From assembly GCA_029556615.1 (NCBI GenBank), contig JAKQDD010000211.1, forward strand, positions 64,001-128,000: a DNA stretch of 64,000 bases. The letters run 5' to 3'. Shown here one piece after another: positions 1-64,000 of this stretch; position 1 is the first letter of the stretch, and each line of letters opens with the position of its first letter. This DNA comes from Verrucomicrobiota bacterium (GTDB lineage Bacteria; Verrucomicrobiota; Verrucomicrobiia; Limisphaerales; J093). Under the pieces are notes generated by a model, which saw only the letters and a list, made by a program, of their open reading frames with translations, did no database searches and was not told the DNA's origin. A program made the translations under genes and the position numbers.

Positions 1-479
1 GTCCACAGGAGCTTGACGATGGTTCGGAGGGATTCAGCCCCTCCGAACCATCGCGCGAAGGGATCTTGGTCAAGATCCTCCGACCGGATCGCGAGGATCG
101 CGACGCGCAACCACTCGTAGAAGGCCCTTCGGTCCTCTCCGCGCGCGCGCCGGTCCAGCACGGTCCAGAAGACCTCCTGCGCCACCCACTCCCGCGGGAA
201 GATTGTCGTCCGGTCGCGTCGGAGCTCGAACCCCCGGAGGATCCCTGGAGCTTCCCAGTTGAAGGCGGTCCAGGCGGGAGAGTCATCCCCCCCAGTTGCC
301 TCCGCCTCGTCCCGCGCCACCACGTCCAGGTAGCAGCGGGCCACCTGTGCGGCCCCCTGCGTGAGGTCCGCGGAGGCGCGAGCGTACGCTTCGCCAGCAC
401 TAAAGCGACGCCGGATGTTGAACTCGTCGAACTGGTACCAGAGGGTGTAGGGGCCGCTCTCGGCCTTAGTTTGGAACAT
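1..479 (-). CDS. Unknown protein, C-terminus beyond left edge
   Basis: An uninterrupted minus-strand frame runs from an ATG at 479 off the left edge, giving about 159 residues without a stop. It starts MFQTKAESGPYTLWYQF and has balanced, protein-like composition with many Trp, Tyr, Arg and Asp residues. It lies downstream of the vWA gene and its hairpin, on the same strand. No family is recognised. The start is uncertain: there is no purine-rich ribosome site before it, and the leader is pyrimidine-rich, with a 12-base match to the 16S rRNA 3' tail at 490-501. No earlier in-frame ATG was seen back to about position 530. Confidence 0.6.
   Translation of the reverse strand, partial: MFQTKAESGPYTLWYQFDEFNIRRRFSAGEAYARASADLTQGAAQVARCYLDVVARDEAEATGGDDSPAWTAFNWEAPGILRGFELRRDRTTIFPREWVAQEVFWTVLDRRARGEDRRAFYEWLRVAILAIRSEDLDQDPFARWFGGAESLRTIVKLLW
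17..78. repeat. Two perfect inverted repeats inside the edge gene
   Basis: Positions 17-30 and 40-53 are perfect 14-base complements around a 9-base spacer. Positions 61-68 and 71-78 form a second 8-base palindrome around GT. Both lie inside the reading frame of the truncated gene. They may be a strong RNA hairpin or a protein-binding palindrome; no function is shown. Confidence 0.5.
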
Positions 480-526
480 GCGCGAGAGCGAAAGGAGGTG
501 AGGGAGAGGAGGGGAGCTGAGAGGGT

Positions 527-550
527 CTGAGAGGGGAGAACCCCTCTCAG
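527..550 (-). terminator. Hairpin terminator candidate after vWA gene
   Basis: A perfect 10-base stem (527-536 with 541-550) closes an AGAA tetraloop directly beyond the stop codon of the vWA gene. There is no uridine tract, so intrinsic termination is inferred from position and stem strength only. It could also be an RNA-stability hairpin. Confidence 0.5.
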
Positions 551-551
551 G

Positions 552-3035
552 CTAGACGCGCGGAGTCTTGGCCGTCGGCACGTCTTCCTGGCTGGCGACG
601 ACGGTGATGAGCAGGCCGCCCGGCGTGGTGAAGAACACGCCCTCATCCTTCATCGCCTTGGACAGCGACCCGTTGATGCTCGCCGCGTCGATCGACTTGG
701 CCTGGATGGAGGCGGGAACTGAGCCCGTCCCGCCCGTGTACATGACGACCGGCGAGATGTGAGCGGTCCAGAAGCGGCTGATCGCGCCCTCGATGCGCCG
801 ACGGATGCTGTCGATCTCACCGATCGCGGTCGCACGGTCCAGCTTGCCCGTGCGGCACTCGGCGATCTTGTCAGCCGCCGCCTTCGCCTGGACCTTGTCC
901 CCGTAGGCGAAGGTGAGCGCGTCGAGCAACGCAGCCTCAGCACCGGGCTCCGAGACGCCGAGCGCCCCGCAGTTCACCTTGTACGCGGCGTCGTCGGCCT
1001 CGTTGAGCTTGGTGCGCGCCGTAAGCGCCTTGGGCGCGAAGACCGCCCCGTCGAGCAGGAGGGCACCCGACATGAACTCCTTGGCCACCTCGGCCCCGCC
1101 GAGCTTGGCCTCGAAGCGACGCTTCAGGAACTCGTTGCCGCCGTACAGGTCCTTCATGCACTGCGGCATGGCCGGCGTCCCCACGAAGACCTCGTAGCCG
1201 ATGCGAACGTCGATGGTGCCATCGGCGAGCGCCTTCTTGCGATCCACGTAGGGGGTGGTCGTCGGGGGGCTGAAGTTCATCGCCGGGGTCAGGCCGAACT
1301 CCTTGAGCTTGGCCACGGTGTCCGCGTCGAACTCCGCCGACTCACCCTCGGGCTTGACCGCAGCGAGCAGCTTGGCGAGCGCCGAAGCACTGAGCATGCG
1401 GTTCAGGTCCGTCAACGAGGGCAGGCAGTCGCCGGGGTCCTTGGAGGCGACGGCCATCTTGGAGAACTCGACCTCGACCTCCCACGTCTCGGGGTTGACC
1501 TGAAGGCCCAGCGCGGTCAGGGCCTCGCGAGCGCGGCGGTCGTTGACCTTGAACCGAGCCTTGTCGGTAAGGACCGACCCGTCGCCGACGATGGTGTAGG
1601 CGCGGATCATCTTGAGCTTGCCCGACAGGTCCACCGGGCCGATCTTGTCGACCCCCTCGCCCGTCTGCTCGTCCTTGAGGAACGCGGAAATGGTCGTCTG
1701 GAGGCTCGCGTTCGGGGAGGTGCGCGACAGCACGATGCCCGTCACGTTCGCCCACTCGGAGCCGTCACCCTCCAGCGAGTAGCGGAACGGCGTGATGGTC
1801 CCGTCCGCCGCGATGCTGCCCGCGACGCGGGGCACGGTGCGCCGCTGGTAGGCGCTCTTGAGCGACGGCAGGTGGACCTGGATGGTCCCCGGCTTGAACT
1901 CCTCCATGACCGCAAACACATCGAGGATGGACGCGCCCGGCGGGATGACCGACAGGGTGCTGTCGAGCGAGACCGGGCCGTCCCCGAACAGCACCGTGTC
2001 GATCGCGGCGGTCAGGTCGCGCTGCTCGGCGCTCGTCAGTGCGCGCCAGAACTTGCGGGCATCGCTCGCCGCCGAGCCGATCACGAACTCCTTGGCGCGG
2101 GACACGTCGCCGTGGTCGAGCATCGCGCGGGCGGCCAGCAGGGCGGCCAGGGCGCTCTCCTCGGAGGTCGAGGCGGGACCCGCGTGGCCGGGGTCGGCCT
2201 TGACGAAGCGGTACGCCTTGGCGTCCGGGCTCGGCAGGCTCGCCAGCACGAGGTCCTTACCGCCGACGGCCGACATGATGGTCTTGCTCTTCGGGTCGAC
2301 GCAGACGACGATCTCGGCACCGTCCGCCTTGAGCACGATGGCCTGCGCCTGAAGGTTGGCAGCGGCGCGCGCCCCCGTCTCCATCGCGACGTAGAACTCC
2401 TTGGCGCTGCCAGCGCGCAGGCACACGCCCTTGCCCGCCGTGGCCAGCGAGTTGAGGAACGCGAAGTCGGCGTAGCTCCCGTAGCACAGCGTCGAGACGA
2501 TACCGCCAGCCGCGACGATCTGGTCCACAGCCTGCTGTGAACCCGTCTGCTCCTGACGCACGCCGGGGTCGTTGCAGTAGCCGTCGCTCATCAGGACGAC
2601 GTACAGGACGCGGCCGGGACGCTTCATCGTCGCCGCCATGCGGACCGCCTGGCTCATGCCGGTGCAGCCCGTCGATTGAATCGACTCGATCTGCGCCGCC
2701 ACGTTCTTGTCCGTGACCGCCTTGTCCATGGGGATGTGCTGGAAGTGGTTCCGGCAGTCGCCGTTGCTGGAGTACGAGACAAGCGAGAGCGTGAGGTCGA
2801 CGTTGCCGCCCAGCACCTCGTGGACACCCAACACCTTGACCAGACCGGTCTTCACCGAGTCGATCTCACCCCACATCGACCCGGAGCGGTCGATGACGGC
2901 CACGAGGTCCGCCTTGGCGGGCACGGGCTTCGGGGCGTCGATGGGGACCTCCGTGGCGCGCAAGAAACTCGACAAGACGCCAAGGGGGGACAGGGCCAGG
3001 ATGGGGGTCGCGTTACGCAGCATCAGGGATCGCAT
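552..3035 (-). CDS. von Willebrand factor A (vWA) domain protein
   Basis: This 827-residue protein has a hydrophobic N-terminus (about residues 1-28) that could be a signal peptide or anchor. A vWA domain follows from about residue 42. The metal-ion-dependent adhesion site is complete: DRSGS at 49-53, a Thr in the STGCTGMS stretch, and the Asp of VLMSDG. vWA domains with this site bind partners through Mg2+. The remaining 600 residues are not recognised. A GAGG ribosome site precedes the ATG. The gene is divergent from the RecA-like gene at 3202. It is one of three vWA proteins in the window, so a link to the cassette at 38-45 kb is possible but unproven. Confidence 0.8.
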   Translation of the reverse strand: MRSLMLRNATPILALSPLGVLSSFLRATEVPIDAPKPVPAKADLVAVIDRSGSMWGEIDSVKTGLVKVLGVHEVLGGNVDLTLSLVSYSSNGDCRNHFQHIPMDKAVTDKNVAAQIESIQSTGCTGMSQAVRMAATMKRPGRVLYVVLMSDGYCNDPGVRQEQTGSQQAVDQIVAAGGIVSTLCYGSYADFAFLNSLATAGKGVCLRAGSAKEFYVAMETGARAAANLQAQAIVLKADGAEIVVCVDPKSKTIMSAVGGKDLVLASLPSPDAKAYRFVKADPGHAGPASTSEESALAALLAARAMLDHGDVSRAKEFVIGSAASDARKFWRALTSAEQRDLTAAIDTVLFGDGPVSLDSTLSVIPPGASILDVFAVMEEFKPGTIQVHLPSLKSAYQRRTVPRVAGSIAADGTITPFRYSLEGDGSEWANVTGIVLSRTSPNASLQTTISAFLKDEQTGEGVDKIGPVDLSGKLKMIRAYTIVGDGSVLTDKARFKVNDRRAREALTALGLQVNPETWEVEVEFSKMAVASKDPGDCLPSLTDLNRMLSASALAKLLAAVKPEGESAEFDADTVAKLKEFGLTPAMNFSPPTTTPYVDRKKALADGTIDVRIGYEVFVGTPAMPQCMKDLYGGNEFLKRRFEAKLGGAEVAKEFMSGALLLDGAVFAPKALTARTKLNEADDAAYKVNCGALGVSEPGAEAALLDALTFAYGDKVQAKAAADKIAECRTGKLDRATAIGEIDSIRRRIEGAISRFWTAHISPVVMYTGGTGSVPASIQAKSIDAASINGSLSKAMKDEGVFFTTPGGLLITVVASQEDVPTAKTPRV

Positions 3036-3131
3036 GTTGGTTCCTCGGAGAGGGGGTTGTTTCCCTCGTGTCGATGTCTACCCGCACGGCGGAGCTGAGA
3101 AACGTCATCCCCGTCGGAAAAAGTCTGAAAA

Positions 3132-3146
3132 GATCCTTAAAGGATC
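3132..3146. promoter_or_regulatory. Palindrome in divergent intergenic region
   Basis: GATCCTT and AAGGATC face each other around one A, between the divergent starts at 3035 and 3202. This is a plausible operator for a dimeric regulator or part of overlapping promoters. No convincing -35/-10 pair was identified. Confidence 0.35.
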
Positions 3147-3201
3147 GGCTCAAAGCACGGGTCGAGATGCTCAGCTCTGAAACCCACCCTAAGCGCGACA
3201 A

Positions 3202-3858
3202 GTGGGCATGAACCTCAGGACAATCCCCACTGGATGCGCGGAGCTGGACCAGAACACGACTGGGGGGTTCCCTCGCGGAAAGCTCACCGACCTGTACGGG
3301 GAGGCCGCAGAGGGTCAGGCCCGGATCATCCTAGGGCTCATCGCCAAGGCCCAGCAGAAGGGCCTCCTGTGCGCGTACGTGGACGGAGGAAGAGGGATCG
3401 ACCTCGCGGCGGCCCGCGCGGCCGGCGTGGACCTGACGTCCCTGCTCGTGTGCCAGCCCGCCTCCGTGGAGGAGGCCACCGACCTAGCCCTCACCATCGT
3501 CCAGACGCGACAGGTCGGACTGGTCGTGGTGGACTCCCTGAACCTCCTACCCATACGTGACGGTTCGGACCCAGAGAGCCACGAGGGGGTTCGGTACCGC
3601 AGCCAACTCGCCGTACGCACCACGGGGGCGATCTACAGGGCTGCGGGCCTCACGGGATGCGCGGTCGTGTTCTCCGCGCGGTCTGTGGACCGCGGCGCGC
3701 AGGACAACTCCAGCTTCGGGTCGAACGCCCTACGCTTCTACGCCGACCTCCGAGTCGAGGTGTCCTCTCCGTCAGGAACCAACGGAATCGCTGTCGCGAA
3801 GGTGCGCAAGCATAAGAGGGCTCCATACAGGCCCGACAACCAAGCCATGGTGGGCTGA
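3202..3858 (+). CDS. RecA-like ATPase-fold protein with degenerate P-loop
   Basis: This 218-residue protein has the RecA/RadA core layout. It has an N-terminal TGCAELDQNTTGGFPRG segment like that before the RecA P-loop, a Walker B-like VVVDS at 107-111, and a C-terminal RVEV...VAKVRKHKRAPY segment like the end of the RecA core. The P-loop position reads GEAAEGQA (33-40), so the Lys and Ser/Thr of GxxxxGK[ST] are replaced by Gln and Ala. ATP hydrolysis is therefore doubtful, and a structural or mediator paralogue is likely. It is much shorter than bacterial RecA. GTG 3202 is used as the start; ATG 3208 is equally possible, and neither has a clear ribosome site. Confidence 0.7.
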   Translation: MGMNLRTIPTGCAELDQNTTGGFPRGKLTDLYGEAAEGQARIILGLIAKAQQKGLLCAYVDGGRGIDLAAARAAGVDLTSLLVCQPASVEEATDLALTIVQTRQVGLVVVDSLNLLPIRDGSDPESHEGVRYRSQLAVRTTGAIYRAAGLTGCAVVFSARSVDRGAQDNSSFGSNALRFYADLRVEVSSPSGTNGIAVAKVRKHKRAPYRPDNQAMVG

Positions 3859-3907
3859 CGGGATCTCATGGGGTGACAGCCGCACCCACTAGAGGAAAGA
3901 TGATCTG

Positions 3908-3923
3908 GCCGAGGGTTCTCGGC
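3908..3923 (+). promoter_or_regulatory. Leader hairpin before the 3937 gene
   Basis: GCCGAG (3908-3913) pairs with CTCGGC (3918-3923) around GGTT, three bases before the GGAG ribosome site (3927-3930) of the next gene. It may stabilise the leader or tune translation. Confidence 0.35.
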
Positions 3924-3936
3924 TACGGAGAAACCT

Positions 3937-4674
3937 ATGCCCTGCACACACCATAAGGTCCGCCTCCTATCCTGGGAGGTAGACGTCCTGCTGGAACACC
4001 CCAACCCGCTCGTGACGCTGCTCGTCATCCTGCGAGTCGCCTGGACGTTCCTGTCCCTGACCCACACGAAGGGCACCCTCATCGGGGCGCAGATGTACGG
4101 GAGGGACTGGAGACGTCGCGTTCGGTTCGGGTTCCTTCATCCTGGCGTCAAGCGGGTCCTCTTCCTGGACATGCCGTCGACCGGTGGTCGTGACCAGGAT
4201 GCTTGGTACCGGGCCTACTCCAAGATCACCAGCGACTCCTGGGAAGACCTCGACGACCTGTCCAAGCTGTATACCGTCAACCTGCGAGAGGCGTTCCGGT
4301 ACGAGACAGCCCAGCAGTACGCGACCGCCGCCGCACCCCTCATCGGGTGGGCCGACCGTACGCTAACCACGCGAAACCGCCTCCACGTTCACCTGAGCCG
4401 AGAGGTCGAGAAGGTCCTCTTCGCCACGTTCCGCGAGGAGACTCCCGCCATGCTGCGAGACTTCCTCAGGACGCTCGCGCACGAGGCCCACGGAGCCCAC
4501 ACGCTACGCGTCCCGCCTCATGACGGGTGGGACCTCGTGTGGGGGTGGATCGACTATGACGCGACCGTAGCCCACATGGGGGTTGGTCGTCTGAAGCCAA
4601 ACGTGTACTTGGAGTCGTGCCTCCCAGCAGAAGGGCTTGCCCAGGTTCTGGTCAAGGTGCAGGAAGTCACGTAG
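3937..4674 (+). CDS. Unknown protein
   Basis: This 245-residue protein starts at an ATG seven bases after GGAG. It has a hydrophobic stretch at about residues 23-42 (PLVTLLVILRVAWTFLSL) that could be one membrane segment or a buried helix, followed by a mixed, Trp-rich soluble part. No family is recognised. It follows the RecA-like gene on the plus strand and converges on groEL, with a strong bidirectional hairpin between the two stop codons. It is therefore the end of a short plus-strand transcript. Confidence 0.65.
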   Translation: MPCTHHKVRLLSWEVDVLLEHPNPLVTLLVILRVAWTFLSLTHTKGTLIGAQMYGRDWRRRVRFGFLHPGVKRVLFLDMPSTGGRDQDAWYRAYSKITSDSWEDLDDLSKLYTVNLREAFRYETAQQYATAAAPLIGWADRTLTTRNRLHVHLSREVEKVLFATFREETPAMLRDFLRTLAHEAHGAHTLRVPPHDGWDLVWGWIDYDATVAHMGVGRLKPNVYLESCLPAEGLAQVLVKVQEVT

Positions 4675-4680
4675 GGAAGG

Positions 4681-4712
4681 CAGACGGCCTAGAGCCGACT
4701 CTAGGCCGTCTG
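4681..4712. terminator. Bidirectional hairpin terminator candidate
   Basis: A perfect 14-base stem (4681-4694 with 4699-4712) closes a CCGA loop between the convergent stops at 4674 and 4719. Position and stem strength suggest a shared terminator. There is no T-run on either side. Confidence 0.7.
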
Positions 4713-4718
4713 GAGGGG

Positions 4719-6338
<1,620 letters not shown>

Positions 6339-6370
6339 GCGTACCTCTTATTGTCGGGTGTGAGTTCGAT

Positions 6371-6384
6371 GGACCCTTCGGTCC
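6371..6384 (-). promoter_or_regulatory. Hairpin between groES and groEL
   Basis: GGACC and GGTCC pair around a four-base loop in the 72-base spacer between the two chaperonin genes, ahead of an AGAGGT ribosome site for groEL. It could adjust the groES:groEL ratio; this is inference only. Confidence 0.3.
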
Positions 6385-6410
6385 GTCCGTTCGTTCGTTT
6401 CGTCGTTGGG

Positions 6411-6815
6411 TTAGCTGGCCTGGTCGGCCTGCTGAGCTTCGGCCTGCGGAGCTTCGGCCTGCGGGGCCTGGTCAGGCGTCGTGGGTTCCGACTCCGCCAG
6501 CATGCCCGCCCCAACCAGCGCGTACTCAGGCTCGATGACTGCCAGCACCTCGGACTCGCTGAGGATCACGTAGTCCTCGCCGTCGATCTGAACCTCGGTG
6601 CCGTTGTACTTGCCGAACAGGACCTGATCGCCCTTCTTGACGCTCAGGGGGCGCAGGGTTCCCTGCTCGGAAGTGGCTCCGGGGCCCACCGCGCAGACGG
6701 TCGCACGGGTTGGCTTCTCCTGGGCAGTCGACGGGATGATGATCCCGCCCTTGGTGCAGTCTTCTTCTGGGAGGCGCTTGACGAGGATGCGATCAAACAA
6801 GGGTCGGATGTTCAT
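6411..6815 (-). CDS. groES: Co-chaperonin GroES (10 kDa) with C-terminal extension
   Basis: From the ATG at 6815, six bases after AGGAGC, this 134-residue protein begins MNIRPLFDRILVKRLP, the standard GroES opening. It has a mobile loop reading EDCTKGGIIIP that would contact GroEL. The core ends near residue 97. The rest is an unusual Ala/Gln/Glu/Pro-rich tail with the repeat PQAEAPQAEAQQ, coded by short tandem repeats at about 6425-6465. A longer frame reaches upstream, but the internal start has the ribosome site and matches the family. Confidence 0.95.
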   Translation of the reverse strand: MNIRPLFDRILVKRLPEEDCTKGGIIIPSTAQEKPTRATVCAVGPGATSEQGTLRPLSVKKGDQVLFGKYNGTEVQIDGEDYVILSESEVLAVIEPEYALVGAGMLAESEPTTPDQAPQAEAPQAEAQQADQAS

Positions 6816-6879
6816 GGGCGTGCTCCTGTGGCTATAGATGGGACCGCCCCACCCTACCCGCAACCCCTGCTGTTCAAGA

Positions 6880-9627
6880 CTAGATAACAGGAACCTCCTG
6901 GCCACCCCCACCTAGGCTTGGAGAACCTGTCGACACGCCAAGAAGGTCGAACAGGAAGCCAGGAGCCCCACCGACGAGCAACACGGCACCTCCTCCGTAC
7001 GATCCTGGGGTGCTCTGCGGCTTGCCTCCTGCCCCCAGGAGCTCGGCCACGACTCCGCCCGTGCCTCGACCTGAGACGACCAGAACGGAGAGGTTGGGCA
7101 GTGGGATGGAGCCCCCGATGATGGAGCTCGCCGCGGCCCCAAGGCGATCGGAGAGGTCGCGAGCCGATCCCGCCGTACGAGTAGCCGCATCTAGGTAGGA
7201 CTTCGTCGCCTCCCCCACACCAGTGGCCGCGCGAGAGGCCGACCCGAGCCACTCGGAGGCCGCGCGCAGCCCGATGTCCAGTCCAGGCACAACGTCCGCC
7301 AGCCGCACGTTGTACCAGGCCCCAGACGCGCGAGGACGGCTGGCGACAGGCACGGTTGCCCCCAGGACGACGGCGGCCTCCCTCGTGATCGCACCTCCTC
7401 GCGAGCTCGCGAGCAGCGTCCTAAGACACAGCAGGCCCGCTCCGCCCTTCTTCTTTGGGTCGAAGGTGAGGTCTTCGGCGACGACGGCCGACCTTACCAC
7501 GTCCGACCGGACTGAGAGGACCGGCGCCTGGGCGGCAGCTCCCGTAACCGACACAGGAGTGGCGAGCAGCTTCCGGAGTCGGTCGGCCTCCTGCTTGGGA
7601 ACCTTGATGGACCCGTCGACCCGCGTGTAGCGCTTGTAGACGGCAGCTACACCGGGGGAGCTCGACGCGACGAGGACGGGCGCGTCAGTAGGGTCCGCGT
7701 ACTCGACGACCTGCTCGGACGATGCGCTTGTCTCTCCTGACGGAAAATGGGGCGATCGCAGCCTCACGACACCTGGTGTGTAGACGGATCGAACCGACAG
7801 CTCGGTCGACATGCCTGCCGACTGGGGCGACGGGCATACCCCGCAGGTTTGATCCATGCTGACTGTGGGTGTGAGGTCTGGAGGCTTGCCTGTCGCTCCC
7901 GCCGCGATCCACGCTTGTGCGCGCTGCTCATGCGCCGCGCTTGAAGGGCGCAGGAGGTCCAGCAGGGTCGCGTCCCCCAAGCCTGCGGCCTGAAGGGAAG
8001 CCGCAGCCTCCGACTCGCCCGCCTCCCGCACCAGGTCAGCGACTCGCGCTGTACGCAGGGTCAGCGCCTGCTGGGCGAGCGCACTGGCCGTTCGGGGTGG
8101 GAGGTCGGCGCGGGCCACGATGTCCGAGGCGACACGGTCGCACGCTGCCCACAGGGCGGACCTGTAGGCCCGCGGGTCCGCCCCGGTCTTGAGCGACCAT
8201 GCGACCATCTTGGGCCCGAGCAGGGCCATGACGCGAGGCGCGACCGACTCCAGACCCGTGGGGATCAGAGCGGCCGAAGCGCCCGCTACCTCGGCGTCGA
8301 CCCGCAGGTCGCTCCTCGTGAGCACGGTGACCGCGAGGGCGGCGGTCACCGCGTCGCGGAAGCCCGCCGTCCCAGGCCCTGGCATGCGGAGTACCGCAGG
8401 AGCGCTCCACGGCCCAAGAACGTCAGGGGACAACCCCGCGGGAAGCGGGGCTGCTGGCGTCTTTCCGATGCGTGCCTGCTCGGCCGCAGCGTCCAAGTCG
8501 TACACCCAGGGGACCTCACCGGTCGCGACCTTGGATGCGACCGGTGCGACCCGCACGTAGTAGGCCGCCGCCTCGCCACCTACCTGCACCTGGGCCGTCT
8601 TGCCCTTGTCTGGGGGCGTCGGGACGTCCCAGCCCACAGGAAGGTCCGCGCGCTTGACCACCAGAGAGAAGTGACCCGTGGGCCACTGGGCCGTCGTGAC
8701 GAGAGTGGTGAGGCGGAAGAGGCGCTGACCGACGCGCTTGCCTCGCGCCGCGAAGACCCCAGGGGACAGGGGCTTGCCGTCTGGCGCGAGCAGCGTGGTC
8801 GCAAGTGCATCCTCCTTGATGGCCGCCCCATCCCCGGTGCCCGTGGAGATGGAGCCCGGGAGCTGGTCGGCTCCACCGTACAGCTGGACAGGCGCACCGG
8901 TTGCGTCGAGGATCGGGTAGGTGTCCTGCGGCGGATCTCCCACCGGTGGGGCGGAGGCACTCGGCACGTAGACCCGAGCGCGCAGCGGGTCTCGCGTGGT
9001 GGACAGCGATACCACGTACCCTCCTGGAGGAATCGGAGAGCTCTGCGAGGTGCGCCACCGAACACGAAACGCCGCGGGAGCCTCCGCGTCAGGAGGCTCT
9101 GGGGTCACCGTGACGTCGAGAGGTACTGGAAGAGGTCCCGAGTCGGACCTCACGGGCTGCCGCAGCATAGAGGCGAGCCCCTTGATCGCGGTCACCACCT
9201 GCTCCAGACCCGAGGCGTCAGGAGACTCGGTGTACATGAAGACGGCCGTCACCACGGAGGAGGGGGAGAAGGCAGGTCGAGTCGGGTCGTCCTGGTCGAG
9301 AAGCCGCGCCGCCATGCGCTGCTCAAACATGGGGTAGCCCCCCTTGAGGGCCGCGAACGGGTAGCGAACGATATCCCAGTCTCCCGTCGTGTATCCCCCG
9401 GCCTTGAGGATGTCGTCAGCAAGGGCGTCCACCTCCCGCCGTATGGCGTCGGCTATCGCCTTGGTGGGCTCCTCGACCGACAGGGCGAAGGCCGACGCCG
9501 TACGCGCCGTCGTAGCGGCCACGTCCGCGAGCGTCGCTACGGCCGTCGTAGCCTGCCCAACCGCCGACAGGGCAGTCGTGGCCCACGAGGGGGGAGCGAA
9601 CCCTAACTCAATCCAGCTAGCCGCCAC
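6880..9627 (-). CDS. Large probable virion (tail or baseplate) protein
   Basis: This 915-residue protein starts at a GTG with a strong GAGGAGG site, two bases after the stop of the 2031-residue gene, so the two are probably translationally linked. The N-terminus is Ala-rich and helical. A segment at about 170-240 (VRWRTSQSSPIPPGGYVVSLSTT) looks like a fibronectin type III or similar beta-sandwich repeat. The middle and C-terminus are Gly/Ser/Pro-rich. No enzyme motif is seen. Its place downstream of the tape measure gene suggests a tail or baseplate component. Confidence 0.6.
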   Translation of the reverse strand: MAASWIELGFAPPSWATTALSAVGQATTAVATLADVAATTARTASAFALSVEEPTKAIADAIRREVDALADDILKAGGYTTGDWDIVRYPFAALKGGYPMFEQRMAARLLDQDDPTRPAFSPSSVVTAVFMYTESPDASGLEQVVTAIKGLASMLRQPVRSDSGPLPVPLDVTVTPEPPDAEAPAAFRVRWRTSQSSPIPPGGYVVSLSTTRDPLRARVYVPSASAPPVGDPPQDTYPILDATGAPVQLYGGADQLPGSISTGTGDGAAIKEDALATTLLAPDGKPLSPGVFAARGKRVGQRLFRLTTLVTTAQWPTGHFSLVVKRADLPVGWDVPTPPDKGKTAQVQVGGEAAAYYVRVAPVASKVATGEVPWVYDLDAAAEQARIGKTPAAPLPAGLSPDVLGPWSAPAVLRMPGPGTAGFRDAVTAALAVTVLTRSDLRVDAEVAGASAALIPTGLESVAPRVMALLGPKMVAWSLKTGADPRAYRSALWAACDRVASDIVARADLPPRTASALAQQALTLRTARVADLVREAGESEAAASLQAAGLGDATLLDLLRPSSAAHEQRAQAWIAAGATGKPPDLTPTVSMDQTCGVCPSPQSAGMSTELSVRSVYTPGVVRLRSPHFPSGETSASSEQVVEYADPTDAPVLVASSSPGVAAVYKRYTRVDGSIKVPKQEADRLRKLLATPVSVTGAAAQAPVLSVRSDVVRSAVVAEDLTFDPKKKGGAGLLCLRTLLASSRGGAITREAAVVLGATVPVASRPRASGAWYNVRLADVVPGLDIGLRAASEWLGSASRAATGVGEATKSYLDAATRTAGSARDLSDRLGAAASSIIGGSIPLPNLSVLVVSGRGTGGVVAELLGAGGKPQSTPGSYGGGAVLLVGGAPGFLFDLLGVSTGSPSLGGGGQEVPVI

Positions 9628-9628
9628 G

Positions 9629-12600
9629 CTACACCTCCTCCGCTGCGAGACGATTGAGGAGCATGACTCGCTCCTTAACCCACGCGGACACTTGCGTGTC
9701 GAGCTCGCCCAGGTGTTGCAGGGCGAGGCTTGCGGCCTCCTCTAGCCACAGCGCACGCGCGCCAAGCACGCCAGAGTCCTCCGGGGCAGACAGCAGGGCG
9801 GCCGTAGCCTGCTTGGTCACCGCGCGCAAGCTCATGGCCTCCTTGCGCAGCAAGTCCGCGATCTCTCGACCTCGTGGCAACACGCGTCCGAGGGGTCCGT
9901 CGATCGCCTGAAGAGCTCCCGGCATGGAGAGGGCCCGGGACGACGCGCGACTCAGAAGAACCCGCATGACGCGTCCCCGCGCGAGGAGGAACACGTCGGG
10001 GGGACCGAACGGCAGAACCCACACACGGGTCGGGGACTCGGAGAGCGCCCCGACCCGAACGACACACGCAGTCCAGCCCCCCGTCTCGACCCAGTTCCCG
10101 CGCGCGATGTAGGGTGCAGGTATCGCCACTTCCTCGTCTGCGACCTCGATGGGTCCTGCGGGAGGGTGGACCCGCAGGAGAATGGTTCCGTTCGGTGCGG
10201 CCTCCGCCGCATCTACCTCGACCATGCGGTCAAGCACGTGGGTCGCGGAGGTCGCGAGCAAGGGACGGGTTCCAAGCGGGTCCGGGCTCCAGGTTACTTG
10301 AAGTGTGACCCCTGGAATGAAGCAGCGATACAGGGACACCGTGGAGGGTCGGTTGTAGCCGTAGAGCACACGCCACTGCGCGTCGGTCAGGTGGACGCGC
10401 AACCGTACGTCCTGCGCGTCCAGGTCGGACACGACCTGGTCAGGGTCGTTCACGCACACGGGCCTGTGGGGCCACGCGCACTGGATGAGGACCTCAGAGA
10501 CTCCCCCGCAGCCGGCCGGAGGAGACAACACCCACGCCCCCGCGCCCGTAGCCACGGAACCCACAGGAACGTCCTCGACCTGTGCAGGAGATCCGTCGAC
10601 GCGTCGAAACTCCGTGATCCCCGACAGGAGGACCACTTCCCCGCGGGGTTCCGCCTGCGCGTAGGTGAACTGCCAGCCTCCCCGCCCGTCATCGAGCGCG
10701 TCTCGTACCGATACGAACACGAACCCGTGACCGTCGAAGTCGTCCCACCGAAGCGACGACCTCGACACCACGATCTCGTCCTGCTGCGCCGAAATGATGC
10801 GAGGAAAGTCGAGCACGACGCGCGAGGCCCGCGGAGGCGCGACGTGCGCCTCCCCCACGTCAGGAGCACGCAGCAGGCGGGAAGTGGGAACCCCTGCGAG
10901 CGTAGACCCGCGAAGCAGGGATACTTCCAAACCCATTCCCCCCTCCGTCTCCCCTTCCAGCAGAGTACCGGTCCGCAGCCACGTAGCGGCTCGTGAACCC
11001 CCCAGCACCTCGACGCGACCATCCGGGCGCACGGCGATCCCATCGGCCTCCCCCACTACGAACCGGGGAGCCATGAGGAGTTCGACGCGAGAGCTCTCCG
11101 CGAGGTACCTGAGGGGGAAACCGGCCGCCCAGGCGTCACGCAGCGCGGTAGGTTTGCCCTCCGCGTCGTAGAGACTGTCGTGCTCTACGGCCTCCATGCG
11201 AGCGTCCCAGCAAAGGGGCTGCCCTCCGAACCCGACCACCTGCGTGAGGTGGTCGCCCGACCGAAGCCACGCGGGTTGTCCCGCCAGTGCGAGGCGTCCC
11301 GCGGGACTCGACCCCGACACCACCACGAAGGTACGTCCGTCTGCGGACACCTCGACAGGGAACCCCGCAGAAGTAACGCGGAGCACGCGCGGGGGCTCAA
11401 CGCCAGGAACAGGCCGGTCGGGCCGAAGGATCGCCACGACCGCAGACCGGCTCGGGATCCACCCTGCCGGCGACGGTGCTGTTCGTACCTCAGCGGTCCA
11501 TCGGACGCGGCCTCGCGCGACGCGCGACGCCTCCCGCCCACGCCACAGGGGCTCCGCAGCCCCTCCCCACGGGGGCTGGACCCAGTCGTCCAGGTCATTG
11601 ACGAGCGCGTGGGGGAGGTCGGCGGAGGAGAGGACGCGCGGACAGATCCGGCCTGTCACGTCGTCCAGGCACCCAGGCGTTGGGAGGCCCGCGTCGGCTT
11701 CCTGGAGGAAGGTCAACATGTCGAACCTCCTTCCCGTGGCCTCCTCGACGACTCCACCGAGGGCATGGGCCACCAGGGTGGCTCCGTGAAGCAGCCCACG
11801 CAGCTGAGCGTCCCGCAGCTCGACCTCTCGGCGTGACGTCGCGATAGTCAACGGCAGGAGAGGTACGGCAGCCGACAGTAGCGTCGCAGTGAACCAGTCC
11901 CGACCGGAAGACAAGTATCGCCCTCGCAGCGCGCCTCCCGGCGTAGGCTGACGACGTACGAGGCCCACAACGCGCACCTTGGCCCCGTCAGGCGGGCGAA
12001 GTCGCTGACCCTCCACCACGATCATCTGCCCCTCTTGCAAGGGCTCTCGGAGCAGCAGGACTCCGGTGTCCTCGTCCACCTGGATGGCCGGGCTGAGATG
12101 ACCAGGGCTACCAGGTGAGAAGGTCACGACCTTGAGAGACCCAGGACTCGCCGCCACGCTCCCCACGCCGGGAGCGGTCGTCATGCCTGTAAGGCCGAGC
12201 GGGGCGCGCAGCATGCGCGCCTCCTTGACCCCCGCGGCCAGGGCGCGCAGGGGAGCCGCCAGGGTGAGGTCGTATTGACCCTCCGCGACCCCCTTGACCC
12301 CCACGACAGCCGACGGCGCACCTCCGAGGTCTACCACAGACCCGGCGACAGGCTGGAAGCCGACAGGACAAGACACGCGGAGGGTGCCAGACCCCTTGAC
12401 GGCGCCGTCCACGACCTGCACCCCTATCCACTCCCACCCCGCGTCGTGCATCGGCCTGTCAGAGACGAGGAACAACGTGTCCCCACCGGGTCGCGAGGCT
12501 CCTGCGTCAGCCTCTGACGGAGGTGTGACTGCGACGCTCGTGAGGTCGTCCGGAGCGGGTGAGTAGGTGACCGCCCCAACCCAGAAGCACTCAGACCCCG

Positions 12601-15600
12601 CCCGAAGAATCTTACCTGGCGAGAACTGCCCCCGTCGGTCACCGCGCAGGTTGATGAACGCGGCGTTGGCGGGAACTCGCAGCCAGGGAAGGTAGACAGG
12701 AGACCGTGGCAGGTCTGCCGTAACCTCGCCCCCCATGGATTCGACCGACCAGTAGCTCACCTGGAAGGACGTTCCCGCGGGGACGGCAGCTCGGATGAGT
12801 CCCGTTCCCGGCCGGTCCTGTGGGTAGGAGACGGGCGCGCGCGCCGGCATCACGACACCCTGAGGATCCTTGGTTAGGACGGTCACGGAGCGCTCCAAGT
12901 TGACAGGAGGTTGCCCCACCGCGGCCCCAAACGCGAAGTACCCTCCGTCGACCTCCTTGGCCACGGCCTTCTCGATGAGGAAGCCCGCGAAGTCCGTCTC
13001 CTGCACTCCGACCCGCTGACCCCGAGGGTTCGCGCGGTAGTAGGTGACGCGCAAGCGCGACCCCGCTGCGACGGGCCTTACGAGGCCAAATCGGCCCGTA
13101 GAAGTGTCGATCGAGTAGTCGACCCCGCGGGCGAGCGAGGTCTTCACGAAGTCCCCCTCCGCCGGTGTCCACAGGACCACCACGACGTCCTCATCCTCGC
13201 GCATCACGAGGGGAGAGAACGTCCCCAGCATGGCCCAACCCCCGACACGGTATGCCCGTAGCCCTGCGTTCCCAGAGATCGGCGGGCGCAGCTCACCGCG
13301 AGTCCCCTCGCAGGATGCCGCATACCACCCACTCCCGCCTTGGACGGCCACCTCCACGAGGTCCACACCATCGAGGTTAGCTGGGGCCTCGAAGGTTCCA
13401 TCCTGGAGGTCGACGGTCCCCGACCAAGCGAGGGATGGGAACCCCTGCGCGAGTCGTAGGGAACCTCCCGCGCGCACGACCTCTCCCGGTGCGGACTCCC
13501 TCCACGCGTCCGCGCCGGGTTCGAGAACCTCAACCCGGCGGCCCTGAAATACGGCCCCGTCATCTGGGACGATAGGCCCCAGAACGGGTGTCCCCTCCGA
13601 AGGAGACACCCACGAGAGGGTTGCGGTGTCGGAGTCGATCACCGCGTCGGTCCCCACGCGCACCGATACGGCTGGGGCTGAACCGTCTGGGACGACGTGC
13701 ACCGCGTCACCAGACTCCAGGCGAGCGTCATCGTCCCACGGCGTCGCGGGGAGGGACAGCGCCGGAAAGCCCTGGAGGGGGTCAGCGAGGACTCGGTCAC
13801 CGCTCGCGTCGGTGTCCATGGGCCACGGGCCCTTGAGGGACCCCGCAGCCAGACCAGGATCCACGACCCAGTCGTTGCCCGCGGCGTCTCGACGCCACCC
13901 AGGTCCGAACCCGAGCGCCTGGCATCCGGAGAAATCGAAGGGGCCTCCAGGTTCGCCCGGCAGCACCTCAACCGTAAGCCCGTCGGGGTCTTCGACCACG
14001 ATGGCCCCGCGGTCCACCCATACGCGAACACGCGCTCCCATGGCCAGCGCCATACGCTCCGCCAGGTCTCCCGCCTCGTACCAACCTGGCGGAGTCGTCG
14101 TGGCCGTCCACGCGCTCACGCCAGCCGACGTGCGCACCCACAGGGCCTCCGTCCCACGCACCTCGAACGGACCCTTGCGCGCTGTGACGAGGTGCGCGCC
14201 GGACACTCCCTGCCGGAACAACGGGAAGGTCGCTTGGAGGTACAGCGGCGTGGGATCTCCCACCGCGAGCGTGCGATCCAGGACGAGGCGGTTCGACTCA
14301 CGCGAGTACACGGCTGTGCCGGAGGGAGCCAGGGCCGGAAGGTCCGTGTCGAGGTCCACGTCCTTGACCTCCGCCGCGTCTCCCCCCGAGAAGACCACGT
14401 ACGCCTTGCCTACTCCGTCGCTACCCGATCGCTTGATCCCTACGAGCACCTTCCCGTCGTCGACGGGGTCCTTGCCGGAGCCATCCGGGAGGTTGTACCA
14501 CCCCGACAATCCCCCGTGGTCGGGCAGGATCGAGGACCCGCGGGGAGCACGGAACCCCGCAGGACGATCATCAACGACAGGCGCGGCCCGCCGAAAGCTC
14601 GTGAGCCCCAGCGCGAGACCCTGGTAGTGCAGCGCGCGCCCCTGCACTCGGGCGAGGTCAGGTTGCGCGAACAGCACCAGTCCCGTGCTCATGGAGACCG
14701 CCACTTCCCCCGCCTGAAGGCGCAGTGTCGCCGAAGCCGCCTCCTGGTCGGTGAGGAACCTGCGCACGCGAAGGACCCGACCCTCTCCGACACGCAAGAT
14801 CGGGGTCTCCCACCACTCGGGGATGGGCGCTAGGTAGATGGGGTCTACGCCGATGATGATCGAGCCCGACACCCCAAGGTCCCACGTCCAGTGCCACAGG
14901 GTGTGCGGAGCGAGGTCCCGCAGCACGAGCACCTCCGCACCACGCACGAGCACCTCAGCCGTCCCGTCATCAACCGTGGACGCCAGGACGGGTCTCGACT
15001 CCTCCCCAGGCACGCTCCCCACGCGGAAGAAGGCTGGGCGGTCAGGGCGCTGCGGGTCTCCTGTGAGGTACTTCCCCGCCCATGCGGGGGCTTGGTTCGG
15101 GATGGGGTACTTAGCGCCAGCAGCCGCGGGCCCGAGCTTCTGCACGAACCCCCCTGGGAGGAAGGTGCGCACCCCCTCTCGCGAGGAGTTGCCGGTACGC
15201 CGCCGGCCAGGCTCGTCGCGCGTCCAGTAGACCTCCGGAGGTCCCGGGACGTACAGGACGGAGGCCGCTACGTCGCCCGGCAGGATTGGGTCAAACCGCT
15301 CGTCGAGGTACAGGGTTCCGGCCCAGGTGCGGAGGACCGAAACAATGTCGGTGCGGCCGTCTGCGCGCACCACACGAACACTTCGCGCCCTGTCGACCGG
15401 GCATCCCTCCTTGTCGAGGGCGAAACACGTGCGCTCGCTCTTGACCCACACGGACGTGGTCTGCTCCGTGTACACCTCCGCGCCGGGCCACCCGTAGCGA
15501 CCAGTCGAGGCGGTAACCACCGCGACTCCCAGGCTGTATCCGTCGTCGACAGCGAGGCACCGGTACACGTCCCCCGCCACGTCACGTAGGCGAGGCGGAT

Positions 15601-15694
15601 TGTCCCACGCCTCCAGGCACCGCGGCACGTCCGCGTGTACCGCGGCACGCGCGCGCGGATGAGAAGTCCATTCGGAGAAGGCAAGTAGGGCCAT
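9629..15694 (-). CDS. Giant virion protein (probable baseplate or tail)
   Basis: This protein is about 2021 residues from the ATG at 15694, which follows a GGAG site; a longer frame to 15724 lacks one. It is beta-rich with many Gly, Val, Pro and Trp residues and repeated short strand-turn patterns, as in multidomain tail spikes or hub proteins. The C-terminal 120 residues are helical, with Arg and Glu-rich segments. No catalytic motif is recognised. It sits between a small virion gene and the 915-residue gene in the tail module. An adhesion, baseplate-wedge or tail-fibre role is inferred from size, composition and position only. Confidence 0.6.
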   Translation of the reverse strand: MALLAFSEWTSHPRARAAVHADVPRCLEAWDNPPRLRDVAGDVYRCLAVDDGYSLGVAVVTASTGRYGWPGAEVYTEQTTSVWVKSERTCFALDKEGCPVDRARSVRVVRADGRTDIVSVLRTWAGTLYLDERFDPILPGDVAASVLYVPGPPEVYWTRDEPGRRRTGNSSREGVRTFLPGGFVQKLGPAAAGAKYPIPNQAPAWAGKYLTGDPQRPDRPAFFRVGSVPGEESRPVLASTVDDGTAEVLVRGAEVLVLRDLAPHTLWHWTWDLGVSGSIIIGVDPIYLAPIPEWWETPILRVGEGRVLRVRRFLTDQEAASATLRLQAGEVAVSMSTGLVLFAQPDLARVQGRALHYQGLALGLTSFRRAAPVVDDRPAGFRAPRGSSILPDHGGLSGWYNLPDGSGKDPVDDGKVLVGIKRSGSDGVGKAYVVFSGGDAAEVKDVDLDTDLPALAPSGTAVYSRESNRLVLDRTLAVGDPTPLYLQATFPLFRQGVSGAHLVTARKGPFEVRGTEALWVRTSAGVSAWTATTTPPGWYEAGDLAERMALAMGARVRVWVDRGAIVVEDPDGLTVEVLPGEPGGPFDFSGCQALGFGPGWRRDAAGNDWVVDPGLAAGSLKGPWPMDTDASGDRVLADPLQGFPALSLPATPWDDDARLESGDAVHVVPDGSAPAVSVRVGTDAVIDSDTATLSWVSPSEGTPVLGPIVPDDGAVFQGRRVEVLEPGADAWRESAPGEVVRAGGSLRLAQGFPSLAWSGTVDLQDGTFEAPANLDGVDLVEVAVQGGSGWYAASCEGTRGELRPPISGNAGLRAYRVGGWAMLGTFSPLVMREDEDVVVVLWTPAEGDFVKTSLARGVDYSIDTSTGRFGLVRPVAAGSRLRVTYYRANPRGQRVGVQETDFAGFLIEKAVAKEVDGGYFAFGAAVGQPPVNLERSVTVLTKDPQGVVMPARAPVSYPQDRPGTGLIRAAVPAGTSFQVSYWSVESMGGEVTADLPRSPVYLPWLRVPANAAFINLRGDRRGQFSPGKILRAGSECFWVGAVTYSPAPDDLTSVAVTPPSEADAGASRPGGDTLFLVSDRPMHDAGWEWIGVQVVDGAVKGSGTLRVSCPVGFQPVAGSVVDLGGAPSAVVGVKGVAEGQYDLTLAAPLRALAAGVKEARMLRAPLGLTGMTTAPGVGSVAASPGSLKVVTFSPGSPGHLSPAIQVDEDTGVLLLREPLQEGQMIVVEGQRLRPPDGAKVRVVGLVRRQPTPGGALRGRYLSSGRDWFTATLLSAAVPLLPLTIATSRREVELRDAQLRGLLHGATLVAHALGGVVEEATGRRFDMLTFLQEADAGLPTPGCLDDVTGRICPRVLSSADLPHALVNDLDDWVQPPWGGAAEPLWRGREASRVARGRVRWTAEVRTAPSPAGWIPSRSAVVAILRPDRPVPGVEPPRVLRVTSAGFPVEVSADGRTFVVVSGSSPAGRLALAGQPAWLRSGDHLTQVVGFGGQPLCWDARMEAVEHDSLYDAEGKPTALRDAWAAGFPLRYLAESSRVELLMAPRFVVGEADGIAVRPDGRVEVLGGSRAATWLRTGTLLEGETEGGMGLEVSLLRGSTLAGVPTSRLLRAPDVGEAHVAPPRASRVVLDFPRIISAQQDEIVVSRSSLRWDDFDGHGFVFVSVRDALDDGRGGWQFTYAQAEPRGEVVLLSGITEFRRVDGSPAQVEDVPVGSVATGAGAWVLSPPAGCGGVSEVLIQCAWPHRPVCVNDPDQVVSDLDAQDVRLRVHLTDAQWRVLYGYNRPSTVSLYRCFIPGVTLQVTWSPDPLGTRPLLATSATHVLDRMVEVDAAEAAPNGTILLRVHPPAGPIEVADEEVAIPAPYIARGNWVETGGWTACVVRVGALSESPTRVWVLPFGPPDVFLLARGRVMRVLLSRASSRALSMPGALQAIDGPLGRVLPRGREIADLLRKEAMSLRAVTKQATAALLSAPEDSGVLGARALWLEEAASLALQHLGELDTQVSAWVKERVMLLNRLAAEEV

Positions 15695-15732
15695 GTCAGC
15701 TCCAACGAATCCAGGTGTCCCCACTCTACTTC

Positions 15733-15808
15733 GAGCGCAGGGGTGTCGAGCCCTGGTAAGGTTCGAGGGGAGATTTAGCGGTCTCCTCCGGTCATCACCC
15801 CTGCGCTC
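15733..15808 (-). other. Three-way-junction-like structured element
   Basis: Between two virion genes, 15733-15745 and 15796-15808 are perfect 13-base complements. Inside them, 15746-15752 pairs with 15760-15766 (one G-U) and 15769-15773 pairs with 15782-15786. The fold is an outer stem with two inner hairpins. It could be an RNA processing or stability element, a terminator, or a small RNA. No coding frame explains the pairing. Confidence 0.45.
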
Positions 15809-15811
15809 TGC

Positions 15812-16396
15812 TCACACCACGAAGCTCGTCGTAGGAGCCGTGATGGGTAGACCACCTCCAGATCCCTTGATCACTCCGACTCCCGAGCCGGCGGACAGCA
15901 CCACGAAGACCACCGCGGCGACCCCGCTCGCCGTGATGTACGCCCCGGGGCCGCCGAGCTTGCCCGCGAGCTCCTTCTCCAGCGTGACGAGGTTGATCGT
16001 GGTGAACTTCGTCGAGTCGAGCCCGATCCCCACGAGTGGGCTCACTCCCTGATACTGCCCCTGCGTAGTGAACAGCGTCGATATCCAGGTGGAGATGGCG
16101 CTCGCCAGAGAGGTTCCGGTGGGGCCCTGGAGGAAGGGCGCAGCGGCCAGCCTCGCTAGAACCTGGTTGTCGGGCACCATCATCCTTGTGGTCGCGAAGG
16201 CGATCGACCCCATGCCAGGCATCCCCGTCGCGGTACCGGTGAGACCAAGGTTGAGCGGGTTGCCAACCGCCCACGAGACGAGCGCCTCCGAGAGCGCTTT
16301 AGCCGTCTTGAGGGAGGCAGGCCCGATGATCGGGTTTGGGGTTGCCCGCGCCATCGCCGCCACGCACGTCGCCTGCGCGCCTGGTACGGTGATCAT
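15812..16396 (-). CDS. Unknown small virion-module protein
   Basis: This 194-residue protein is rich in Ala, Gly, Thr and Ser. It begins MITVPGAQATCVAAMARATP and has a hydrophobic stretch near residues 155-175 (GVAAVVFVVLSAGSGVGVI). It lies between the tape measure and the giant protein in the tail module. No motif is recognised. The hydrophobic stretch could be a membrane-contact segment or the core of a beta structure. Confidence 0.5.
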   Translation of the reverse strand: MITVPGAQATCVAAMARATPNPIIGPASLKTAKALSEALVSWAVGNPLNLGLTGTATGMPGMGSIAFATTRMMVPDNQVLARLAAAPFLQGPTGTSLASAISTWISTLFTTQGQYQGVSPLVGIGLDSTKFTTINLVTLEKELAGKLGGPGAYITASGVAAVVFVVLSAGSGVGVIKGSGGGLPITAPTTSFVV

Positions 16397-16413
16397 GCGG
16401 ACTCTTACCCTAG

Positions 16414-19284
16414 CTAGGGAGCCTGCCCATCGATCGCCAGGGTATTGCGCTGAAGGGCGGTCGAGATGGCCTGCGCGTTGTTGTAGTAGTGGTTGTTCTG
16501 GACGACCGTCCTAGATCGCGCATGCGCCCCCGGCTGCGAGGGGAAGAAGGCGCTCGCCGAGGGTAGCGCTGGGGACACCGAGGTTGTCGGAGGGGAGGGC
16601 GGAAGGATGTCCCCACCCCGCCCGAGGCCGATCTGTCCAAGCACGGTGTCGACCGGACCCGTGATGCCCGCCTTCTTAGCCGCATCGAGGATGTCCTGCT
16701 TGCTCTGCTCAACAGCCTCCTTCTTGAACTCCTGGGCACTCTTGGCCGACAGCCAACTGTAGGACGCGGACGTCGCGGTGACTTTCGAGCGGATCTTCGA
16801 TAGCGCCGCCACACGTCCCTGGAGGGCCTGGACTGCGGTGCGCTTACCCTCCACCTGGGCGGCAAGCGCCGTCCGGTCTGCCCCCTGCGATCCCTTCATG
16901 CGGGCGACTAGGTCGGAGAGCTCCTTCTCCTTGGCCCGCAAGTCCGCGCGGGACTTGTCGATGTCGCCCGTGAGGGACTCGATCGCCGAGGTGCGGTTCT
17001 TGCGCTCCTTCTCGCTGCCGAAGAAGCTGTAGATGCCCTGGACGACCGAGTAGATCTGCTCCAGCCAGTACTCAACCCCCTGCTCCAGGATCTTCGTCAT
17101 GTCCGCCGTGTTATGGACCATCTCCTGCGCGAGCTGGACATCACGAGGGACCTGCTCCTCGGCCACCTTGGCGAACTCCTTGCCCGCCGAGGTGATGACG
17201 TCCTCGAACGTGTTGCCGATCACCTCTCCCTGCCCCGAGGAGAAGCGGCTTCCCGCCTCCACCAAGGTCCTGCGACGGTTACCCTGCCGGTCGACGTAGA
17301 TTCCTTGACTCCGAGCGAGCTGCTCGGCGTACTTCTCGTCGTAGGGCTTGCCCGCGCGGACTCCGCGCTGGACGGCGGATAGCTTCTCGTCGAGCTTGGC
17401 GAAGCTCTCGCTCAGCCGAACAAGCTGGGAGTACTCCTCGCCCGAGGTGCCCGTGATGCTCTGGGCCCCCATCGCCTTCGCTCCGGAGAGCAGGTGGAGC
17501 GGCGACCCCACGATGCGCTGCGCCTCTAGGAGCTTGAGCGCCAGCGTCCCACCGGCCCCGATGTTACCAAGTGCGTTGGCCCGAGTAGCCAGGCCCCCAG
17601 AGGCCCCACGCGACCTCTCAACGGCCGTTCGGATCACTCGGACAAGCTCGTCAGACACCCCCTCGGTCTGTGCCCGGAACAGCAGGTCCGCCTGCTTGTC
17701 GGCCGATAGCTTGCCGAACTGCGCCGCACCCTTGCCGCTCGCCAGGTCAACCCCATAGACCCCGAGCGCGCGCTTTATGGCCTCCTGCTGGGGTCCACTG
17801 GCCTCCGCGACCCGCTTGGACAGCTCCGACACGGCCGCCTCTGCCTCCGCCTTGAAGACGCGGCTCGTCGTGGTGTTGCCGGTCACCATGAGACGCCGAT
17901 ACCGATCCTGGATGGACTCGTGCCCGAACCCACGCTGGAGGTTCTGGAGGAGTTCCCCGCCGGCCTTGGGACCCAGCACCTTGCCGATCGACTTGAGTAG
18001 TGAGGCCGCCTGCGTGAGGCGGACGTTGTAGCCGGTGAGCCCGCTGGTCGCCTGGAGGATGAGGCTGAAGAAGCGCTTCGTCCCGAAGCCCGACTCCCGC
18101 GCGGCGAGCTCTACCTCGGAGAAGCGGTCCTGCACACCCTTGAGCGACAGGCCGAGGTCCTCCATGTAGCCCGAGGTGGCGGTCGCCACCTCGTTGGTCG
18201 ATATCCCGAGGAGCTTCGAGAAGGTCAGGGCGTGTGCGGTCGCGTCCCGATACCGCTCCATCTCCTCGCCCACGTCCCGTACCCCGCGGGCCAGCTGACG
18301 CATCGTGAGGCCCGCCTCCGCGTAGGCTCCGAGCACCTTGAGGTGCTCCTCGGCGGTCGTCCCCCAGATGCGGTTAAAGGCGAACGCCCCCTCCCCCGCC
18401 GTGAAGGCGCGACGCGTGCGGTCGATCGCATCGCCTGTGTTCTCGTAGGTCCCCGCCAGGTCGCCGGCCGTGACCCCCGCGTCGAGCAAGGTGCGATTTA
18501 GCTCCTTGGCCTTGGCATCCGCGTCGACCATGATCTTCACGAGGGCGGCGACCCCCGCCACGACAGCGCCAATCGCCACGACGGCGGGTCCGAGCTTGCC
18601 AAGGACCCCAGAGAGCCCCTCGAAGAGCTTGCCCGACTTCCCCTCCCCCGCCTTCTGCGACGCCTGCACGCTCGCGGTGTTCAGGCGTCGTCCGGCCGCC
18701 TTGAGGACGCTCGCAACGTCCCCCGACTTCAGGCGGTCGAACTGCTCCGACAGCGAGTCCCCGATCTCCTCGGCGGCCTGAGACCAGGTCCGCTTGCTGA
18801 GCCGCTCCGCCTCCTCGACGGCGTCCTTGCGCCGCTCGGCGACGTTTCGGACGTGCTTCATCTCATCGTCGAACCCTTTGTGCAGAGAGGCGAGCCGCCG
18901 CCGCTCGAGCTGCGCCTCCTGCTGGAGCGCGCGCGACTCCAGCCCCCGGGCCTGACGCTCCCGAATCTGGGCCGCCAGCTTCTCGACCTTGAGGTGCGAG
19001 GCGTCGACCTTCTTCATCGAGTCCTCGTACTGGTGGACCACCTTGCGGAGCGCACCCGGTGAGAAGCTCGCCTCGGCCGCCTCCCGGACCGTCTTGGCCC
19101 ATGTCTTGCCGATCTCGCTGCGCGTCTTGGTCCAGCCCTCCAGGAACTGCTTGTCGTCGAAGGAGATCGCCTCAGAGAACTCCCCCGCCGCGCGACGCAG
19201 CTTGCGCTGCACACCCTCGATTCCGGTGAGCTCGAGGTCGGCGATGAGCTTCAGGACCGACTTGGACTGGCTGGGCGCACGCAT
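16414..19284 (-). CDS. Tail tape measure protein
   Basis: This 956-residue protein has the tape measure layout: a charged, coiled-coil N-terminal half (about 1-220), a hydrophobic Gly/Ala-rich block near 225-255 (VVAIGAVVAGVAALVKIMV), then long helical segments with Ala, Lys and Glu. A Pro/Ser-rich stretch precedes the C-terminus. It follows the tube and two chaperone-like genes, the usual order in myoviruses. Such proteins set tail length and are ejected with the genome. No lysozyme or peptidase motif is visible. Confidence 0.8.
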   Translation of the reverse strand: MRAPSQSKSVLKLIADLELTGIEGVQRKLRRAAGEFSEAISFDDKQFLEGWTKTRSEIGKTWAKTVREAAEASFSPGALRKVVHQYEDSMKKVDASHLKVEKLAAQIRERQARGLESRALQQEAQLERRRLASLHKGFDDEMKHVRNVAERRKDAVEEAERLSKRTWSQAAEEIGDSLSEQFDRLKSGDVASVLKAAGRRLNTASVQASQKAGEGKSGKLFEGLSGVLGKLGPAVVAIGAVVAGVAALVKIMVDADAKAKELNRTLLDAGVTAGDLAGTYENTGDAIDRTRRAFTAGEGAFAFNRIWGTTAEEHLKVLGAYAEAGLTMRQLARGVRDVGEEMERYRDATAHALTFSKLLGISTNEVATATSGYMEDLGLSLKGVQDRFSEVELAARESGFGTKRFFSLILQATSGLTGYNVRLTQAASLLKSIGKVLGPKAGGELLQNLQRGFGHESIQDRYRRLMVTGNTTTSRVFKAEAEAAVSELSKRVAEASGPQQEAIKRALGVYGVDLASGKGAAQFGKLSADKQADLLFRAQTEGVSDELVRVIRTAVERSRGASGGLATRANALGNIGAGGTLALKLLEAQRIVGSPLHLLSGAKAMGAQSITGTSGEEYSQLVRLSESFAKLDEKLSAVQRGVRAGKPYDEKYAEQLARSQGIYVDRQGNRRRTLVEAGSRFSSGQGEVIGNTFEDVITSAGKEFAKVAEEQVPRDVQLAQEMVHNTADMTKILEQGVEYWLEQIYSVVQGIYSFFGSEKERKNRTSAIESLTGDIDKSRADLRAKEKELSDLVARMKGSQGADRTALAAQVEGKRTAVQALQGRVAALSKIRSKVTATSASYSWLSAKSAQEFKKEAVEQSKQDILDAAKKAGITGPVDTVLGQIGLGRGGDILPPSPPTTSVSPALPSASAFFPSQPGAHARSRTVVQNNHYYNNAQAISTALQRNTLAIDGQAP

Positions 19285-19315
19285 GTGAAGTCTTTACTCA
19301 GGGTGCTGGGATAGC

Positions 19316-20377
19316 CTACGTGTCGTCTCGTTGCCCGTAGCGCGGGTGCCGGAGGGAGTCTGGAACCCACAAGGAGGTGCGCACCGCGGGGCCAAGCTGA
19401 TCCCGTGTCATCGGGTTTTGCAGGTCAGGCCCCTGGAAGTCCTGGTGGCCTGCGACGGCCGCCGCACGGGCCTGCATCATGTCCTGGTGCCACGCCTCGA
19501 CCCGCGCCATCTCACGCTGCTTGAACTCACGGATGATGCGGTCGTGGTCGTCCTCCTCCCCCTTGACCCAGCGGCGGTAGTCGTCATCGAGCTCATCGAC
19601 GGACTTGAGGCGAAAGGCGTACTGCCCCCCCAGGTTCTGGTCCATCGCCTTGACGTACTCCTCCAGCGGGAGGACTCCAGCTCGGTACCAGTAGTACCGA
19701 TGAAGAGCGTCCTGGCGTCGACGCTCCTCGTTCTTCTCAGAGCGCTCGTCGCTCTCGTTGATCCGCTTGATCCCCTTGGGAGACGTGGCCGAGGTGATGA
19801 GCTTGTAACCCCGCCAGTGGCGCGCGTAGTCCTCCCGGATGTCCTCGACCTCATTGAAGGCGGTCCACCAGTTCTGTACCGGGTTTCCCGCAGCGGATTG
19901 CGATCCGGGCACCCCACCCACCTCCCAGGGGCGTGCCCCGTAGGTACGCCAGAGGTCCCGCGAGTTGACCTCGTACACGTACACGTAGGCCGCGTGTCGG
20001 GCCTGGTCCTGCCTCCCCACCAGGTTGTGGAGGAAGACGTCGAACAAGGACGAGATGACCCCGTCAGGGCAAGCGGCCAACACGTCCGACGCAACCTCGT
20101 CATCCCCGTCGCGCAGCAGGTGCCCATCTACCATCCACAGCGCGGTCGCCAGCGTCCAGCGCCACCCCTCTACGTCCCCGTGCGTCACCGGACGCGGAAC
20201 CCTCGCGTTGAGCACGACCGCGTCCCCCGCACCGAGAGTACGCAGCGTGAGGTGCGTCCCCCCTACCCGCACCCGACAGGTGATGAAGCCCGGCGAGATG
20301 AGCTGCTCGACATCCCTGTAGAGCAAGCTGCGCTGCTCGTAGGTGGTCGATCGAACCACCACGGGCTCGGCCGTCAC
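19316..20377 (-). CDS. Possible second tail assembly protein
   Basis: This 353-residue protein starts at a GTG six bases after GGAGG, overlapping the end region of the preceding gene. It is mixed alpha/beta with a strongly charged helical segment at about 200-300 and many Trp and Arg residues. It sits directly before the tape measure gene, where tail assembly chaperones are usually found. No sequence motif confirms this, and no slippery frameshift site links it to the upstream gene; the two are separate genes four bases apart. Confidence 0.45.
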   Translation of the reverse strand: MTAEPVVVRSTTYEQRSLLYRDVEQLISPGFITCRVRVGGTHLTLRTLGAGDAVVLNARVPRPVTHGDVEGWRWTLATALWMVDGHLLRDGDDEVASDVLAACPDGVISSLFDVFLHNLVGRQDQARHAAYVYVYEVNSRDLWRTYGARPWEVGGVPGSQSAAGNPVQNWWTAFNEVEDIREDYARHWRGYKLITSATSPKGIKRINESDERSEKNEERRRQDALHRYYWYRAGVLPLEEYVKAMDQNLGGQYAFRLKSVDELDDDYRRWVKGEEDDHDRIIREFKQREMARVEAWHQDMMQARAAAVAGHQDFQGPDLQNPMTRDQLGPAVRTSLWVPDSLRHPRYGQRDDT

Positions 20378-20380
20378 GAA

Positions 20381-21538
20381 CTACCTCCCGCGGAACCGCG
20401 GGTTTATCGCCCCGTCTCCTGGCCTCTGGTTGACAGGCAGGTTCGGAGGCAACCGGAACTCCCCAGGAGTTGAGGGACCTCCCCCTCGTGGGGCCTCCGG
20501 CTTGGACCGCGGAGGTACAATGGTGGGTCCGGGGATCGCAACCCCACGCAGGGCCGCCAACCCATCCTCCCCCTCGATGGACCCAGCCCCCCTCTCAATG
20601 GGGGTCCTTGGCCCCCGTCGCATGCGCATCGCGACTTGCTGACGCTCTGCTTCCTCGATCGCGGAGGTAGTGTCGTCGCCAAGGAACGACCCTCCCGCCA
20701 GGGGCATGGGAGGGGCGTCCAGGTACGACCTGGACCCCTGACCAGGAGGCGGCGCACTCAGAGACTCGCGCGGAATCCGCTCTCGGAACTCTCGGAACTC
20801 AGTGGACGGATTGGACGGATTGGACAGATTGGACGGAGCGGGCGCTCGCTCCGGGGCTCCCCCGAACACTGCGGGGTCCACAGGAGCCTGCTCAGGGGCC
20901 TCAGGGGCCACAGGAACCTGCTCAGGGGCCTCCGAAGCGGAAGGCCCTGCCTTCTCGATGTCGGATAGCTCCTGAGCTTCTGTCACGCGCTCCTGTAGCA
21001 GACGCTGCTGCTCGGCCTGCCCACGCTTCGCGCGCTCCAGCAACTTCTCCAGCCTGGAGATCTCCAGGCTCATATCGACGGGCTCGTATTGAACTTGGAG
21101 GGCCCCGACGATCTCCTCACGGAGTGCCTTGAGCCCATAGGCCGTGTAGATCTCCTCGGTAACGGGGCGGTCCCAGTCGGCGATCTCCTCGCGAAGAAAG
21201 TCGCGCAGCTCGACCTTTACCGAGTCGTCGTCGGCCGTGACTACGAGGTCCCGCATCCCGTCGATCGATACCACCGCGCGAGCGATCGTCTCGACCTTCA
21301 TGTGGTACTGGAGCTCCGCGGAGAACCGACGATACGTCTTGTCCGCAGCCTCTTCGGCCTCCTCGGTGGTGTCGTCGACCGCCATCTTGCCGTAGTCGAT
21401 GACCATCTGCTGGATGGCCTGCGCGTCCTCGTTGGACAGGACGCGCATCTCCAGCTTGACCCCGCACGCATCCACGACAAACGGTTTGCTGCTGCTCCGC
21501 AAGGGCGCTAGGCGCGCCCTGAGATCCTTGCGCTTCAT
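20381..21538 (-). CDS. Possible tail assembly chaperone
   Basis: This 385-residue protein has a compact N-terminal region (about 1-150) of alternating helices and strands and a coiled-coil segment near 150-190 (EISRLEKLLERAKRG). Its C-terminal half is low-complexity and Pro/Ala/Ser-rich, with repeated APEQ units. The N-terminal region plus its place between tube and tape measure genes suits a tail assembly chaperone. Two sets of short tandem repeats in the DNA code for the disordered half. Confidence 0.5.
   Translation of the reverse strand: MKRKDLRARLAPLRSSSKPFVVDACGVKLEMRVLSNEDAQAIQQMVIDYGKMAVDDTTEEAEEAADKTYRRFSAELQYHMKVETIARAVVSIDGMRDLVVTADDDSVKVELRDFLREEIADWDRPVTEEIYTAYGLKALREEIVGALQVQYEPVDMSLEISRLEKLLERAKRGQAEQQRLLQERVTEAQELSDIEKAGPSASEAPEQVPVAPEAPEQAPVDPAVFGGAPERAPAPSNLSNPSNPSTEFREFRERIPRESLSAPPPGQGSRSYLDAPPMPLAGGSFLGDDTTSAIEEAERQQVAMRMRRGPRTPIERGAGSIEGEDGLAALRGVAIPGPTIVPPRSKPEAPRGGGPSTPGEFRLPPNLPVNQRPGDGAINPRFRGR
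20785..20932. repeat. Tandem short repeats in chaperone-like gene
   Basis: Nine-base repeats (TCGGAACTC and GGATTGGAC families) at about 20781-20846 are followed by a roughly 30-base duplicated unit at about 20879-20932. They encode the low-complexity SNPSN and APEQ stretches. This is a likely slippage-prone, fast-evolving region. Confidence 0.6.
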
Positions 21539-21574
21539 GATGGTATGGGCCTCTATTCAAGTAGTCGCTCCACG

Positions 21575-22402
21575 CTACCCAGCGAACGGGTTGCGCGTCC
21601 CGCCCCCGCCGATCTGCGTCCCAGCCCGCGCGGCGCGGAAGCCGCCCTCAGCGTAGCGCAGCGACCCGAGCTGGCCGATGGTGGGATCGTTGCCCGTGGC
21701 CAGGAACTCGCCGTAGCTCGACGCGAAGTCGTGGACGTCGGTGCACTGAGCATCCCCCGTCTCCATGATGGCCGCCGCGTCCTTGCTGTAGGCTCGGTTC
21801 CACGACGACCAGTAACACGCCTCGTAGATCGTCACGAGCGCTGAGTGACCACGCAGCGCGCCCGGGCGTCCCGCGAGGTCCGGCGTAACTTCTGGAAACT
21901 GGATGGCCCGCACGCCACCGTCGAACGACCCGGCCGTACCGCCCGATCCTCCGCGATACCCGATGTTTGCACCCCCGATGTCCGCGTCGACGAGCGTGGA
22001 GAACACCATCTGCTCCTCGATGTCAAACGGCCACCGGTGGTGACGGATCGACCGGACTGGACCATCCACGCCGGCCGCGTAACCGGTCGCCTGCCAGATG
22101 TTGCACAAGTAGAGCAGGGCGCGCTCTACGCTGATCCCCATCGGCTCGGTCACGCCCGGCACGATCTCCGCGATCCGGTCTCCAAACCCGACCCCGCGAA
22201 CAGGCTCTAGGTTCTTGCTCTCCTGGAGGGAGAAGTTCCCAATAACCCCCATCTGGGACAGGGCTGCCTGCTCGTTGTACAAGGGTGCGAGGATACGAAC
22301 CTTCTGAGACACCGCGGTCCGCGTGTTGGGAGAGGTACCGAAGTCGTAGATGTAGGACGTTCCCTGAACGCCGTTCTGCGAGTTCCTGTCCTGATTAGGC
22401 AT
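21575..22402 (-). CDS. Probable tail tube protein
   Basis: From the ATG at 22402, preceded by AGGAGC, this protein has 275 residues. It is beta-rich and begins MPNQDRNSQNGVQGTSYIYD. It includes conserved-looking segments such as ERALLYLCNIWQATGY and HHRWPFDIEEQMVF. Its position next to the sheath gene and before the chaperone and tape measure genes is that of the tube subunit. Family assignment rests on context and size. Confidence 0.6.
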   Translation of the reverse strand: MPNQDRNSQNGVQGTSYIYDFGTSPNTRTAVSQKVRILAPLYNEQAALSQMGVIGNFSLQESKNLEPVRGVGFGDRIAEIVPGVTEPMGISVERALLYLCNIWQATGYAAGVDGPVRSIRHHRWPFDIEEQMVFSTLVDADIGGANIGYRGGSGGTAGSFDGGVRAIQFPEVTPDLAGRPGALRGHSALVTIYEACYWSSWNRAYSKDAAAIMETGDAQCTDVHDFASSYGEFLATGNDPTIGQLGSLRYAEGGFRAARAGTQIGGGGTRNPFAG

Positions 22403-22472
22403 TAGCGCACAGCTCCTCTCCCCTGTCGGGAACATATGCCATCTAAGCGAACCAACCTGGATGAAGCGGGAT

Positions 22473-22528
22473 CATCGACCCTGGACGACCGTTAAACGAT
22501 CAGGGTCGATGAAGTGACGACCCTGATC
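22473..22528. promoter_or_regulatory. Mutually exclusive hairpins in divergent region
   Basis: CATCGACCCTG (22473-22483) is complementary to CAGGGTCGATG (22501-22511). The overlapping stretch 22498-22508 is also perfectly complementary to 22518-22528. The middle strand can pair left or right but not both, as in attenuators. As DNA it is two CGACCCTG sites around an inverted copy, so it may instead be an operator cluster for the genes starting at 22402 and 22558. Confidence 0.45.
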
Positions 22529-22557
22529 AAGACACCTCGAACGGGGTAAGCATCGCC

Positions 22558-23193
22558 ATGAAGATGAGCTTGATCCACACGAACGCGCTGCTGGTGGCCA
22601 CAACGGACCTCGACAACGCCAGGCGCAGAGCAAATGGGGCCCTCACGCAGGTGGCCCTCCTGCATGAGGACGCCAAGAACCCCCAGGACCTTCAGGCACG
22701 GACCGCGGCCCTCACCGCAGACCTCCGGTCGATCCTCGCGAGGATCGCTTCAGCAGAGTCGCGCGTGCGCATCTGCCTCCACGAGGCCGACACCCCAGCC
22801 GCGGAGCCCGCTCAGACGACCCCCCCGGTTGAGCCGGCCCGCCCAGAGGTAGCGCCTTCACAGGCACCCGTCCAAGTCGTACAAAGTCCCCCTCCAGGGG
22901 GACCTCCTGAGGCTCCTTTGTACGAGGACTTCGAGGGTGTCCGCATTCGCGTCGGCGTGACCAAGCCCCGCGCCGGCTACATCCACTGGCGGTCCCGTCG
23001 CCACGTGATCGCGGACGCGCTAGACATCGGCATCCCCGCTGAGGTCGTCCACCACGCCAACCTCATGACCGAGAACCTCAAGCCAACCGCCCTCGGCTGG
23101 AAACACACCGAGAAGCTCATTGCCCAGGTGCGGGAGGCTGAGAGCAAGAAGGTCGCTCCGGACAAGCTGTGGCAGAAGTGGCTCACCAAATGA
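22558..23193 (+). CDS. Unknown protein with coiled coil and Pro-rich linker
   Basis: This 211-residue protein has an N-terminal helical, probably coiled-coil part (about 10-80), a Pro/Ala linker at about 85-122, and a compact basic C-terminal domain (about 125-211). The last part includes RVGVTKPRAGYIHWRSRRH, suggestive of nucleic acid or partner binding. No family is recognised. It is one of the few plus-strand genes and overlaps the next gene by ATGA. A hairpin cluster lies just upstream. Confidence 0.6.
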   Translation: MKMSLIHTNALLVATTDLDNARRRANGALTQVALLHEDAKNPQDLQARTAALTADLRSILARIASAESRVRICLHEADTPAAEPAQTTPPVEPARPEVAPSQAPVQVVQSPPPGGPPEAPLYEDFEGVRIRVGVTKPRAGYIHWRSRRHVIADALDIGIPAEVVHHANLMTENLKPTALGWKHTEKLIAQVREAESKKVAPDKLWQKWLTK

Positions 23194-23369
23194 GCGCGCC
23201 CGCCTCCTCGACGTTAGACAAGAAGTCGACTGACAGCCAGAAACCGGTGGATCTTTCCCCTGAGGCGGAGCGCGCCCGAGGCCGCCACCCCGACTACGAG
23301 AGGCTCTCACCACGCGAGCAGTGGGAGGAGGACAAGCGCCTCGGGATACTCGACTGGGACGGAAGCTAG
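23190..23369 (+). CDS. Small conserved-looking acidic protein
   Basis: This 59-residue protein starts at an ATG overlapping the upstream stop (ATGA). It is disordered at the N-terminus and ends with the compact segment SPREQWEEDKRLGILDWDG, which looks like a conserved short motif. A longer frame begins at 23169, but the overlapping start fits coupled translation. Its stop shares CTAG with the convergent sheath gene. Function unknown. Confidence 0.6.
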   Translation: MSAPASSTLDKKSTDSQKPVDLSPEAERARGRHPDYERLSPREQWEEDKRLGILDWDGS

Positions 23370-26300
23370 TCGAGGTTGGTCGTCAGGGTGTACTTGAGGT
23401 CGATGTACAAGAGGGGCAGGACGGGAGCGTACTTGGCCGCCACCGCGAGGGACACCGCGTCACCGCCAGCGAGCGCCTTGACGTCGCGGTAGTCGCGGAT
23501 GATCTGCGACTTCTTCTTGAACTTCAGGTAGTTGGAGAGTCGCCCCTCCACCTGTCCCGCAACACCGGGCAGGTACTTGATCCCGATGAACGGGTCGAGC
23601 AGCGCCCGCGACTCCTGCTGCACCTCGTCGGCGATGAGCCGAACCGTCGGTTCTTGGGTGAGGACGTTCGACGTGTTGGTGGTCAGCCCGTGCCGAACCT
23701 TGAGCGTTCCTGGAATGGGAGTGATGACCGTCACGCCGGCCGCCGCGACCTCGTTGGCCTGCGGCTCCGACAGCCTGCGCCCCATACCGGCGAACCCCGC
23801 GATGCGACGCCCCGTCCAGGGCGTCGCGACGTCCTGACGAGGAGACGTAACGATTCCGGACAGCGCCGCTGCGAGCAACGTACCGTCAACGAAGTACCTC
23901 TTGGTGACCCCGTTCTGGTCCGCACGGTTGATGAACGCCACGTCGGGATACACGACGCGCGCCCGGTCGTCGAATAGCCCCCCCGCGACGTTCTTGACCG
24001 TCGCGATGTCAGACCCCGCCGACAGCCCGAAGATGCTCGTCCGCTCCTGCTTGATGCGGAAGGCCGACATCTTGGCGTTCGAGCTCGTCTGTACCTGCAT
24101 GAGCTCCGGCGAGTCGCCGCGGAGCAGCATGATCATGTCGACCGACACCTCCCCGACGGGAGACTCCAGGTCCTCGGTCGCGCGAACATACTCGGCGAGA
24201 GACCCCTTGGTGAACCCTCCCTCACGCGGGACCTGACGGATCGCGACGACGGCCGCGCCGTTGAGGAACGCCAGGAACGCGGCGAGCGAGACCGGGTTAT
24301 CGGGGATAGACGGTCCGTAGGCTGCCTCCACGGCGTCCTGACGCGTGAACAGGCCAGGGGCGAAGCTCGGCTTGAGGTACTGGTACGTCGCGTAGTAGAG
24401 CGCCCCCACAGCGGGTTCCAGCCCACGACGGTCGAGCGTGCGCAGCACCGCCTCGTCGGCCTCCTTGACCCTCAGGGTGTCGGAGACCTTGAGCTCTAGG
24501 CCCGGGATGACGCGCCGCACCCGGTTGGCCTCAGCGGTGATGACCCGCGTGGACCGGATGTTGAAGCTCGCACCACCCCCTGAGGGATAGCTCTGCCACG
24601 GACCGTCTGGGTTCTCCGACCACCCGCGGGGGAGGAGCGTGAAGGTAAGGCCCGTCACGCGGTCGCGGTACGTCTGGCCCACCAGGCCGTCCTGCCCGAC
24701 CCCTGCGTTGAGGACCGAGTCGTTAGCCGATCCAGACCCGTTCGGGTTGTCGGAGGTGACGTAGAACCCGTCGACCCTCGGCTCCCCGATGTCCCCCTGG
24801 CCGTCCGTCGATCCGATGCCGGTCCCGTAGGCGAGCCAGCTGCGGGACACGCGCCCCGCGATGACCGAGTCGCGAACCGCGACCTGCGAGGAAGTCCCGT
24901 AACCCGCCGAGGAGAGCGGGATCGCCGAGAGGTGCAGGAACTCCGACCCCGCCTCGTCGTGCTCCACGGAGGCGACCGCGACGTTGCCGAACGTGCCGAC
25001 CGCACCAGCGGCGTCGAACCGGAGCAGGTAGGTCGTCGCGGACGTCGCGCGGTAGGCGTTGAGCCCTGACACGAGACGTCGTACCGACACGAGCGTACGC
25101 TCGGCCACCTGCCCAGGAGAGAGCCCGATCGTCGGGGCCGCCGTGCTGTCCCCAACCGAGATGATCGATCGCTCGTCCGAGCGGATGCTCGTCACCCGGA
25201 TCCCGGATCCCTCACGGCGTACCGTGCCCGAGGAGAGGATGGTTCCCGCGCCGCCAAACGGTGTGCCCTGAACGGCAGCCATTGCGGCCACCACCTGCGC
25301 GAAGAGGCTGTTCGGGTTCGCTGCGGGCCCCACCGGAGTAGGCGTCCCGCCCGAACTGGAGGCGAACCGCACCACCACCGACTGCCCATCCACGGTGAAG
25401 CGCAGCTCGTTGTTGGCTGCGCGCTGACCCGTACCATCGTAGAACACGACGAGGGGCTCTCCCGTGGTGCCGTCCTGCCCGACCCCAAAGTTCGCCCGCA
25501 TGAGGATCGAGGCGGGACGAACCAGCGCGTGCGGCCCGCCTTCCCCGAAGTCGCCCACCAGCATTCCCACTCGAACGGCCGCTGAGCCCGTGAGCACCCG
25601 TAGGGTCGAGCGCTGCGCCTGACCCGTGGGGTCCACCGACCCCGACCGACCCGGGAACAAGCGTCCCCGGATGACGAGTCGGTCCGCAGTCCGCGAGCCG
25701 TCCGACCGCGCTACTCCGAACGCATGTGCGACGGGAGCGTCAACGAGGACCGCCTGACCTCCACCAAACCCGGAGCCGGTGTCGAAACCCGCCAGGACGG
25801 AGAAGTCCGCCGCCGGTCCCTTGGGGGCCGCGACGAACGAGAGGGCTCCCGCAGAGTCGAGCGCGGCAGACCGCAGGCCCACCACGAGGCGGCCATCCCC
25901 GTCCGCACGGAAGCTGACCCGCAGGCCCGCGAACTTCGTGGCGATCGCTGCGATCGCCGCGTTGAGCCCAATCTCCAGCGTCGAGGCCAGGTCGCCCGGC
26001 GTGGGGTAGGTGCCCGCCGGGATGTCGAGCGTGACGACGCCGGTAGCTCCCGTAACGCTTCCCACGTAGGCCATCGCGACCTGCGAGAACTGCCCAGGAG
26101 AGATGGTTAGGGACGCGTCAAAGATCGTCTCGCCTCGCATCTCCGGGATCGCGCTCGGGTCGCGCAGCCGGATCGGGTCACCCTTGACGAGGGCCCCGCC
26201 GGCCCAGGGGGCGCTGACCGTGATGGTGCGCGTCGCAGGGTCATAGGATGCGACCTTGCGCGTCTGACCCGGCGTCGCCGCCGCAGCCGTGTCTCCGACC

Positions 26301-28663
26301 ACGACCTCCCAGCCCTTGAACCGGTCGGTCATGTCGCCGCTGGTCAGCAGCGGAACAACGACGGTGTTCCCGCTGCCTCCGTCAGCCTGACCCTGCCAAC
26401 CGCACACGGCGAGGTTGATGGCGTCGCGAACGAGACCCACCGTCGCCCCCTGGCGTGCAGGCACCACCGCGGTGACCTGCACACCCTCCATCTCAAGGAC
26501 GAGCTCCTCGGGGCGATCGATCGTGTAGGACTGACCGACGACCGACCCCTTGCCGCCCGTGTAGTTGACCACGTCCCCCACGAGCGTGGGAGGGAAGCCC
26601 GCGGTGAAGCCCGCAAGGTTGGCGGGGTCCGAAAGGTCGATGCCCGCCAGGCCCGTCATGAGGTCTGCGTTGTTCACGCGGATGCGCGCCCGGTCCGAGT
26701 AGCTGCGGACGAGCGCGTAGGGACCGGAGCCTGACACCGCGTAGCGTGCCGAGGTGGGCTGCTCCGTTGCCATGTGGACCGTAATGGTCTCCTCGACGGG
26801 ACCCTTGAAGAGGGGATCGGATACACCCTCCAAACGCGCGTCGGAGGACAGGTCGGAACCGCCCGGCCACTCGAGCGACACGTCGAAGATCGCCGGCCCC
26901 TTGGACCCAGGGTCGTAGATCGCGCAGAAGAGCGACCGGTCGCCCACGTCGAGGACTCGATAGGTCCCGAACGTCGAGGCCCCTGCACGCTCGCACCGCA
27001 GGCGGTACACCGCGTCAGAGAGCGCGTTGTAGTAGGCGGTCGCGTAGACCTTGGCCCCCACGGGGACCGGAGACCCCAGGGTGAACATCGCCCCGTTGGC
27101 CTGCACGACGCGCTGACGTCCGCGCAGCAGCGCGTCCTGCGGGTCGTAGCCCCAGTAGGCCCAGATGAGGTCCGGTCGGTCTGATGGAGTCCCCGTGCGG
27201 GTGTTGGCCGTCAGGTTGAAGAGCGACTGACCAAGCGGCGTGTCGCGCCCGTTGCCGAGCGTAGGCAGGCGGGGGTGGATGAACGACGTAGTGCTCTGCA
27301 CCACCTGCCCCCCCACGCTCTGCACGACCGGCTTGCAGGGAGCCAGGAAGTCCCGGTCGTCCAGCATGAAGGCGTCCACCTGGTCCGGACCGAACGCCAC
27401 ATACCCTGCTTCCGGGAGCTTCGCCGGCCGCACCGACCATGAGGCCCCCCACAGGATTCGGTCGGAGTCGAGCACGTAGTCCGCGCCGTCGGTGTAGGCG
27501 GATCGCCCTGGAGTGTCCCCCACCCGAACGATCCGCGTGACCCCCCGATGACCGAGGTAGTCGTAGGTGTCCTGCCAGGTGTTCGACCAGTAGGTGATGA
27601 CCACCTTGGCCCCCGCGCGCGGCGCGATCGACAGGGTCACCTGTCGAGACCGCCCATCGACCGACTCGGCAGGAATCGTTTCTCCGTCGACACGAACGAC
27701 CACCTTGGTGGGGTCGGTCGTCGTAACACCACCGTTGCTGCCATCGACGATCGGCCCCTCGTTGGTCACGAAGGTACGCCGGCGCCGGTACAGCTGCCCC
27801 GGCTCAAGCCCAAGGAGGCTGCACGCCGACCCCCCCGTCACCTCAAGCTCGTGGTCTGCGGTGAGGGACAGCGTGGACAAGCCCAGGTTGTTGAGGAGGG
27901 TACCTGCGCGCAGCGACTGAGCGCGCGCCGCCGAGATGGAGTTGGCCGCCTGCCGCATGGTGTAGCGGCCGGGCGGGATGCGAATGTCCACCGCTGCACG
28001 GTCGACGTTGAGCAACAGGCGGTTGTTGCCAGGCACCACGACCTGACCACTTGGACCGACCTGCTCGTCCATGAACTGGAGCGTCTCGCCCTGGTTGTTG
28101 TCCGCGTCCGTGTCCGCGATCCCGCGAAGCCCGTAGATGACCGCCGCCTCGGGGGTCACCTGGAACGACAGGTCGTCCGTGAACTGCGTGTCGGTGCGCT
28201 TGAAGTAGTAGGTGCAGGCCACCGTGGAGGTGGGGTCAGGGGCCACCACCAGCTCGATGATCCCCTGCACACCGTCGACAGACTGCACAACCGCAGGCCG
28301 ACCATCGACGAACACCTGAACGTCTGACTGCGACGTAGTAGGGCGTCCGATACCCGCTCCGTCGACGATCGGGTAGTGGTGGACGCGGAACTTGGTGATG
28401 ACCCCGTCGAAGTCCGTGAGGGAGATGATGCCGCCGCTCATCACCTTGCGGACCGCGCGGCCTCGCTCGTCCTCGAGCACGACGTTCTGGTCCGCCACGG
28501 AAGAGGAGCCGCGAACGATCTCCAGGTCGGTCTGCGTCAGCAGCTCCGTGCCCTCACCGATGAACGCGGGGATCCGCACCGACTCCGGAAACCCCTCGTC
28601 GGGGATCTCGATATCGGTCGTGACGTATACGCCAGGCGGGCGGTAAGTATTAACAATGGCCAC
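23366..28663 (-). CDS. Very large tail sheath protein
   Basis: The start is a GTG at 28663, six bases after AGGAGG, giving 1765 residues that begin with the sheath-like NTYRPPGVYVTTDIEIPDEG. The C-terminal about 450 residues look like a sheath core, with ALYYATYQYLKP and a final domain ending VLPLLYIDLKYTLTTNL that would join neighbouring subunits. Typical sheath proteins have 400-700 residues, so about 1000 residues are inserted, mostly beta-rich with phrases such as DGRPAVVQSVDGVQGIIEL. The insertions probably decorate the tail surface. The gene lies upstream of the tube gene. It forms the contractile tail, so the phage is a myovirus type. Confidence 0.85.
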   Translation of the reverse strand: MAIVNTYRPPGVYVTTDIEIPDEGFPESVRIPAFIGEGTELLTQTDLEIVRGSSSVADQNVVLEDERGRAVRKVMSGGIISLTDFDGVITKFRVHHYPIVDGAGIGRPTTSQSDVQVFVDGRPAVVQSVDGVQGIIELVVAPDPTSTVACTYYFKRTDTQFTDDLSFQVTPEAAVIYGLRGIADTDADNNQGETLQFMDEQVGPSGQVVVPGNNRLLLNVDRAAVDIRIPPGRYTMRQAANSISAARAQSLRAGTLLNNLGLSTLSLTADHELEVTGGSACSLLGLEPGQLYRRRRTFVTNEGPIVDGSNGGVTTTDPTKVVVRVDGETIPAESVDGRSRQVTLSIAPRAGAKVVITYWSNTWQDTYDYLGHRGVTRIVRVGDTPGRSAYTDGADYVLDSDRILWGASWSVRPAKLPEAGYVAFGPDQVDAFMLDDRDFLAPCKPVVQSVGGQVVQSTTSFIHPRLPTLGNGRDTPLGQSLFNLTANTRTGTPSDRPDLIWAYWGYDPQDALLRGRQRVVQANGAMFTLGSPVPVGAKVYATAYYNALSDAVYRLRCERAGASTFGTYRVLDVGDRSLFCAIYDPGSKGPAIFDVSLEWPGGSDLSSDARLEGVSDPLFKGPVEETITVHMATEQPTSARYAVSGSGPYALVRSYSDRARIRVNNADLMTGLAGIDLSDPANLAGFTAGFPPTLVGDVVNYTGGKGSVVGQSYTIDRPEELVLEMEGVQVTAVVPARQGATVGLVRDAINLAVCGWQGQADGGSGNTVVVPLLTSGDMTDRFKGWEVVVGDTAAAATPGQTRKVASYDPATRTITVSAPWAGGALVKGDPIRLRDPSAIPEMRGETIFDASLTISPGQFSQVAMAYVGSVTGATGVVTLDIPAGTYPTPGDLASTLEIGLNAAIAAIATKFAGLRVSFRADGDGRLVVGLRSAALDSAGALSFVAAPKGPAADFSVLAGFDTGSGFGGGQAVLVDAPVAHAFGVARSDGSRTADRLVIRGRLFPGRSGSVDPTGQAQRSTLRVLTGSAAVRVGMLVGDFGEGGPHALVRPASILMRANFGVGQDGTTGEPLVVFYDGTGQRAANNELRFTVDGQSVVVRFASSSGGTPTPVGPAANPNSLFAQVVAAMAAVQGTPFGGAGTILSSGTVRREGSGIRVTSIRSDERSIISVGDSTAAPTIGLSPGQVAERTLVSVRRLVSGLNAYRATSATTYLLRFDAAGAVGTFGNVAVASVEHDEAGSEFLHLSAIPLSSAGYGTSSQVAVRDSVIAGRVSRSWLAYGTGIGSTDGQGDIGEPRVDGFYVTSDNPNGSGSANDSVLNAGVGQDGLVGQTYRDRVTGLTFTLLPRGWSENPDGPWQSYPSGGGASFNIRSTRVITAEANRVRRVIPGLELKVSDTLRVKEADEAVLRTLDRRGLEPAVGALYYATYQYLKPSFAPGLFTRQDAVEAAYGPSIPDNPVSLAAFLAFLNGAAVVAIRQVPREGGFTKGSLAEYVRATEDLESPVGEVSVDMIMLLRGDSPELMQVQTSSNAKMSAFRIKQERTSIFGLSAGSDIATVKNVAGGLFDDRARVVYPDVAFINRADQNGVTKRYFVDGTLLAAALSGIVTSPRQDVATPWTGRRIAGFAGMGRRLSEPQANEVAAAGVTVITPIPGTLKVRHGLTTNTSNVLTQEPTVRLIADEVQQESRALLDPFIGIKYLPGVAGQVEGRLSNYLKFKKKSQIIRDYRDVKALAGGDAVSLAVAAKYAPVLPLLYIDLKYTLTTNLD

Positions 28664-28716
28664 AGCAGACCTCCTGCCAGGCGGGCGATATAGCGGGATT
28701 AAGTGGCCGGAGAGGT

Positions 28717-28977
28717 CTAGCCGCGGGACGAATCCCGCGAACGAACCTTCTCGCGAAGGTCGCGCGCGACCAAGGGAAGGTGAGGCTCGATGTGGTTCGC
28801 GTACGTGAGGACCGCTGCCCGGCACGCGAGGGCGTGCGGGTCCTGTCCGTCCAGGCGCAGCACGAAGTAGTCGGCGGACGGGTCTACGGGAGACCCGTCC
28901 GCCTTACAGATCTGGTACTTGGGGTACAGACCTCGAGCTTGGTCCTGCGGGGAGGGGTCCGTTGTGGGAGGAGTCAT
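28717..28977 (-). CDS. Small conserved-type protein, unknown function
   Basis: This 86-residue protein has the pattern YPKYQICKADGSPVDPSADY followed by FVLRLDGQDPHALACRAAVL. I associate this arrangement with short conserved hypothetical proteins of phages and bacteria. It is soluble, with no Cys pairs or membrane segment. It lies between a tiny zinc-finger-like gene and the sheath gene on the same strand. Confidence 0.65.
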   Translation of the reverse strand: MTPPTTDPSPQDQARGLYPKYQICKADGSPVDPSADYFVLRLDGQDPHALACRAAVLTYANHIEPHLPLVARDLREKVRSRDSSRG

Positions 28978-29000
28978 GGTACGACTCTACCCTCATCAGA

Positions 29001-29078
29001 CTACTGGGGGATGACGGGCAGACGAAACTCGTACCGGTAACCGCAGCGACGGCACAGGCAGTAGAGGTAAGACCGCAT
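29001..29078 (-). CDS. 25-residue Cys-rich microprotein
   Basis: The ATG at 29078 follows GGAGG by five bases. The product begins MRSYLYCLCRRCGYRYEF and ends at TAG 29001. C7, C9 and C12 with aromatic and Arg residues resemble half of a zinc ribbon, so it may bind metal as a dimer. An in-frame extension upstream adds CC but has no ribosome site. The spacing and strong ribosome site support a real small gene. Confidence 0.5.
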   Translation of the reverse strand: MRSYLYCLCRRCGYRYEFRLPVIPQ

Positions 29079-29178
29079 GAGAGCCTCCAAGCGAATGGGT
29101 TGAGGATAGACGCGGCAGCACGTTGCGTCAGAACCCATCTTGCGCGAGGTCACCGTGAGCGGATCACATTGTACGGGG

Positions 29179-29199
29179 TCGGGTCCGGTAGGAACCCGA
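29179..29199 (-). terminator. Hairpin after the 29206 gene
   Basis: TCGGGTCC (29179-29186) pairs with GGA-CCCGA (29191-29199, one bulged A) around GGTA, just beyond the stop codon at 29206. This is a terminator or RNA-stability hairpin without a T-run. Confidence 0.4.
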
Positions 29200-29205
29200 T
29201 GCGGA

Positions 29206-29697
29206 TCAGGGAGAGGTCACCACATCGTAGAGGTCGTCCAGGCGCACCAGGACGCGAACGCCATCCGCATCGACCTCGACGACCTCCTCACCGGCCACGC
29301 AGTGGTCACGCAGCAGCATGCGAAGCTCCATGACCGCCTGGGCCTCAAGGGGGGACATCGAGACCAGGATGATCGGCGTCGTGACGACGGCGAACTCCTG
29401 CACGACATGCTGCTCAGGGCTGGCAGCCGTCTGCTTGAGGGTCCACCGGATCCGATACGTGCCTGGCTGCGCCCCTGTCGGGATCAAGATGGCAGCGTAG
29501 TACTCTCCACGCGCCGGGTGCGCAGGTTCTCGCGTCGGACTCCCCACGAGCACCTCCGTCTCCGGAGGTCCCGGGTCCACGTAGTAGAGGGCGAAGGTGA
29601 CGCTGTAGGGGTCGTAGGGCTGGCCCTTAGGGTCCGCCAGGAAGATCGAGAGGTCTGGTCGCCCCAGCAGCTGACCTGGCTGGAAGGTGGTCGCCAT
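29206..29697 (-). CDS. Unknown virion-module protein, beta-rich N-terminus
   Basis: This 163-residue protein has its ATG directly after the TAG of the upstream gene. The first 110 residues look like a beta-sandwich: GRPDLSIFLADPKGQPYDPY, then VLVGSPTREPAHPARGEYYA and GTYRIRWTLKQ. This arrangement is common in phage proteins with an Ig-like or carbohydrate-binding fold. A helical C-terminal part (about 118-163) contains EAQAVMELRMLLRDH. A structural role is inferred from fold pattern and neighbours. Confidence 0.55.
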   Translation of the reverse strand: MATTFQPGQLLGRPDLSIFLADPKGQPYDPYSVTFALYYVDPGPPETEVLVGSPTREPAHPARGEYYAAILIPTGAQPGTYRIRWTLKQTAASPEQHVVQEFAVVTTPIILVSMSPLEAQAVMELRMLLRDHCVAGEEVVEVDADGVRVLVRLDDLYDVVTSP

Positions 29698-30627
29698 CTA
29701 CATCAGGGGGACGCCGTCCGCCGTGTAGACGACGAGCGCCCCGCTGGTGTAACCCGTCTCAGGGACGGGCGACCCGTCAAGCTGAACCGCCCGCGGAACG
29801 TAGGGGAGCACGGAGCTCGCCGTGTAGGCGAACCGCGGGTTCTTGGCGAAGAACTCAGTTCCAGGCTTGAGCTGCGACAGGTGACCCTCCGCGAGGGAGG
29901 CGAGCAGCGCCTCGGTGACCATGAGCTCGCGCACCTTGCGGAACCCACCCTCCGGGGGGTCCAGGAACCGGCCCGAAACCATCGGGGCGATCACAGCAGG
30001 CAGCGCATCCGCAACCGCCCTACGCTGCGCGGGCGTGAGCCGCTTGCCCCCTGCTCCCAGGAGCGGCACGCCGGCCGGAAGCCCGTAGGTCTCCCCGGCT
30101 AGCAGCCGGATCACGTCCTCCACGCGCCCAAACGCCGCAGAAGTCGGAGTGGACGCCTTGAACTCCACCACGACACCGGTCGTCGCGAAGGCGACGGACT
30201 CGATGTCCCCCACCCGCAGGGATTGCCGCCTGTAGGCCAACTTGAAGATCGCCAGCGCGAGGTTGGTCGCCTCGGTCGTGGTGAGCACGCGCGACATGCC
30301 GCCCGGGTCAGCCGTCGCACAGTCGAGCAGGTACGCGGTGAGCCCGTACGACACGTCCTGCGGGCCGTAGGCGTCCACCGTGGTGTCCCCGTTGTAGTCG
30401 AAGCCGGCGATGGCAGGGAGTGGAGAGGTCGTACGCGACCCCCCCACATACAGGCCGTGAGCCGTCTGGGTCGGGCCTGGCTGGTCTGCCCCGACCCCCA
30501 CGTAGAAGGTCTGCCCCTCCGGGTCGAGCGTAGACCGCAGTGCGGTGTTCGGGACCAGGTCGAGCACCTGGAGGGAAAGCCCCCCAAGGTCGGAGCGGAT
30601 CGGGATCGAATAGGCGATCGGAGTCAT
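29698..30627 (-). CDS. Virion-module protein, paralogue family member 1
   Basis: This 309-residue protein shares its layout with the next two genes upstream: an N-terminal beta-rich part, a middle helical part with GLTAYLLDCA, and a C-terminal block with a GHLSQLKPGTEFF-type segment. All end in a short strand of the form GALVVYTADG. The three probably arose by tandem duplication and build related parts of the neck, tail terminator or baseplate. An AGAGGC ribosome site precedes the ATG. Confidence 0.6.
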   Translation of the reverse strand: MTPIAYSIPIRSDLGGLSLQVLDLVPNTALRSTLDPEGQTFYVGVGADQPGPTQTAHGLYVGGSRTTSPLPAIAGFDYNGDTTVDAYGPQDVSYGLTAYLLDCATADPGGMSRVLTTTEATNLALAIFKLAYRRQSLRVGDIESVAFATTGVVVEFKASTPTSAAFGRVEDVIRLLAGETYGLPAGVPLLGAGGKRLTPAQRRAVADALPAVIAPMVSGRFLDPPEGGFRKVRELMVTEALLASLAEGHLSQLKPGTEFFAKNPRFAYTASSVLPYVPRAVQLDGSPVPETGYTSGALVVYTADGVPLM

Positions 30628-30658
30628 GTTGGCCTCTGTGGTTTCGGAAGGGTCGCAG

Positions 30659-31549
30659 CTACGCGATCACCATCCCGTTGGCGTCGTACACGACGGCGGC
30701 GCGCGCGCGGAAGGCCGCCTGCCCCGCCTCGGGCCCCGGGATCGACTTCCCACCAACGGTGGTCGCAGTGCCCGCAGGTCCGTAGGTGAAGGTCCCCCGA
30801 CGCCAGCGAAAGCGCGGGTCCACCAGGTGAGACAGCCACCCCTTGCGGATCGACTGCCGCAGCTCGGCGCAGTCGATGAGCGGCACCTGCTCCGCCGGAG
30901 GGGGCTGGACCGTGAGCGGCGGGCGCGCCGGCTTGGGCGGCAGCCCGTAGCGCGGGGCCGCGACCGGCGCAGGCCGCCCGTTGAGGAAGTAACCGAGCGG
31001 CGCGTGCTTCATCGTCACCGTGTCGACCGGGAACGCCCCGTTCATCTCGACCACCTTCGCGCCGGCCGGCACGAGGTAGGTGTGGTCCGAGACCACCCGG
31101 AGCAGCCCGTCGATCGACCCGGTCGACTTGGAGGTCGCGCTGGGGAACACCGACGACCCGGTGACGCCTGGAATCTTGTTGAGGGCCGCGTCGATGTCCG
31201 CCGCGGCCAGGGGCAGCGCCGCCTCCACCCGCTGGAGGATGGCGGTCTCGAAGTACGCCGCCTGCACGTCCGTCAGGGCGAGCGACTTGCCGCCGTCCTG
31301 GTTCTGGATGTTGTCGATCGCCCACGCCGACAGCCCCCGCAGGTCGACGGGGGCGGTCGCCGACCCGTCCATCGCGAAGGTGAGCGGCGGGGTCCCGGCC
31401 GCCACGGGCGGCTCGGGCAGGTGCCGGGTCTGCCCTGGCGGGGTGATGGACGGGCTCCGGTACAGCCCATCCGGCCGAAGGTCGAACAGGTACGGGAAGA
31501 TCGGTCCCAGGTCCCTGCGAGTCGTCACGAGATACGCGAGCGCGGTCAT
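30659..31549 (-). CDS. Virion-module protein, paralogue family member 2
   Basis: From the ATG at 31549, seven bases after AGGAAGGA, this protein has 296 residues. It shares with its neighbours an early GLSAWAIDN segment, a proline-rich centre, LIDCAELRQSIRKGWLSHLV before a short FRWRRGTFTYGPAG stretch, and a C-terminal AAVVYDANGMVI strand. A longer frame upstream lacks a ribosome site. Function is inferred from position among virion genes. Confidence 0.6.
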   Translation of the reverse strand: MTALAYLVTTRRDLGPIFPYLFDLRPDGLYRSPSITPPGQTRHLPEPPVAAGTPPLTFAMDGSATAPVDLRGLSAWAIDNIQNQDGGKSLALTDVQAAYFETAILQRVEAALPLAAADIDAALNKIPGVTGSSVFPSATSKSTGSIDGLLRVVSDHTYLVPAGAKVVEMNGAFPVDTVTMKHAPLGYFLNGRPAPVAAPRYGLPPKPARPPLTVQPPPAEQVPLIDCAELRQSIRKGWLSHLVDPRFRWRRGTFTYGPAGTATTVGGKSIPGPEAGQAAFRARAAVVYDANGMVIA

Positions 31550-31574
31550 GAATGTGTCCTTCCTGTAGCGGTGG

Positions 31575-32657
31575 CTAGGCCACCACGTTCCCGTCCTGGT
31601 CATACACGACGGCGACCCGACCCTGGTCTTTCCGGTGGCCAGGCAGCACGATCCCCCCCGTGAGGCGAGACAGGTGCCCCTTGAGGATCGAGGAGTCCGA
31701 GAAGCTGCCGGGGAAGGTCCGACGTACTGGGCCCTCCTCCGAGGGGGGAGTGGTGAGCTTCGTCGTCGGCCCCGGGTGGGCGGGGAAGATCCAGTAGGTC
31801 GAGCTCTGGAGCGGCCGGGTGAACGTCCCGACGCTGGGGCCCCCGAGCCACGCCTTGGTGGTCGTGTCGAACAGCCTCGTCCCCTCGTCGAGCCGAAACG
31901 CGCGGCCCGCCAGGATCGAGAGCAGCTCGGCGAGCACCCCCTGCGTGGCGAAGTCCGCCCCGGGGAGCGCGGTGGCGATCGCCGCGTTCACGTCCGCGAC
32001 CGTCATCGCGTGGGCGGCCTGAAGGTACGCCTCGATCGCTAGCGCCGCCTGGTCGTAGGCGTCGGCCGCAGGGATGACGGCGGGCGGAGCCAGCGCACCC
32101 ACCACGACGTGAGCGGGATCGCTCGCCGTGATGGGGGTGACCTTGACTGGAGGGTCGGTCGTGATGGTGACGACGTTCTTGTTGGCTGCCACCATGGCGC
32201 GCGTCACACCCAGCGCGATGAGCAGGATTGGCAGGACCGTTGCGTCGTTGAGCACCGCGGCCAGCGATGCCGCAGAGGCGTCATCAGACCCAGCGGTCGC
32301 GGTGTCCTTGAAGGTGTTGGTGGCCGCATCCTCCTTGGTTCCCGCGGTGAGGACGAGGGCACCAAAGCTCACGGTGTCGCCGGCCTTGACGCCGGTGACC
32401 GTCAGGGTCGCGACGTTGTCCGCCTTCCCCCCGGGCTGCACGCGCGCGGCCAGGTAGGCCGCGACTCCGTGCGCGGGGCGGTAGGTCGATCCCGTCTCGA
32501 CAGAGAAGGCGACCGACCCGACGTCGGGGTACCGCAGGTAGCGGCACTGGGCGGGCGGGTCGATCGACCCGTTGCGGCGGGCTGCGTCGCCCCGCAGGTC
32601 GCCCACGTAGATCGTCCCACTCTTGGCGGGAACGGTTAGGCAGAGGTAGAGCTCCAC
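31575..32657 (-). CDS. Virion-module protein, paralogue family member 3
   Basis: This 360-residue protein starts at a GTG five bases after GGAGG. It has the family layout: GVAAYLAAR near residue 85, a larger beta-rich insertion (about 95-190) reading LTVTGVKAGDTVSFGALVLT, a helical EAYLQAAHAMTVADVNAAI segment, and the final RVAVVYDQDGNVV strand. The insertion looks like a bacterial Ig-like domain and distinguishes it from the other two copies. Confidence 0.6.
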   Translation of the reverse strand: MELYLCLTVPAKSGTIYVGDLRGDAARRNGSIDPPAQCRYLRYPDVGSVAFSVETGSTYRPAHGVAAYLAARVQPGGKADNVATLTVTGVKAGDTVSFGALVLTAGTKEDAATNTFKDTATAGSDDASAASLAAVLNDATVLPILLIALGVTRAMVAANKNVVTITTDPPVKVTPITASDPAHVVVGALAPPAVIPAADAYDQAALAIEAYLQAAHAMTVADVNAAIATALPGADFATQGVLAELLSILAGRAFRLDEGTRLFDTTTKAWLGGPSVGTFTRPLQSSTYWIFPAHPGPTTKLTTPPSEEGPVRRTFPGSFSDSSILKGHLSRLTGGIVLPGHRKDQGRVAVVYDQDGNVVA

Positions 32658-32671
32658 AGGGTCCTCCAGTT

Positions 32672-32692
32672 CGTAGGGCTTTCTGCCCTACG
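32672..32692 (-). terminator. Perfect 8-base hairpin between virion genes
   Basis: CGTAGGGC (32672-32679) pairs with GCCCTACG (32685-32692) around TTTCT in the 64-base gap between 32722 and 32657. It is a terminator or processing hairpin. Confidence 0.5.
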
Positions 32693-32721
32693 GGCACCTC
32701 ATAGAGAACCCATCGGGACGC

Positions 32722-33507
32722 CTAGCGGTTGAAGAGGAACGAGACCGTGTCGGCCGCGAACGGAACCACCTTGGCCCCCAGGGCGGCCAGGAGCAGGTAC
32801 TTGACCGACGAGGTGATCTCCAGCGGAGAGCCGGCCGGGACCCCGACGACCGGCATCCCCCAGTCGAAGGAGTAGCCGAGCCCGTCCACGTCGGTCCGCA
32901 GGGTGATCCCCGAGCACTGGTGCGGCAGCGCGATGAGCAGCGGGGGTGGGCTGTTCTTCCCCGAGAAGTCGGTCGTTGCGGACAGCGGAACACCGAGCTT
33001 GGCCCCCGTGCCCATCGGGGCAATCCCCTGGAAGTGGATGTTCTGGGCGTCCATCCCGTACACCGAGTCGGGTGGGGCGATGAGCGTGAACCCGAGCAGG
33101 GGGCTCGTGGACCCTGTCGGCCCCACCTCCACCTCCCGACCGTCCAGCATCACCTGCTGGACGGCCAGGTAGCAGACCTCGTCCTCCAGCAGCGGCGGGT
33201 CCAGGTCCCCGATCGACACCATGAAGCGCGCGTGCCGCGTGGTGCGGTCCGTGATGACCTGCGCGCGCTCGCGCAGGCTCGACGTGAAGAAGACGTCCCC
33301 CGTCCGGCACTGCCCCACGAGCCTACGCTGGGTGGGGTCGCCCGTGATGCCCGACTTCTTGGGGGCCCCGTACATGTCCTCCAGCCGGGCGCTCGCCCAG
33401 AGGCGCACCGCCACGTGGTCCGCCCGGTTGGGCACGAGGATGTCCATCCCGCGAGGCCACCTGAAGAGGATCTCGGGGGCGAGGTTGTAACCACCCAGGC
33501 GGCTCAC
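32722..33507 (-). CDS. Unknown virion-module protein
   Basis: This 261-residue protein starts at a GTG that overlaps the upstream stop (GTGA). It is beta-rich and begins [20 protein letters not shown], with many Gly, Pro and Asp residues and no Cys pair motif. It lies in the head-tail junction part of the cluster, next to a zinc-ribbon protein. A connector, tail-terminator or baseplate role is possible but not shown. Confidence 0.5.
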
Positions 33508-33863
33508 GACTGCGCCTCCGCCATGCGGGTGAACGGTCGCGGGTCAAGTCCCTTGGAGGCGGCGAGCCTGGCCGCCTCCGCCCAGCTCCCCACCTCCTCG
33601 CCCTCGACGTTGGGGCGCAGCGTGGGGGCGTGAGGGGCGTCCTGCTGGACCCTGGCGGCGCGTCGGGCCATCTGGGCGCGGAGCTCCATCCCCTTGCCAA
33701 CCCAGTCGTCGCCGGTCCGAACGATCTCCTGCCCCCGCTTCGGGGGGACGGGTCGCGCCTCCTGCTCGCAGAGCGTGCAGAAGGTCTTCGGGTCGAGGGT
33801 GGCGGCAATCCGCCGGTCCTGGGTGAAGCCACAGGAGGTACACCGCATACGATACAGCGCCAT
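33504..33863 (-). CDS. Zinc-ribbon protein
   Basis: This 119-residue protein starts at the ATG at 33863 after AAGG; a GTG six bases earlier is possible. The N-terminal zinc ribbon has CTSC and CTLC pairs separated by about 20 residues, then a basic helical tail. It resembles small FmdB-like ribbons in outline. It is translationally coupled to the next gene by a GTGA overlap and divergent from the plus-strand sigma-like gene. A nucleic acid or protein contact role is possible. Confidence 0.65.
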
Positions 33864-33938
33864 ACGCACACCTTACCGCGAGACGCGGCCAAAGACTCAT
33901 ATCAGCTCGCCCGAACGAAGCCCTACCGACAACAGGCC

Positions 33939-34322
33939 ATGTTCCAGCACGCGCAGAGCTCAGGAACCTCCGACGGTGCGCAGGGGGTTGCTGACGAGGA
34001 GGACGAAGGCGAGGACGGCCTACCGAGTCGACCCCGAACCCGGGGAGACTGTGTGGACGGCCCGCGTCCCTGCCCGTGGGTGGCGTGCCGCCACCACCTG
34101 TACCTCGACGTACGACCTGAAACGGGGTCGATCAAGTTCAACTTCCCGGACATCGCACCCGAGGACATGGAGAACCGTCCCACCTGCTCGCTAGACGTGG
34201 CAGACCAAGGTGGAGTGACCCTGGAGGCCGCAGGTGAGATGATGAACCTCACCCGCGAGCGAGTGCGTCAGATCGAGACCCGCACGCTCGTCCGGCTGCG
34301 CGTCCTTACCGACCACCGCTAG
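33939..34322 (+). CDS. Sigma-70 region-4-like DNA-binding protein
   Basis: This 127-residue protein has a Cys/His patch (C45, C50, H52, H53, C83) in the segment [15 protein letters not shown] helix-turn-helix at about 92-118 reads [20 protein letters not shown], like the sigma-70 region 4 helix that reads the -35 element. I recall close relatives as conserved small proteins of Myxococcota and other Deltaproteobacteria, which is the best host clue here. It could redirect host RNA polymerase or act as a repressor. Its stop shares CTAG with the convergent SWIM gene. Confidence 0.8.
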
Positions 34323-35797
34323 GGCGTGTGGTGCCCTCGAAGCCAGCGGAGTACCGCGACGACGTGCTTGCACACGAGGTGCCGACCCTGCGGGTCCCTC
34401 ACGCGAGGCGGCGTCGCCGGCCCTCTCGGGTGACCGAGCAGGTACCCTCCTCGTCGCGCGTGGTACTCGCACCCCTGGTACACCCAGGCCGGACAGGAGC
34501 AGCGCACGCGCGTCCACGCGGGACCCACGCGCATCACCTCGACCGCGCGAGGATCCCCCCCAGACGACTGGACCGTGAAGCGCTGAACCCCGCGGGAGTC
34601 CTTGGGCCCCTTGCGAACTCGCAGGCGCGTCGCGCGACGCGCCACGTCGGGAGCGACCCTCCTGACCGCCTCCTCCAGCCCGTCCACGGCCGCGCTGCGG
34701 GGACGCTTGTGCGGCAGGTCCGTGAACTCTGGGTTCACCCGCCAGGGGCCGTCGAGGTCGGGAAGGTCCCCGAACCCCGGGTCGGTCCAGGGGGCCGGAA
34801 GCTCCTCCTCCGGGTAGACGCGCCAGTTTCGGTTCTCCGGGGCCGCGTCCTGCTGGGACCGGTCGGGCCTCCATATCATGGAGTAGTCGGCGCGTCGCGC
34901 CCCAACCCCCGCCAGGATCGCCCGCAGGTCCATGCCGCTCAGCGGTAGGGCCTCCCGCAGGAAGCTGGACAGCAGGGCCTGCCGGCTGTGCCAGCGACCC
35001 GCGCGCAGGAGCTCGTAGGTCACCAGGCCGACCCCGAACCTCCGAACCACCCCCACGCGACCGCGCGCCGTGAGGAACGCGGCCTGCCCGCGGTCCACAT
35101 CCTCCCTCCGAGAGGCCGCCGCCTGGTACCAGGGGAACCGTCGAGCCGCCAGCACGCGGGCCACGAGGTCGAGCTCGACCTCCGCGCGCATCGCGCGCAC
35201 CGCGTGGTTCGCCAGCAGGCGCGCGACGACCCGCCGGCTCGCCTGCTTCTCCTGCTTGCGCCGCGCCTTCTCCTTGTCCGAGTGGCTCTCCCACCCGCCA
35301 GGAAGGCGCTCGAACTTCTTGGGCTTGTCCCGTCGACGCTTCTTGTCCTTCTTGAGCATCGGGGTGCGCTTGTACTTGTCGTACCAGATCTTAGACCGTC
35401 GCAGGACCTCTCGACGGTTCTTGCGGTAGTGCGTCTTGTCGTGCTGGCGAGCCTCCCCGCGCTGCTTGCGCTCGCGCTCCGACTGGGGAGGATAGGGCTT
35501 ACCTCGCATCGCCCCCGTGCTCGCGAGCGTGACGTGGTTGGGGAAACCGGGTAGCGGCTTCCAGCCCGTCTCCCGGTCCCGGTCCTTGTCCCCGTCCACG
35601 GACGGGGTTCTCACCCAGCTAGGCTCCTTCTTGTCCGCCGGGTTGGGTCCCCAGGTGGGTCCGACGGGACCGCGCGGGGGCTTGGGGCCGGGAAACGGCG
35701 CGACCTCCCGGTCCCCCTTGTCGGCCGGCTCCTCGTTGGGCAGGGTGACCGTGCGGACGTTCACCTCGTCCTCGATCCTCTTGTCGAGGATCGGCAT
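34319..35797 (-). CDS. SWIM-type zinc-finger protein with basic N-terminus
   Basis: The ATG at 35797 overlaps the upstream stop, giving 492 residues. The first 100 residues are Pro-rich and disordered. About 110-200 is strongly basic, with Arg/Lys runs such as [13 protein letters not shown], suited to DNA or RNA binding. A SWIM zinc finger closes the protein (CxC in VRCSCPAW and CxH in [11 protein letters not shown]). SWIM fingers bind nucleic acid or protein. A longer frame to 35995 lies over the upstream gene and is rejected. It may be a packaged internal protein. Confidence 0.65.
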
Positions 35798-36342
35798 CAG
35801 GCACCCCGGTCGAGAGTCCCTACGACCGCGAACCAGTCGGGAGCGCCGCGGGAGGGAAGCAGGGCACGAGCCGTCACCCGCACCCCAAAGGGTGGAGCCT
35901 TGTCCAGGAGGACCGCTTGCAGCGCGCGCGCCGGCACAACAGATGGTAGGTGCTGCCAGGCGGGAAGGATGCCCGCGACCCGGCTCCCCGACCAAACGAG
36001 GCCCGGTACGAGGCGCAGCGCAGCAGAAGCCTGCTTACCGGGCTCCTTGACGGTCTCGTCGAGCATCGTGAGGTCGGACAGCGGAAGGCCCGCGCGAAGC
36101 ATCGACTCCATGTCGTGGATGAGCACGAAGGAGGCACGGTCGAGCGGGGCCTCCATGGCCCTGATGCGCTCGGGAAGCGCCGACAGGGTGTCACCGATCT
36201 CCCCGTAGACTTCCTCGGCGAGCTCCTTGTTGTCGCGAGCCGCCGTGGCGACCTCATCGAACATCTTGCGCAGCCGATGCGCCTCGATCCTTGCGGTCGA
36301 GATCGCCTGCATTAGGGTCGTCCAGTGAATGAGATCGGACAT
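35797..36342 (-). CDS. Unknown helical protein
   Basis: This 181-residue protein starts at an ATG four bases after GGAGG and is coupled to the SWIM gene by overlap. It is mostly helical at the N-terminus (about 10-65), with a compact Leu/Val/Pro-rich second half. No Cys or enzyme motif is seen. Function unknown. Confidence 0.55.
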   Translation of the reverse strand: MSDLIHWTTLMQAISTARIEAHRLRKMFDEVATAARDNKELAEEVYGEIGDTLSALPERIRAMEAPLDRASFVLIHDMESMLRAGLPLSDLTMLDETVKEPGKQASAALRLVPGLVWSGSRVAGILPAWQHLPSVVPARALQAVLLDKAPPFGVRVTARALLPSRGAPDWFAVVGTLDRGA

Positions 36343-36375
36343 GCGGCCTCCGATCGTGGAGGCGGGATAGGCAGG

Positions 36376-37041
36376 CTAGGTGAGGACGGCTTCGTGCGAG
36401 AGCGGCGTCTTGGCGCGGCCGACCGTGCCACCATCGGTTGACCCGATGGTGACGCGGCTCTTGCGGTCCGCCTGAGCGGTCGCGGCAGCGGTCCGATTGG
36501 CCTCCGCCGCCACGCGCTGAGACGCGACCGGCCGCGGCCCAGGAGTCTTGCTGACAGGGCGCTGCCCCTGGTTGATGGAGGTCCCCACGGGCTGAGTCGT
36601 GCTGGTAGCAGCCTTGGTGGGGGCCGCGGTCTTGCGCGGGGAAGCGGTGGGACGGGCGGCGTCGGTGATAACGCCATGTCCGTCGGTGGCTCGGATCGAT
36701 GCGGTTCGCGACGACACGGTCGCGACCTCGATGTCGCTCTCCTCCAGCGTGGAGGCGTCGCGGTTGCCACGGGTCAGGTGCGGGAAGTCCCCCGCAGCCT
36801 CGGGGTCCTCTTCGGCGAACCGCTTGGCAGCGTCCGCCTCCGTGGTGGAGGCGTCCACCACCCAGCCGGCCTTGAGGGCCTTGCGGAGGTTACCGAACTT
36901 GACGTCGACACCACCCCAAGTGGTCTTCGACCCCTGGGCGACTTCGATCTCGTCACCCACAGATACCTTGTTCTCACCGTCGATGTAGAAGGACACGACC
37001 GCCACGTAGGTACGGACGGCTTGCTGGGACAGGTTCGACAT
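36376..37041 (-). CDS. Virion-module protein with short beta domain
   Basis: This 221-residue protein has a small SH3-like or beta-barrel N-terminal domain (about 10-62: VVSFYIDGENKVSVGDEIEV and NLRKALKAGWVV), then a long disordered Ser/Thr/Ala/Pro tail. I associate such domains with small capsid or tail accessory proteins in phages. Its ribosome site (GAGG) lies within the 3' arm of a strong hairpin, so translation may be regulated. Confidence 0.5.
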   Translation of the reverse strand: MSNLSQQAVRTYVAVVSFYIDGENKVSVGDEIEVAQGSKTTWGGVDVKFGNLRKALKAGWVVDASTTEADAAKRFAEEDPEAAGDFPHLTRGNRDASTLEESDIEVATVSSRTASIRATDGHGVITDAARPTASPRKTAAPTKAATSTTQPVGTSINQGQRPVSKTPGPRPVASQRVAAEANRTAAATAQADRKSRVTIGSTDGGTVGRAKTPLSHEAVLT

Positions 37042-37045
37042 GGTT

Positions 37046-37092
37046 GCGCCTCGCGATGCGATTTCTCACATCATATCCGAGTCGCGAGGCGC
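37046..37092 (-). promoter_or_regulatory. Hairpin that can hide the ribosome site of 37041
   Basis: GCGCCTCGCGA (37046-37056) is a perfect complement of 37082-37092 around a 25-base loop. On the minus-strand transcript the 3' arm contains the GAGG used by the gene starting at 37041. It may also end the upstream transcript. Confidence 0.45.
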
Positions 37093-37105
37093 TGTCAGTG
37101 CGGAC

Positions 37106-38182
37106 CTATCCAAACTCCTCCATGAGGAGGGCCGTGATCGCGGACATGAGCTGGTTGCGCACGTCCGACCGCCTCTGCTGCCCGCAGAGGACGATGCGGA
37201 TCTCGTCCTGGACCGTGTGACCGTGTCGTCGCGCGGACCGCAGCAGGAAGGCGTACACGTCGGGAGGAAGCTGCGCGATCTCGAACGTACCGCGGCTGGG
37301 GGCGTCCGAGTTCTCGACGTACTCCGTCGGACCCGGCGGAAACTGCGAGTCCTCCTGCATCACGTCGAACTTCTCCTCCTCCTCCGGCATCGAAGCCCCA
37401 GCCAGAGCCCCGTTTTGCGGAGCCTCCTGCGTGCTGGCCTTCGTGACCGGAAGGACGTCCGGAAGAGCCGAGGGACGCGACTGGGCCGAACCCGACGCGA
37501 TCTGCTCGGCGGCCTGGATGAGACCATCGTTCGAGGGGAGCGCGAAGTCTACGCCCTCGGTGTGGGAACTCCGAGCGGGGGGTTCTCCATCGCGGACCCA
37601 AAGCTGAATCATGCCGGGGCTCACCTCGCGTGAGCTGAGACGGATCAGCTTGAGCCCACCTTCCTCGGTCGACAGCGGGATGCGGACACCGCGCTTCAGC
37701 CGGTCGAGAGCGGCCTGAAGGCGATCCACCCCGGGCAGCGCGCAGTCCCGCACGAGGTCATCCGTGCTCCGCGTGCGATCGGCCGGCTTGGCGTGGTAGG
37801 AGGCCCAGAGGAGGATCTCGGTCAAGTTCTTGCGCCCGTCCCTCGACAGCGCGTAGGAAACCAGGTTGTCCGCCGCGATCTGGTCGTAGAGCCTGGACGC
37901 GTACGGGGTGGGGACGTACCGCGTCGGCTGGCTGCGGTCGAACGACTGCGCCTGGATGAGGCGTCCCGGTACCGCGAGGTCGTGCAGGTGGCGCGTCACC
38001 ACGCTCGTCTCGTAGCGACGCAGGATGAGACCGCTCGTGTAGAGCCGGTCCACCAGCTTGGCGGCGTCAACGCCCGGGAAGTCCCCGATCGTGGCTACGT
38101 GGTGCGCCTTCTGGTGGTCACGAAACTGCTCTGCGGCCAGCAGCACGATCCAGTGAATCAAGCTCGTCTTCTCGTGGGCCAT
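37106..38182 (-). CDS. Possible DNA-binding protein
   Basis: This 358-residue protein has a helical N-terminal part (about 1-110) with winged-helix character: VDAAKLVDRLYTSGLILRRY, then ETSVVTRHLHDLAVPGRLIQ. A disordered acidic middle region follows. A C-terminal RHH-like stretch at about 300-330 reads FEIAQLPPDVYAFLLRSARR. The N-terminal pattern and the Arc-like stretch point to nucleic acid binding, but no family is certain. It follows the E1-like gene after a 69-base gap that contains a hairpin over its ribosome site. Confidence 0.5.
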   Translation of the reverse strand: MAHEKTSLIHWIVLLAAEQFRDHQKAHHVATIGDFPGVDAAKLVDRLYTSGLILRRYETSVVTRHLHDLAVPGRLIQAQSFDRSQPTRYVPTPYASRLYDQIAADNLVSYALSRDGRKNLTEILLWASYHAKPADRTRSTDDLVRDCALPGVDRLQAALDRLKRGVRIPLSTEEGGLKLIRLSSREVSPGMIQLWVRDGEPPARSSHTEGVDFALPSNDGLIQAAEQIASGSAQSRPSALPDVLPVTKASTQEAPQNGALAGASMPEEEEKFDVMQEDSQFPPGPTEYVENSDAPSRGTFEIAQLPPDVYAFLLRSARRHGHTVQDEIRIVLCGQQRRSDVRNQLMSAITALLMEEFG

Positions 38183-38189
38183 AGTTGTT

Positions 38190-38206
38190 CCTCCGTTCGT
38201 CGGAGG
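38190..38206 (-). promoter_or_regulatory. Hairpin covering the ribosome site of 38182
   Basis: CCTCCG (38190-38195) pairs with CGGAGG (38201-38206) around a five-base loop. On the transcript the GGAGG ribosome site is one arm of this stem, eight bases before the ATG, so it is partly sequestered. Confidence 0.5.
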
Positions 38207-38251
38207 GTCTACCCGGAGAAGTAGGAGGTTGAGACCTGAATGAGAAACATG

Positions 38252-38854
38252 CTACGCGCGCGAAGACGCGTAGACGCGACTCCCCGCGAGTCGATACTCA
38301 ACGCGCTGGCCGGAAGCCAAAAACTCCATCACAGCCCGAGCGGCTAACGCGGCCACCAGCGTGTGGGCTGGCAGCACGGTAGGGTCCGTGCAGGTCGCCA
38401 CGCCTGGCGTCTCCTGGTCCTCGGGCAACGTCCAGGAGACAACGCCCGCCGAAGCGTCCGCCGAGATCCCCGCGTGAAGGATGGGGACGTGAGCCTCCCC
38501 AGCGCGCTTCGCCGCCAGCGCGCGCGCCGCATGATTGTCGAAGCAGTCGACGACGAGACCGAGGTCTGGGGTGATGATCTTGGCCGCGTTGAAGTCGGTG
38601 AGCTCGACCGTGTAGGCGCGCGCCGTCACTCCGTGGCACGAGAGCAGGACCTGGCGGAGGGTGTCCGCCTTTAGCTTTCCGGCAGTCCCCCTCGGATAGA
38701 CCTGATTGAGCGCGTTCTTGCTCTCGACGCGATCCATGTCGAGCAGGTGGAGCCCGCCCGGATGGTTACGCAGCGCCATCGCGACGTGCGACCCGAGCGC
38801 ACCCACCCCGCAGATGAGGATGGACTTGCTCGGGGTCTGTTGGGTCTGAGTCAT
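38252..38854 (-). CDS. ThiF/E1-like ubiquitin-activating family protein
   Basis: This 200-residue protein (start ATG 38854) has the E1/ThiF Rossmann fold signatures. These are GxGxxGS at 16-22 (CGVGALGSH), the DxDxVE.. loop DMDRVESKNALNQVY at 39-53, the Lys-rich GKLKAD at 59-64, and VVDCFDN at 101-107. C155 in VATC is a candidate active cysteine. Known relatives adenylate the C-terminal Gly of ubiquitin-like or sulfur-carrier proteins. It is the minimal adenylation domain only. It lies 19 bases after the ubiquitin-like gene, so that protein is its probable substrate. The longer upstream frame overlaps the ubiquitin-like gene and is rejected. Confidence 0.82.
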   Translation of the reverse strand: MTQTQQTPSKSILICGVGALGSHVAMALRNHPGGLHLLDMDRVESKNALNQVYPRGTAGKLKADTLRQVLLSCHGVTARAYTVELTDFNAAKIITPDLGLVVDCFDNHAARALAAKRAGEAHVPILHAGISADASAGVVSWTLPEDQETPGVATCTDPTVLPAHTLVAALAARAVMEFLASGQRVEYRLAGSRVYASSRA

Positions 38855-38873
38855 GGGGCCTCTCGCGTCTGGC

Positions 38874-39161
38874 CTAACCGAACGCTGCGGAGGGACGAAC
38901 GAAGATGACGCCCGTGCCCGAGTAGGGGTCCACGGTGTAACCGCGCAGCGCGTCCTTCGGGATGGTGAGGTCCGCGAACGACTGAGGCGGGTTCGACCGT
39001 AGGGTCTCCTCGGCCGCCGCCAGGACGTCTGCGCTCGATGGCTCACCGTTGAACGGCACGGTGATCTCAGCGGACCGGTTCATGTAGGTCACGTTGATGA
39101 TCCGGTTGGTCGGATCGGAAACTCGGTTGGTGGGATCGGAAACTTGGTTGGTGGGCGTCAC
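38874..39161 (-). CDS. Ubiquitin-like protein candidate (beta-grasp)
   Basis: The start is a GTG overlapping the JAB stop (GTGA), eight bases after GGAGG, giving 95 residues. Residues 1-20 carry a repeated VSDPTNR unit. Residues 21-95 fit a beta-grasp outline: strand IINVTYMNRSAEITVPF, a helix SSADVLAAAEETLRS, then strands ending GVIFVRPSAAFG. It ends in a single Gly that an E1 could adenylate without processing. Size, Gly end and neighbours recall prokaryotic ubiquitin-like proteins such as PRTRC protein C, but sequence similarity is too weak to prove by eye. Confidence 0.6.
   Translation of the reverse strand: MTPTNQVSDPTNRVSDPTNRIINVTYMNRSAEITVPFNGEPSSADVLAAAEETLRSNPPQSFADLTIPKDALRGYTVDPYSGTGVIFVRPSAAFG
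39103..39159. repeat. 21-base tandem repeat in ubiquitin-like gene
   Basis: Two near-identical 21-base units (39103-39123, 39124-39144) and a partial third encode the VSDPTNR repeat at the N-terminus. This is a likely flexible, variable leader. Confidence 0.7.
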
Positions 39162-39652
39162 GGTAAGAACCTCCGCAGCAGCTTCGCCAGGTTGATGGTG
39201 GGTGGAGCTGAACGCATGCGCGAATCCCAACGCAGTCGTGCAGCCCACATGGGTTCGTTGTCCTCCCCAGGGTCGAACAGCACGTCAGCGTCCTGGGGCT
39301 CTTGGCACGGGTGCACGACCCGCAACCTACTGACCCGAGGAGACAGGACCCAGAAGCGAACGGGCCTACCTAGGCCCGTCGCGATCGCGCGCATCGAGTT
39401 CTCGTCGATGGACGAGAACGTGTCAGGCCCGTGAGGGTGCGTGTGCGCGATGTCGAACACTCGGTCGCGCTGCTCCCAGATGACGTCCCAGGCCGTGCGA
39501 CCCCCATCCACGAACGCGGGGGAGTCCCCGTAGTGGACGTGCAGGCTACAGCCCGCCTTGTCGTAGACCCCAAACACCTCACGGGCAGGGAACAAGCGCC
39601 CAAAACGCGGGGGGAAGAACTCGGTCACAGGGGTCCTAGTCGTCATCGTCAT
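39158..39652 (-). CDS. JAB/MPN (JAMM) metallopeptidase
   Basis: This 164-residue protein has a complete JAMM zinc motif: H70-x-H72-P73-x(6)-S80-x-x-D83 in HTHPHGPDTFSSID, with an upstream Glu (E60 or E25) as the likely general base. JAMM enzymes remove ubiquitin-like proteins or process their C-termini. Its short length matches prokaryotic JAB proteins such as those of PRTRC or ubiquitin-like cassettes. It overlaps the upstream gene by 17 bases and the ubiquitin-like gene by GTGA, so the three are translated together. Confidence 0.85.
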   Translation of the reverse strand: MTMTTRTPVTEFFPPRFGRLFPAREVFGVYDKAGCSLHVHYGDSPAFVDGGRTAWDVIWEQRDRVFDIAHTHPHGPDTFSSIDENSMRAIATGLGRPVRFWVLSPRVSRLRVVHPCQEPQDADVLFDPGEDNEPMWAARLRWDSRMRSAPPTINLAKLLRRFLP

Positions 39653-40664
39653 CCCATCCTGACCCGGATACGTGTCGAGTCACCACGAGCTTGCCCCGCT
39701 CTTCCCCCTCCCGAATGACGGAGGGTAGAGAGTCCAGGGTGAAGCGTCGGTCCGTACCTGCGAGGCACACACCAGCGTCGAGCACGTTGAGGTGCTTGTC
39801 GTCCAGGACGGACTGGTAAGTCCCTCCCCGGAACGTCCAGGTGACCTCGATGCGTCCAGCACCCGCGCGCCGCGCGTTGACAAGCTGCGCTCCCGACCTG
39901 GACAGAGAACCCACGATCCGGTCGACCCACGCCTCCCTTGCAGGCACGACCCCCTGCGTGACCACGGGAGACCCCATCCTGATAGGGACGACAGGGACGA
40001 CAGGGACGACAGGGACGGCAGGCAGGGAGCGCACGGCCTCTTGCCGCAGGGCCTGAAGGTCGAGCAGGACACGTCGCGCGGCCTCATCTCCCGCAGAGGA
40101 CACGTCGCGCAGACGCAACGCCACCTCAGGGGGAGAGAACGGCACCGATAGCGCCTGACCCGCCCGCGAGAGCAGAGCAAGCGCACCAGCTAGTCGCAAG
40201 GAGGCAGCCACACCAGAGATCGCGTCGAACCCCCGCCCCTGGAGAACAGCCTCACGGACGCTCATCTCAGGCTGATCGTCCATGTCGACACGGTCGAACA
40301 CCACCACGGAGGGGGCCCAGAATCGACCCACGACACGCGCGCCGACCTCTAGGTCCTCGTCGACCGGCGCGAAGTGTAGGTGCTCAACCCGGCCTCGGTC
40401 GTCCACGACCATCCCGTTCCAGTGGTGGCCAGAACGGGACGGTAGGGCTGCCAAGACGCGCGCCTGCTCCTCCTCCGACAGGGGCTCGCGCACGCGAACC
40501 TGTGACCCGAACCCCGTCGTGTGAAACCAGCCAGCCCGCGGAACCTCACCCCTGAGGGCTACAAGCCGACCCGTCCCGCCACCGGGGTCGGCGCGACGCA
40601 CTCCCCACCGCGATCCTCTGCGGAGGACGGGAAGCACGGCAGCGATGACGGGGTTCCTGTTCAC
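39636..40664 (-). CDS. Unknown protein between TROVE and JAB genes
   Basis: This 342-residue protein starts at a GTG after AGGAGC. A compact N-terminal domain (about 1-150), a helical middle (about 150-212), a VVPVVPVVP linker (216-227) and a C-terminal domain (about 240-332) are visible, followed by an acidic tail. There is one cysteine, C300, in GVCLAG. E2 enzymes often have their active Cys before a Leu in a similar turn, so an E2-like role is possible given the E1, ubiquitin-like and JAB neighbours. No HPN-type motif is present, so this is speculation. Confidence 0.55.
   Translation of the reverse strand: MNRNPVIAAVLPVLRRGSRWGVRRADPGGGTGRLVALRGEVPRAGWFHTTGFGSQVRVREPLSEEEQARVLAALPSRSGHHWNGMVVDDRGRVEHLHFAPVDEDLEVGARVVGRFWAPSVVVFDRVDMDDQPEMSVREAVLQGRGFDAISGVAASLRLAGALALLSRAGQALSVPFSPPEVALRLRDVSSAGDEAARRVLLDLQALRQEAVRSLPAVPVVPVVPVVPIRMGSPVVTQGVVPAREAWVDRIVGSLSRSGAQLVNARRAGAGRIEVTWTFRGGTYQSVLDDKHLNVLDAGVCLAGTDRRFTLDSLPSVIREGEERGKLVVTRHVSGSGWDDDDD
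39985..40020. repeat. Four 9-base tandem repeats
   Basis: Four copies of GGGACGACA (the last with one change) encode the Pro-Val linker of the unknown protein. Copy number could vary and change linker length. Confidence 0.75.
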
Positions 40665-40673
40665 GAGGGGCTC

Positions 40674-42452
40674 CTACGAGGTCGCAACGATGTCGCGACG
40701 CTTGGGTACGACGGGCGGCTCCAGCAGCGGGACCGCCGAGATGCGCTCCAGTAGGCCAAAACGGGCCTGTGTGGTCGCGCTTGCCACGACCGGTGCGTCG
40801 AGGAGACCTCGCAGCACGCGGGGGATCTGGTAGGTGTCCTTGAGGGCCTCCACCGCGACGTCGTTGAACGGAACACGGAGATGCGAGGCCGTCCCACGCA
40901 CGGCCTGACCTCGGGACTCGTTGCCCTGGTTGAAGATGAGCCCGACCGCGTCCGGCAGGAGGCCCGTGTTGCGCAGCAGGGCCGCGGTCAACGAACCGTC
41001 CCGATCTCCATAGTCGGACTCGTCCCCGATGACCAGAAGGATGAGGATCTCGCCCGGCTGCTTGCGCACGCCGGCCGCCGCCAGGACGTTCACAGCCGTC
41101 TTCTGGTCAGTCCCGCCTCCAGACTGGAGGGCCGAGAGCATGGCCTTGACGTGCTTGAGGCTCATCTCACCGACGTTTGGCCCCACCCCCGCGTGGATGA
41201 TGCGGCCCGCCGAGCTAAAGGCAGCCACGTGGACACGATCCGGCGCGAGGCCCGCGATGAGCGTCGGGATGATCTCCTTGGACCGGTCGATCGCACCCTG
41301 CTGTGACGCCGAAGTATCGACGAGCAGCATGACGCGAAGCGGTCGGTCGGGAACCGCCTCGGCGACCGCCTTGGCGTTGGCGCTCGCCGCGGCACCCTCC
41401 AGCAGGTCCTTGACCTTCTCGCTGCGGACGTTCTTGGCGACCGTGAGCGCACGGTGGCTGCGAGCCATCTTGGTGGCGTCGTGGACACGCTTCTGGACCA
41501 TCGGGTCCGAGTCGAGCAGACCCGACTCCTCCAGCGCGGGAGCCGCGATGATGAGGTCCTGATCGGACATCTTGGCCGTGAGCGCGCGCAGGATGTTCCG
41601 CGTCACTCCAACGGATGACGGAATCTTTCCGACCGCGACGGTGTAGGAGAGATCACCCTTCTGGATGATGGAGATGATCTCCTTCTCCGTCTTGCCCTCC
41701 CACGTGTCGCCGGTCGTCAGCTTCACTCCGATGGCCATCTCGCGGTGACCGCTCTCGGCCTGCTTCTGTCCGTAGCGGACGAGCGCGAAGAAGGCCGCCT
41801 GCTCGGGCTTGTAGCGCCCGTAGCGCACGAGGCTCCGAACCGTAGAGGCGTAGCCCGCCGACACGAGCCCCTTGAGAAGCTGGGTGTTGCGCTCGCGCAC
41901 GAGCAACCAGCGGGTCACCACCTGACGGAAACGCCCTAGCGGTGCGTTGCTGGCCCCTGCCGACCCGAAGCCAGCCTCCCGGTTGATGGCCACGATGCCC
42001 GGCGCATGCAGGAGCTTGGCAATCCGCAGCACGTCCTTGGGACGCAGGCGTCGCTCCCTGGGGACCGTCTTGTCCGCGTGGATGAGGACCATCGCCTCAC
42101 CCACGTCGCGCAGGATCTCCTGCGGCTGAACGAGCAGGAACGCGGCCAGGACGACCTTGAGGTCCGCCCAGTCGAGCTCACGCATCGCGAAGCTCGCAAG
42201 CTGCCCCACGTAGATGGGGTCCATGCGGTACAGGTCGAGGACCTGTCGGTACAGCGTCACCGCAGCGGGCTCGTATAGGCCCGGCGCGATGGGGGTCGCG
42301 GTCTTGTTGCGCCCGCGCGCCACCCACTTACCGTTGGGGCCCGCCATCCCGATGCGGCCGTGCCACAGGTGGTCGGAGAAGTTGGTGAGGGACTGGATGA
42401 TGCGCTCAGCGGCGCTCTTCTGCTGCTCAGAGGCAGCCTGTGTGGTGGTCAT
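40674..42452 (-). CDS. rsr: TROVE/Ro60-like protein with vWA domain
   Basis: From the ATG at 42452 this protein has 592 residues. Residues to about 370 are an alpha-helical repeat region of the type that forms the Ro60 ring, including KIPSSVGVTRNILRALTAKM before the vWA domain. The vWA domain carries a metal site DTSAS (379-383) and a later GGGTD and GDESD. Ro60/Rsr binds Y RNA and the ends of misfolded RNA, and in bacteria can act with exoribonucleases. A Y-like RNA lies just upstream on the same strand, the usual bacterial arrangement. The family call is by architecture and context; the symbol is provisional. A GTG at 42485 is an alternative start. Confidence 0.7.
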   Translation of the reverse strand: MTTTQAASEQQKSAAERIIQSLTNFSDHLWHGRIGMAGPNGKWVARGRNKTATPIAPGLYEPAAVTLYRQVLDLYRMDPIYVGQLASFAMRELDWADLKVVLAAFLLVQPQEILRDVGEAMVLIHADKTVPRERRLRPKDVLRIAKLLHAPGIVAINREAGFGSAGASNAPLGRFRQVVTRWLLVRERNTQLLKGLVSAGYASTVRSLVRYGRYKPEQAAFFALVRYGQKQAESGHREMAIGVKLTTGDTWEGKTEKEIISIIQKGDLSYTVAVGKIPSSVGVTRNILRALTAKMSDQDLIIAAPALEESGLLDSDPMVQKRVHDATKMARSHRALTVAKNVRSEKVKDLLEGAAASANAKAVAEAVPDRPLRVMLLVDTSASQQGAIDRSKEIIPTLIAGLAPDRVHVAAFSSAGRIIHAGVGPNVGEMSLKHVKAMLSALQSGGGTDQKTAVNVLAAAGVRKQPGEILILLVIGDESDYGDRDGSLTAALLRNTGLLPDAVGLIFNQGNESRGQAVRGTASHLRVPFNDVAVEALKDTYQIPRVLRGLLDAPVVASATTQARFGLLERISAVPLLEPPVVPKRRDIVATS

Positions 42453-42602
42453 GGCGAATAGAGTCTCCGGGGCCCGTGCGTACACGGACGAGTGAGGTCT
42501 ACGAGGAGTTGCAGGGGCTAGTAGGCGGGGCCGAAGTGGCCGGAGCTGAACAGGAGGGTTGAGATGCGAAGGCAGCTACTTCCGGGTCGTTGTCGTGGGG
42601 GG

Positions 42603-42736
42603 GACCACGTCGAGTGAGCGGACCATTGTTTGACAGAGTACAAGTCTGTTGCCTCTCCGCGAGGCGTAGATCCCAGTTGGCGGGGTCTGAGGGAGTTGAA
42701 CCCTCCGCATGTTGGGTCCGATCGAGGGACGTGGTC
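42603..42736 (-). ncRNA. Y RNA (YrlA-like) with permuted tRNA-like core
   Basis: On the minus strand the ends pair in two helices: 42728-42736 with 42603-42611 (9 bases) and CGGACC (42715-42720) with GGTCCG (42619-42624), separated by 7-by-7 bases. Inside, in order, are a T-arm (stem GAGGG/CCCTC, loop TTCAACT), and AGACCCC joined by GCCAACT to GGGATCT (6 of 7 acceptor-like pairs). These are followed by AC, a D-arm (GCCT/AGGC, loop CGCGGAG), A, and an anticodon-like arm (ACAGA/TCTGT, loop CTTGTAC). Bacterial YrlA RNAs are known to have a Ro-binding stem and such a permuted tRNA mimic, and to lie next to rsr, as here. Confidence 0.82.
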
Positions 42737-42744
42737 GCGAGTGA

Positions 42745-42772
42745 TCTATACCCGGCCTGTCGACCGGGGCAA
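42745..42772 (-). promoter_or_regulatory. Putative promoter for the Y RNA
   Basis: On the minus strand TTGCCC (42772-42767) and TATAGA (42750-42745) are 16 bases apart, each four of six to the sigma-70 consensus. The predicted start, about seven bases on, coincides with the first base of the outer Y RNA helix. Confidence 0.5.
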
Positions 42773-42776
42773 GCAC

Positions 42777-45266
42777 CTACGACTGGACGAACGAGGCGTA
42801 GATCCCCGAGGCACTACCGGTGAGACGATCCTTCAGCGCGGCGATCGTCGTGCGGATCGCGTCCATGGTCGCCTGCGAGTCGCAGAGCGCGATCGCCGTC
42901 AACGGGACGGCAACCTCGCGAGGCAACGCGGAGAGGTCCGCCGAGTTCCCGTCGGTCGCGCGCAGGATGGCGAGGGCCGTCGCGGCGAACACGAGGTCAT
43001 TCCCGCTCAGCGTCATGACGCGCGACGCGAGCGTCTGGGCCGTGCGGCGCATCTCGGCGCGGAAGGATCCCGAGCGGGCCGTGTGACCGCGCATCGTGAG
43101 CGCCGCGACCACCACGAGCGTCTGGGCGTAGGACCCGCCGAACAGGCCGTCTGCTCCCTGCTCCAGCAGGAGGTTGCGAAGCTCAGACTCTGTCACGGGC
43201 TGCCGTGCGGCACTACGGCTCAGGTCGTCCATGGAGAAGCCCAGGGTCTGGTGACCATAGCTGTCGTCGCTGCGGTCCACCGAACAGTTCAGCGAGGCCG
43301 TCCGCACCGCCATACCCTTCGGGCTACCGGCCGAGAAGGACACAGCCCCCAGGTTGCGTACGGGTGCGCCCCGCGTGACTCCGCGCGAAGAACCCCCGAG
43401 GGTCACTCCGCGCGTCATCGACTCCAGCGCACCTCCCTGGTCCTGCTCCGCGATGTTGCGGGGCATGGGGAGCACGACCGGGATGGTCTCCGGGGCGGAG
43501 AGGTTGCGCTGGTCCGTGTGGACACCAACGAGCGCAACCTGCGAGTTGACGACCCCGAAGGTGGTGCCAAGCTCCTCCAGGGTGGCGTTGTCGGCGGCGT
43601 CGAAGCGGTAGGTGAGTCGGCGGTTCTTGAGGAGCGCCCACACCGTCGAGGCGATAGCTCCGTCGTGCGCGCCGATGGCGATCGGGACGGAGACCTTGTA
43701 GTCCACCCCGTCCGGCCGCTGACCCGCCAGGATGAGGGTCGTACCCGGAGTGATCGCGCCACGGAACGCGAACAGCAACGGGCGGCCGGCGAACAGGTCC
43801 AGAGCCCCGACGGACTCGACGGAAACATCCCGTACCTGATCGCCCTCCTCGACCCGCACCTTGACCCCGGTGAGCAGCGGAGCGTCGATGGCGCTCTTGA
43901 TCGCTGCGACAGCCCCCTCGATGGCCTCATCGGCTCCGATCGGGGTGTAGGTTCCGCGTCCGGCCTCGGCGATCGCCGCGAGCATGGCGTGGTTGACCGA
44001 GTCACCGATGCCGACCACGTACATGCGGGTGTCGTGCATGTCGGCTCGCGCCGCCTTGATGACGGCCTCGGCTCCGCTCACGTCACCGTCAGTCATGAAG
44101 ATCACGACGCGCAGCGTGTGATCCATCGAGGGGCGCGGAGCCTCCTTGACCTGCACGTTGGCGATCGCCTTGTTCTGGAGGACGACCCGCAGGGCCTCCG
44201 ACGCCTCTGTGCTGCCACCGGGCTGGATGGAGTCGACGAACGCGTCCCCAGCCGCCAGGCTCTTGTCGTCGAACGGCAGGGAGGCCGGGGCGAGCGCGAC
44301 CTGCTCGTCGTCGAAGGCCACGATGTTGAAGCGGTCCTGCGGACCGAGCGCCCGCAGGCACCCCTTGACCGCGCGCTGCGCGGCCCTCATGGGGGATCCC
44401 CCCATCGAGCCGGAGCGGTCGACCAGGAAGACGACCTCGCGGGGGATCGTCACCCCCTCGTCGGCGAAGCGCGGCGCGAGGATGGCGACCGCCGTGGTGG
44501 GACCCTTGCCGTCCGGCCCCTGCGTGGCGTCGTACCGCACCCACACCTTGGGGTTCTGGCCGTCCGGGCGGTCCTGGATCTCGATGACCACGTCGCGGTC
44601 CAGGGCGACCTTGTCCACCAGGACCTCGGTCGACCCATCGTCGTCGCAGCGCGTCTTCGCGACGGTCGCCTGGTGGCTCAGGCAGCGCACCTCCAGGTCG
44701 TCACGAATCCCGACCTTGACGGTGGCACGAGCCGCGAGCGTCAGGGGACGTGGCCGGTCCAGGGCAGCCTTCTCGGTTTCCTTGAGCTTGGTCGGGTCCT
44801 CGACGTAGCGCGGCATGTAGGTCGTGGGGATGACAAGCCGATATCCGTCGGTCACCGGCAGGAGCGGGCTCTCCAGGACCACCAGGACCTCGACGTCCTC
44901 CTTGTCCTCGATGGGAGCGACCCGCAGGCGGCCGAAGTCCTCCCCCTCGGACTCACCGAGGATGGCGGTGTGCCCGGCCGCCACGGCCTTCTTGTACTCG
45001 ACCTGCGCACGCTCGCGCGGACGGAACTGCCCCTTGATCTCCCGGCTCCCCACCTTGACGGTGAGATCCCGCAGGGCACCGAACGCGGGCATCGGGAACA
45101 CCAGGTCCCCCTCGGCGACGCGGCCTGAGTCGTTGTTGAAGGTGATGCGGAGCGCGGATCGCGCCACGGGACCGTCGACGCTCACGTCGGCGTCGACGCC
45201 GCGCACGGCAAGGAAGCCGCCGCCTGCGTCCTGGAGCTTTACGGGGACAAGGGTCTGTTCGGGCAT
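42777..45266 (-). CDS. VIT and vWA domain protein
   Basis: This 829-residue protein has an N-terminal VIT domain (about 15-155, with NNDSGRVAEGDLVFPMPAFG and FRPRERAQVEYKKAV). A vWA domain from about 275 has a full metal site: DRSGS at 283-287, GGSTEAS, and FMTDGD. The rest is a helical and beta-rich C-terminal region as in inter-alpha-trypsin-inhibitor-like proteins of bacteria. There is no clear signal peptide, so it is probably cytosolic. It lies first in the cassette, upstream of the Y RNA and TROVE gene, and may be a binding partner through its metal site. An AGAGGT site precedes the ATG. Confidence 0.85.
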   Translation of the reverse strand: MPEQTLVPVKLQDAGGGFLAVRGVDADVSVDGPVARSALRITFNNDSGRVAEGDLVFPMPAFGALRDLTVKVGSREIKGQFRPRERAQVEYKKAVAAGHTAILGESEGEDFGRLRVAPIEDKEDVEVLVVLESPLLPVTDGYRLVIPTTYMPRYVEDPTKLKETEKAALDRPRPLTLAARATVKVGIRDDLEVRCLSHQATVAKTRCDDDGSTEVLVDKVALDRDVVIEIQDRPDGQNPKVWVRYDATQGPDGKGPTTAVAILAPRFADEGVTIPREVVFLVDRSGSMGGSPMRAAQRAVKGCLRALGPQDRFNIVAFDDEQVALAPASLPFDDKSLAAGDAFVDSIQPGGSTEASEALRVVLQNKAIANVQVKEAPRPSMDHTLRVVIFMTDGDVSGAEAVIKAARADMHDTRMYVVGIGDSVNHAMLAAIAEAGRGTYTPIGADEAIEGAVAAIKSAIDAPLLTGVKVRVEEGDQVRDVSVESVGALDLFAGRPLLFAFRGAITPGTTLILAGQRPDGVDYKVSVPIAIGAHDGAIASTVWALLKNRRLTYRFDAADNATLEELGTTFGVVNSQVALVGVHTDQRNLSAPETIPVVLPMPRNIAEQDQGGALESMTRGVTLGGSSRGVTRGAPVRNLGAVSFSAGSPKGMAVRTASLNCSVDRSDDSYGHQTLGFSMDDLSRSAARQPVTESELRNLLLEQGADGLFGGSYAQTLVVVAALTMRGHTARSGSFRAEMRRTAQTLASRVMTLSGNDLVFAATALAILRATDGNSADLSALPREVAVPLTAIALCDSQATMDAIRTTIAALKDRLTGSASGIYASFVQS

Positions 45267-45340
45267 CGGAGTGTACCTCTGGGTCTGGGGTATGACCCCC
45301 AGGACGGGGGCCGCTAGCCTTAGAGAGTACGCACCAATTC

Positions 45341-45380
45341 GATCGGAGCTGACACCCCGCGTGAAACCCCAGCTCCGATC
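45341..45380. promoter_or_regulatory. 11-base inverted repeat in divergent region
   Basis: GATCGGAGCTG (45341-45351) and CAGCTCCGATC (45370-45380) face each other across 18 bases, between the divergent starts of the VIT-vWA gene (45266) and the small plus-strand gene (45406). It is a possible operator or leader hairpin controlling the cassette. Confidence 0.5.
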
Positions 45381-45405
45381 ATCGAAGAATCATCGACTCA
45401 AGGGC

Positions 45406-45573
45406 ATGAACACCCCGAACTACGAAGACTGCCCCAAGTGTGGGCTTCCGATGTGCGAGCAGCAGTACCCCCGGCAGGAGGTCTGCCGGTGTCACGAGAA
45501 GGAAGAGGAGGAGGAGACGGAGGAGGAGACGGAGGAGGAGAGCGCCGGAGAGGCCCCCGGCGCTCAGAGCTAG
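45406..45573 (+). CDS. Small Cys-rich acidic protein
   Basis: This 55-residue protein starts at ATG 45406 and reads MNTPNYEDCPKCGLPMCEQQ, with six Cys residues in pairs (CPKC, then C, then CRC) suited to zinc binding, followed by a Glu/Thr-rich acidic tail. An in-frame GTG at 45361 would add 15 residues, including part of the inverted repeat. It faces the cassette divergently and its stop shares CTAG with the major capsid gene. It is a candidate regulator or binder; function unknown. Confidence 0.55.
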   Translation: MNTPNYEDCPKCGLPMCEQQYPRQEVCRCHEKEEEEETEEETEEESAGEAPGAQS

Positions 45574-46484
45574 CGGGTGATGATGAGGCGCGAGAGGCCG
45601 AGCGGGTTGTGGCAGATGAAGCCGAGCTGCTCGAAGACCGAGAAGCCGATCTGCCGCTTCACGGGGTCGTCCGCCGACAGGACCGTGAGCTCGGTGCGAA
45701 CCGGGATGCGGCCGAAGTACTCCGGCTCGCAGCACACGTAGCCGACGCCGACCGGGACGATGATGGACACGATGATCCGTGCCCCGTAGATCGTCCCGAG
45801 GATGCCGGTGTTGAGCAGCGTGTTCTGCGTGTCGAAGTCGAGGATCTCCCGACCGAACTTTCGCAGGTCCGCGTAGTCACGCGCGTTCAGGAAGAAGTGC
45901 GCGACCCGCAGGTTGTTCCGCTCGACGAGCGCGTAGCTGTCCGCGATCTGCTGACCCGACAGCGGGGCCACCACCGGGATGTCCGGGTTGGTCTGGCCGG
46001 GGATGTTGTCGAATCCCGCCTCGGCGGTCGAGTCGATGATGACGAACACACGGTCGTCCTCGCTCGCCATGATCTGGGCCTTGGCCAGCTCCTGGCAGCG
46101 CTCGATCAGGTCGTACCGGCGCTCCTTGATCTGCTGGTACGGGATCATCGGAGCCGTCGCGATCTCGATGAGGGGGACGTTGACCCGGCGCGGCTTGATG
46201 ATGGCCTGCACCGACTCGCCGTCCTCCCCCACGACAAAGGCCGCTACTTCCGGATCCTTGTCGTAGATGGCCAGCGCGCCGTCAGGAAGCTGGTCGACCT
46301 TGAACGCCTTGCGGCCGACCGCCTGGTAGTCGCGCTTGAGACGCAGCGGCTGCTGCATGGAGGCGGCCAGCTTCTGGAAGCCACCCTTGGTCTTGAGCAG
46401 GCGTCCGATCACCTGCTGCTTGTGCGCTGCGATCGAAGCCGGATCGGAACCGGGAGCGCCGTTCTGCATGTTGGGCGTGTTCAT
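45570..46484 (-). CDS. Major capsid protein (HK97-like)
   Basis: This 304-residue protein has the shape of short HK97-fold capsid subunits. An N-terminal helical arm is followed by the core segment EIATAPMIPYQQIKERRYDL, a helix IERCQELAKAQIMASEDDRV, and a C-terminal part with VPVGVGYVCCEPEYFGRIPV. Similar sequences are major capsid proteins of large tailed phages. It follows the protease, EF-hand and accessory genes, the normal head order. It forms the capsid shell. Confidence 0.85.
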   Translation of the reverse strand: MNTPNMQNGAPGSDPASIAAHKQQVIGRLLKTKGGFQKLAASMQQPLRLKRDYQAVGRKAFKVDQLPDGALAIYDKDPEVAAFVVGEDGESVQAIIKPRRVNVPLIEIATAPMIPYQQIKERRYDLIERCQELAKAQIMASEDDRVFVIIDSTAEAGFDNIPGQTNPDIPVVAPLSGQQIADSYALVERNNLRVAHFFLNARDYADLRKFGREILDFDTQNTLLNTGILGTIYGARIIVSIIVPVGVGYVCCEPEYFGRIPVRTELTVLSADDPVKRQIGFSVFEQLGFICHNPLGLSRLIITR

Positions 46485-46499
46485 GGGGGTTCCTTTCCG

Positions 46500-47243
46500 T
46501 TAGATGCGCTGGTCGTACACGAGGCCCGGGTGAGAGGAGTCGGGCACCATCTTGAGGACACCGATGGTGGTCGCCGGCCCGCCCCGCTGCATGATGGTCA
46601 GCAGGTTCGCCGCCGTGTCCATCGGGACCTGGGTCCGCACGTAGCTCTCCGCGGTCACCGTGGCGACCTGCTCGACGTTGTACCGGGTGCCGCCCTTGCC
46701 GGTGATGACGCGCGGCATGAGGAACCCGTTGCGGCTCGACACGAGCTCCGCGCCCGGCACGTACAGGATCTCCGTCTTGGCCGGCGCGTTGGCCGGGTCG
46801 ACGTCCGCGATGAGGTGGGTCTCGTACAGACCGTTCTTGTACGTTCCACCACCACTCATGTACGTGAGGATCCCGCTGCCCGCCGTCGTGGTGTTGTCGA
46901 ACGCGTTGTTGCCCGTCGAGGTGTTGAAGTACACCCCCAGCGGCCGGTAGTTGTTCGAGTAGTCCGGGTTGAGCTTGATCTTGTTCTGGATGTCGGGATC
47001 GCCAGGTCCACCGGTGACGTCGTTGCCCGCATCAGGGCGCACGAACGCGACGCTGCCCGAGAGGGCACCGCGCTTCACGGGGTTGACGTACCGGCTGATA
47101 GTGCCCGGGGTCGCGACAGCACACGGGTTTAGCTGGGTCAGGCCATCGTCGGCCAGCCCGGAGAACCCGTTCTGAATTGCCCGGTAGATCACCGTCAGTG
47201 CGGTGGCAGATCCCAGGAACGCTTGCGACGTCTGTCCGATCAT
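46500..47243 (-). CDS. Capsid-associated (decoration-like) protein
   Basis: This 247-residue protein begins MIGQTSQAFLGSATALTVIY and is beta-rich with many Asn, Gly, Thr and Tyr residues, like capsid cement proteins. It lies 15 bases upstream of the major capsid gene, so the pair is co-transcribed at similar levels. Role inferred from position and composition. Confidence 0.5.
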   Translation of the reverse strand: MIGQTSQAFLGSATALTVIYRAIQNGFSGLADDGLTQLNPCAVATPGTISRYVNPVKRGALSGSVAFVRPDAGNDVTGGPGDPDIQNKIKLNPDYSNNYRPLGVYFNTSTGNNAFDNTTTAGSGILTYMSGGGTYKNGLYETHLIADVDPANAPAKTEILYVPGAELVSSRNGFLMPRVITGKGGTRYNVEQVATVTAESYVRTQVPMDTAANLLTIMQRGGPATTIGVLKMVPDSSHPGLVYDQRI

Positions 47244-47291
47244 CGTCTTGATGTCCTTGTTTACAAACGGGAGAGTTCTGGGTCGTCTGAC

Positions 47292-47314
47292 GACCGAGGC
47301 ACCTCGCCTCGGTC
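47292..47314 (-). promoter_or_regulatory. Leader hairpin of the capsid operon
   Basis: GACCGAGGC (47292-47300) pairs perfectly with GCCTCGGTC (47306-47314) in the untranslated leader of the decoration and capsid genes. It may protect the transcript 5' end. Confidence 0.45.
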
Positions 47315-47396
47315 ACGTATGACCTGGGCGAGCACATATACGAGCTATTGAGGAAAACGGGGGGAGGAGAGAAAAAACTTCAGGGAGGGAAGCCGA

Positions 47397-47418
47397 CGTG
47401 AGCCCCAGAGGGCTCACG
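47397..47418 (-). terminator. Terminator-like hairpin before capsid operon
   Basis: CGTGAGCCC and GGGCTCACG form a 9-base stem with a CAGA loop, two bases beyond the stop of the EF-hand gene. A T-run follows on the minus strand about 20 bases later, at about 47372-47377. It separates the scaffold-like gene from the capsid genes. Confidence 0.6.
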
Positions 47419-47420
47419 GG

Positions 47421-49193
47421 CTAGGAGTTCCAGAGGATGGAGAGCTCGTCGACCGACATGTCTTCGGGGCGGCGACGGCCGCCACCCATCCCGGCCGGCT
47501 TGGCCGTGCTGGCCTGGCGAGCCATGCCCGCCGCACCGAGAGCCTTCGCCCCGTTGGAGGCGCGACGCGGTTGCGGGTTGAGGGGCAGGTTGCCAGCGGT
47601 CTGGCCGCCACCGAACACTTCGTCGACCACCGCCTGGTCCGCGGCAGACATCGGCGCGATCCCTTCGTCGAAGAACGCCGAGGAGGCCATGGGCTCCGAC
47701 CCCTCATCTTCGTCCTCTTCCGCAGCTCCCTCGTCCTCCGCGAGGATCGAGGCAGCCTGGGAGTCCGTACCCTCGTCCTTGTCGTCGTCCGCACCATCGC
47801 CCTCAGCGGCCTGCTTCACCTTGGGGCGCTTGGACGCCGTGGGGGTCCGGCTGGCAGTCGGCATACCGCTCGTCTGCTCGTCATCGTCACCCGCCTTGTC
47901 GTCGTCCTCCTCCGCAGCCTGCTTGCCCTTGGGGGGCTTCTTGGCGGCAGCGCTCGCGGCCGGACGCTTCGAGGCGGTCGGGGCCTTGGCGGCCTCCTTG
48001 TTCGCCTCGTCCTCCTCCTTCTTGTCCTTGATGAACGGAGGGAGGTCGGAGTCGTCACCAGCCGACTTGCCGGAGTCGTCCGTACCACCGTCCTCGCCCA
48101 TCTCCTCCTTCTCGCCCTCGGACTCCGCGACGCGAGCAGCCAGCGTCGCGTCCTGCGGCTTGAGGGCCGGAGTGCCGGCGACCGGAGCCTGGACCCCGAG
48201 GCCCTTGTAGAGGTCCTCGGCCGAGATCACGCCGTCCTCGTTGCGGTCGAGCGCCGCGAACAACATGCGCGACCCCTTCCACTCGGAGGCGAGCACCTTG
48301 CCGTCACGGTTCCCGTCGAGGGCCGCGAACAGGCTCTTGGCGGAGCTCGCGGTGAGAGCGCGCTGCGCAGCTTCCTTGGTGGCAGCCGACTTGGCGCTCG
48401 CTGGGATGAGGCGGTCCTCGATCATCGCGAGGCGCTGCCCCTGGGTCTTCACCGCGCTCTGGATGTCCTTGAGCGCGCTCATCACTTGCTTGTTCATGGC
48501 GTCATCACTCCCGAACACGCCTCCGTCATCGAGGGTGCCTTCGTCGAGGTCGTCGAGGTCGTCGTCTCCGTCATCGAAGCTGCCGAGGCCCACGTCGGCC
48601 ACGTCCTCCACGGGAGGTCCGAGCGGCGCGGCGTCCATCGTGTCATCGACCATCAGGTCGTCACCCATGACACCGCCCTCACCACACGCCTGCTGGCTGG
48701 TCGCCAGCTGGCTCGTAGCGGCCGGGGTCGCCTGCTCCAGGCGCGCCAGGCGGTCCGGGTCGGACATGAGGACCGTCCCGAGATGTACCACGTCGTCCTC
48801 GCTCGCCTTGGTGCCGAGGAAGGAGCGCGCGGCCTTGGTGCAGCGGACCGCGAGCTTCTTGATCCGCAGCTTCTCCGCCGCGACGCGCTGACGCGAGGCC
48901 GTCATGGGCTCCCGCGTCTTGGAGTACATCGCGGGATGGTCCTTGTCGAACTCGTCGTAGCCCGGATTGGCCGGCGGGTTGCCTTCCTTGTAGGGAGGCG
49001 GCGTCTGGTCCTCAGCCCACGCAGAGGGGTCGCCCTTGGCGAGGTCAGCCTCTGTGGGCTGTGGGTACGAGGCCGGATGCTCATTCTGGAGGTCCGACTC
49101 GTAGCCAGGGTTCGCGGGGGGATCGTTCATCGCGGCCGACCGGGCCTTCCAGGTTGTCCGCGTACGAAGCGGCTTGTGGTCGTTGATGCTCAT
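47421..49193 (-). CDS. Scaffold-position protein with paired EF-hands
   Basis: This 590-residue protein has two adjacent EF-hand calcium loops: DGNRDGKVLASE (293-304) and DRNEDGVISAED (316-327). The N-terminal part carries two PPANPGY repeats followed by HPA. The second half is acidic and disordered, with repeated Ala/Lys/Thr and Asp/Glu patches. It lies between protease and capsid genes, the place of a scaffold. Calcium-bound EF-hands in such a protein are unusual and could control assembly. Part may be cleaved by the protease during maturation. Confidence 0.65.
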   Translation of the reverse strand: MSINDHKPLRTRTTWKARSAAMNDPPANPGYESDLQNEHPASYPQPTEADLAKGDPSAWAEDQTPPPYKEGNPPANPGYDEFDKDHPAMYSKTREPMTASRQRVAAEKLRIKKLAVRCTKAARSFLGTKASEDDVVHLGTVLMSDPDRLARLEQATPAATSQLATSQQACGEGGVMGDDLMVDDTMDAAPLGPPVEDVADVGLGSFDDGDDDLDDLDEGTLDDGGVFGSDDAMNKQVMSALKDIQSAVKTQGQRLAMIEDRLIPASAKSAATKEAAQRALTASSAKSLFAALDGNRDGKVLASEWKGSRMLFAALDRNEDGVISAEDLYKGLGVQAPVAGTPALKPQDATLAARVAESEGEKEEMGEDGGTDDSGKSAGDDSDLPPFIKDKKEEDEANKEAAKAPTASKRPAASAAAKKPPKGKQAAEEDDDKAGDDDEQTSGMPTASRTPTASKRPKVKQAAEGDGADDDKDEGTDSQAASILAEDEGAAEEDEDEGSEPMASSAFFDEGIAPMSAADQAVVDEVFGGGQTAGNLPLNPQPRRASNGAKALGAAGMARQASTAKPAGMGGGRRRPEDMSVDELSILWNS

Positions 49194-49282
49194 CTTGGAT
49201 CTCCTAAGATCGGGAGAGGGCCGTGTTTTATGCTCTCAACCGGGCTCTCGGCCGCTCATTCGAGCGACAGAGCAAAGTGCAA

Positions 49283-50779
49283 CTATTGAGGTTTAGGGGT
49301 GCGCGACCCTGGCAGAAGCCTCGCGACCCGCAGTGCTGTCTCCGCCTCGCCTCGGGTTAGGGGCCTTCCCACCTCGATCCCACACCGAGTCAGGAAGTCG
49401 ACGCGTCGCCCCGCACGCAACAGGGGAGCGGCCCTCCCGATCGCGGTGGCGAATCGCGGGGACATGGAGGACCCGAGCCCCGCCAGCAGACCCGGGAGCC
49501 CGCGAAGGAAGGCTGCGTCATCCATGGCGGCCTGCGCGTAGGAGGCGATCGCGTGGCGACGCCTCGCTACGGCCCCAAGCCGGGACAGGTTGTCGTTGTC
49601 GTCAGGAGCCCCCGGTACCGTGTCGCGAACGCCGCCCTCGTCCATGCGCTCGCGGATCTTACTGACGGCTCGCTGGTAGATGTAGTTCTGGACCTGGTCA
49701 ATCGCGTCGTCCAGGGGGGATGCCGGGGGCTGCGTGGGTGTGGAGGACTCGTCTTCTCCAACTTCTCCGGAATCATCCTGCGTGAAGTCTGAGGCGTCAT
49801 CTGCTCGACGAGTGGCCGTACGGGCAGCTCCTCCCTTCCAGGACCCTGGCACCACCTTCTTCTTGGCGACCTTTCCTTCAGGAGGCCCACCCTCAGGGGG
49901 TTCCAACACTCCACGGCTCACCGCGCCCTTGAACGCAGGCCCCTCCACCCAAGACGCCTCCTTGAACACCACTCCACCCGTTGGGTCGATCGTCTCGTGC
50001 CCGCAGATCTCCGCGACACGAGACGGCTCCCCGTCCTCGTCCGTGAACATCTGGCCCTTGAAGTGCCGGACGCAGGGGCACAGCTCCGTGTCGTCGACCG
50101 ACCAGTGCCCGCAGCACGAGCAGATGGTGCCCACGACGTCGCACCCCATCGACATCTTGTCGATGGACCCGTCGAGGATGCCCGCGCACAGCTCCTCATG
50201 CTCCCTGGAGGTCGCTACCAAGATGTCTACGTACAGGGTCGGACCGAGGTTGCGGATCGCAGCGTCGAGCAGCCGCCCCTTGGACAGAGCCTCGACCTGG
50301 ACGTGCTCGATGAAGTTGTGACCCCCGACGAACGTGCGGTAGCTCTTGAGGAGCACACCCCGCGAGAAGGCGTCGTTGTTGTCGTTGATGTACTTCTGCG
50401 TGGGTCGGGAGATGCGAAAGTCCCCGTATCGACGGTTCGGCTTGAACCCCGCCGGACCGAGGACGTGGAGCATCGACCGGAAGTCGAACGAGGCGAGGCG
50501 ACCCGCCCCAAGGAACCCAGACCCCTGAGGGACATCTGGGTTCTTGGGCTCGTAAGTATCGACGGACGCGACGATCGTCGCGTGCGAGAGTACGTACTCG
50601 GCGGGGTTGAAGTGTTCTCCGACGATGTCGGAGGCTACATCCACGATGGACTGACGCGTCGAGCTACACCGCGCAACGATCCTACGCTTCCGCGCTCCAT
50701 CGGCCAGGAAGTCAGGCCAGTCGGTCGTACGCAGGTTGGCGTGTGCGACGCAAGCCCGCCCGTAGACACGCTTAGCCAC
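49283..50779 (-). CDS. Probable prohead (head maturation) protease
   Basis: This 498-residue protein starts at GTG 50779. The first 240 residues contain LSHATIVASVDTYEPKN, then GHNFIEHVQVEALSKGRLLD and YVDILVATSREHEELCAGIL. Together these form a recognisable pattern of head maturation proteases in large tailed phages. A Cys-rich patch (CSCCGHW and CPCVRH near 220-240) suggests a metal site. The C-terminal half is disordered and likely removed on self-cleavage. The catalytic residues cannot be assigned by eye. Confidence 0.6.
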   Translation of the reverse strand: MAKRVYGRACVAHANLRTTDWPDFLADGARKRRIVARCSSTRQSIVDVASDIVGEHFNPAEYVLSHATIVASVDTYEPKNPDVPQGSGFLGAGRLASFDFRSMLHVLGPAGFKPNRRYGDFRISRPTQKYINDNNDAFSRGVLLKSYRTFVGGHNFIEHVQVEALSKGRLLDAAIRNLGPTLYVDILVATSREHEELCAGILDGSIDKMSMGCDVVGTICSCCGHWSVDDTELCPCVRHFKGQMFTDEDGEPSRVAEICGHETIDPTGGVVFKEASWVEGPAFKGAVSRGVLEPPEGGPPEGKVAKKKVVPGSWKGGAARTATRRADDASDFTQDDSGEVGEDESSTPTQPPASPLDDAIDQVQNYIYQRAVSKIRERMDEGGVRDTVPGAPDDNDNLSRLGAVARRRHAIASYAQAAMDDAAFLRGLPGLLAGLGSSMSPRFATAIGRAAPLLRAGRRVDFLTRCGIEVGRPLTRGEAETALRVARLLPGSRTPKPQ

Positions 50780-50782
50780 GAA

Positions 50783-51328
50783 TCACCGCCCTCGGCCGCT
50801 GGAGGCCATCACGAACGACGGGTGCCCCTCGATGTCGCAAGGGTCGACCAGGAACTTACACTTCCAACACGCCAGGATGCGCATGTTGGCTCCTCCCTGT
50901 CGCCGGTGTGTGGCCCCCAGCATGCGCTTTCCGCACCGCGGACAGGCGTAGTGCCCAGAAGATCGCTCGTCCCCGTTGGCTCGGTACTTTCGGTCGGGAG
51001 CCGCCCAGTAGATCGCCTGCTTCTGGATCGGCATGACCTTCTGAACCGGACTCATCGACTCCGAGATCGTCGGGGTCAGGTTGCGAGACACAAGCTGGAT
51101 CTCCTCAACGGAGATGCGCTGGATCCCGTGGGGCCACTGTACGTCAGCCATCCCTGTCGCAGGATAGACGGCCAGAAGCCGCCCTACCGCGTCGTGGTTT
51201 CCCAGGAACGTAGCCACCACGTCACCTGGATAGTAGGTGCGGGCGAGCTCCTGTGTGTCCACGAAGCCGCGGCGGGGACGCCACGACGCTATGAGGCGAC
51301 GCGCGATCCTCTTGTCGGTGGGGTGCAT
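50783..51328 (-). CDS. Protein with C-terminal zinc ribbon
   Basis: This 181-residue protein has a beta-rich first part (PGDVVATFLGNHDAVGRLLA, then GMADVQWPHGIQRISVEEIQ), like a small barrel domain. A C-terminal zinc ribbon follows, with CPRC and CWKC pairs about 22 residues apart. It is located between a large internal protein and the protease. A structural or DNA-contact role in the head is possible. Confidence 0.6.
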   Translation of the reverse strand: MHPTDKRIARRLIASWRPRRGFVDTQELARTYYPGDVVATFLGNHDAVGRLLAVYPATGMADVQWPHGIQRISVEEIQLVSRNLTPTISESMSPVQKVMPIQKQAIYWAAPDRKYRANGDERSSGHYACPRCGKRMLGATHRRQGGANMRILACWKCKFLVDPCDIEGHPSFVMASSGRGR

Positions 51329-51342
51329 CGGGGGTTCTGCCC

Positions 51343-53898
51343 CTACTTGCCCTGGACCCGCTTCCGCAGAGCTCCCGAGGCGAGCATCGCGACCCGCTGG
51401 ATCTCAGCGTTCTGCTCCGCACTCGGCGAGATGATGCCGGCCTGCATGCTCTTGCGCATCGTGCGCACCTGCGCCTCAAGCTGCCGGAGGCCCTCTACCG
51501 ATGCCTGAACTCCGGGACGCGGTGCACGCGGCTCCGGCGTGGTCTTGCCGGGGTCGAGCTTGCCCGCCTCGTAGTCGTCACCGAGCTCGCGATTCTCCTG
51601 CATGGTGAACTCGCCCGTGAAGGTCGAGTCGTTTGGGGTCAGGTCCTCCAGGGGACCAGACACCTCGCGCCCGATGTTCTCGGGGTCCCAGTCGGCCGCC
51701 TGCCGGCGCTGCGTGGCCTGACGAGGCTGAGCGACTGGAGCTGCCGCAGGGGCGGGGGCTGCCGCAGGGGCTGCCGCAGCAGGGGCTGCCGCAGGGGCTG
51801 CCGCAGCAGGGGCTGCGACAGGAGCGCCACCATCGAGGTGGTCAGCGACCTTGTCGGCGATCTGCGTGAACGCCTGAACGGCACCGGGCGCGATCGCCAG
51901 GTCCGCCTGATTTTGCTGGAGCGCCATGACACACCGGTCAAGCTGCGCGGCCAGCTTGCGCCGCTCCCGAACCATAAGGGGAGAGAGGGTTGCATTCTTC
52001 GTGTGCGTCGGGGGTGCGGGACGCTTCGCTTCGGACATGGAACTATCCTCCTGCGCTGGGGGCCTAGATAGGGGCTGTATCGAGTCAGGGTCGACGACCT
52101 TCTTCGACAGGACGGACAGGTCGCCGGTCTTGACCGCATGTCGCACCTTGGCGAGGTGCGGGTCGTCGAGGGGGAGAGGCTCTACCTCCCCTGAGTCGAA
52201 CAGTTGCTGTAGCAGCTCGTCAAGGGACTTCACGCCCGCTAGGACGAGGTTAGAGGTCGCGGCCTCGATCGCACCCTCGTCGGGAGGGTTGGCGCGCAGG
52301 TGCGAGAGCAGGTCCTTGGTAGCCGACCGGATCTTCTCATCACGCTTCGCTTTCTTGTTGGCACGCGACCGCAAGTCCTTGGCGCTCACGCGCTTGCGCC
52401 CCTTGGCGTCACCCTTCGATGTTGCGTTGAGGACCGCCTGCACGGTGGTGGCGTCCTCCAGGACGATCCGACGCACCGCGTCCCGAAGAACGGCCTTCTG
52501 ACCTGCCCCAAGGCGCGGGCCCCCGTCAGTCCTCAGCAGGTCTCCCACGTCCTCGAACGGCCCGTCCTTCACGAGGTCCGCGAGGTCGTCGTTGTCCGCC
52601 TCTTGCAGTGCGTGGGACATTGCGGATCGTCCCTCTGGACCAAAGAAGGTGTCCGACGGGACGAGCATCGCCTCCGCCCGTCCCGCCTTGGCCATCACCT
52701 GGACGAGCTTACCGAACGAGGGGGACATCTCCGGCCGGAGCCGCACCTCCTTCCCCTTCTTGTCGCTCATGAACGACAGGTCTACGTCGTCGGCGTCCTC
52801 GTCATCGTCCCCAGAGGGCTCCAAGAAGGGGAACAGCTTGGCGGCATCATCCTTGGGCAGGATCGCGGGGTCTCCCTTAGGGAGTTTCTTGACCTTAGGC
52901 TTTGGTTCGTTGACGGGCTGGACGTAGGCGACGGGGTCCTCTCCCTCCAGGTAGCAGGCAAGGGCGAGCCCGTCGATGCGGGCCTCCAGGTTGGCGCGGC
53001 GTGGGTGGTCGTCCGCCATCCCCTGTAGCAGGAGGGCGGAGCGGTTGAGCGCCTTCTGCCGCTGCTCCCTCCCTGCCTGCCTGAAGATGTTGAAGGAGGC
53101 CCTCGCCGACCCCGCTAGGGCCTTGTCAGACATGTCGCTCTGAAGCGGCACGCCCGCGAGGCGCTCCGGGTTGGATACCAAGCTGTCGGTGACTGCGATG
53201 GCCGCTACAGCGGCCCCGAGCTGCTCGGGATTCGACTTCCCGCGCGCGTTGTTCTGCGCGCGGCGCACCTCATCGGCGACCCACCCGAAGTTCTTCTTGG
53301 CGACCTGCTTGGCGACGAACCCCACCCGATCGCCAAACGCCTGCATCGCCTGGTCAAACTCAGCGTCCGGCAGGTCGAGCATGGCCTTGACGTACGGGTG
53401 GTCGTCTCCTCCAAGGTCCGACTTCAGGGTCTCCCGGAAGCTGTCGCGGATCGCGGATAGGCGCTTCTGTCGGACCTCAGCACGGTCCTCTGGGGACTCC
53501 TCGTCATCGAACTCCTCCTCCCCATCCTCGTCGTCAGACTCCTCCGCACCATCTGCGATCGCCTTGGCACGCTCCTCGTCGGGAGCAGAGGTGGGATGGT
53601 CCGCGTCCGGCGGCCACACCCCCCAGGCAGAGTCCGCCTGCCAGTAGTCGCCCGGCCGCTTCTTCTTCTCGTCTCGCTGGACGCGCCGCGCCCCTACGAC
53701 CTTGTAGTTGAGCGACAGGTCGGCGTCTTCTCCCCCAACATCTGGGTCGGGGTCGACCTCCATCCTGTGCCTTTGCAGGTCGTGACGTGGGGGCTTCTTC
53801 GTGGGGGGAGGACGGACGTTGCGCTCGGCCTCCCGGTCCTCACGCTCCGCGTGGTCGAGAGTCGCCCAGAAGGAGCGGGCTGACGAGTCGAACTCCAT
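51343..53898 (-). CDS. Large head-module protein, unknown
   Basis: This 851-residue protein has a disordered acidic N-terminus (about 1-150), a long helical and charged body, and a Pro/Ala repeat region near 715-750 before a short helical end. It lies between portal and zinc-ribbon genes. No enzyme motif is recognised. Size and composition fit an internal head or portal-associated protein. Confidence 0.55.
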   Translation of the reverse strand: MEFDSSARSFWATLDHAEREDREAERNVRPPPTKKPPRHDLQRHRMEVDPDPDVGGEDADLSLNYKVVGARRVQRDEKKKRPGDYWQADSAWGVWPPDADHPTSAPDEERAKAIADGAEESDDEDGEEEFDDEESPEDRAEVRQKRLSAIRDSFRETLKSDLGGDDHPYVKAMLDLPDAEFDQAMQAFGDRVGFVAKQVAKKNFGWVADEVRRAQNNARGKSNPEQLGAAVAAIAVTDSLVSNPERLAGVPLQSDMSDKALAGSARASFNIFRQAGREQRQKALNRSALLLQGMADDHPRRANLEARIDGLALACYLEGEDPVAYVQPVNEPKPKVKKLPKGDPAILPKDDAAKLFPFLEPSGDDDEDADDVDLSFMSDKKGKEVRLRPEMSPSFGKLVQVMAKAGRAEAMLVPSDTFFGPEGRSAMSHALQEADNDDLADLVKDGPFEDVGDLLRTDGGPRLGAGQKAVLRDAVRRIVLEDATTVQAVLNATSKGDAKGRKRVSAKDLRSRANKKAKRDEKIRSATKDLLSHLRANPPDEGAIEAATSNLVLAGVKSLDELLQQLFDSGEVEPLPLDDPHLAKVRHAVKTGDLSVLSKKVVDPDSIQPLSRPPAQEDSSMSEAKRPAPPTHTKNATLSPLMVRERRKLAAQLDRCVMALQQNQADLAIAPGAVQAFTQIADKVADHLDGGAPVAAPAAAAPAAAPAAAAPAAAPAPAAAPVAQPRQATQRRQAADWDPENIGREVSGPLEDLTPNDSTFTGEFTMQENRELGDDYEAGKLDPGKTTPEPRAPRPGVQASVEGLRQLEAQVRTMRKSMQAGIISPSAEQNAEIQRVAMLASGALRKRVQGK
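51741..51817. repeat. Pro/Ala-coding tandem repeat
   Basis: Alternating 12- and 15-base units of GGGGCTGCCGCA type encode a PAAAPAAAPA linker. It is a likely slippage-prone flexible spacer. Confidence 0.7.
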
Positions 53899-53920
53899 AC
53901 AACCGACTCACCTAGAACGC

Positions 53921-55939
53921 CTATACCGGGCTGACAGCAGGCGCGGGGGCCTGCTGTCGGGCGAGCGCCGCCGTGACCACACCCTCCACGAGCACCGAGA
54001 GCTTGTGGTCCAAGGCGTCCACGAAGGACGCGAGCTGCGCGTCCCGTACGGCCCGCTTGGACTTCTTGCTGGCGAAGCGACTCATCGAGGGGTCCGGTCC
54101 AGGCTTCATGGTGATCCCGAGCGATGCGGCGATGCGGTCAGAGAGGTCTGAAGACTCCGCGATCTTCTGCGCGACCGCCCCGTAGATGGCGCGGGGGAGC
54201 TCGTTGAAGGTGGGATCGTTCACCGTGAACAGGTCGTGCTTGACGCGCGTCTTGATGGCGTCCCCGTCGAGGCCGAGCACGTCGTAGATGGTCTCCACGT
54301 CGAGGCTGCCCTTCTGATAAAGATTGAAGAGCGCGTCGAACACCTCCTGGTGGTCACGGATCCCGATGCGAGTGAACGACAGGCGCGGGAACACGGTCTG
54401 TAGGTTGCCGTCCTCGTCCTCCTCGACGAACCCCATCCTCGCGCACATGGGCTCAAGGATCTGGAAGTCCACGAAGTTGCAGAGCTGCTCGCGTCGCAGC
54501 ATGTCGCGCCAGTTGATGACCTCCAGGTTGATGCGATCTCCCGAGTAGCTCGCCTCACCGGACAGCAGGCTCTCGGTCACCCCGAGACCCGCGTACAGGT
54601 GGCGGTCGATGCGATCGTGCTCGGAGGTGAGCTCAAGGAGCCGGTTCTCCTGCCCGCCGCCCCGCTCCTCCCAGTGGACCTCGAAGTTGGTCACGATGCT
54701 GTAGTCGGGGTCCTGGAGCGCCAGGTCCACCTGGTCGCGCAGGTCGTCTACCTGCGCCTGCGACATGTTCTCTCCCCACACGATGCGGTAGGGAGTCATG
54801 TGACGAGACGCGATGCTCGTCTGGGCCTGCCGGATCTTGTCCTCGAACACGAGGTCCCGCAGGCAGCGCTGAAGCACCGAGGCTCCTCTGAGCTGGTAGT
54901 CGGTGCGCCGCCGCGAGAGGTACGCGACGAACGAACCCGCGTAGGGATCGGTGTTGAGCGGGATGGGCTGCCCGGAGCGGACGAAGTCGACGACGTCCGG
55001 CGACATCGTCGCGACCACCTGACGCGCCCGCTCGTCCCCGTTGTCGGCCTTCTCGACGAGTTCCTTCGCGCGATCGTCGGGCATGAGGTCGAACGTCCGC
55101 AGGTCCGTGTGCGGGTACGCCTCCATGTTGACACGGTCAGCCGGCAAGGTGCGGATCGTCGTCCACCCCTTGTAGTTCTTCTTGAGCCACGCGACCTCAC
55201 GCTCCTTGGCGTCAGGGCGCTGGTTCCAGACCTTGCGGAGGTCGCCCGTCTGAGAGTCTGGGACGAGCACCTCCTCCCCCACCACATCAGGAGGCATGTC
55301 CGGCGTGGTGTCCTCGATGAACGCGTAGCAGTCCCCAAAGAGGGACATCTCGTGCGTCACGACCATGAGGCGGTCCAGCAGCTTGATCCGGTCCGCCCAG
55401 CGCTCACAGAAGCGCATCGCAGCGTCGGCCATCGCCTTGTTCTTGGCGGCCGGACGCTTGAGGCGCACCTTCGACAGCAGCATCTCGGTGCGCAGGTCGA
55501 TCGCCTGACCAACCACCGGGTGGTTGTCGTAGAACCACTGGTAGAACATGCGCAGCTCTTCCTGGCTCTGCGGGAGCTCTAGGAAGTCCGTCGAAAGCTG
55601 CGGGCTATAGTAGTTCCCACCCGACCCGAGCATGACCGACGAGGGGAGGTCGCCACCCTGTGACATCGCGGCCGTACGCCGACTGAAGATCGGCCGCGGG
55701 ATAACGGTCCGAGGAGGACCCGCCGACACCGGTGGATTCCCCCCTACCGCACCGCGCGAGGGGACCTTTCCGACCACAACGCCGTCAGGTGTATTGGCCG
55801 CCTGACGCGGTGAGGGACGCTGCGACTTACTCGACGACTTGCGCGACGAGCGACCCTGTGAGCTGGGATTTCCTCGCTGAGGTCTTGGGTTCTTAGCCGC
55901 TTGCTTCTTGTCACGCCGTCGCTGTCGATTGCGTCCCAT
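53921..55939 (-). CDS. Portal protein
   Basis: This 672-residue protein has a basic, disordered N-terminus (about 1-90). A portal-like core follows, with LPQSQEELRMFYQWFYDNHP, HEMSLFGDCYAFIEDTTPDM and a helical region ending in GLDGDAIKTRVKHDLFTV. The place directly after the terminase and acidic genes supports a portal. It would form the dodecameric DNA gateway at one capsid vertex. Identification is by pattern and order. Confidence 0.75.
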   Translation of the reverse strand: MGRNRQRRRDKKQAAKNPRPQRGNPSSQGRSSRKSSSKSQRPSPRQAANTPDGVVVGKVPSRGAVGGNPPVSAGPPRTVIPRPIFSRRTAAMSQGGDLPSSVMLGSGGNYYSPQLSTDFLELPQSQEELRMFYQWFYDNHPVVGQAIDLRTEMLLSKVRLKRPAAKNKAMADAAMRFCERWADRIKLLDRLMVVTHEMSLFGDCYAFIEDTTPDMPPDVVGEEVLVPDSQTGDLRKVWNQRPDAKEREVAWLKKNYKGWTTIRTLPADRVNMEAYPHTDLRTFDLMPDDRAKELVEKADNGDERARQVVATMSPDVVDFVRSGQPIPLNTDPYAGSFVAYLSRRRTDYQLRGASVLQRCLRDLVFEDKIRQAQTSIASRHMTPYRIVWGENMSQAQVDDLRDQVDLALQDPDYSIVTNFEVHWEERGGGQENRLLELTSEHDRIDRHLYAGLGVTESLLSGEASYSGDRINLEVINWRDMLRREQLCNFVDFQILEPMCARMGFVEEDEDGNLQTVFPRLSFTRIGIRDHQEVFDALFNLYQKGSLDVETIYDVLGLDGDAIKTRVKHDLFTVNDPTFNELPRAIYGAVAQKIAESSDLSDRIAASLGITMKPGPDPSMSRFASKKSKRAVRDAQLASFVDALDHKLSVLVEGVVTAALARQQAPAPAVSPV

Positions 55940-55942
55940 AGG

Positions 55943-56427
<485 letters not shown>

Positions 56428-56431
<4 letters not shown>

Positions 56432-58434
56432 CGGGACCTCCCGAGCCCGAGACCCCGAGGCCCATGACCTCGAGGTCCCGCGTTGCGCATCCCCATGTTG
56501 CGCAGAGTGTCAAGACCTCCACCCAAGACGTGGGGCCGATTCTGGTTGTGCAGCAGGCGCGCGTAACCAGCCGGCGGGAGCGTCCTCACCCCGGGCATCG
56601 CCATGCGGGGTTGCTTGCTCTTGGCCTGGGAAGCGGCCCAGATCATGCGGGCAAGCGCGTCGGCCTGATCGTCATGCTTTCCAGTCGACTTAGGAGCTTC
56701 CACCTCGATGATGTACTTGGACCGACGCTTCTGCTGTAGCTCCAGGAGCTCCTGGATGTAACCGCAGTGCTCCCCCTTGGTAGGGTCCATAGGGAGGGGC
56801 CAGTCGTACAGGACGATCTTTCGGTCGAGCAGGTGGTCCTTGAAGTTGCGGTACACCTGTGAGGAGACCGGGCCCGTGAAGAAGATCGCCTCGATCTGCC
56901 GTAGCCCCCGGCGTAGAAGCGCCTGCTCGAAGGGCACGCCGGCCCACTGGTCCGCGATGCCGCGCGCGATGAGGAACTTGTCGCAGTAGCTCGCCACCCA
57001 GTCGGCGACCTGCTCGAAGTCCAGACGGTTGAGCTCGGCAAAGTCCCCCTCGCCCGCACGGATCTCATCCACGACGTCGACGACGATCCGCTCCTCGTCG
57101 TCGTAGTGTCCTATGGCCACCGCGCTCCCGTCGCCGGACAGGGCGACGTCGACCCCCATGTAGTGTTCCTGTCGCGGGATGCCTCGCACCGCGGGCCGGC
57201 GGTCGGGCTGCACGCAGTTGAGCAGGTCGTCCTTGTTCTCGATCCACCCACGGGTTTGATCCGAGAACTGCGCGCCATACTCCGTGAAGAAGACTGTAGC
57301 GTCCTTGACGAACTCCTTCTCAAGCTCGGAGACCTCCAAGGTGGGATTGACCTCCCAGGAGGGGGCCTGGATGGCCAGCATCTTGGAGGCTGCCGCCCCA
57401 CCGAGCATGGCGATCTGGTACATCTCGAAGAAGTGTCCCTGCCGACCAAGCGGGGACGAGATGTGGATGAACCGCCCTTCGACGGGACCGACCGGCCGGC
57501 GCGACACGGGGTCTTTGGGACTGAAGGCAGACATCGAGGGGGCCAGCGCGCGGTAGACTTCCTCCGCCGAGGACTGACCCCCGTCGTTGAAGTGGGCCTC
57601 CTCGTCGAGGATGACGACGAGGTTGCCGTGACCACGAAGTCCCTTGGCGCGGCAGGGGTTGAAGGTGATCTTCAGGGTCGCCCCCGCCTTGTCGTCATCC
57701 GCGTAGCGCCCGTACTGCCGGATGTCGGCCGGCGTCTGGAGCCGCGCGTAGCTCATCGTGCTGTTGGCGAGGTAGGGGGCGTAGAAGTCGCGCAGCTTGA
57801 GGTAGCCGTTCGCCTTGTTGAAGAGGATGCCCGCCTGATCCTCACCGGTAGCCACCGTAGTGAGGAGGATCTCCTCCCCCTTAGGGAGGCCGTAGTAGAC
57901 CTGCGGGTCGTCTAGCGCGATGAGTCGGGCCACCTCGTAGGCGGTCACGATGGCGCTCATCTGAGTCTTGCCGGCGCGGCGACCGATGGCGAGCACCAGC
58001 TCACGACGCTGCACACCCGGGGTGACCTCCCGGATGTTGCAGCGGCCCTGCTCGTAGAGCATGCGCAGGTAGCCTGCCTCGGTGAGGACGCGCCGACTCT
58101 TGCTGGAGCGTCGGAAGTCGGTGACCACCACCCGGTACCGGTAGGTCCCGTACTCAGGGTCGTCCGGACGCAGGCGCGTCTCCGCGATCTCCGCGTAGGC
58201 CGGGTGCTTCGGGTCGATGGGGGCGTCGAGGTCGACTCCGTACGGGTTGTCGTCGAGCGGGAGGCCATAGTACGCCTTGAGGATCACCCGCTGGACGGGA
58301 TAGAGCGGCTGGTCGAGCCCGAACGGCCCCTCCACGAACGTGATGATGTCTGAGAACGACTGGGACCCCGCGAGGTTCTTAGGCCCGTGCAGGACGTCGT
58401 GTACCAGAGACCCGTACTCGCTCTTGCGCGCCAT
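56428..58434 (-). CDS. terL: Terminase large subunit (packaging ATPase-nuclease)
   Basis: This 668-residue protein has a Walker A motif GRRAGKT at 151-157 and Walker B VVILDE at 273-278, followed by AHF. A C-terminal RNase H-like nuclease has MGVDVALSGDGSAVAIGHYD at about 425-445 and KHDDQADALARM near 610. It cuts and pumps DNA into the capsid through the portal. Length is within the family range. It precedes the acidic and portal genes. Confidence 0.92.
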
Positions 58435-58437
58435 CGA

Positions 58438-59112
58438 CTAAGCCCCCTGGGCGGCCTTCTGCATGCGCGCACGCAACTGCGTCTCCCAGCTTGGGTCAGA
58501 CATCGCGCGCCCAAGGATGGAGAACATGGAGTCAACAGCCTCCTGACGCATGCCGGCCTTCGTCATGCTCTCCCGCACACACTCCAGCGTGGCGCGAACC
58601 ACCTCCTTGACCGCAGGAGACTTGGGGTCGAGCTGCGCTCCCCCGCTCACCTGGTCAAAGCGATGCGCGAGCTTCTCGTGCAGGTTGGCGAGCGCCCGAA
58701 TGCGCTTCACGGTGAGGTCGGCCGCCTCCGACCGACGTGTAGGGTCGACCTTACTGCGCAGGAAGTCGAGGCGCGCGATGTCGGAACCGATCTCCTGGGC
58801 CACCTGCGCGAGGATGCGCGGATCGTCCGGGTCGCGACGGATCATCGCGACGATCCCGTCTTTCCGCACGTGGTCCCCCATCTGGATCTGATAGGCGGCC
58901 CCCTGATCGGTAGCAGATGTCGCGGCCGTCTTGGACGGTCGCCCTCCGTCCCCCAGCCACACGGTAGCGGCACCATCAGACGGGCGGGTCTGGATGTCGT
59001 CGTCCTCGGTCACCTCCGCGATCGGCTTGTACTGGCGGCGGCCGTCCTTCCCGATGACGAGGACGCGGGTCGTCCCTGGAGGGAGCGTCGTTAGGATGTC
59101 TGCGTTGCTCAT
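58438..59112 (-). CDS. Possible terminase small subunit or accessory
   Basis: This 224-residue protein starts at an ATG overlapping the upstream stop (ATGA) and ends three bases before the terminase large subunit gene. It is helical in the second half, with a basic central part (SKVDPTRRSEAADLTVKRIR). Position suggests a small terminase subunit, but no helix-turn-helix is obvious. Confidence 0.45.
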   Translation of the reverse strand: MSNADILTTLPPGTTRVLVIGKDGRRQYKPIAEVTEDDDIQTRPSDGAATVWLGDGGRPSKTAATSATDQGAAYQIQMGDHVRKDGIVAMIRRDPDDPRILAQVAQEIGSDIARLDFLRSKVDPTRRSEAADLTVKRIRALANLHEKLAHRFDQVSGGAQLDPKSPAVKEVVRATLECVRESMTKAGMRQEAVDSMFSILGRAMSDPSWETQLRARMQKAAQGA

Positions 59113-59576
59113 CGCGCGAAGACCTCAGGCTTTGGGGGACTCGGCGGAGCGACCGCCTCCCCCGTGGACGGGTTGACGGTCAGGCACGGAGGTCCCCAGT
59201 TGTACGGTGCCGCGACGCGCAGACTCTCCTCCGGGGTGCGCGCGCGAACGAACAGGGTCGTTCCCGTCGCGGAGACGCGATACCCACGCAACGCCAGAGC
59301 CTTCAGGAGGTTCTGAGCCGTATCCGTCGCACCCGCTCCCACGATGAAGTCTACGTGAGGGGCCAGTATGAGGTCGTCAACCTCCAACCACGTCCGCACC
59401 TTGTCGAAGGCATTCGAGGTGACGACCACCTGCACGTAGGGGTCGAAGCTCGACGGGAGACCCACTAGGTCGGTCACCCCGCGCTCAAAACCAAGCGCGA
59501 GGTGCTCGGCCGCGAGGAGGAGGCCGTTCGGAAGGACGCGCCCGCGCGCCGCATGGACTATAGCCCCAAACCTCAC
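59109..59576 (-). CDS. Unknown small protein
   Basis: The GTG at 59576 overlaps the upstream stop (GTGA) nine bases after AAGGA, giving 155 residues. It is mixed alpha/beta (GLPSSFDPYVQVVVTSNAF, then GYRVSATGTTLFVRARTPEE). A longer upstream frame is rejected because it lies over the preceding gene. No family is recognised. Confidence 0.55.
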   Translation of the reverse strand: MRFGAIVHAARGRVLPNGLLLAAEHLALGFERGVTDLVGLPSSFDPYVQVVVTSNAFDKVRTWLEVDDLILAPHVDFIVGAGATDTAQNLLKALALRGYRVSATGTTLFVRARTPEESLRVAAPYNWGPPCLTVNPSTGEAVAPPSPPKPEVFAR

Positions 59577-61183
59577 GACGTCTTGTCCTTGGGGGCCGTC
59601 GCCACCTTGAGCCCGTACACGAGACACGTAGGTCCCTTGCCCGGAAGGTTCGCCAGGTTCGTGCAGCCCACGCAGCGAGAGCTGGCCAGGACCACCTGAG
59701 GGCGGGGGCCCTCGACCACGCGCAGCCGTCGCGCCTCCGCCACGCATCCCTTGATGCTGTTAGGCGTGAGGTGCGCGTCCGCGTAGACGTACTCAACGCC
59801 AGCCCGTCCCTCATGGACGGCTCGAAGCGACCGAACGACGGGCGCACACGCCTGGACGAGGCGAGGAGCCCAACGTGATGCCGTCTCGGCCTCAAGGGTC
59901 GACCCCGAGAGGCCCCGAGCGACGGCGGTTCGAGCCCACTGTAGGTAGGCACGCACGTCCGCCGCAAACAGACCATGCGTGGATGCGATGCGCTCCACCG
60001 CACTCGGCCCCGGAGCCTCCACCTGCACGGTGTGCATGGGTAGCGCCGAGTAGACGGGGCCCTCATACGCCTTGGGAGCCTTGGGAGCGGTTGGGGCTGG
60101 AACCGTTGAAGCCGCCTTCGACCGTGGGGGCGGACTGGCGGGCGTGGGCTTCATCGCTGGGCGTGGAGCCGTGGAGGCCCCGCGCAGCCTGACCCCTTCC
60201 CCCTGGTACGTAGTCCCTCGCGCCGCGGCCGTCGTGATGTCGCGCACAGCCTTCGCCACCACCTCCTCGCGGAGCAGGGGCTGGGAGAGGAGAGTAGCCG
60301 CCGTCTTCTGGTCGATGATGCGGTTCTCGGCAAGCGCGGCCACCTGCCGACGGATCCGCATGTCGGGGCGGGCCGCCGCAGGAGTCGGAGGGGGGGCAGG
60401 CGGGGGTGTCCACGAGCTCCCCTCTCGCTGGTAGATCGAGACGACAGGTCCTCGACCACGTGGGTCAACGCGACCCCGCTCCACGAAGAGGAACGCGGCC
60501 TGGAGAGCGCGCGCGGGGTCCTGCGTGACGGGTGGGAGGGATGCACCCTCCGCGCTAAGGCGCGGGGCGTACTCCCGGTACGCCTCGTTCCAGGGCACGC
60601 TTGCTACGACCCGGAGGATGTTGCCGGCCGCCTCCGCCTTACGGAGAGCGCGAGCCTCCTTGTCGATCACGTAGCGCGCCTGCGGGCAACGCCGCCGCAG
60701 GATCTTCGCCCACTTGACCAGGCCACCTGGAAAGGCGGCCAGCCGGATGAAGACGCGCCCCGCCAGGCCGTCATCCGCTCGCAGCACGGAGGCGACCGAA
60801 GCGGCGCGTGTCGCCCCAAACCTCTCCCCGAGGTCGTGGAGTATCTGCTCAGCCGACTCTCCGAAATGGATCCGCTGGGAGGCCAGACGAAGCGCCTGCT
60901 GGAAAGCTGCGGGGTTCTTTGGCGTCTCCAGGTCCGGGGAGTACTCCGCGGGGTCGACGACCGGCCCCATGCGGGGCAGGTTCTTGTCCCAGAAGGCGCG
61001 CAGCGTAGCCGCGGTGTCGAGCGGGGGCTCCCCCTGCCGGCGCTGCCCGAACACGACCGCGCTCGGCACGTCCATCCAGGACAGGTCCGACAGGCCCGCC
61101 TGCCGCTGGAAGTGCGTGGGGTCGGAGAGGAACGAGTCGTCCTGGGTCTCGTGAAGGAATCCAGGTAGGTCGCGAATGCTCAT
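59573..61183 (-). CDS. Unknown large protein with Cys patch
   Basis: This 536-residue protein starts at an ATG overlapping the upstream stop (ATGA). It has a helical N-terminal half, a Pro/Ala-rich linker (about 325-375), and a C-terminal domain with a possible metal site (CVGCTNLANLPGKGPTC near 507-523). It lies in the head-packaging half. Function unknown. Confidence 0.55.
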   Translation of the reverse strand: MSIRDLPGFLHETQDDSFLSDPTHFQRQAGLSDLSWMDVPSAVVFGQRRQGEPPLDTAATLRAFWDKNLPRMGPVVDPAEYSPDLETPKNPAAFQQALRLASQRIHFGESAEQILHDLGERFGATRAASVASVLRADDGLAGRVFIRLAAFPGGLVKWAKILRRRCPQARYVIDKEARALRKAEAAGNILRVVASVPWNEAYREYAPRLSAEGASLPPVTQDPARALQAAFLFVERGRVDPRGRGPVVSIYQREGSSWTPPPAPPPTPAAARPDMRIRRQVAALAENRIIDQKTAATLLSQPLLREEVVAKAVRDITTAAARGTTYQGEGVRLRGASTAPRPAMKPTPASPPPRSKAASTVPAPTAPKAPKAYEGPVYSALPMHTVQVEAPGPSAVERIASTHGLFAADVRAYLQWARTAVARGLSGSTLEAETASRWAPRLVQACAPVVRSLRAVHEGRAGVEYVYADAHLTPNSIKGCVAEARRLRVVEGPRPQVVLASSRCVGCTNLANLPGKGPTCLVYGLKVATAPKDKTS

Positions 61184-61848
61184 GGGGTGTCCCCTTCGTC
61201 GGTATCTTCTTCGTCAGTGTCCTCGTCCGCGATGTCCCCTTCGCTCTTCTCCTCCTCGTCGCGAGCCCACCCCTCCGGGTCCTCCCGGATGTGGTTGACG
61301 TCCTGCATGATCTCGCGGACGCGCCGTCGCTCACGCGGGCTGATCTCGCCCTGGTCCTGCCAGTGAGGGGCGTAGATCTCGTCGTGGAGCGTGTCCATAA
61401 GCGACGAGAGCGCCTCGGTGCAGTTCATGTAGAGCTTCCGCATGTCGGGGATCTTCTGGATGTATCCCCGACCCCCAAGGTTGCCGTCCGGACTGATGAG
61501 CCGGCTCTTGAGCTTGGAGAAGTCGTTGTGCGCGGAGAGCGCGTGCCCGAGCGCCATCGCGGTCGACCTCAGGCAGCGAATGAGGGGCTTGAGGTTCGCG
61601 GTGTCGAACGCGTAGCCCGTCGCGATCTCGCGACGGCTCGGGTTCTGGTTCGGCCAGGCCCACTGGTTGTCGTCGCCCGAGCGGTCCTTAATGAATCGAA
61701 CTTCACCTGCCGTACGTGTCTTGCCGCGACGATCTCCCGATTCGAGGGCGTCGCAAAGACGCAGGATCGCCGCCACACGGCCTCGCCAGCAGCGCTGCTG
61801 GTGCTGCGCAACGAGCCGAGCAACTACGTGCTTGTCAGGTGACTTCAT
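61180..61848 (-). CDS. Unknown protein with acidic tail
   Basis: This 222-residue protein is mostly helical, with a basic, Trp- and Asn-rich middle (WAWPNQNPSRREIATGYAF) and a Glu/Asp/Thr tail. It is divergent from the 51-residue gene at 61897. No family is recognised. Confidence 0.55.
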   Translation of the reverse strand: MKSPDKHVVARLVAQHQQRCWRGRVAAILRLCDALESGDRRGKTRTAGEVRFIKDRSGDDNQWAWPNQNPSRREIATGYAFDTANLKPLIRCLRSTAMALGHALSAHNDFSKLKSRLISPDGNLGGRGYIQKIPDMRKLYMNCTEALSSLMDTLHDEIYAPHWQDQGEISPRERRRVREIMQDVNHIREDPEGWARDEEEKSEGDIADEDTDEEDTDEGDTP

Positions 61849-61896
61849 GGACTCCGCCTCAATGGTGGGCGGTATATAGCGGCGGTATGGTGGGCC

Positions 61897-62052
61897 ATGC
61901 CGTTATCTCCCGCAGAGCGAGCCAGACGACAACGTGCCCGCAGGATGGCCCACGGTTGGAAGGAAGTGAAGGTATGGGTACCTTCCGAGAAGGACGCAGA
62001 GGCGATCAGGAAGCTGGCAGCCCAGAAACGAGCCAAAGCTCCTAGACCTTGA
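61897..62052 (+). CDS. 51-residue basic protein, RHH-like outline
   Basis: The ATG at 61897 opens a short plus-strand frame of very basic residues (MPLSPAERARRQRARRMAHG). Then KEVKVWVPSEKDAEAIRKLA follows, a strand-helix pattern like ribbon-helix-helix or antitoxin-type DNA-binding proteins. A weak GGTGG site precedes it. It overlaps the convergent gene at 62042 by 11 bases. Length and composition favour a real regulatory gene. Confidence 0.55.
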   Translation: MPLSPAERARRQRARRMAHGWKEVKVWVPSEKDAEAIRKLAAQKRAKAPRP

Positions 62053-62455
62053 GCGGATGACCCGCGGGGTCGAACAGGCGGCAGAGCACCACGCGGCCCT
62101 CGTCATCCTGCTCGAACCCCCACAAGTCGCGCGTGGCCCGATGCACGAGTTCTCCAGGTTCTGCGCGCAGCGTGAAGCCCTGGTCAACTACGTCGGCAAC
62201 AGAGGCGGCCAGCCTCGACAGGTGAGGTGGAGGAGTCGATCGTGGGTCTCCAGCGATGAACTGCGGGTTCATGAGCTTGAGGCCACTATCCGTGAAGGTT
62301 GCCACGAGGCCCTGCTCGAGGAACGTGATGGGGCGGCCAGGCTGACGCAGCCCAACGACCGTAGCGGTTCGTGGCAGCAGGCGGGTCAACGGGAGGCGAA
62401 GCGGGACCCCCATGCGAAGATCTGGGCGTCCTGGCAGCAGAATACGGTTTGGCAT
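62042..62455 (-). CDS. Unknown small protein, probable virion
   Basis: This 137-residue protein begins MPNRILLPGRPDLRMGVPLR and is beta-rich, with no Cys pair. It follows the beta-helix gene on the same strand, with the ATG right after its stop. A fibre or baseplate role is inferred from position. Confidence 0.55.
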   Translation of the reverse strand: MPNRILLPGRPDLRMGVPLRLPLTRLLPRTATVVGLRQPGRPITFLEQGLVATFTDSGLKLMNPQFIAGDPRSTPPPHLSRLAASVADVVDQGFTLRAEPGELVHRATRDLWGFEQDDEGRVVLCRLFDPAGHPLKV

Positions 62456-62456
62456 G

Positions 62457-63608
62457 TCACCCTCTCTTTGTGAGAGTCCATGCGACGTCTAGCGACTGGG
62501 TGCTGAGGAAGCGAACGGTGAACCCCTTCTCGTCCGCTCCGAACACCCAAGGCACCTCGTCGCCAGCAGGTCGATCGTTGACGGTGAGGTTGACGACGTA
62601 GTTGGTCGCGAGCCGAGGATTCGCGAAGTCGAACCTCTTGTCCGCCTCGCTCAGGAACGAGAGCACACCACTCGCGCGGTCCGTGTCGAAGACTGCGGTG
62701 GAGTCACCCCCCACAGCATCCACACGAGACCCCTCAGAGGTAACCGTCGCGCCGGCTTCCAGCGATAGCCCATTAACGACGGAGTTGCACAAGGACACGG
62801 TCGACCCGCGCATCACGTACATCGAGGTGATGCGAGAACCAAAGACCTGCACGTTTCCCTGCACGATGAGTGTCCCGTCCACGCGGCTGCCCTCCAGCAG
62901 TAGCGTCGACCCAGGACCGACCACCGACACGTTGCCACGAACCTGCGTGTCCCGCAGCGTCACGAAGGACTCGCGCGTGTCGATCAGGGCGGGCCCCGCC
63001 AGCGAGCAGGAGGCGACCTCCACGGTCGCCTGCACGGCGACGAGGAATGCCGCACGACCTGGGGGAGCAGACTCTAGGGTCTCGCAGCGTACCAGGCGAA
63101 GATGCCCTGTGCGGCCCCCCTCCCCTCCAACGGAGATGACAGGGACGTCAGGGTCTGCCCCAAACACGACCCCGCCGAAGGACACGAAGGTGGCACGAAT
63201 GGCCGTCCCGTTCACCTGGACCGTAGGAAGACCAGACCCTGGCTTCGCCCGCACCACGTGCGCACCCACCGCGCTCACCGCGACGCGCTGCCCCGGGATT
63301 ACCCTCGCGGGCGCTTCGGACACCCCAGGCAGCAGGATGAGCGACTGCGGGCCCGCGGCCGGGTACGGCTTGTCGGTGAGGAGGACGAACCCCCCGGCCA
63401 GGTCGACCGCGTCCCCGCCCTGCCCGACGATCGAGTAGGTGGGACCGGGACGCACTCCTCCCAGGGCAGAGAGCGGGAGACGGCCGAGGACGGGGTCCTC
63501 GAAGACCAGCGACCCCGTGGCAGGGTCGCCGTAGATGCGGCGCACCCCGGACAAGCCGGGCGCGACCTGGACCTCATCCGCCTCAAACGGTAGGGGATCG
63601 TCACTCAT
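62457..63608 (-). CDS. Probable right-handed beta-helix virion protein
   Basis: This 383-residue protein has an N-terminal domain (about 1-110) and a central run of short strand-turn repeats, such as GNVSVVGPGSTLLLEGSRVD and GTLIVQGNVQVFGSRITSMY. This is the pattern of right-handed beta-helix tail spikes or fibres. The end domain is compact. No catalytic Asp or Glu pair can be assigned, so binding or structural use is as likely as glycan cleavage. Confidence 0.65.
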   Translation of the reverse strand: MSDDPLPFEADEVQVAPGLSGVRRIYGDPATGSLVFEDPVLGRLPLSALGGVRPGPTYSIVGQGGDAVDLAGGFVLLTDKPYPAAGPQSLILLPGVSEAPARVIPGQRVAVSAVGAHVVRAKPGSGLPTVQVNGTAIRATFVSFGGVVFGADPDVPVISVGGEGGRTGHLRLVRCETLESAPPGRAAFLVAVQATVEVASCSLAGPALIDTRESFVTLRDTQVRGNVSVVGPGSTLLLEGSRVDGTLIVQGNVQVFGSRITSMYVMRGSTVSLCNSVVNGLSLEAGATVTSEGSRVDAVGGDSTAVFDTDRASGVLSFLSEADKRFDFANPRLATNYVVNLTVNDRPAGDEVPWVFGADEKGFTVRFLSTQSLDVAWTLTKRG

Positions 63609-64000
63609 CGCAGTACGACTCCGTAGCGGACGCGCCTCTCCGAGAATCGCCGAACAGCGGCCCCGATGGTCACGTCGAAGTAGTTGGTGTCTCGGGTCGC
63701 TCGAACGGGGAACGCCCCCACAGGATCCACCACCACGCGGTAGGCCCCCACGGGCAGCGCCAGCGGTGTTAGGGTGACCCGCTGGGTCGTGGGGTCTCCG
63801 TACCGAAAGACGAGCTCGCCGGCCAGGGGGGCGGACGGAACCAGGGGGACCACGACCATCACGTCCACCGTGACCGGGACGGTTAGGGTTCCGAGCTTGC
63901 TAACCGGACGAAGAACGAAGCCCGTCAGGGTCCTGTCGGTCGCCGCGACCGCGACCCCGTTCGCAGCGGTCGCCCCCACCAAGTAGAGCGGAGTGGTCAG
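63605..64000 (-). CDS. Virion-module protein, start beyond right edge
   Basis: The frame is open from 64000 to the stop at 63605, which overlaps the next gene by ATGA. At least 131 residues are present. It is beta-rich and reads VPVTVDVMVVVPLVPSAPLA then GAYRVVVDPVGAFPVRATRD. It resembles the beta-sandwich parts of neighbouring virion proteins. The true start lies outside the window. Confidence 0.55.
   Translation of the reverse strand: MTTPLYLVGATAANGVAVAATDRTLTGFVLRPVSKLGTLTVPVTVDVMVVVPLVPSAPLAGELVFRYGDPTTQRVTLTPLALPVGAYRVVVDPVGAFPVRATRDTNYFDVTIGAAVRRFSERRVRYGVVLR

Follow-up and report, generated by a model that had tools for sequence, protein, structure and literature searches.

Our analysis identified a five-gene cassette that is common to many very large phages, encoding a Ro-like protein with a vWA domain (TROVE-vWA), a conserved protein (UNK), a JAMM peptidase, a ubiquitin-like candidate (Ubl) and a ThiF/E1-like protein. 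The five genes occur mostly together and mostly in one order, and small RNAs are often present beside them. An earlier note on the window (the whole stretch of 64,000 nucleotides analyzed here) had proposed that a Ro/Y-type pair and an E1/Ubl/JAMM system are united in a phage cassette, and conservation of the cassette in dozens of large phage contigs now gives this proposal strong support. Phage TROVE proteins and phage Ubl-JAB pairs are each already known; no description of a joint TROVE and Ubl-tagging cassette was found in searches of open-licence literature.

In the window, the minus strand of positions 38252-45266 holds a VIT-vWA protein, a Y-like RNA and the TROVE-vWA, UNK, JAMM, Ubl and ThiF/E1 genes (Table 1). 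All elements named in the earlier note were found in one block, with domains recognized at differing match strength. The TROVE and UNK genes are separated by 9 nt and the UNK and JAMM genes overlap by 17 nt. The joining of JAMM, Ubl and ThiF by overlapping or close codons was also borne out: the GTGA at 39161-39158 comprises both the JAMM stop and the Ubl start, and a 19 nt gap separates Ubl from ThiF.

Table 1. Features of the cassette and its RNA in the window.
Feature	Coordinates	Strand	Evidence
TROVE-like (Ro-like) protein with C-terminal vWA, 603 aa	40674..42485	-	vWA PF13519 and remote TROVE matches
Y-like RNA	42603..42736	-	Sequence, fold, descriptor scan, covariance model R1
UNK, conserved protein	39636..40664	-	Occurrence in relatives, invariant residues, L014 model
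JAMM/JAB metallopeptidase	39158..39652	-	Prok-JAB match, site residues, family profile
Ubl, 95 aa, GTG start, end ...VRPSAAFG	38874..39161	-	Family of 22, L014 model
ThiF/E1-like adenylyltransferase, 200 aa, candidate catalytic Cys C155	38252..38854	-	PF00899, invariant residues

To establish how far the cassette recurs, two sets of loci were assembled. When the window TROVE protein alone served as query, viral and genome contigs gave no relatives, and these were recovered with three-member alignments; a sample of 194 genomes from the phylum contributed nothing beyond the window and a single weak hit at residues 356-492. The first set, seeded with the Ro-like protein and its neighbor, comprised 23 non-redundant loci, of which 22 carry all five genes on one strand, the sole exception being cut by a contig end. 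The second set, seeded with ThiF alone, comprised 80 loci (21 on contigs already seen); the full five-gene set is present in 64 of these, and in 44 of the 59 on new contigs. The order TROVE-UNK-JAB-Ubl-ThiF is found in 59 of the 64 complete loci, Ubl coming first in the other five. At least one of the five genes is missing from 16 of the 80 loci, and 5 of these 16 lack all the others. The recurrence (22/23 and 64/80 loci) exceeds chance, and the arrangement is not confined to this genome; confinement to one genome was the outcome that the earlier note had set against its own proposal.

We also performed BLAST clustering of the ORFs of at least 90 aa in the 23 neighborhoods. The five cassette genes correspond to clusters spanning 18 to 23 loci, and by inspection the remaining clusters of at least 8 loci are overlaps of cassette genes in other frames; the next real gene family reaches 6 of the 23 neighborhoods, and no structural gene family recurs among them. 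At least 11 tRNA genes were predicted by ARAGORN in the sequence stretch around the cassette in 12 of the 23 loci. The placement between capsid and tail genes described in the earlier note holds in the window, which has a major capsid protein at 45570-46484 (2e-47), a portal match (1.4e-21) and, more weakly, a match to a tail sheath (1.2e-6), but not as a trait of the cassette. Its inclusion of the VIT-vWA protein (PF08487, E = 1.7e-18) in the cassette was rejected, as the other neighborhoods show similarity at the vWA level only. Both the VIT-vWA gene and the location between capsid and tail genes are thus features of this genome, outside the cassette.

The vWA domain of the window TROVE-like protein is clear (PF13519, E = 1e-6): D390, S392 and S394 (DxSxS) are invariant in all 23 members, and 22 of the 23 match VWA_2 at E ≤ 0.1. 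The N-terminal part of the window protein has no Pfam match, and none of the 23 members matches Pfam TROVE (PF05731) at E ≤ 0.1. Remote TROVE matches came from profile comparisons. A three-member profile (A1) matched the PDB TROVE domain-containing protein 9l5y/9kop (E = 8.6e-6) over residues 241-406, a span reaching from within the N-terminal region into the beginning of the vWA domain; profile A11 matched PDB TROVE chains at 2.2e-4; and hhalign against a bona fide TROVE protein aligned 215 columns (E = 8.5e-5, probability 60%). The alignment with the TROVE protein of crAss001 covers 31 columns only, all within vWA. Membership of the phage protein in the TROVE family is therefore remote, as judged by these profiles: the vWA part of the original identification stands, and a relation over the helical TROVE region beyond it is possible.

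The E1 relation was confirmed. The window ThiF protein matches PF00899 over the cut-off (E = 6.9e-19), and the family profile matches MoeB (3.3e-18), uba4 (2.4e-16) and the SUMO E1 (8.9e-15). Twelve residues are invariant in the 22 members (G16, G18, A19, G21, S22, D39, D41, N47, Q51, K62, D103, and C155), and they cover the ATP site of the Rossmann fold and the residues expected for catalysis. A JAMM relation is likewise upheld by a Prok-JAB match of the window protein (E = 6.5e-4, under the curated cut-off), by matches of the family profile to structures of RPN11 and of BRCC36 (best E = 0.0018), and by H70, H72, P73, S80 and D83, invariant in 22/22 members, with E25 kept in at least 90%. The family thus carries the sequence motif E...HxHP...S..D predicted for a JAMM metallopeptidase. 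Profile searches failing to relate the proteins to TROVE, JAMM or E1 had been named as grounds for abandoning the proposal; such relations were found for E1 and JAMM, and for TROVE this holds in half, Pfam TROVE being absent and the remote matches coming from PDB-sequence profiles and hhalign.

The Ubl candidate fared less evenly. The window protein has no convincing library match, and in its family of 22 R89, P90 and G95 are invariant (an RP...G end). The protein ends exactly at the conserved glycine, of the Phe-Gly or Tyr-Gly type, in 8 of the 22 members and has a tail beyond it in the other 14. Structure models were made for the L014 homologues of Ubl and UNK rather than for the window proteins. 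The AlphaFold2 model of the Ubl homologue (pLDDT 88, pTM 0.74) shows the order beta-beta-alpha-beta-beta. Foldseek gave weak matches with this model (best E = 0.075), and most of the 50 listed are PI3-kinases, the aligned part not being given; the Ras-binding domain of PI3-kinases is ubiquitin-like. Further matches were to UBL, PB1 and BILBO domains, and also to the unrelated IRE1, MreB and ZorD. Taken together, the invariant terminal glycine and the beta-grasp order of strands and helix in the model favor the candidate whereas the fold matches are weak, and the evidence leans towards a beta-grasp fold.

UNK is present in 22 of the 23 loci, the remaining one being truncated. Its model (L014 homologue; pLDDT 85, pTM 0.57) has an N-terminal beta-rich domain, a long helix, and a C-terminal domain in which G298, C300 and L301 (G-x-C-L) are invariant in the 22 members. 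The model has no match in PDB or BFVD at E ≤ 0.001, and the PADLOC RmrT model matches the L014 protein weakly (E = 0.0068). The motif GICL...F-T-L resembles the catalytic region of E2 enzymes. UNK was nevertheless set aside as an E2: none of the 22 members matches Pfam E2 families at E ≤ 0.1, and no E2/UBC fold is among the PDB fold matches listed. No E2 or E3 was identified in the cassette.

The Y-like RNA is presented on a two-part stem, which was recognized by visual inspection here and in some of the relatives. In the window, its outer stem is a perfect helix of 9 bp (42728-42736 paired to 42603-42611; shuffle p = 0.04-0.05), and its inner stem is CGGACC/GGTCCG. These are followed by a T-arm, an acceptor hairpin whose loop contains CCA, a D-arm and an anticodon arm, which is the order of a circularly permuted tRNA. 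The whole 291-nt gap folds no better than shuffles (z = -0.81). Rfam gave no match anywhere in the window, and none even at E ≤ 1 in 42400-42860; YrlA (RF02553) was likewise absent at E ≤ 1 from the training RNAs of L018, L022 and L030. Covariance model R1 was trained on 8 of the 9 descriptor hits (all but L023), chosen for pairing and for an anticodon arm; because of this selection, its training counts are circular, and the score of the window RNA (68.1 bits, E = 3.6e-14) is that of a training sequence. Descriptor and R1 hits are both affected by an artefact in which adjacent tRNA genes are read as one RNA. Of the 202 R1 hits, 150 were aligned, and the 109 of these that overlap ARAGORN tRNAs were set aside. 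The block-shuffle control breaks up tRNA neighborhoods and is therefore no control for this artefact. At least one sub-threshold YrlA match elsewhere in the bin was discarded as two neighboring tRNAs read as one.

A later survey covered 56 of the 80 ThiF-seeded loci, the omitted 24 lying on contigs already searched or being near-copies. It yielded 32 distinct sequences, which the model itself had picked and whose alignment follows the model structure; 5 of them overlap ARAGORN tRNAs. The other 27 lie in 22 of the 56 loci, and at these cut-offs the RNA thus accompanies the cassette in part of the loci covered. An outer helix of at least 9 bp is present in 19 of the 27, and 12 start within 500 nt after ThiF. 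In the later set of 32, 96.6% of cells are paired and 18 of 20 pairs changed on both sides. The acceptor has 7 bp, and its loop contains CCA in 17 of the 35 model hits. The arm at the anticodon position (5 bp, covarying, 98.1% paired) is one that the R1 training set was chosen to have; its seven-base loops carry U33 in 12 of 21 cases, and 6 of the 27 hits have other loop lengths. The RNA near the TROVE gene, as first noted, is thus real in our assessment: fold, strong covariation and recurrence beside the cassettes mark it as a predicted circularly permuted tRNA mimic mounted on a stem.

Many large phages keep the two systems together as a unit, which implies that they have a biochemical step in common. 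Our preferred reading, held tentatively, is that a Ro RNP with a tRNA-mimic bait holds tRNA-acting enzymes, which the E1, Ubl and JAMM proteins tag reversibly. By analogy with Ro-Y biology, the TROVE-vWA protein would bind at least one small RNA from the cassette borders, close to which the RNAs are observed, each presenting a permuted tRNA mimic on its stem. Judging from their conserved site residues, JAMM may trim Ubl down to the conserved glycine where a tail exists, and ThiF/E1 would adenylate this glycine and then form a thioester at C155. UNK, encoded between TROVE and JAMM, would bridge the two halves, acting as an adaptor or a transfer factor. Least certain are the final steps, in which the tRNA-like part and anticodon arm might act as bait, most likely for host anticodon nucleases or tRNA-processing enzymes, and the enzymes held at the RNP might be inhibited or removed by Ubl tagging, which JAMM could reverse. 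Such a module would protect the phage tRNA supply and translation.

We favor the bait-and-tag reading because the five-gene set is conserved, the E1 and JAMM residues and the Ubl glycine are kept, and the RNA is recurrent; the tRNA-rich loci (12/23) add to this, as does the published idea that YrlA, through its tRNA-like portion, may be a competitor for an anticodon nuclease (PMC7790460). Against it stand the lack of an identified E2 or E3, the remote TROVE membership, the presence of the RNA in 22 of 56 loci and the statement in the same paper that this nuclease does not use YrlA itself as a substrate (PMC7790460). The anticodon loops are not decoding-grade, which fits a mimic and weakens an anticodon-specific bait. 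Ro RNPs and ubiquitin-like systems have so far been treated as separate subjects; if Ubl is conjugated to proteins on a tRNA-mimic RNP, this would amount to protein modification directed by RNA, and to a new means of phage counter-defence. The fullest version, RNA-guided tagging in which the Ro RNP and its one or more permuted tRNA mimics capture tRNA-acting host defence enzymes, a dedicated and reversible Ubl marks them, and UNK acts as transfer factor via the GxCL cysteine, we consider unlikely.

Among the alternatives, Ubl may modify the RNP itself: once attached to TROVE, to UNK or to a partner nuclease, it would switch the assembly or activity of a phage RNA-decay or RNA-repair machine. 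This is a possibility of modest weight: TROVE and UNK are the constant neighbors, and Deinococcus Ro-Y RNPs tether an exoribonuclease (PMC7790460), but no other family recurs widely nearby, although a host nuclease could still serve. We doubt that Ubl is instead a sulfur carrier, the E1 and Ubl feeding thiolation of phage or host tRNAs and JAMM serving as processing peptidase. Urm1/Uba4 and TtuB/TtuC are Ubl/E1 pairs that supply sulfur in this way, the E1 profile is nearest to MoeB and uba4, and the neighborhoods are tRNA-rich; however, there is no candidate thiolase (clusters read by eye, no further family in more than 6/23 neighborhoods), the Phe-Gly or Tyr-Gly end is unlike the Gly-Gly of known sulfur carriers, and TROVE, UNK and the RNA are left unexplained. 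Tagging of virion or tail proteins by Ubl, the role suggested for lambda tail protein I with its JAB partner, seems very improbable; virion proteins were also among the targets named in the earlier note. The position of the window genes and the Ubl-JAB pairs described in tail clusters (PMC1779556) speak for it, but it is disfavored because 12 of the 23 loci are tRNA-rich and no structural family recurs, and the described pairs are Ubl plus JAB/NlpC, with no E1 or TROVE mentioned beside them in that account (PMC1779556). Two unrelated systems sharing a locus by chance or as cargo genes would fit the incomplete ThiF-seeded loci and crAss001, in which JAB gp77 and ThiF gp76 lie away from TROVE gp96, but this is scarcely credible given that set, strand and order are conserved in 64/80 loci with TROVE identity to the window protein as low as 18% among the 23 members.

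Regarding known systems, phage TROVE proteins have been described in a minor fraction of jumbo phages (PMC7824862), in RsoM2USA (PMC8504454) and in crAss001 (PMC8375218), in these accounts with no link to Ubl, JAB or ThiF. In crAss001, comparison with UNK gave no support for gp78 or gp75 as its counterparts, nor did comparison with Ubl for gp75. PRTRC systems encode a Ubl, a ThiF-type E1 and a JAB peptidase together; no PRTRC model exceeds its cut-off in the window, the only match being TIGR03736 (PRTRC ThiF; 25 bits vs. 144.75). The same three genes are encoded together in prokaryotic E1/Ubl/JAB clusters (PMC1779556), whereas the phage set is linked to TROVE and the RNA. CBASS-like E1-E2 systems share gene types with the phage cassette, in which no E2 was found, and one portion of the PADLOC E1-E2 models is matched, which we take for the E1 part. 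The lambda/T1-like tail assembly protein I and JAB-NlpC TAPK also combine a phage Ubl-like domain, a terminal glycine and a JAB peptidase (PMC1779556); unlike these, the cassette has free-standing Ubl and JAMM proteins with an E1, and no tie to tail clusters in the other loci.

The closest likeness of the TROVE half is to bacterial Ro60 (Rsr)/YrlA, in which a TROVE-vWA gene lies beside a stem-mounted RNA; the Rfam YrlA consensus has the same order of T-arm, acceptor and D-arm. In contrast, the Pfam TROVE and Rfam YrlA models are unmatched in the window, and the phage RNAs add an anticodon arm and a 7-bp acceptor, extending the bacterial Y RNA architecture to what is predicted to be a nearly complete permuted tRNA. 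The bacterial Ro60 operons described hold RNA-repair genes, in whose place the phage cassette has the Ubl, E1 and JAMM genes (PMC7790460). Bacterial Ro60 (Rsr) with YrlA often adjoins RtcB/RtcA.

The five-gene cassette is a conserved genetic unit. The earlier note had placed TROVE, JAB, ThiF, and ubiquitin-like (Ubl) genes together in one phage cassette, and a co-occurrence search bore this out, as both the gene set and its strand recur. Among annotated phages, tblastn matched the Ro-like (TROVE-like) protein to Virus Rctr197k (E = 6e-73); LR756511, a 595-kb phage record, matched the unknown protein (UNK) over its C-terminal part. All five genes are present on a single strand in both records. 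IMG/VR scans yielded 10 loci with the Ro-like alignment and 14 with the UNK alignment (one already known), 23 distinct loci together. Three redundant loci were dropped (L013, a near copy of L012; L026, which duplicates L025; and L031, on the contig of L019), and the window joined the set with both phage records, for a final total of 23 loci. The genes are complete and on the same strand in 22 of these, the exception (L011) being a contig stretch that stops just past the Ro-like gene; Ubl leads in three of the 22 (L003, L028, and L032). In KX853510 (L002), the public record places Rctr197k_234 on the strand opposite the UNK gene and marks the Ro-like gene as a misc_feature only.

A scan seeded with ThiF only, in which gene presence was called at E ≤ 1e-4, retained 80 of 97 loci, with 71 distinct ThiF C-termini. 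The cassette is complete in 64 of the 80 and lies on one strand in 64/64, with the order TROVE-UNK-JAB-Ubl-ThiF in 59 and Ubl first in 5. Contig names mark 21 of the 80 loci as already known and 59 as new, 44 of the latter carrying the complete cassette. Among the 16 incomplete loci, five have ThiF alone and some are truncated by sequence ends (for example, L056 lies at a contig start, and the Ubl of L110, seen in L032, falls outside the stretch analyzed). BLAST clustering of ORFs of at least 90 aa in the 23 neighborhoods recovered TROVE in 23 loci, ThiF in 22, JAB and UNK in 19 each, and Ubl in 18; by inspection, the remaining clusters in at least eight loci are other-frame overlaps of cassette genes, and the next real-looking ORF family occurs in only 6 of 23 loci.

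The window spans bases 64001-128000 of its contig, which has 155,322 bases and belongs to a genome bin of 260 contigs; the cassette shares the window with phage structural genes (see table). The VIT-vWA gene, which the earlier note had counted in the cassette, was set apart, since ORF clustering of the 23 neighborhoods gave only vWA-level matches at other cassette loci. An iterated Ro-like profile also matched a second large protein of the window (E = 2.5e-17, a score that iteration may have inflated), probably through a vWA domain.

Table. Coordinates of the cassette, neighboring genes, and features at compared loci
Locus	Feature	Position	Strand	Remarks
Window	Five-gene cassette: TROVE-like vWA, UNK, JAMM, Ubl, ThiF-type E1	42485 down to 38252	minus	Gaps short or genes overlapping
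Window	Y-like RNA	42603-42736	minus	
Window	VIT-vWA protein	42777-45266		Directly upstream of Y RNA; TIGR03788 (marine sortase target), E = 6.3e-82, strong but below cut-off
Window	Phage major capsid protein	45570-46484		E = 2e-47
Window	Portal protein	53921-55939		E = 1.4e-21
Window	Tail-sheath match, weaker	23366-28825		E = 1.2e-6
Window	Second protein matched by Ro-like profile	552-3035		
Window	Protein adjoining ThiF	37106-38182		C-terminal FitA-like ribbon-helix-helix match, weak (E = 0.0014, below cut-off)
L002	Rctr197k_234	13081-14025		
L043	Bona fide TROVE gene	12085-13818		E = 4.2e-41; among tRNA genes
L043	ORF near TROVE gene	10742-11215		Resembles RtcB fragment (by eye)
L025	Apparent second-class RNA	about 6143-6340		Read by eye
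L012	Apparent second-class RNA	15061-15171		Read by eye
L033	Apparent second-class RNA	3261-3654		Read by eye
L015	Apparent second-class RNA	17236-17345		Read by eye

At the sequence level, the predicted E1 and JAMM sites are conserved. The ATP-site glycines, D39, D41, N47, Q51, K62, D103, and C155 of the E1 are invariant in 22 sequences, and its family profile matched the structures of MoeB (E = 3.3e-18), uba4, and SUMO E1. In JAMM, the HxHP motif, S80, and D83 are present in 22/22 sequences and E25 in at least 90%; RPN11 and BRCC36 were matched weakly by the family profile (best E = 0.0018). Pfam, NCBIfam, PHROGs, and PADLOC searches gave no convincing match for Ubl. The predicted model of its L014 homologue is confident (pLDDT 88), with a beta-beta-alpha-beta-beta order, and returned nothing in Foldseek at E = 0.001 (best E = 0.075, weak); the matches listed are mostly PI3-kinases, together with domains of the UBL, PB1, and BILBO types and some unrelated proteins such as IRE1, MreB, and ZorD. 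The Ras-binding domain of PI3-kinases is ubiquitin-like, and it may be the part matched, the listing giving no aligned part. The modeled Ubl fold is probably a beta-grasp. Its C-terminus reads R-P-x-x-x-F/Y-G, with R, P, and G invariant; 8 of 22 sequences end exactly at the glycine, and the other 14 carry a tail of one to more than fifty residues past it, suggesting that JAMM trims Ubl.

All cassette parts other than UNK belong to a known kind or are remotely related to one. UNK has a beta-rich N-terminus, a long helix, and a C-terminal domain with an invariant G-x-C-L motif, and its predicted model (pLDDT 85, pTM 0.57) matched no fold in PDB or BFVD at E ≤ 0.001. The Ro-like protein is, from profile comparisons, a remote TROVE relative and not a certified member: none of its 23 members matches Pfam TROVE at E ≤ 0.1, two profiles match PDB TROVE chains (E = 8.6e-6 and 2.2e-4), and hhalign against a bona fide TROVE protein covers 215 columns (E = 8.5e-5, probability 60%). 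The alignment with the TROVE protein of crAss001 is limited to the vWA start. In crAss001 (L034, L045; MH675552), gp96 is a true TROVE protein (PF05731, 5.5e-13), gp77 a JAB protein (Prok-JAB, 4.9e-4, below cut-off), and gp76 a ThiF protein (8e-16); JAB and ThiF adjoin each other there, whereas TROVE lies apart in the same genome. On contig C179 of the window's bin (L043), the region upstream of a bona fide TROVE gene contains matches to YrlA and Deinococcus Y RNA that fall below threshold.

Upstream of the Ro-like gene lies a 291-nt gap that matches nothing in Rfam and, taken whole, folds no better than its own shuffles (z = -0.81). It contains a complete, circularly permuted tRNA, ordered as T-arm, 3' acceptor strand, short CCA-containing loop, 5' acceptor strand, D-arm, and anticodon arm, and carried by an inner stem (CGGACC/GGTCCG) and a 9-bp outer stem without mismatches. 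A descriptor scan of the 23 loci gave 25 matches, vs 0.85 per set in 30-base block shuffles; by our reading, nine are true permuted RNAs and most of the other 16 resemble neighboring normal tRNAs read jointly. A covariance model trained on eight of the nine, chosen for pairing, gave 202 hits in 29 sources at E ≤ 1, of which 150 were aligned and 41 had no ARAGORN tRNA overlap. Among these 41 (training sequences included), the outer helix reaches at least 9 bp in 21 and shuffle p ≤ 0.05 in 18; the corresponding counts are 8 and 0 for 60 sampled from 109 tRNA-overlapping hits, and 11 and 7 for 80 sampled from 308 ordinary tRNAs. The model was also run on 56 other ThiF-seeded loci, where it gave 35 hits at E ≤ 1e-8, including 27 distinct and tRNA-free ones, in 22 loci, 19 with an outer helix of at least 9 bp and 12 beginning within 500 nt past the ThiF frame. 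Over 32 distinct rows, 96.6% of pairs are standard, both sides change at 18/20 pairs, and covariation is 0.839 vs 0.07-0.20 in slid or shuffled pairings, a large contrast even though fitting the alignment to the model and picking the training set for pairing bias it toward structure. A structured tRNA-like RNA recurs at cassette borders.

From their sequences, the phage RNAs appear to be mimics and not decoding tRNAs. Of 21 seven-base anticodon loops, 12 have U33 and all 21 have a purine at position 37; 6 of 27 loops have another length. The phage RNAs share with YrlA (Rfam consensus) the T-arm/acceptor/D-arm order on a two-part stem, whereas YrlA is without the anticodon hairpin; we therefore regard them as YrlA-like RNAs with an anticodon arm in addition.

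We infer a bait-and-tag mechanism, in which the Ro-like protein would bind the permuted RNA, E1 would charge Ubl, and UNK would link the RNP half with the Ubl half, so that tRNA-acting enzymes may be drawn in by the RNA and tagged. This is favored by the tRNA-rich neighborhoods (at least 11 ARAGORN tRNAs in 12/23 loci) and by the suggestion in PMC7790460 that YrlA may act as a competitor for an anticodon nuclease, and weakened by the lack of an E2. As rivals to this bait-and-tag mechanism, the cassette could move sulfur to tRNA, or Ubl could modify the Ro-like RNP itself or tag virion proteins.

The cassette is a real, conserved phage system, undescribed as far as our searches of open-licence literature show. 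In the passages available, PMC1779556 describes phage tail clusters with Ubl and JAB and bacterial operons with E1/Ubl/JAB/E2, and PMC7824862 reports that a small subset of jumbo phages encodes TROVE proteins; the available text of the latter has no JAB or ThiF, mentions ubiquitin twice, once for host ubiquitination by eukaryotic viruses and once in a reference, and contains "jamm" just within "jammed." Available passages likewise place TROVE in RsoM2USA (PMC8504454), in crAss001 (PMC8375218; PMC10136315), and, outside phages, in Borgs (PMC9605863). Among the open-licence papers listed by our searches, no title, abstract opening, or consulted passage links TROVE or Y RNA to a phage Ubl system. 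To our knowledge, the union of the parts, UNK, and a Y RNA bearing an anticodon arm are new.

Near the cassette there is apparently a second RNA class, in which, by eye, ACAxGC is followed by D-, anticodon, and T-arms in their normal order and a stem or hairpin takes the place of the acceptor. Another contig of the bin (C242, L044; 194,784 bases) has 36 tRNA genes densely packed into 16 kb.
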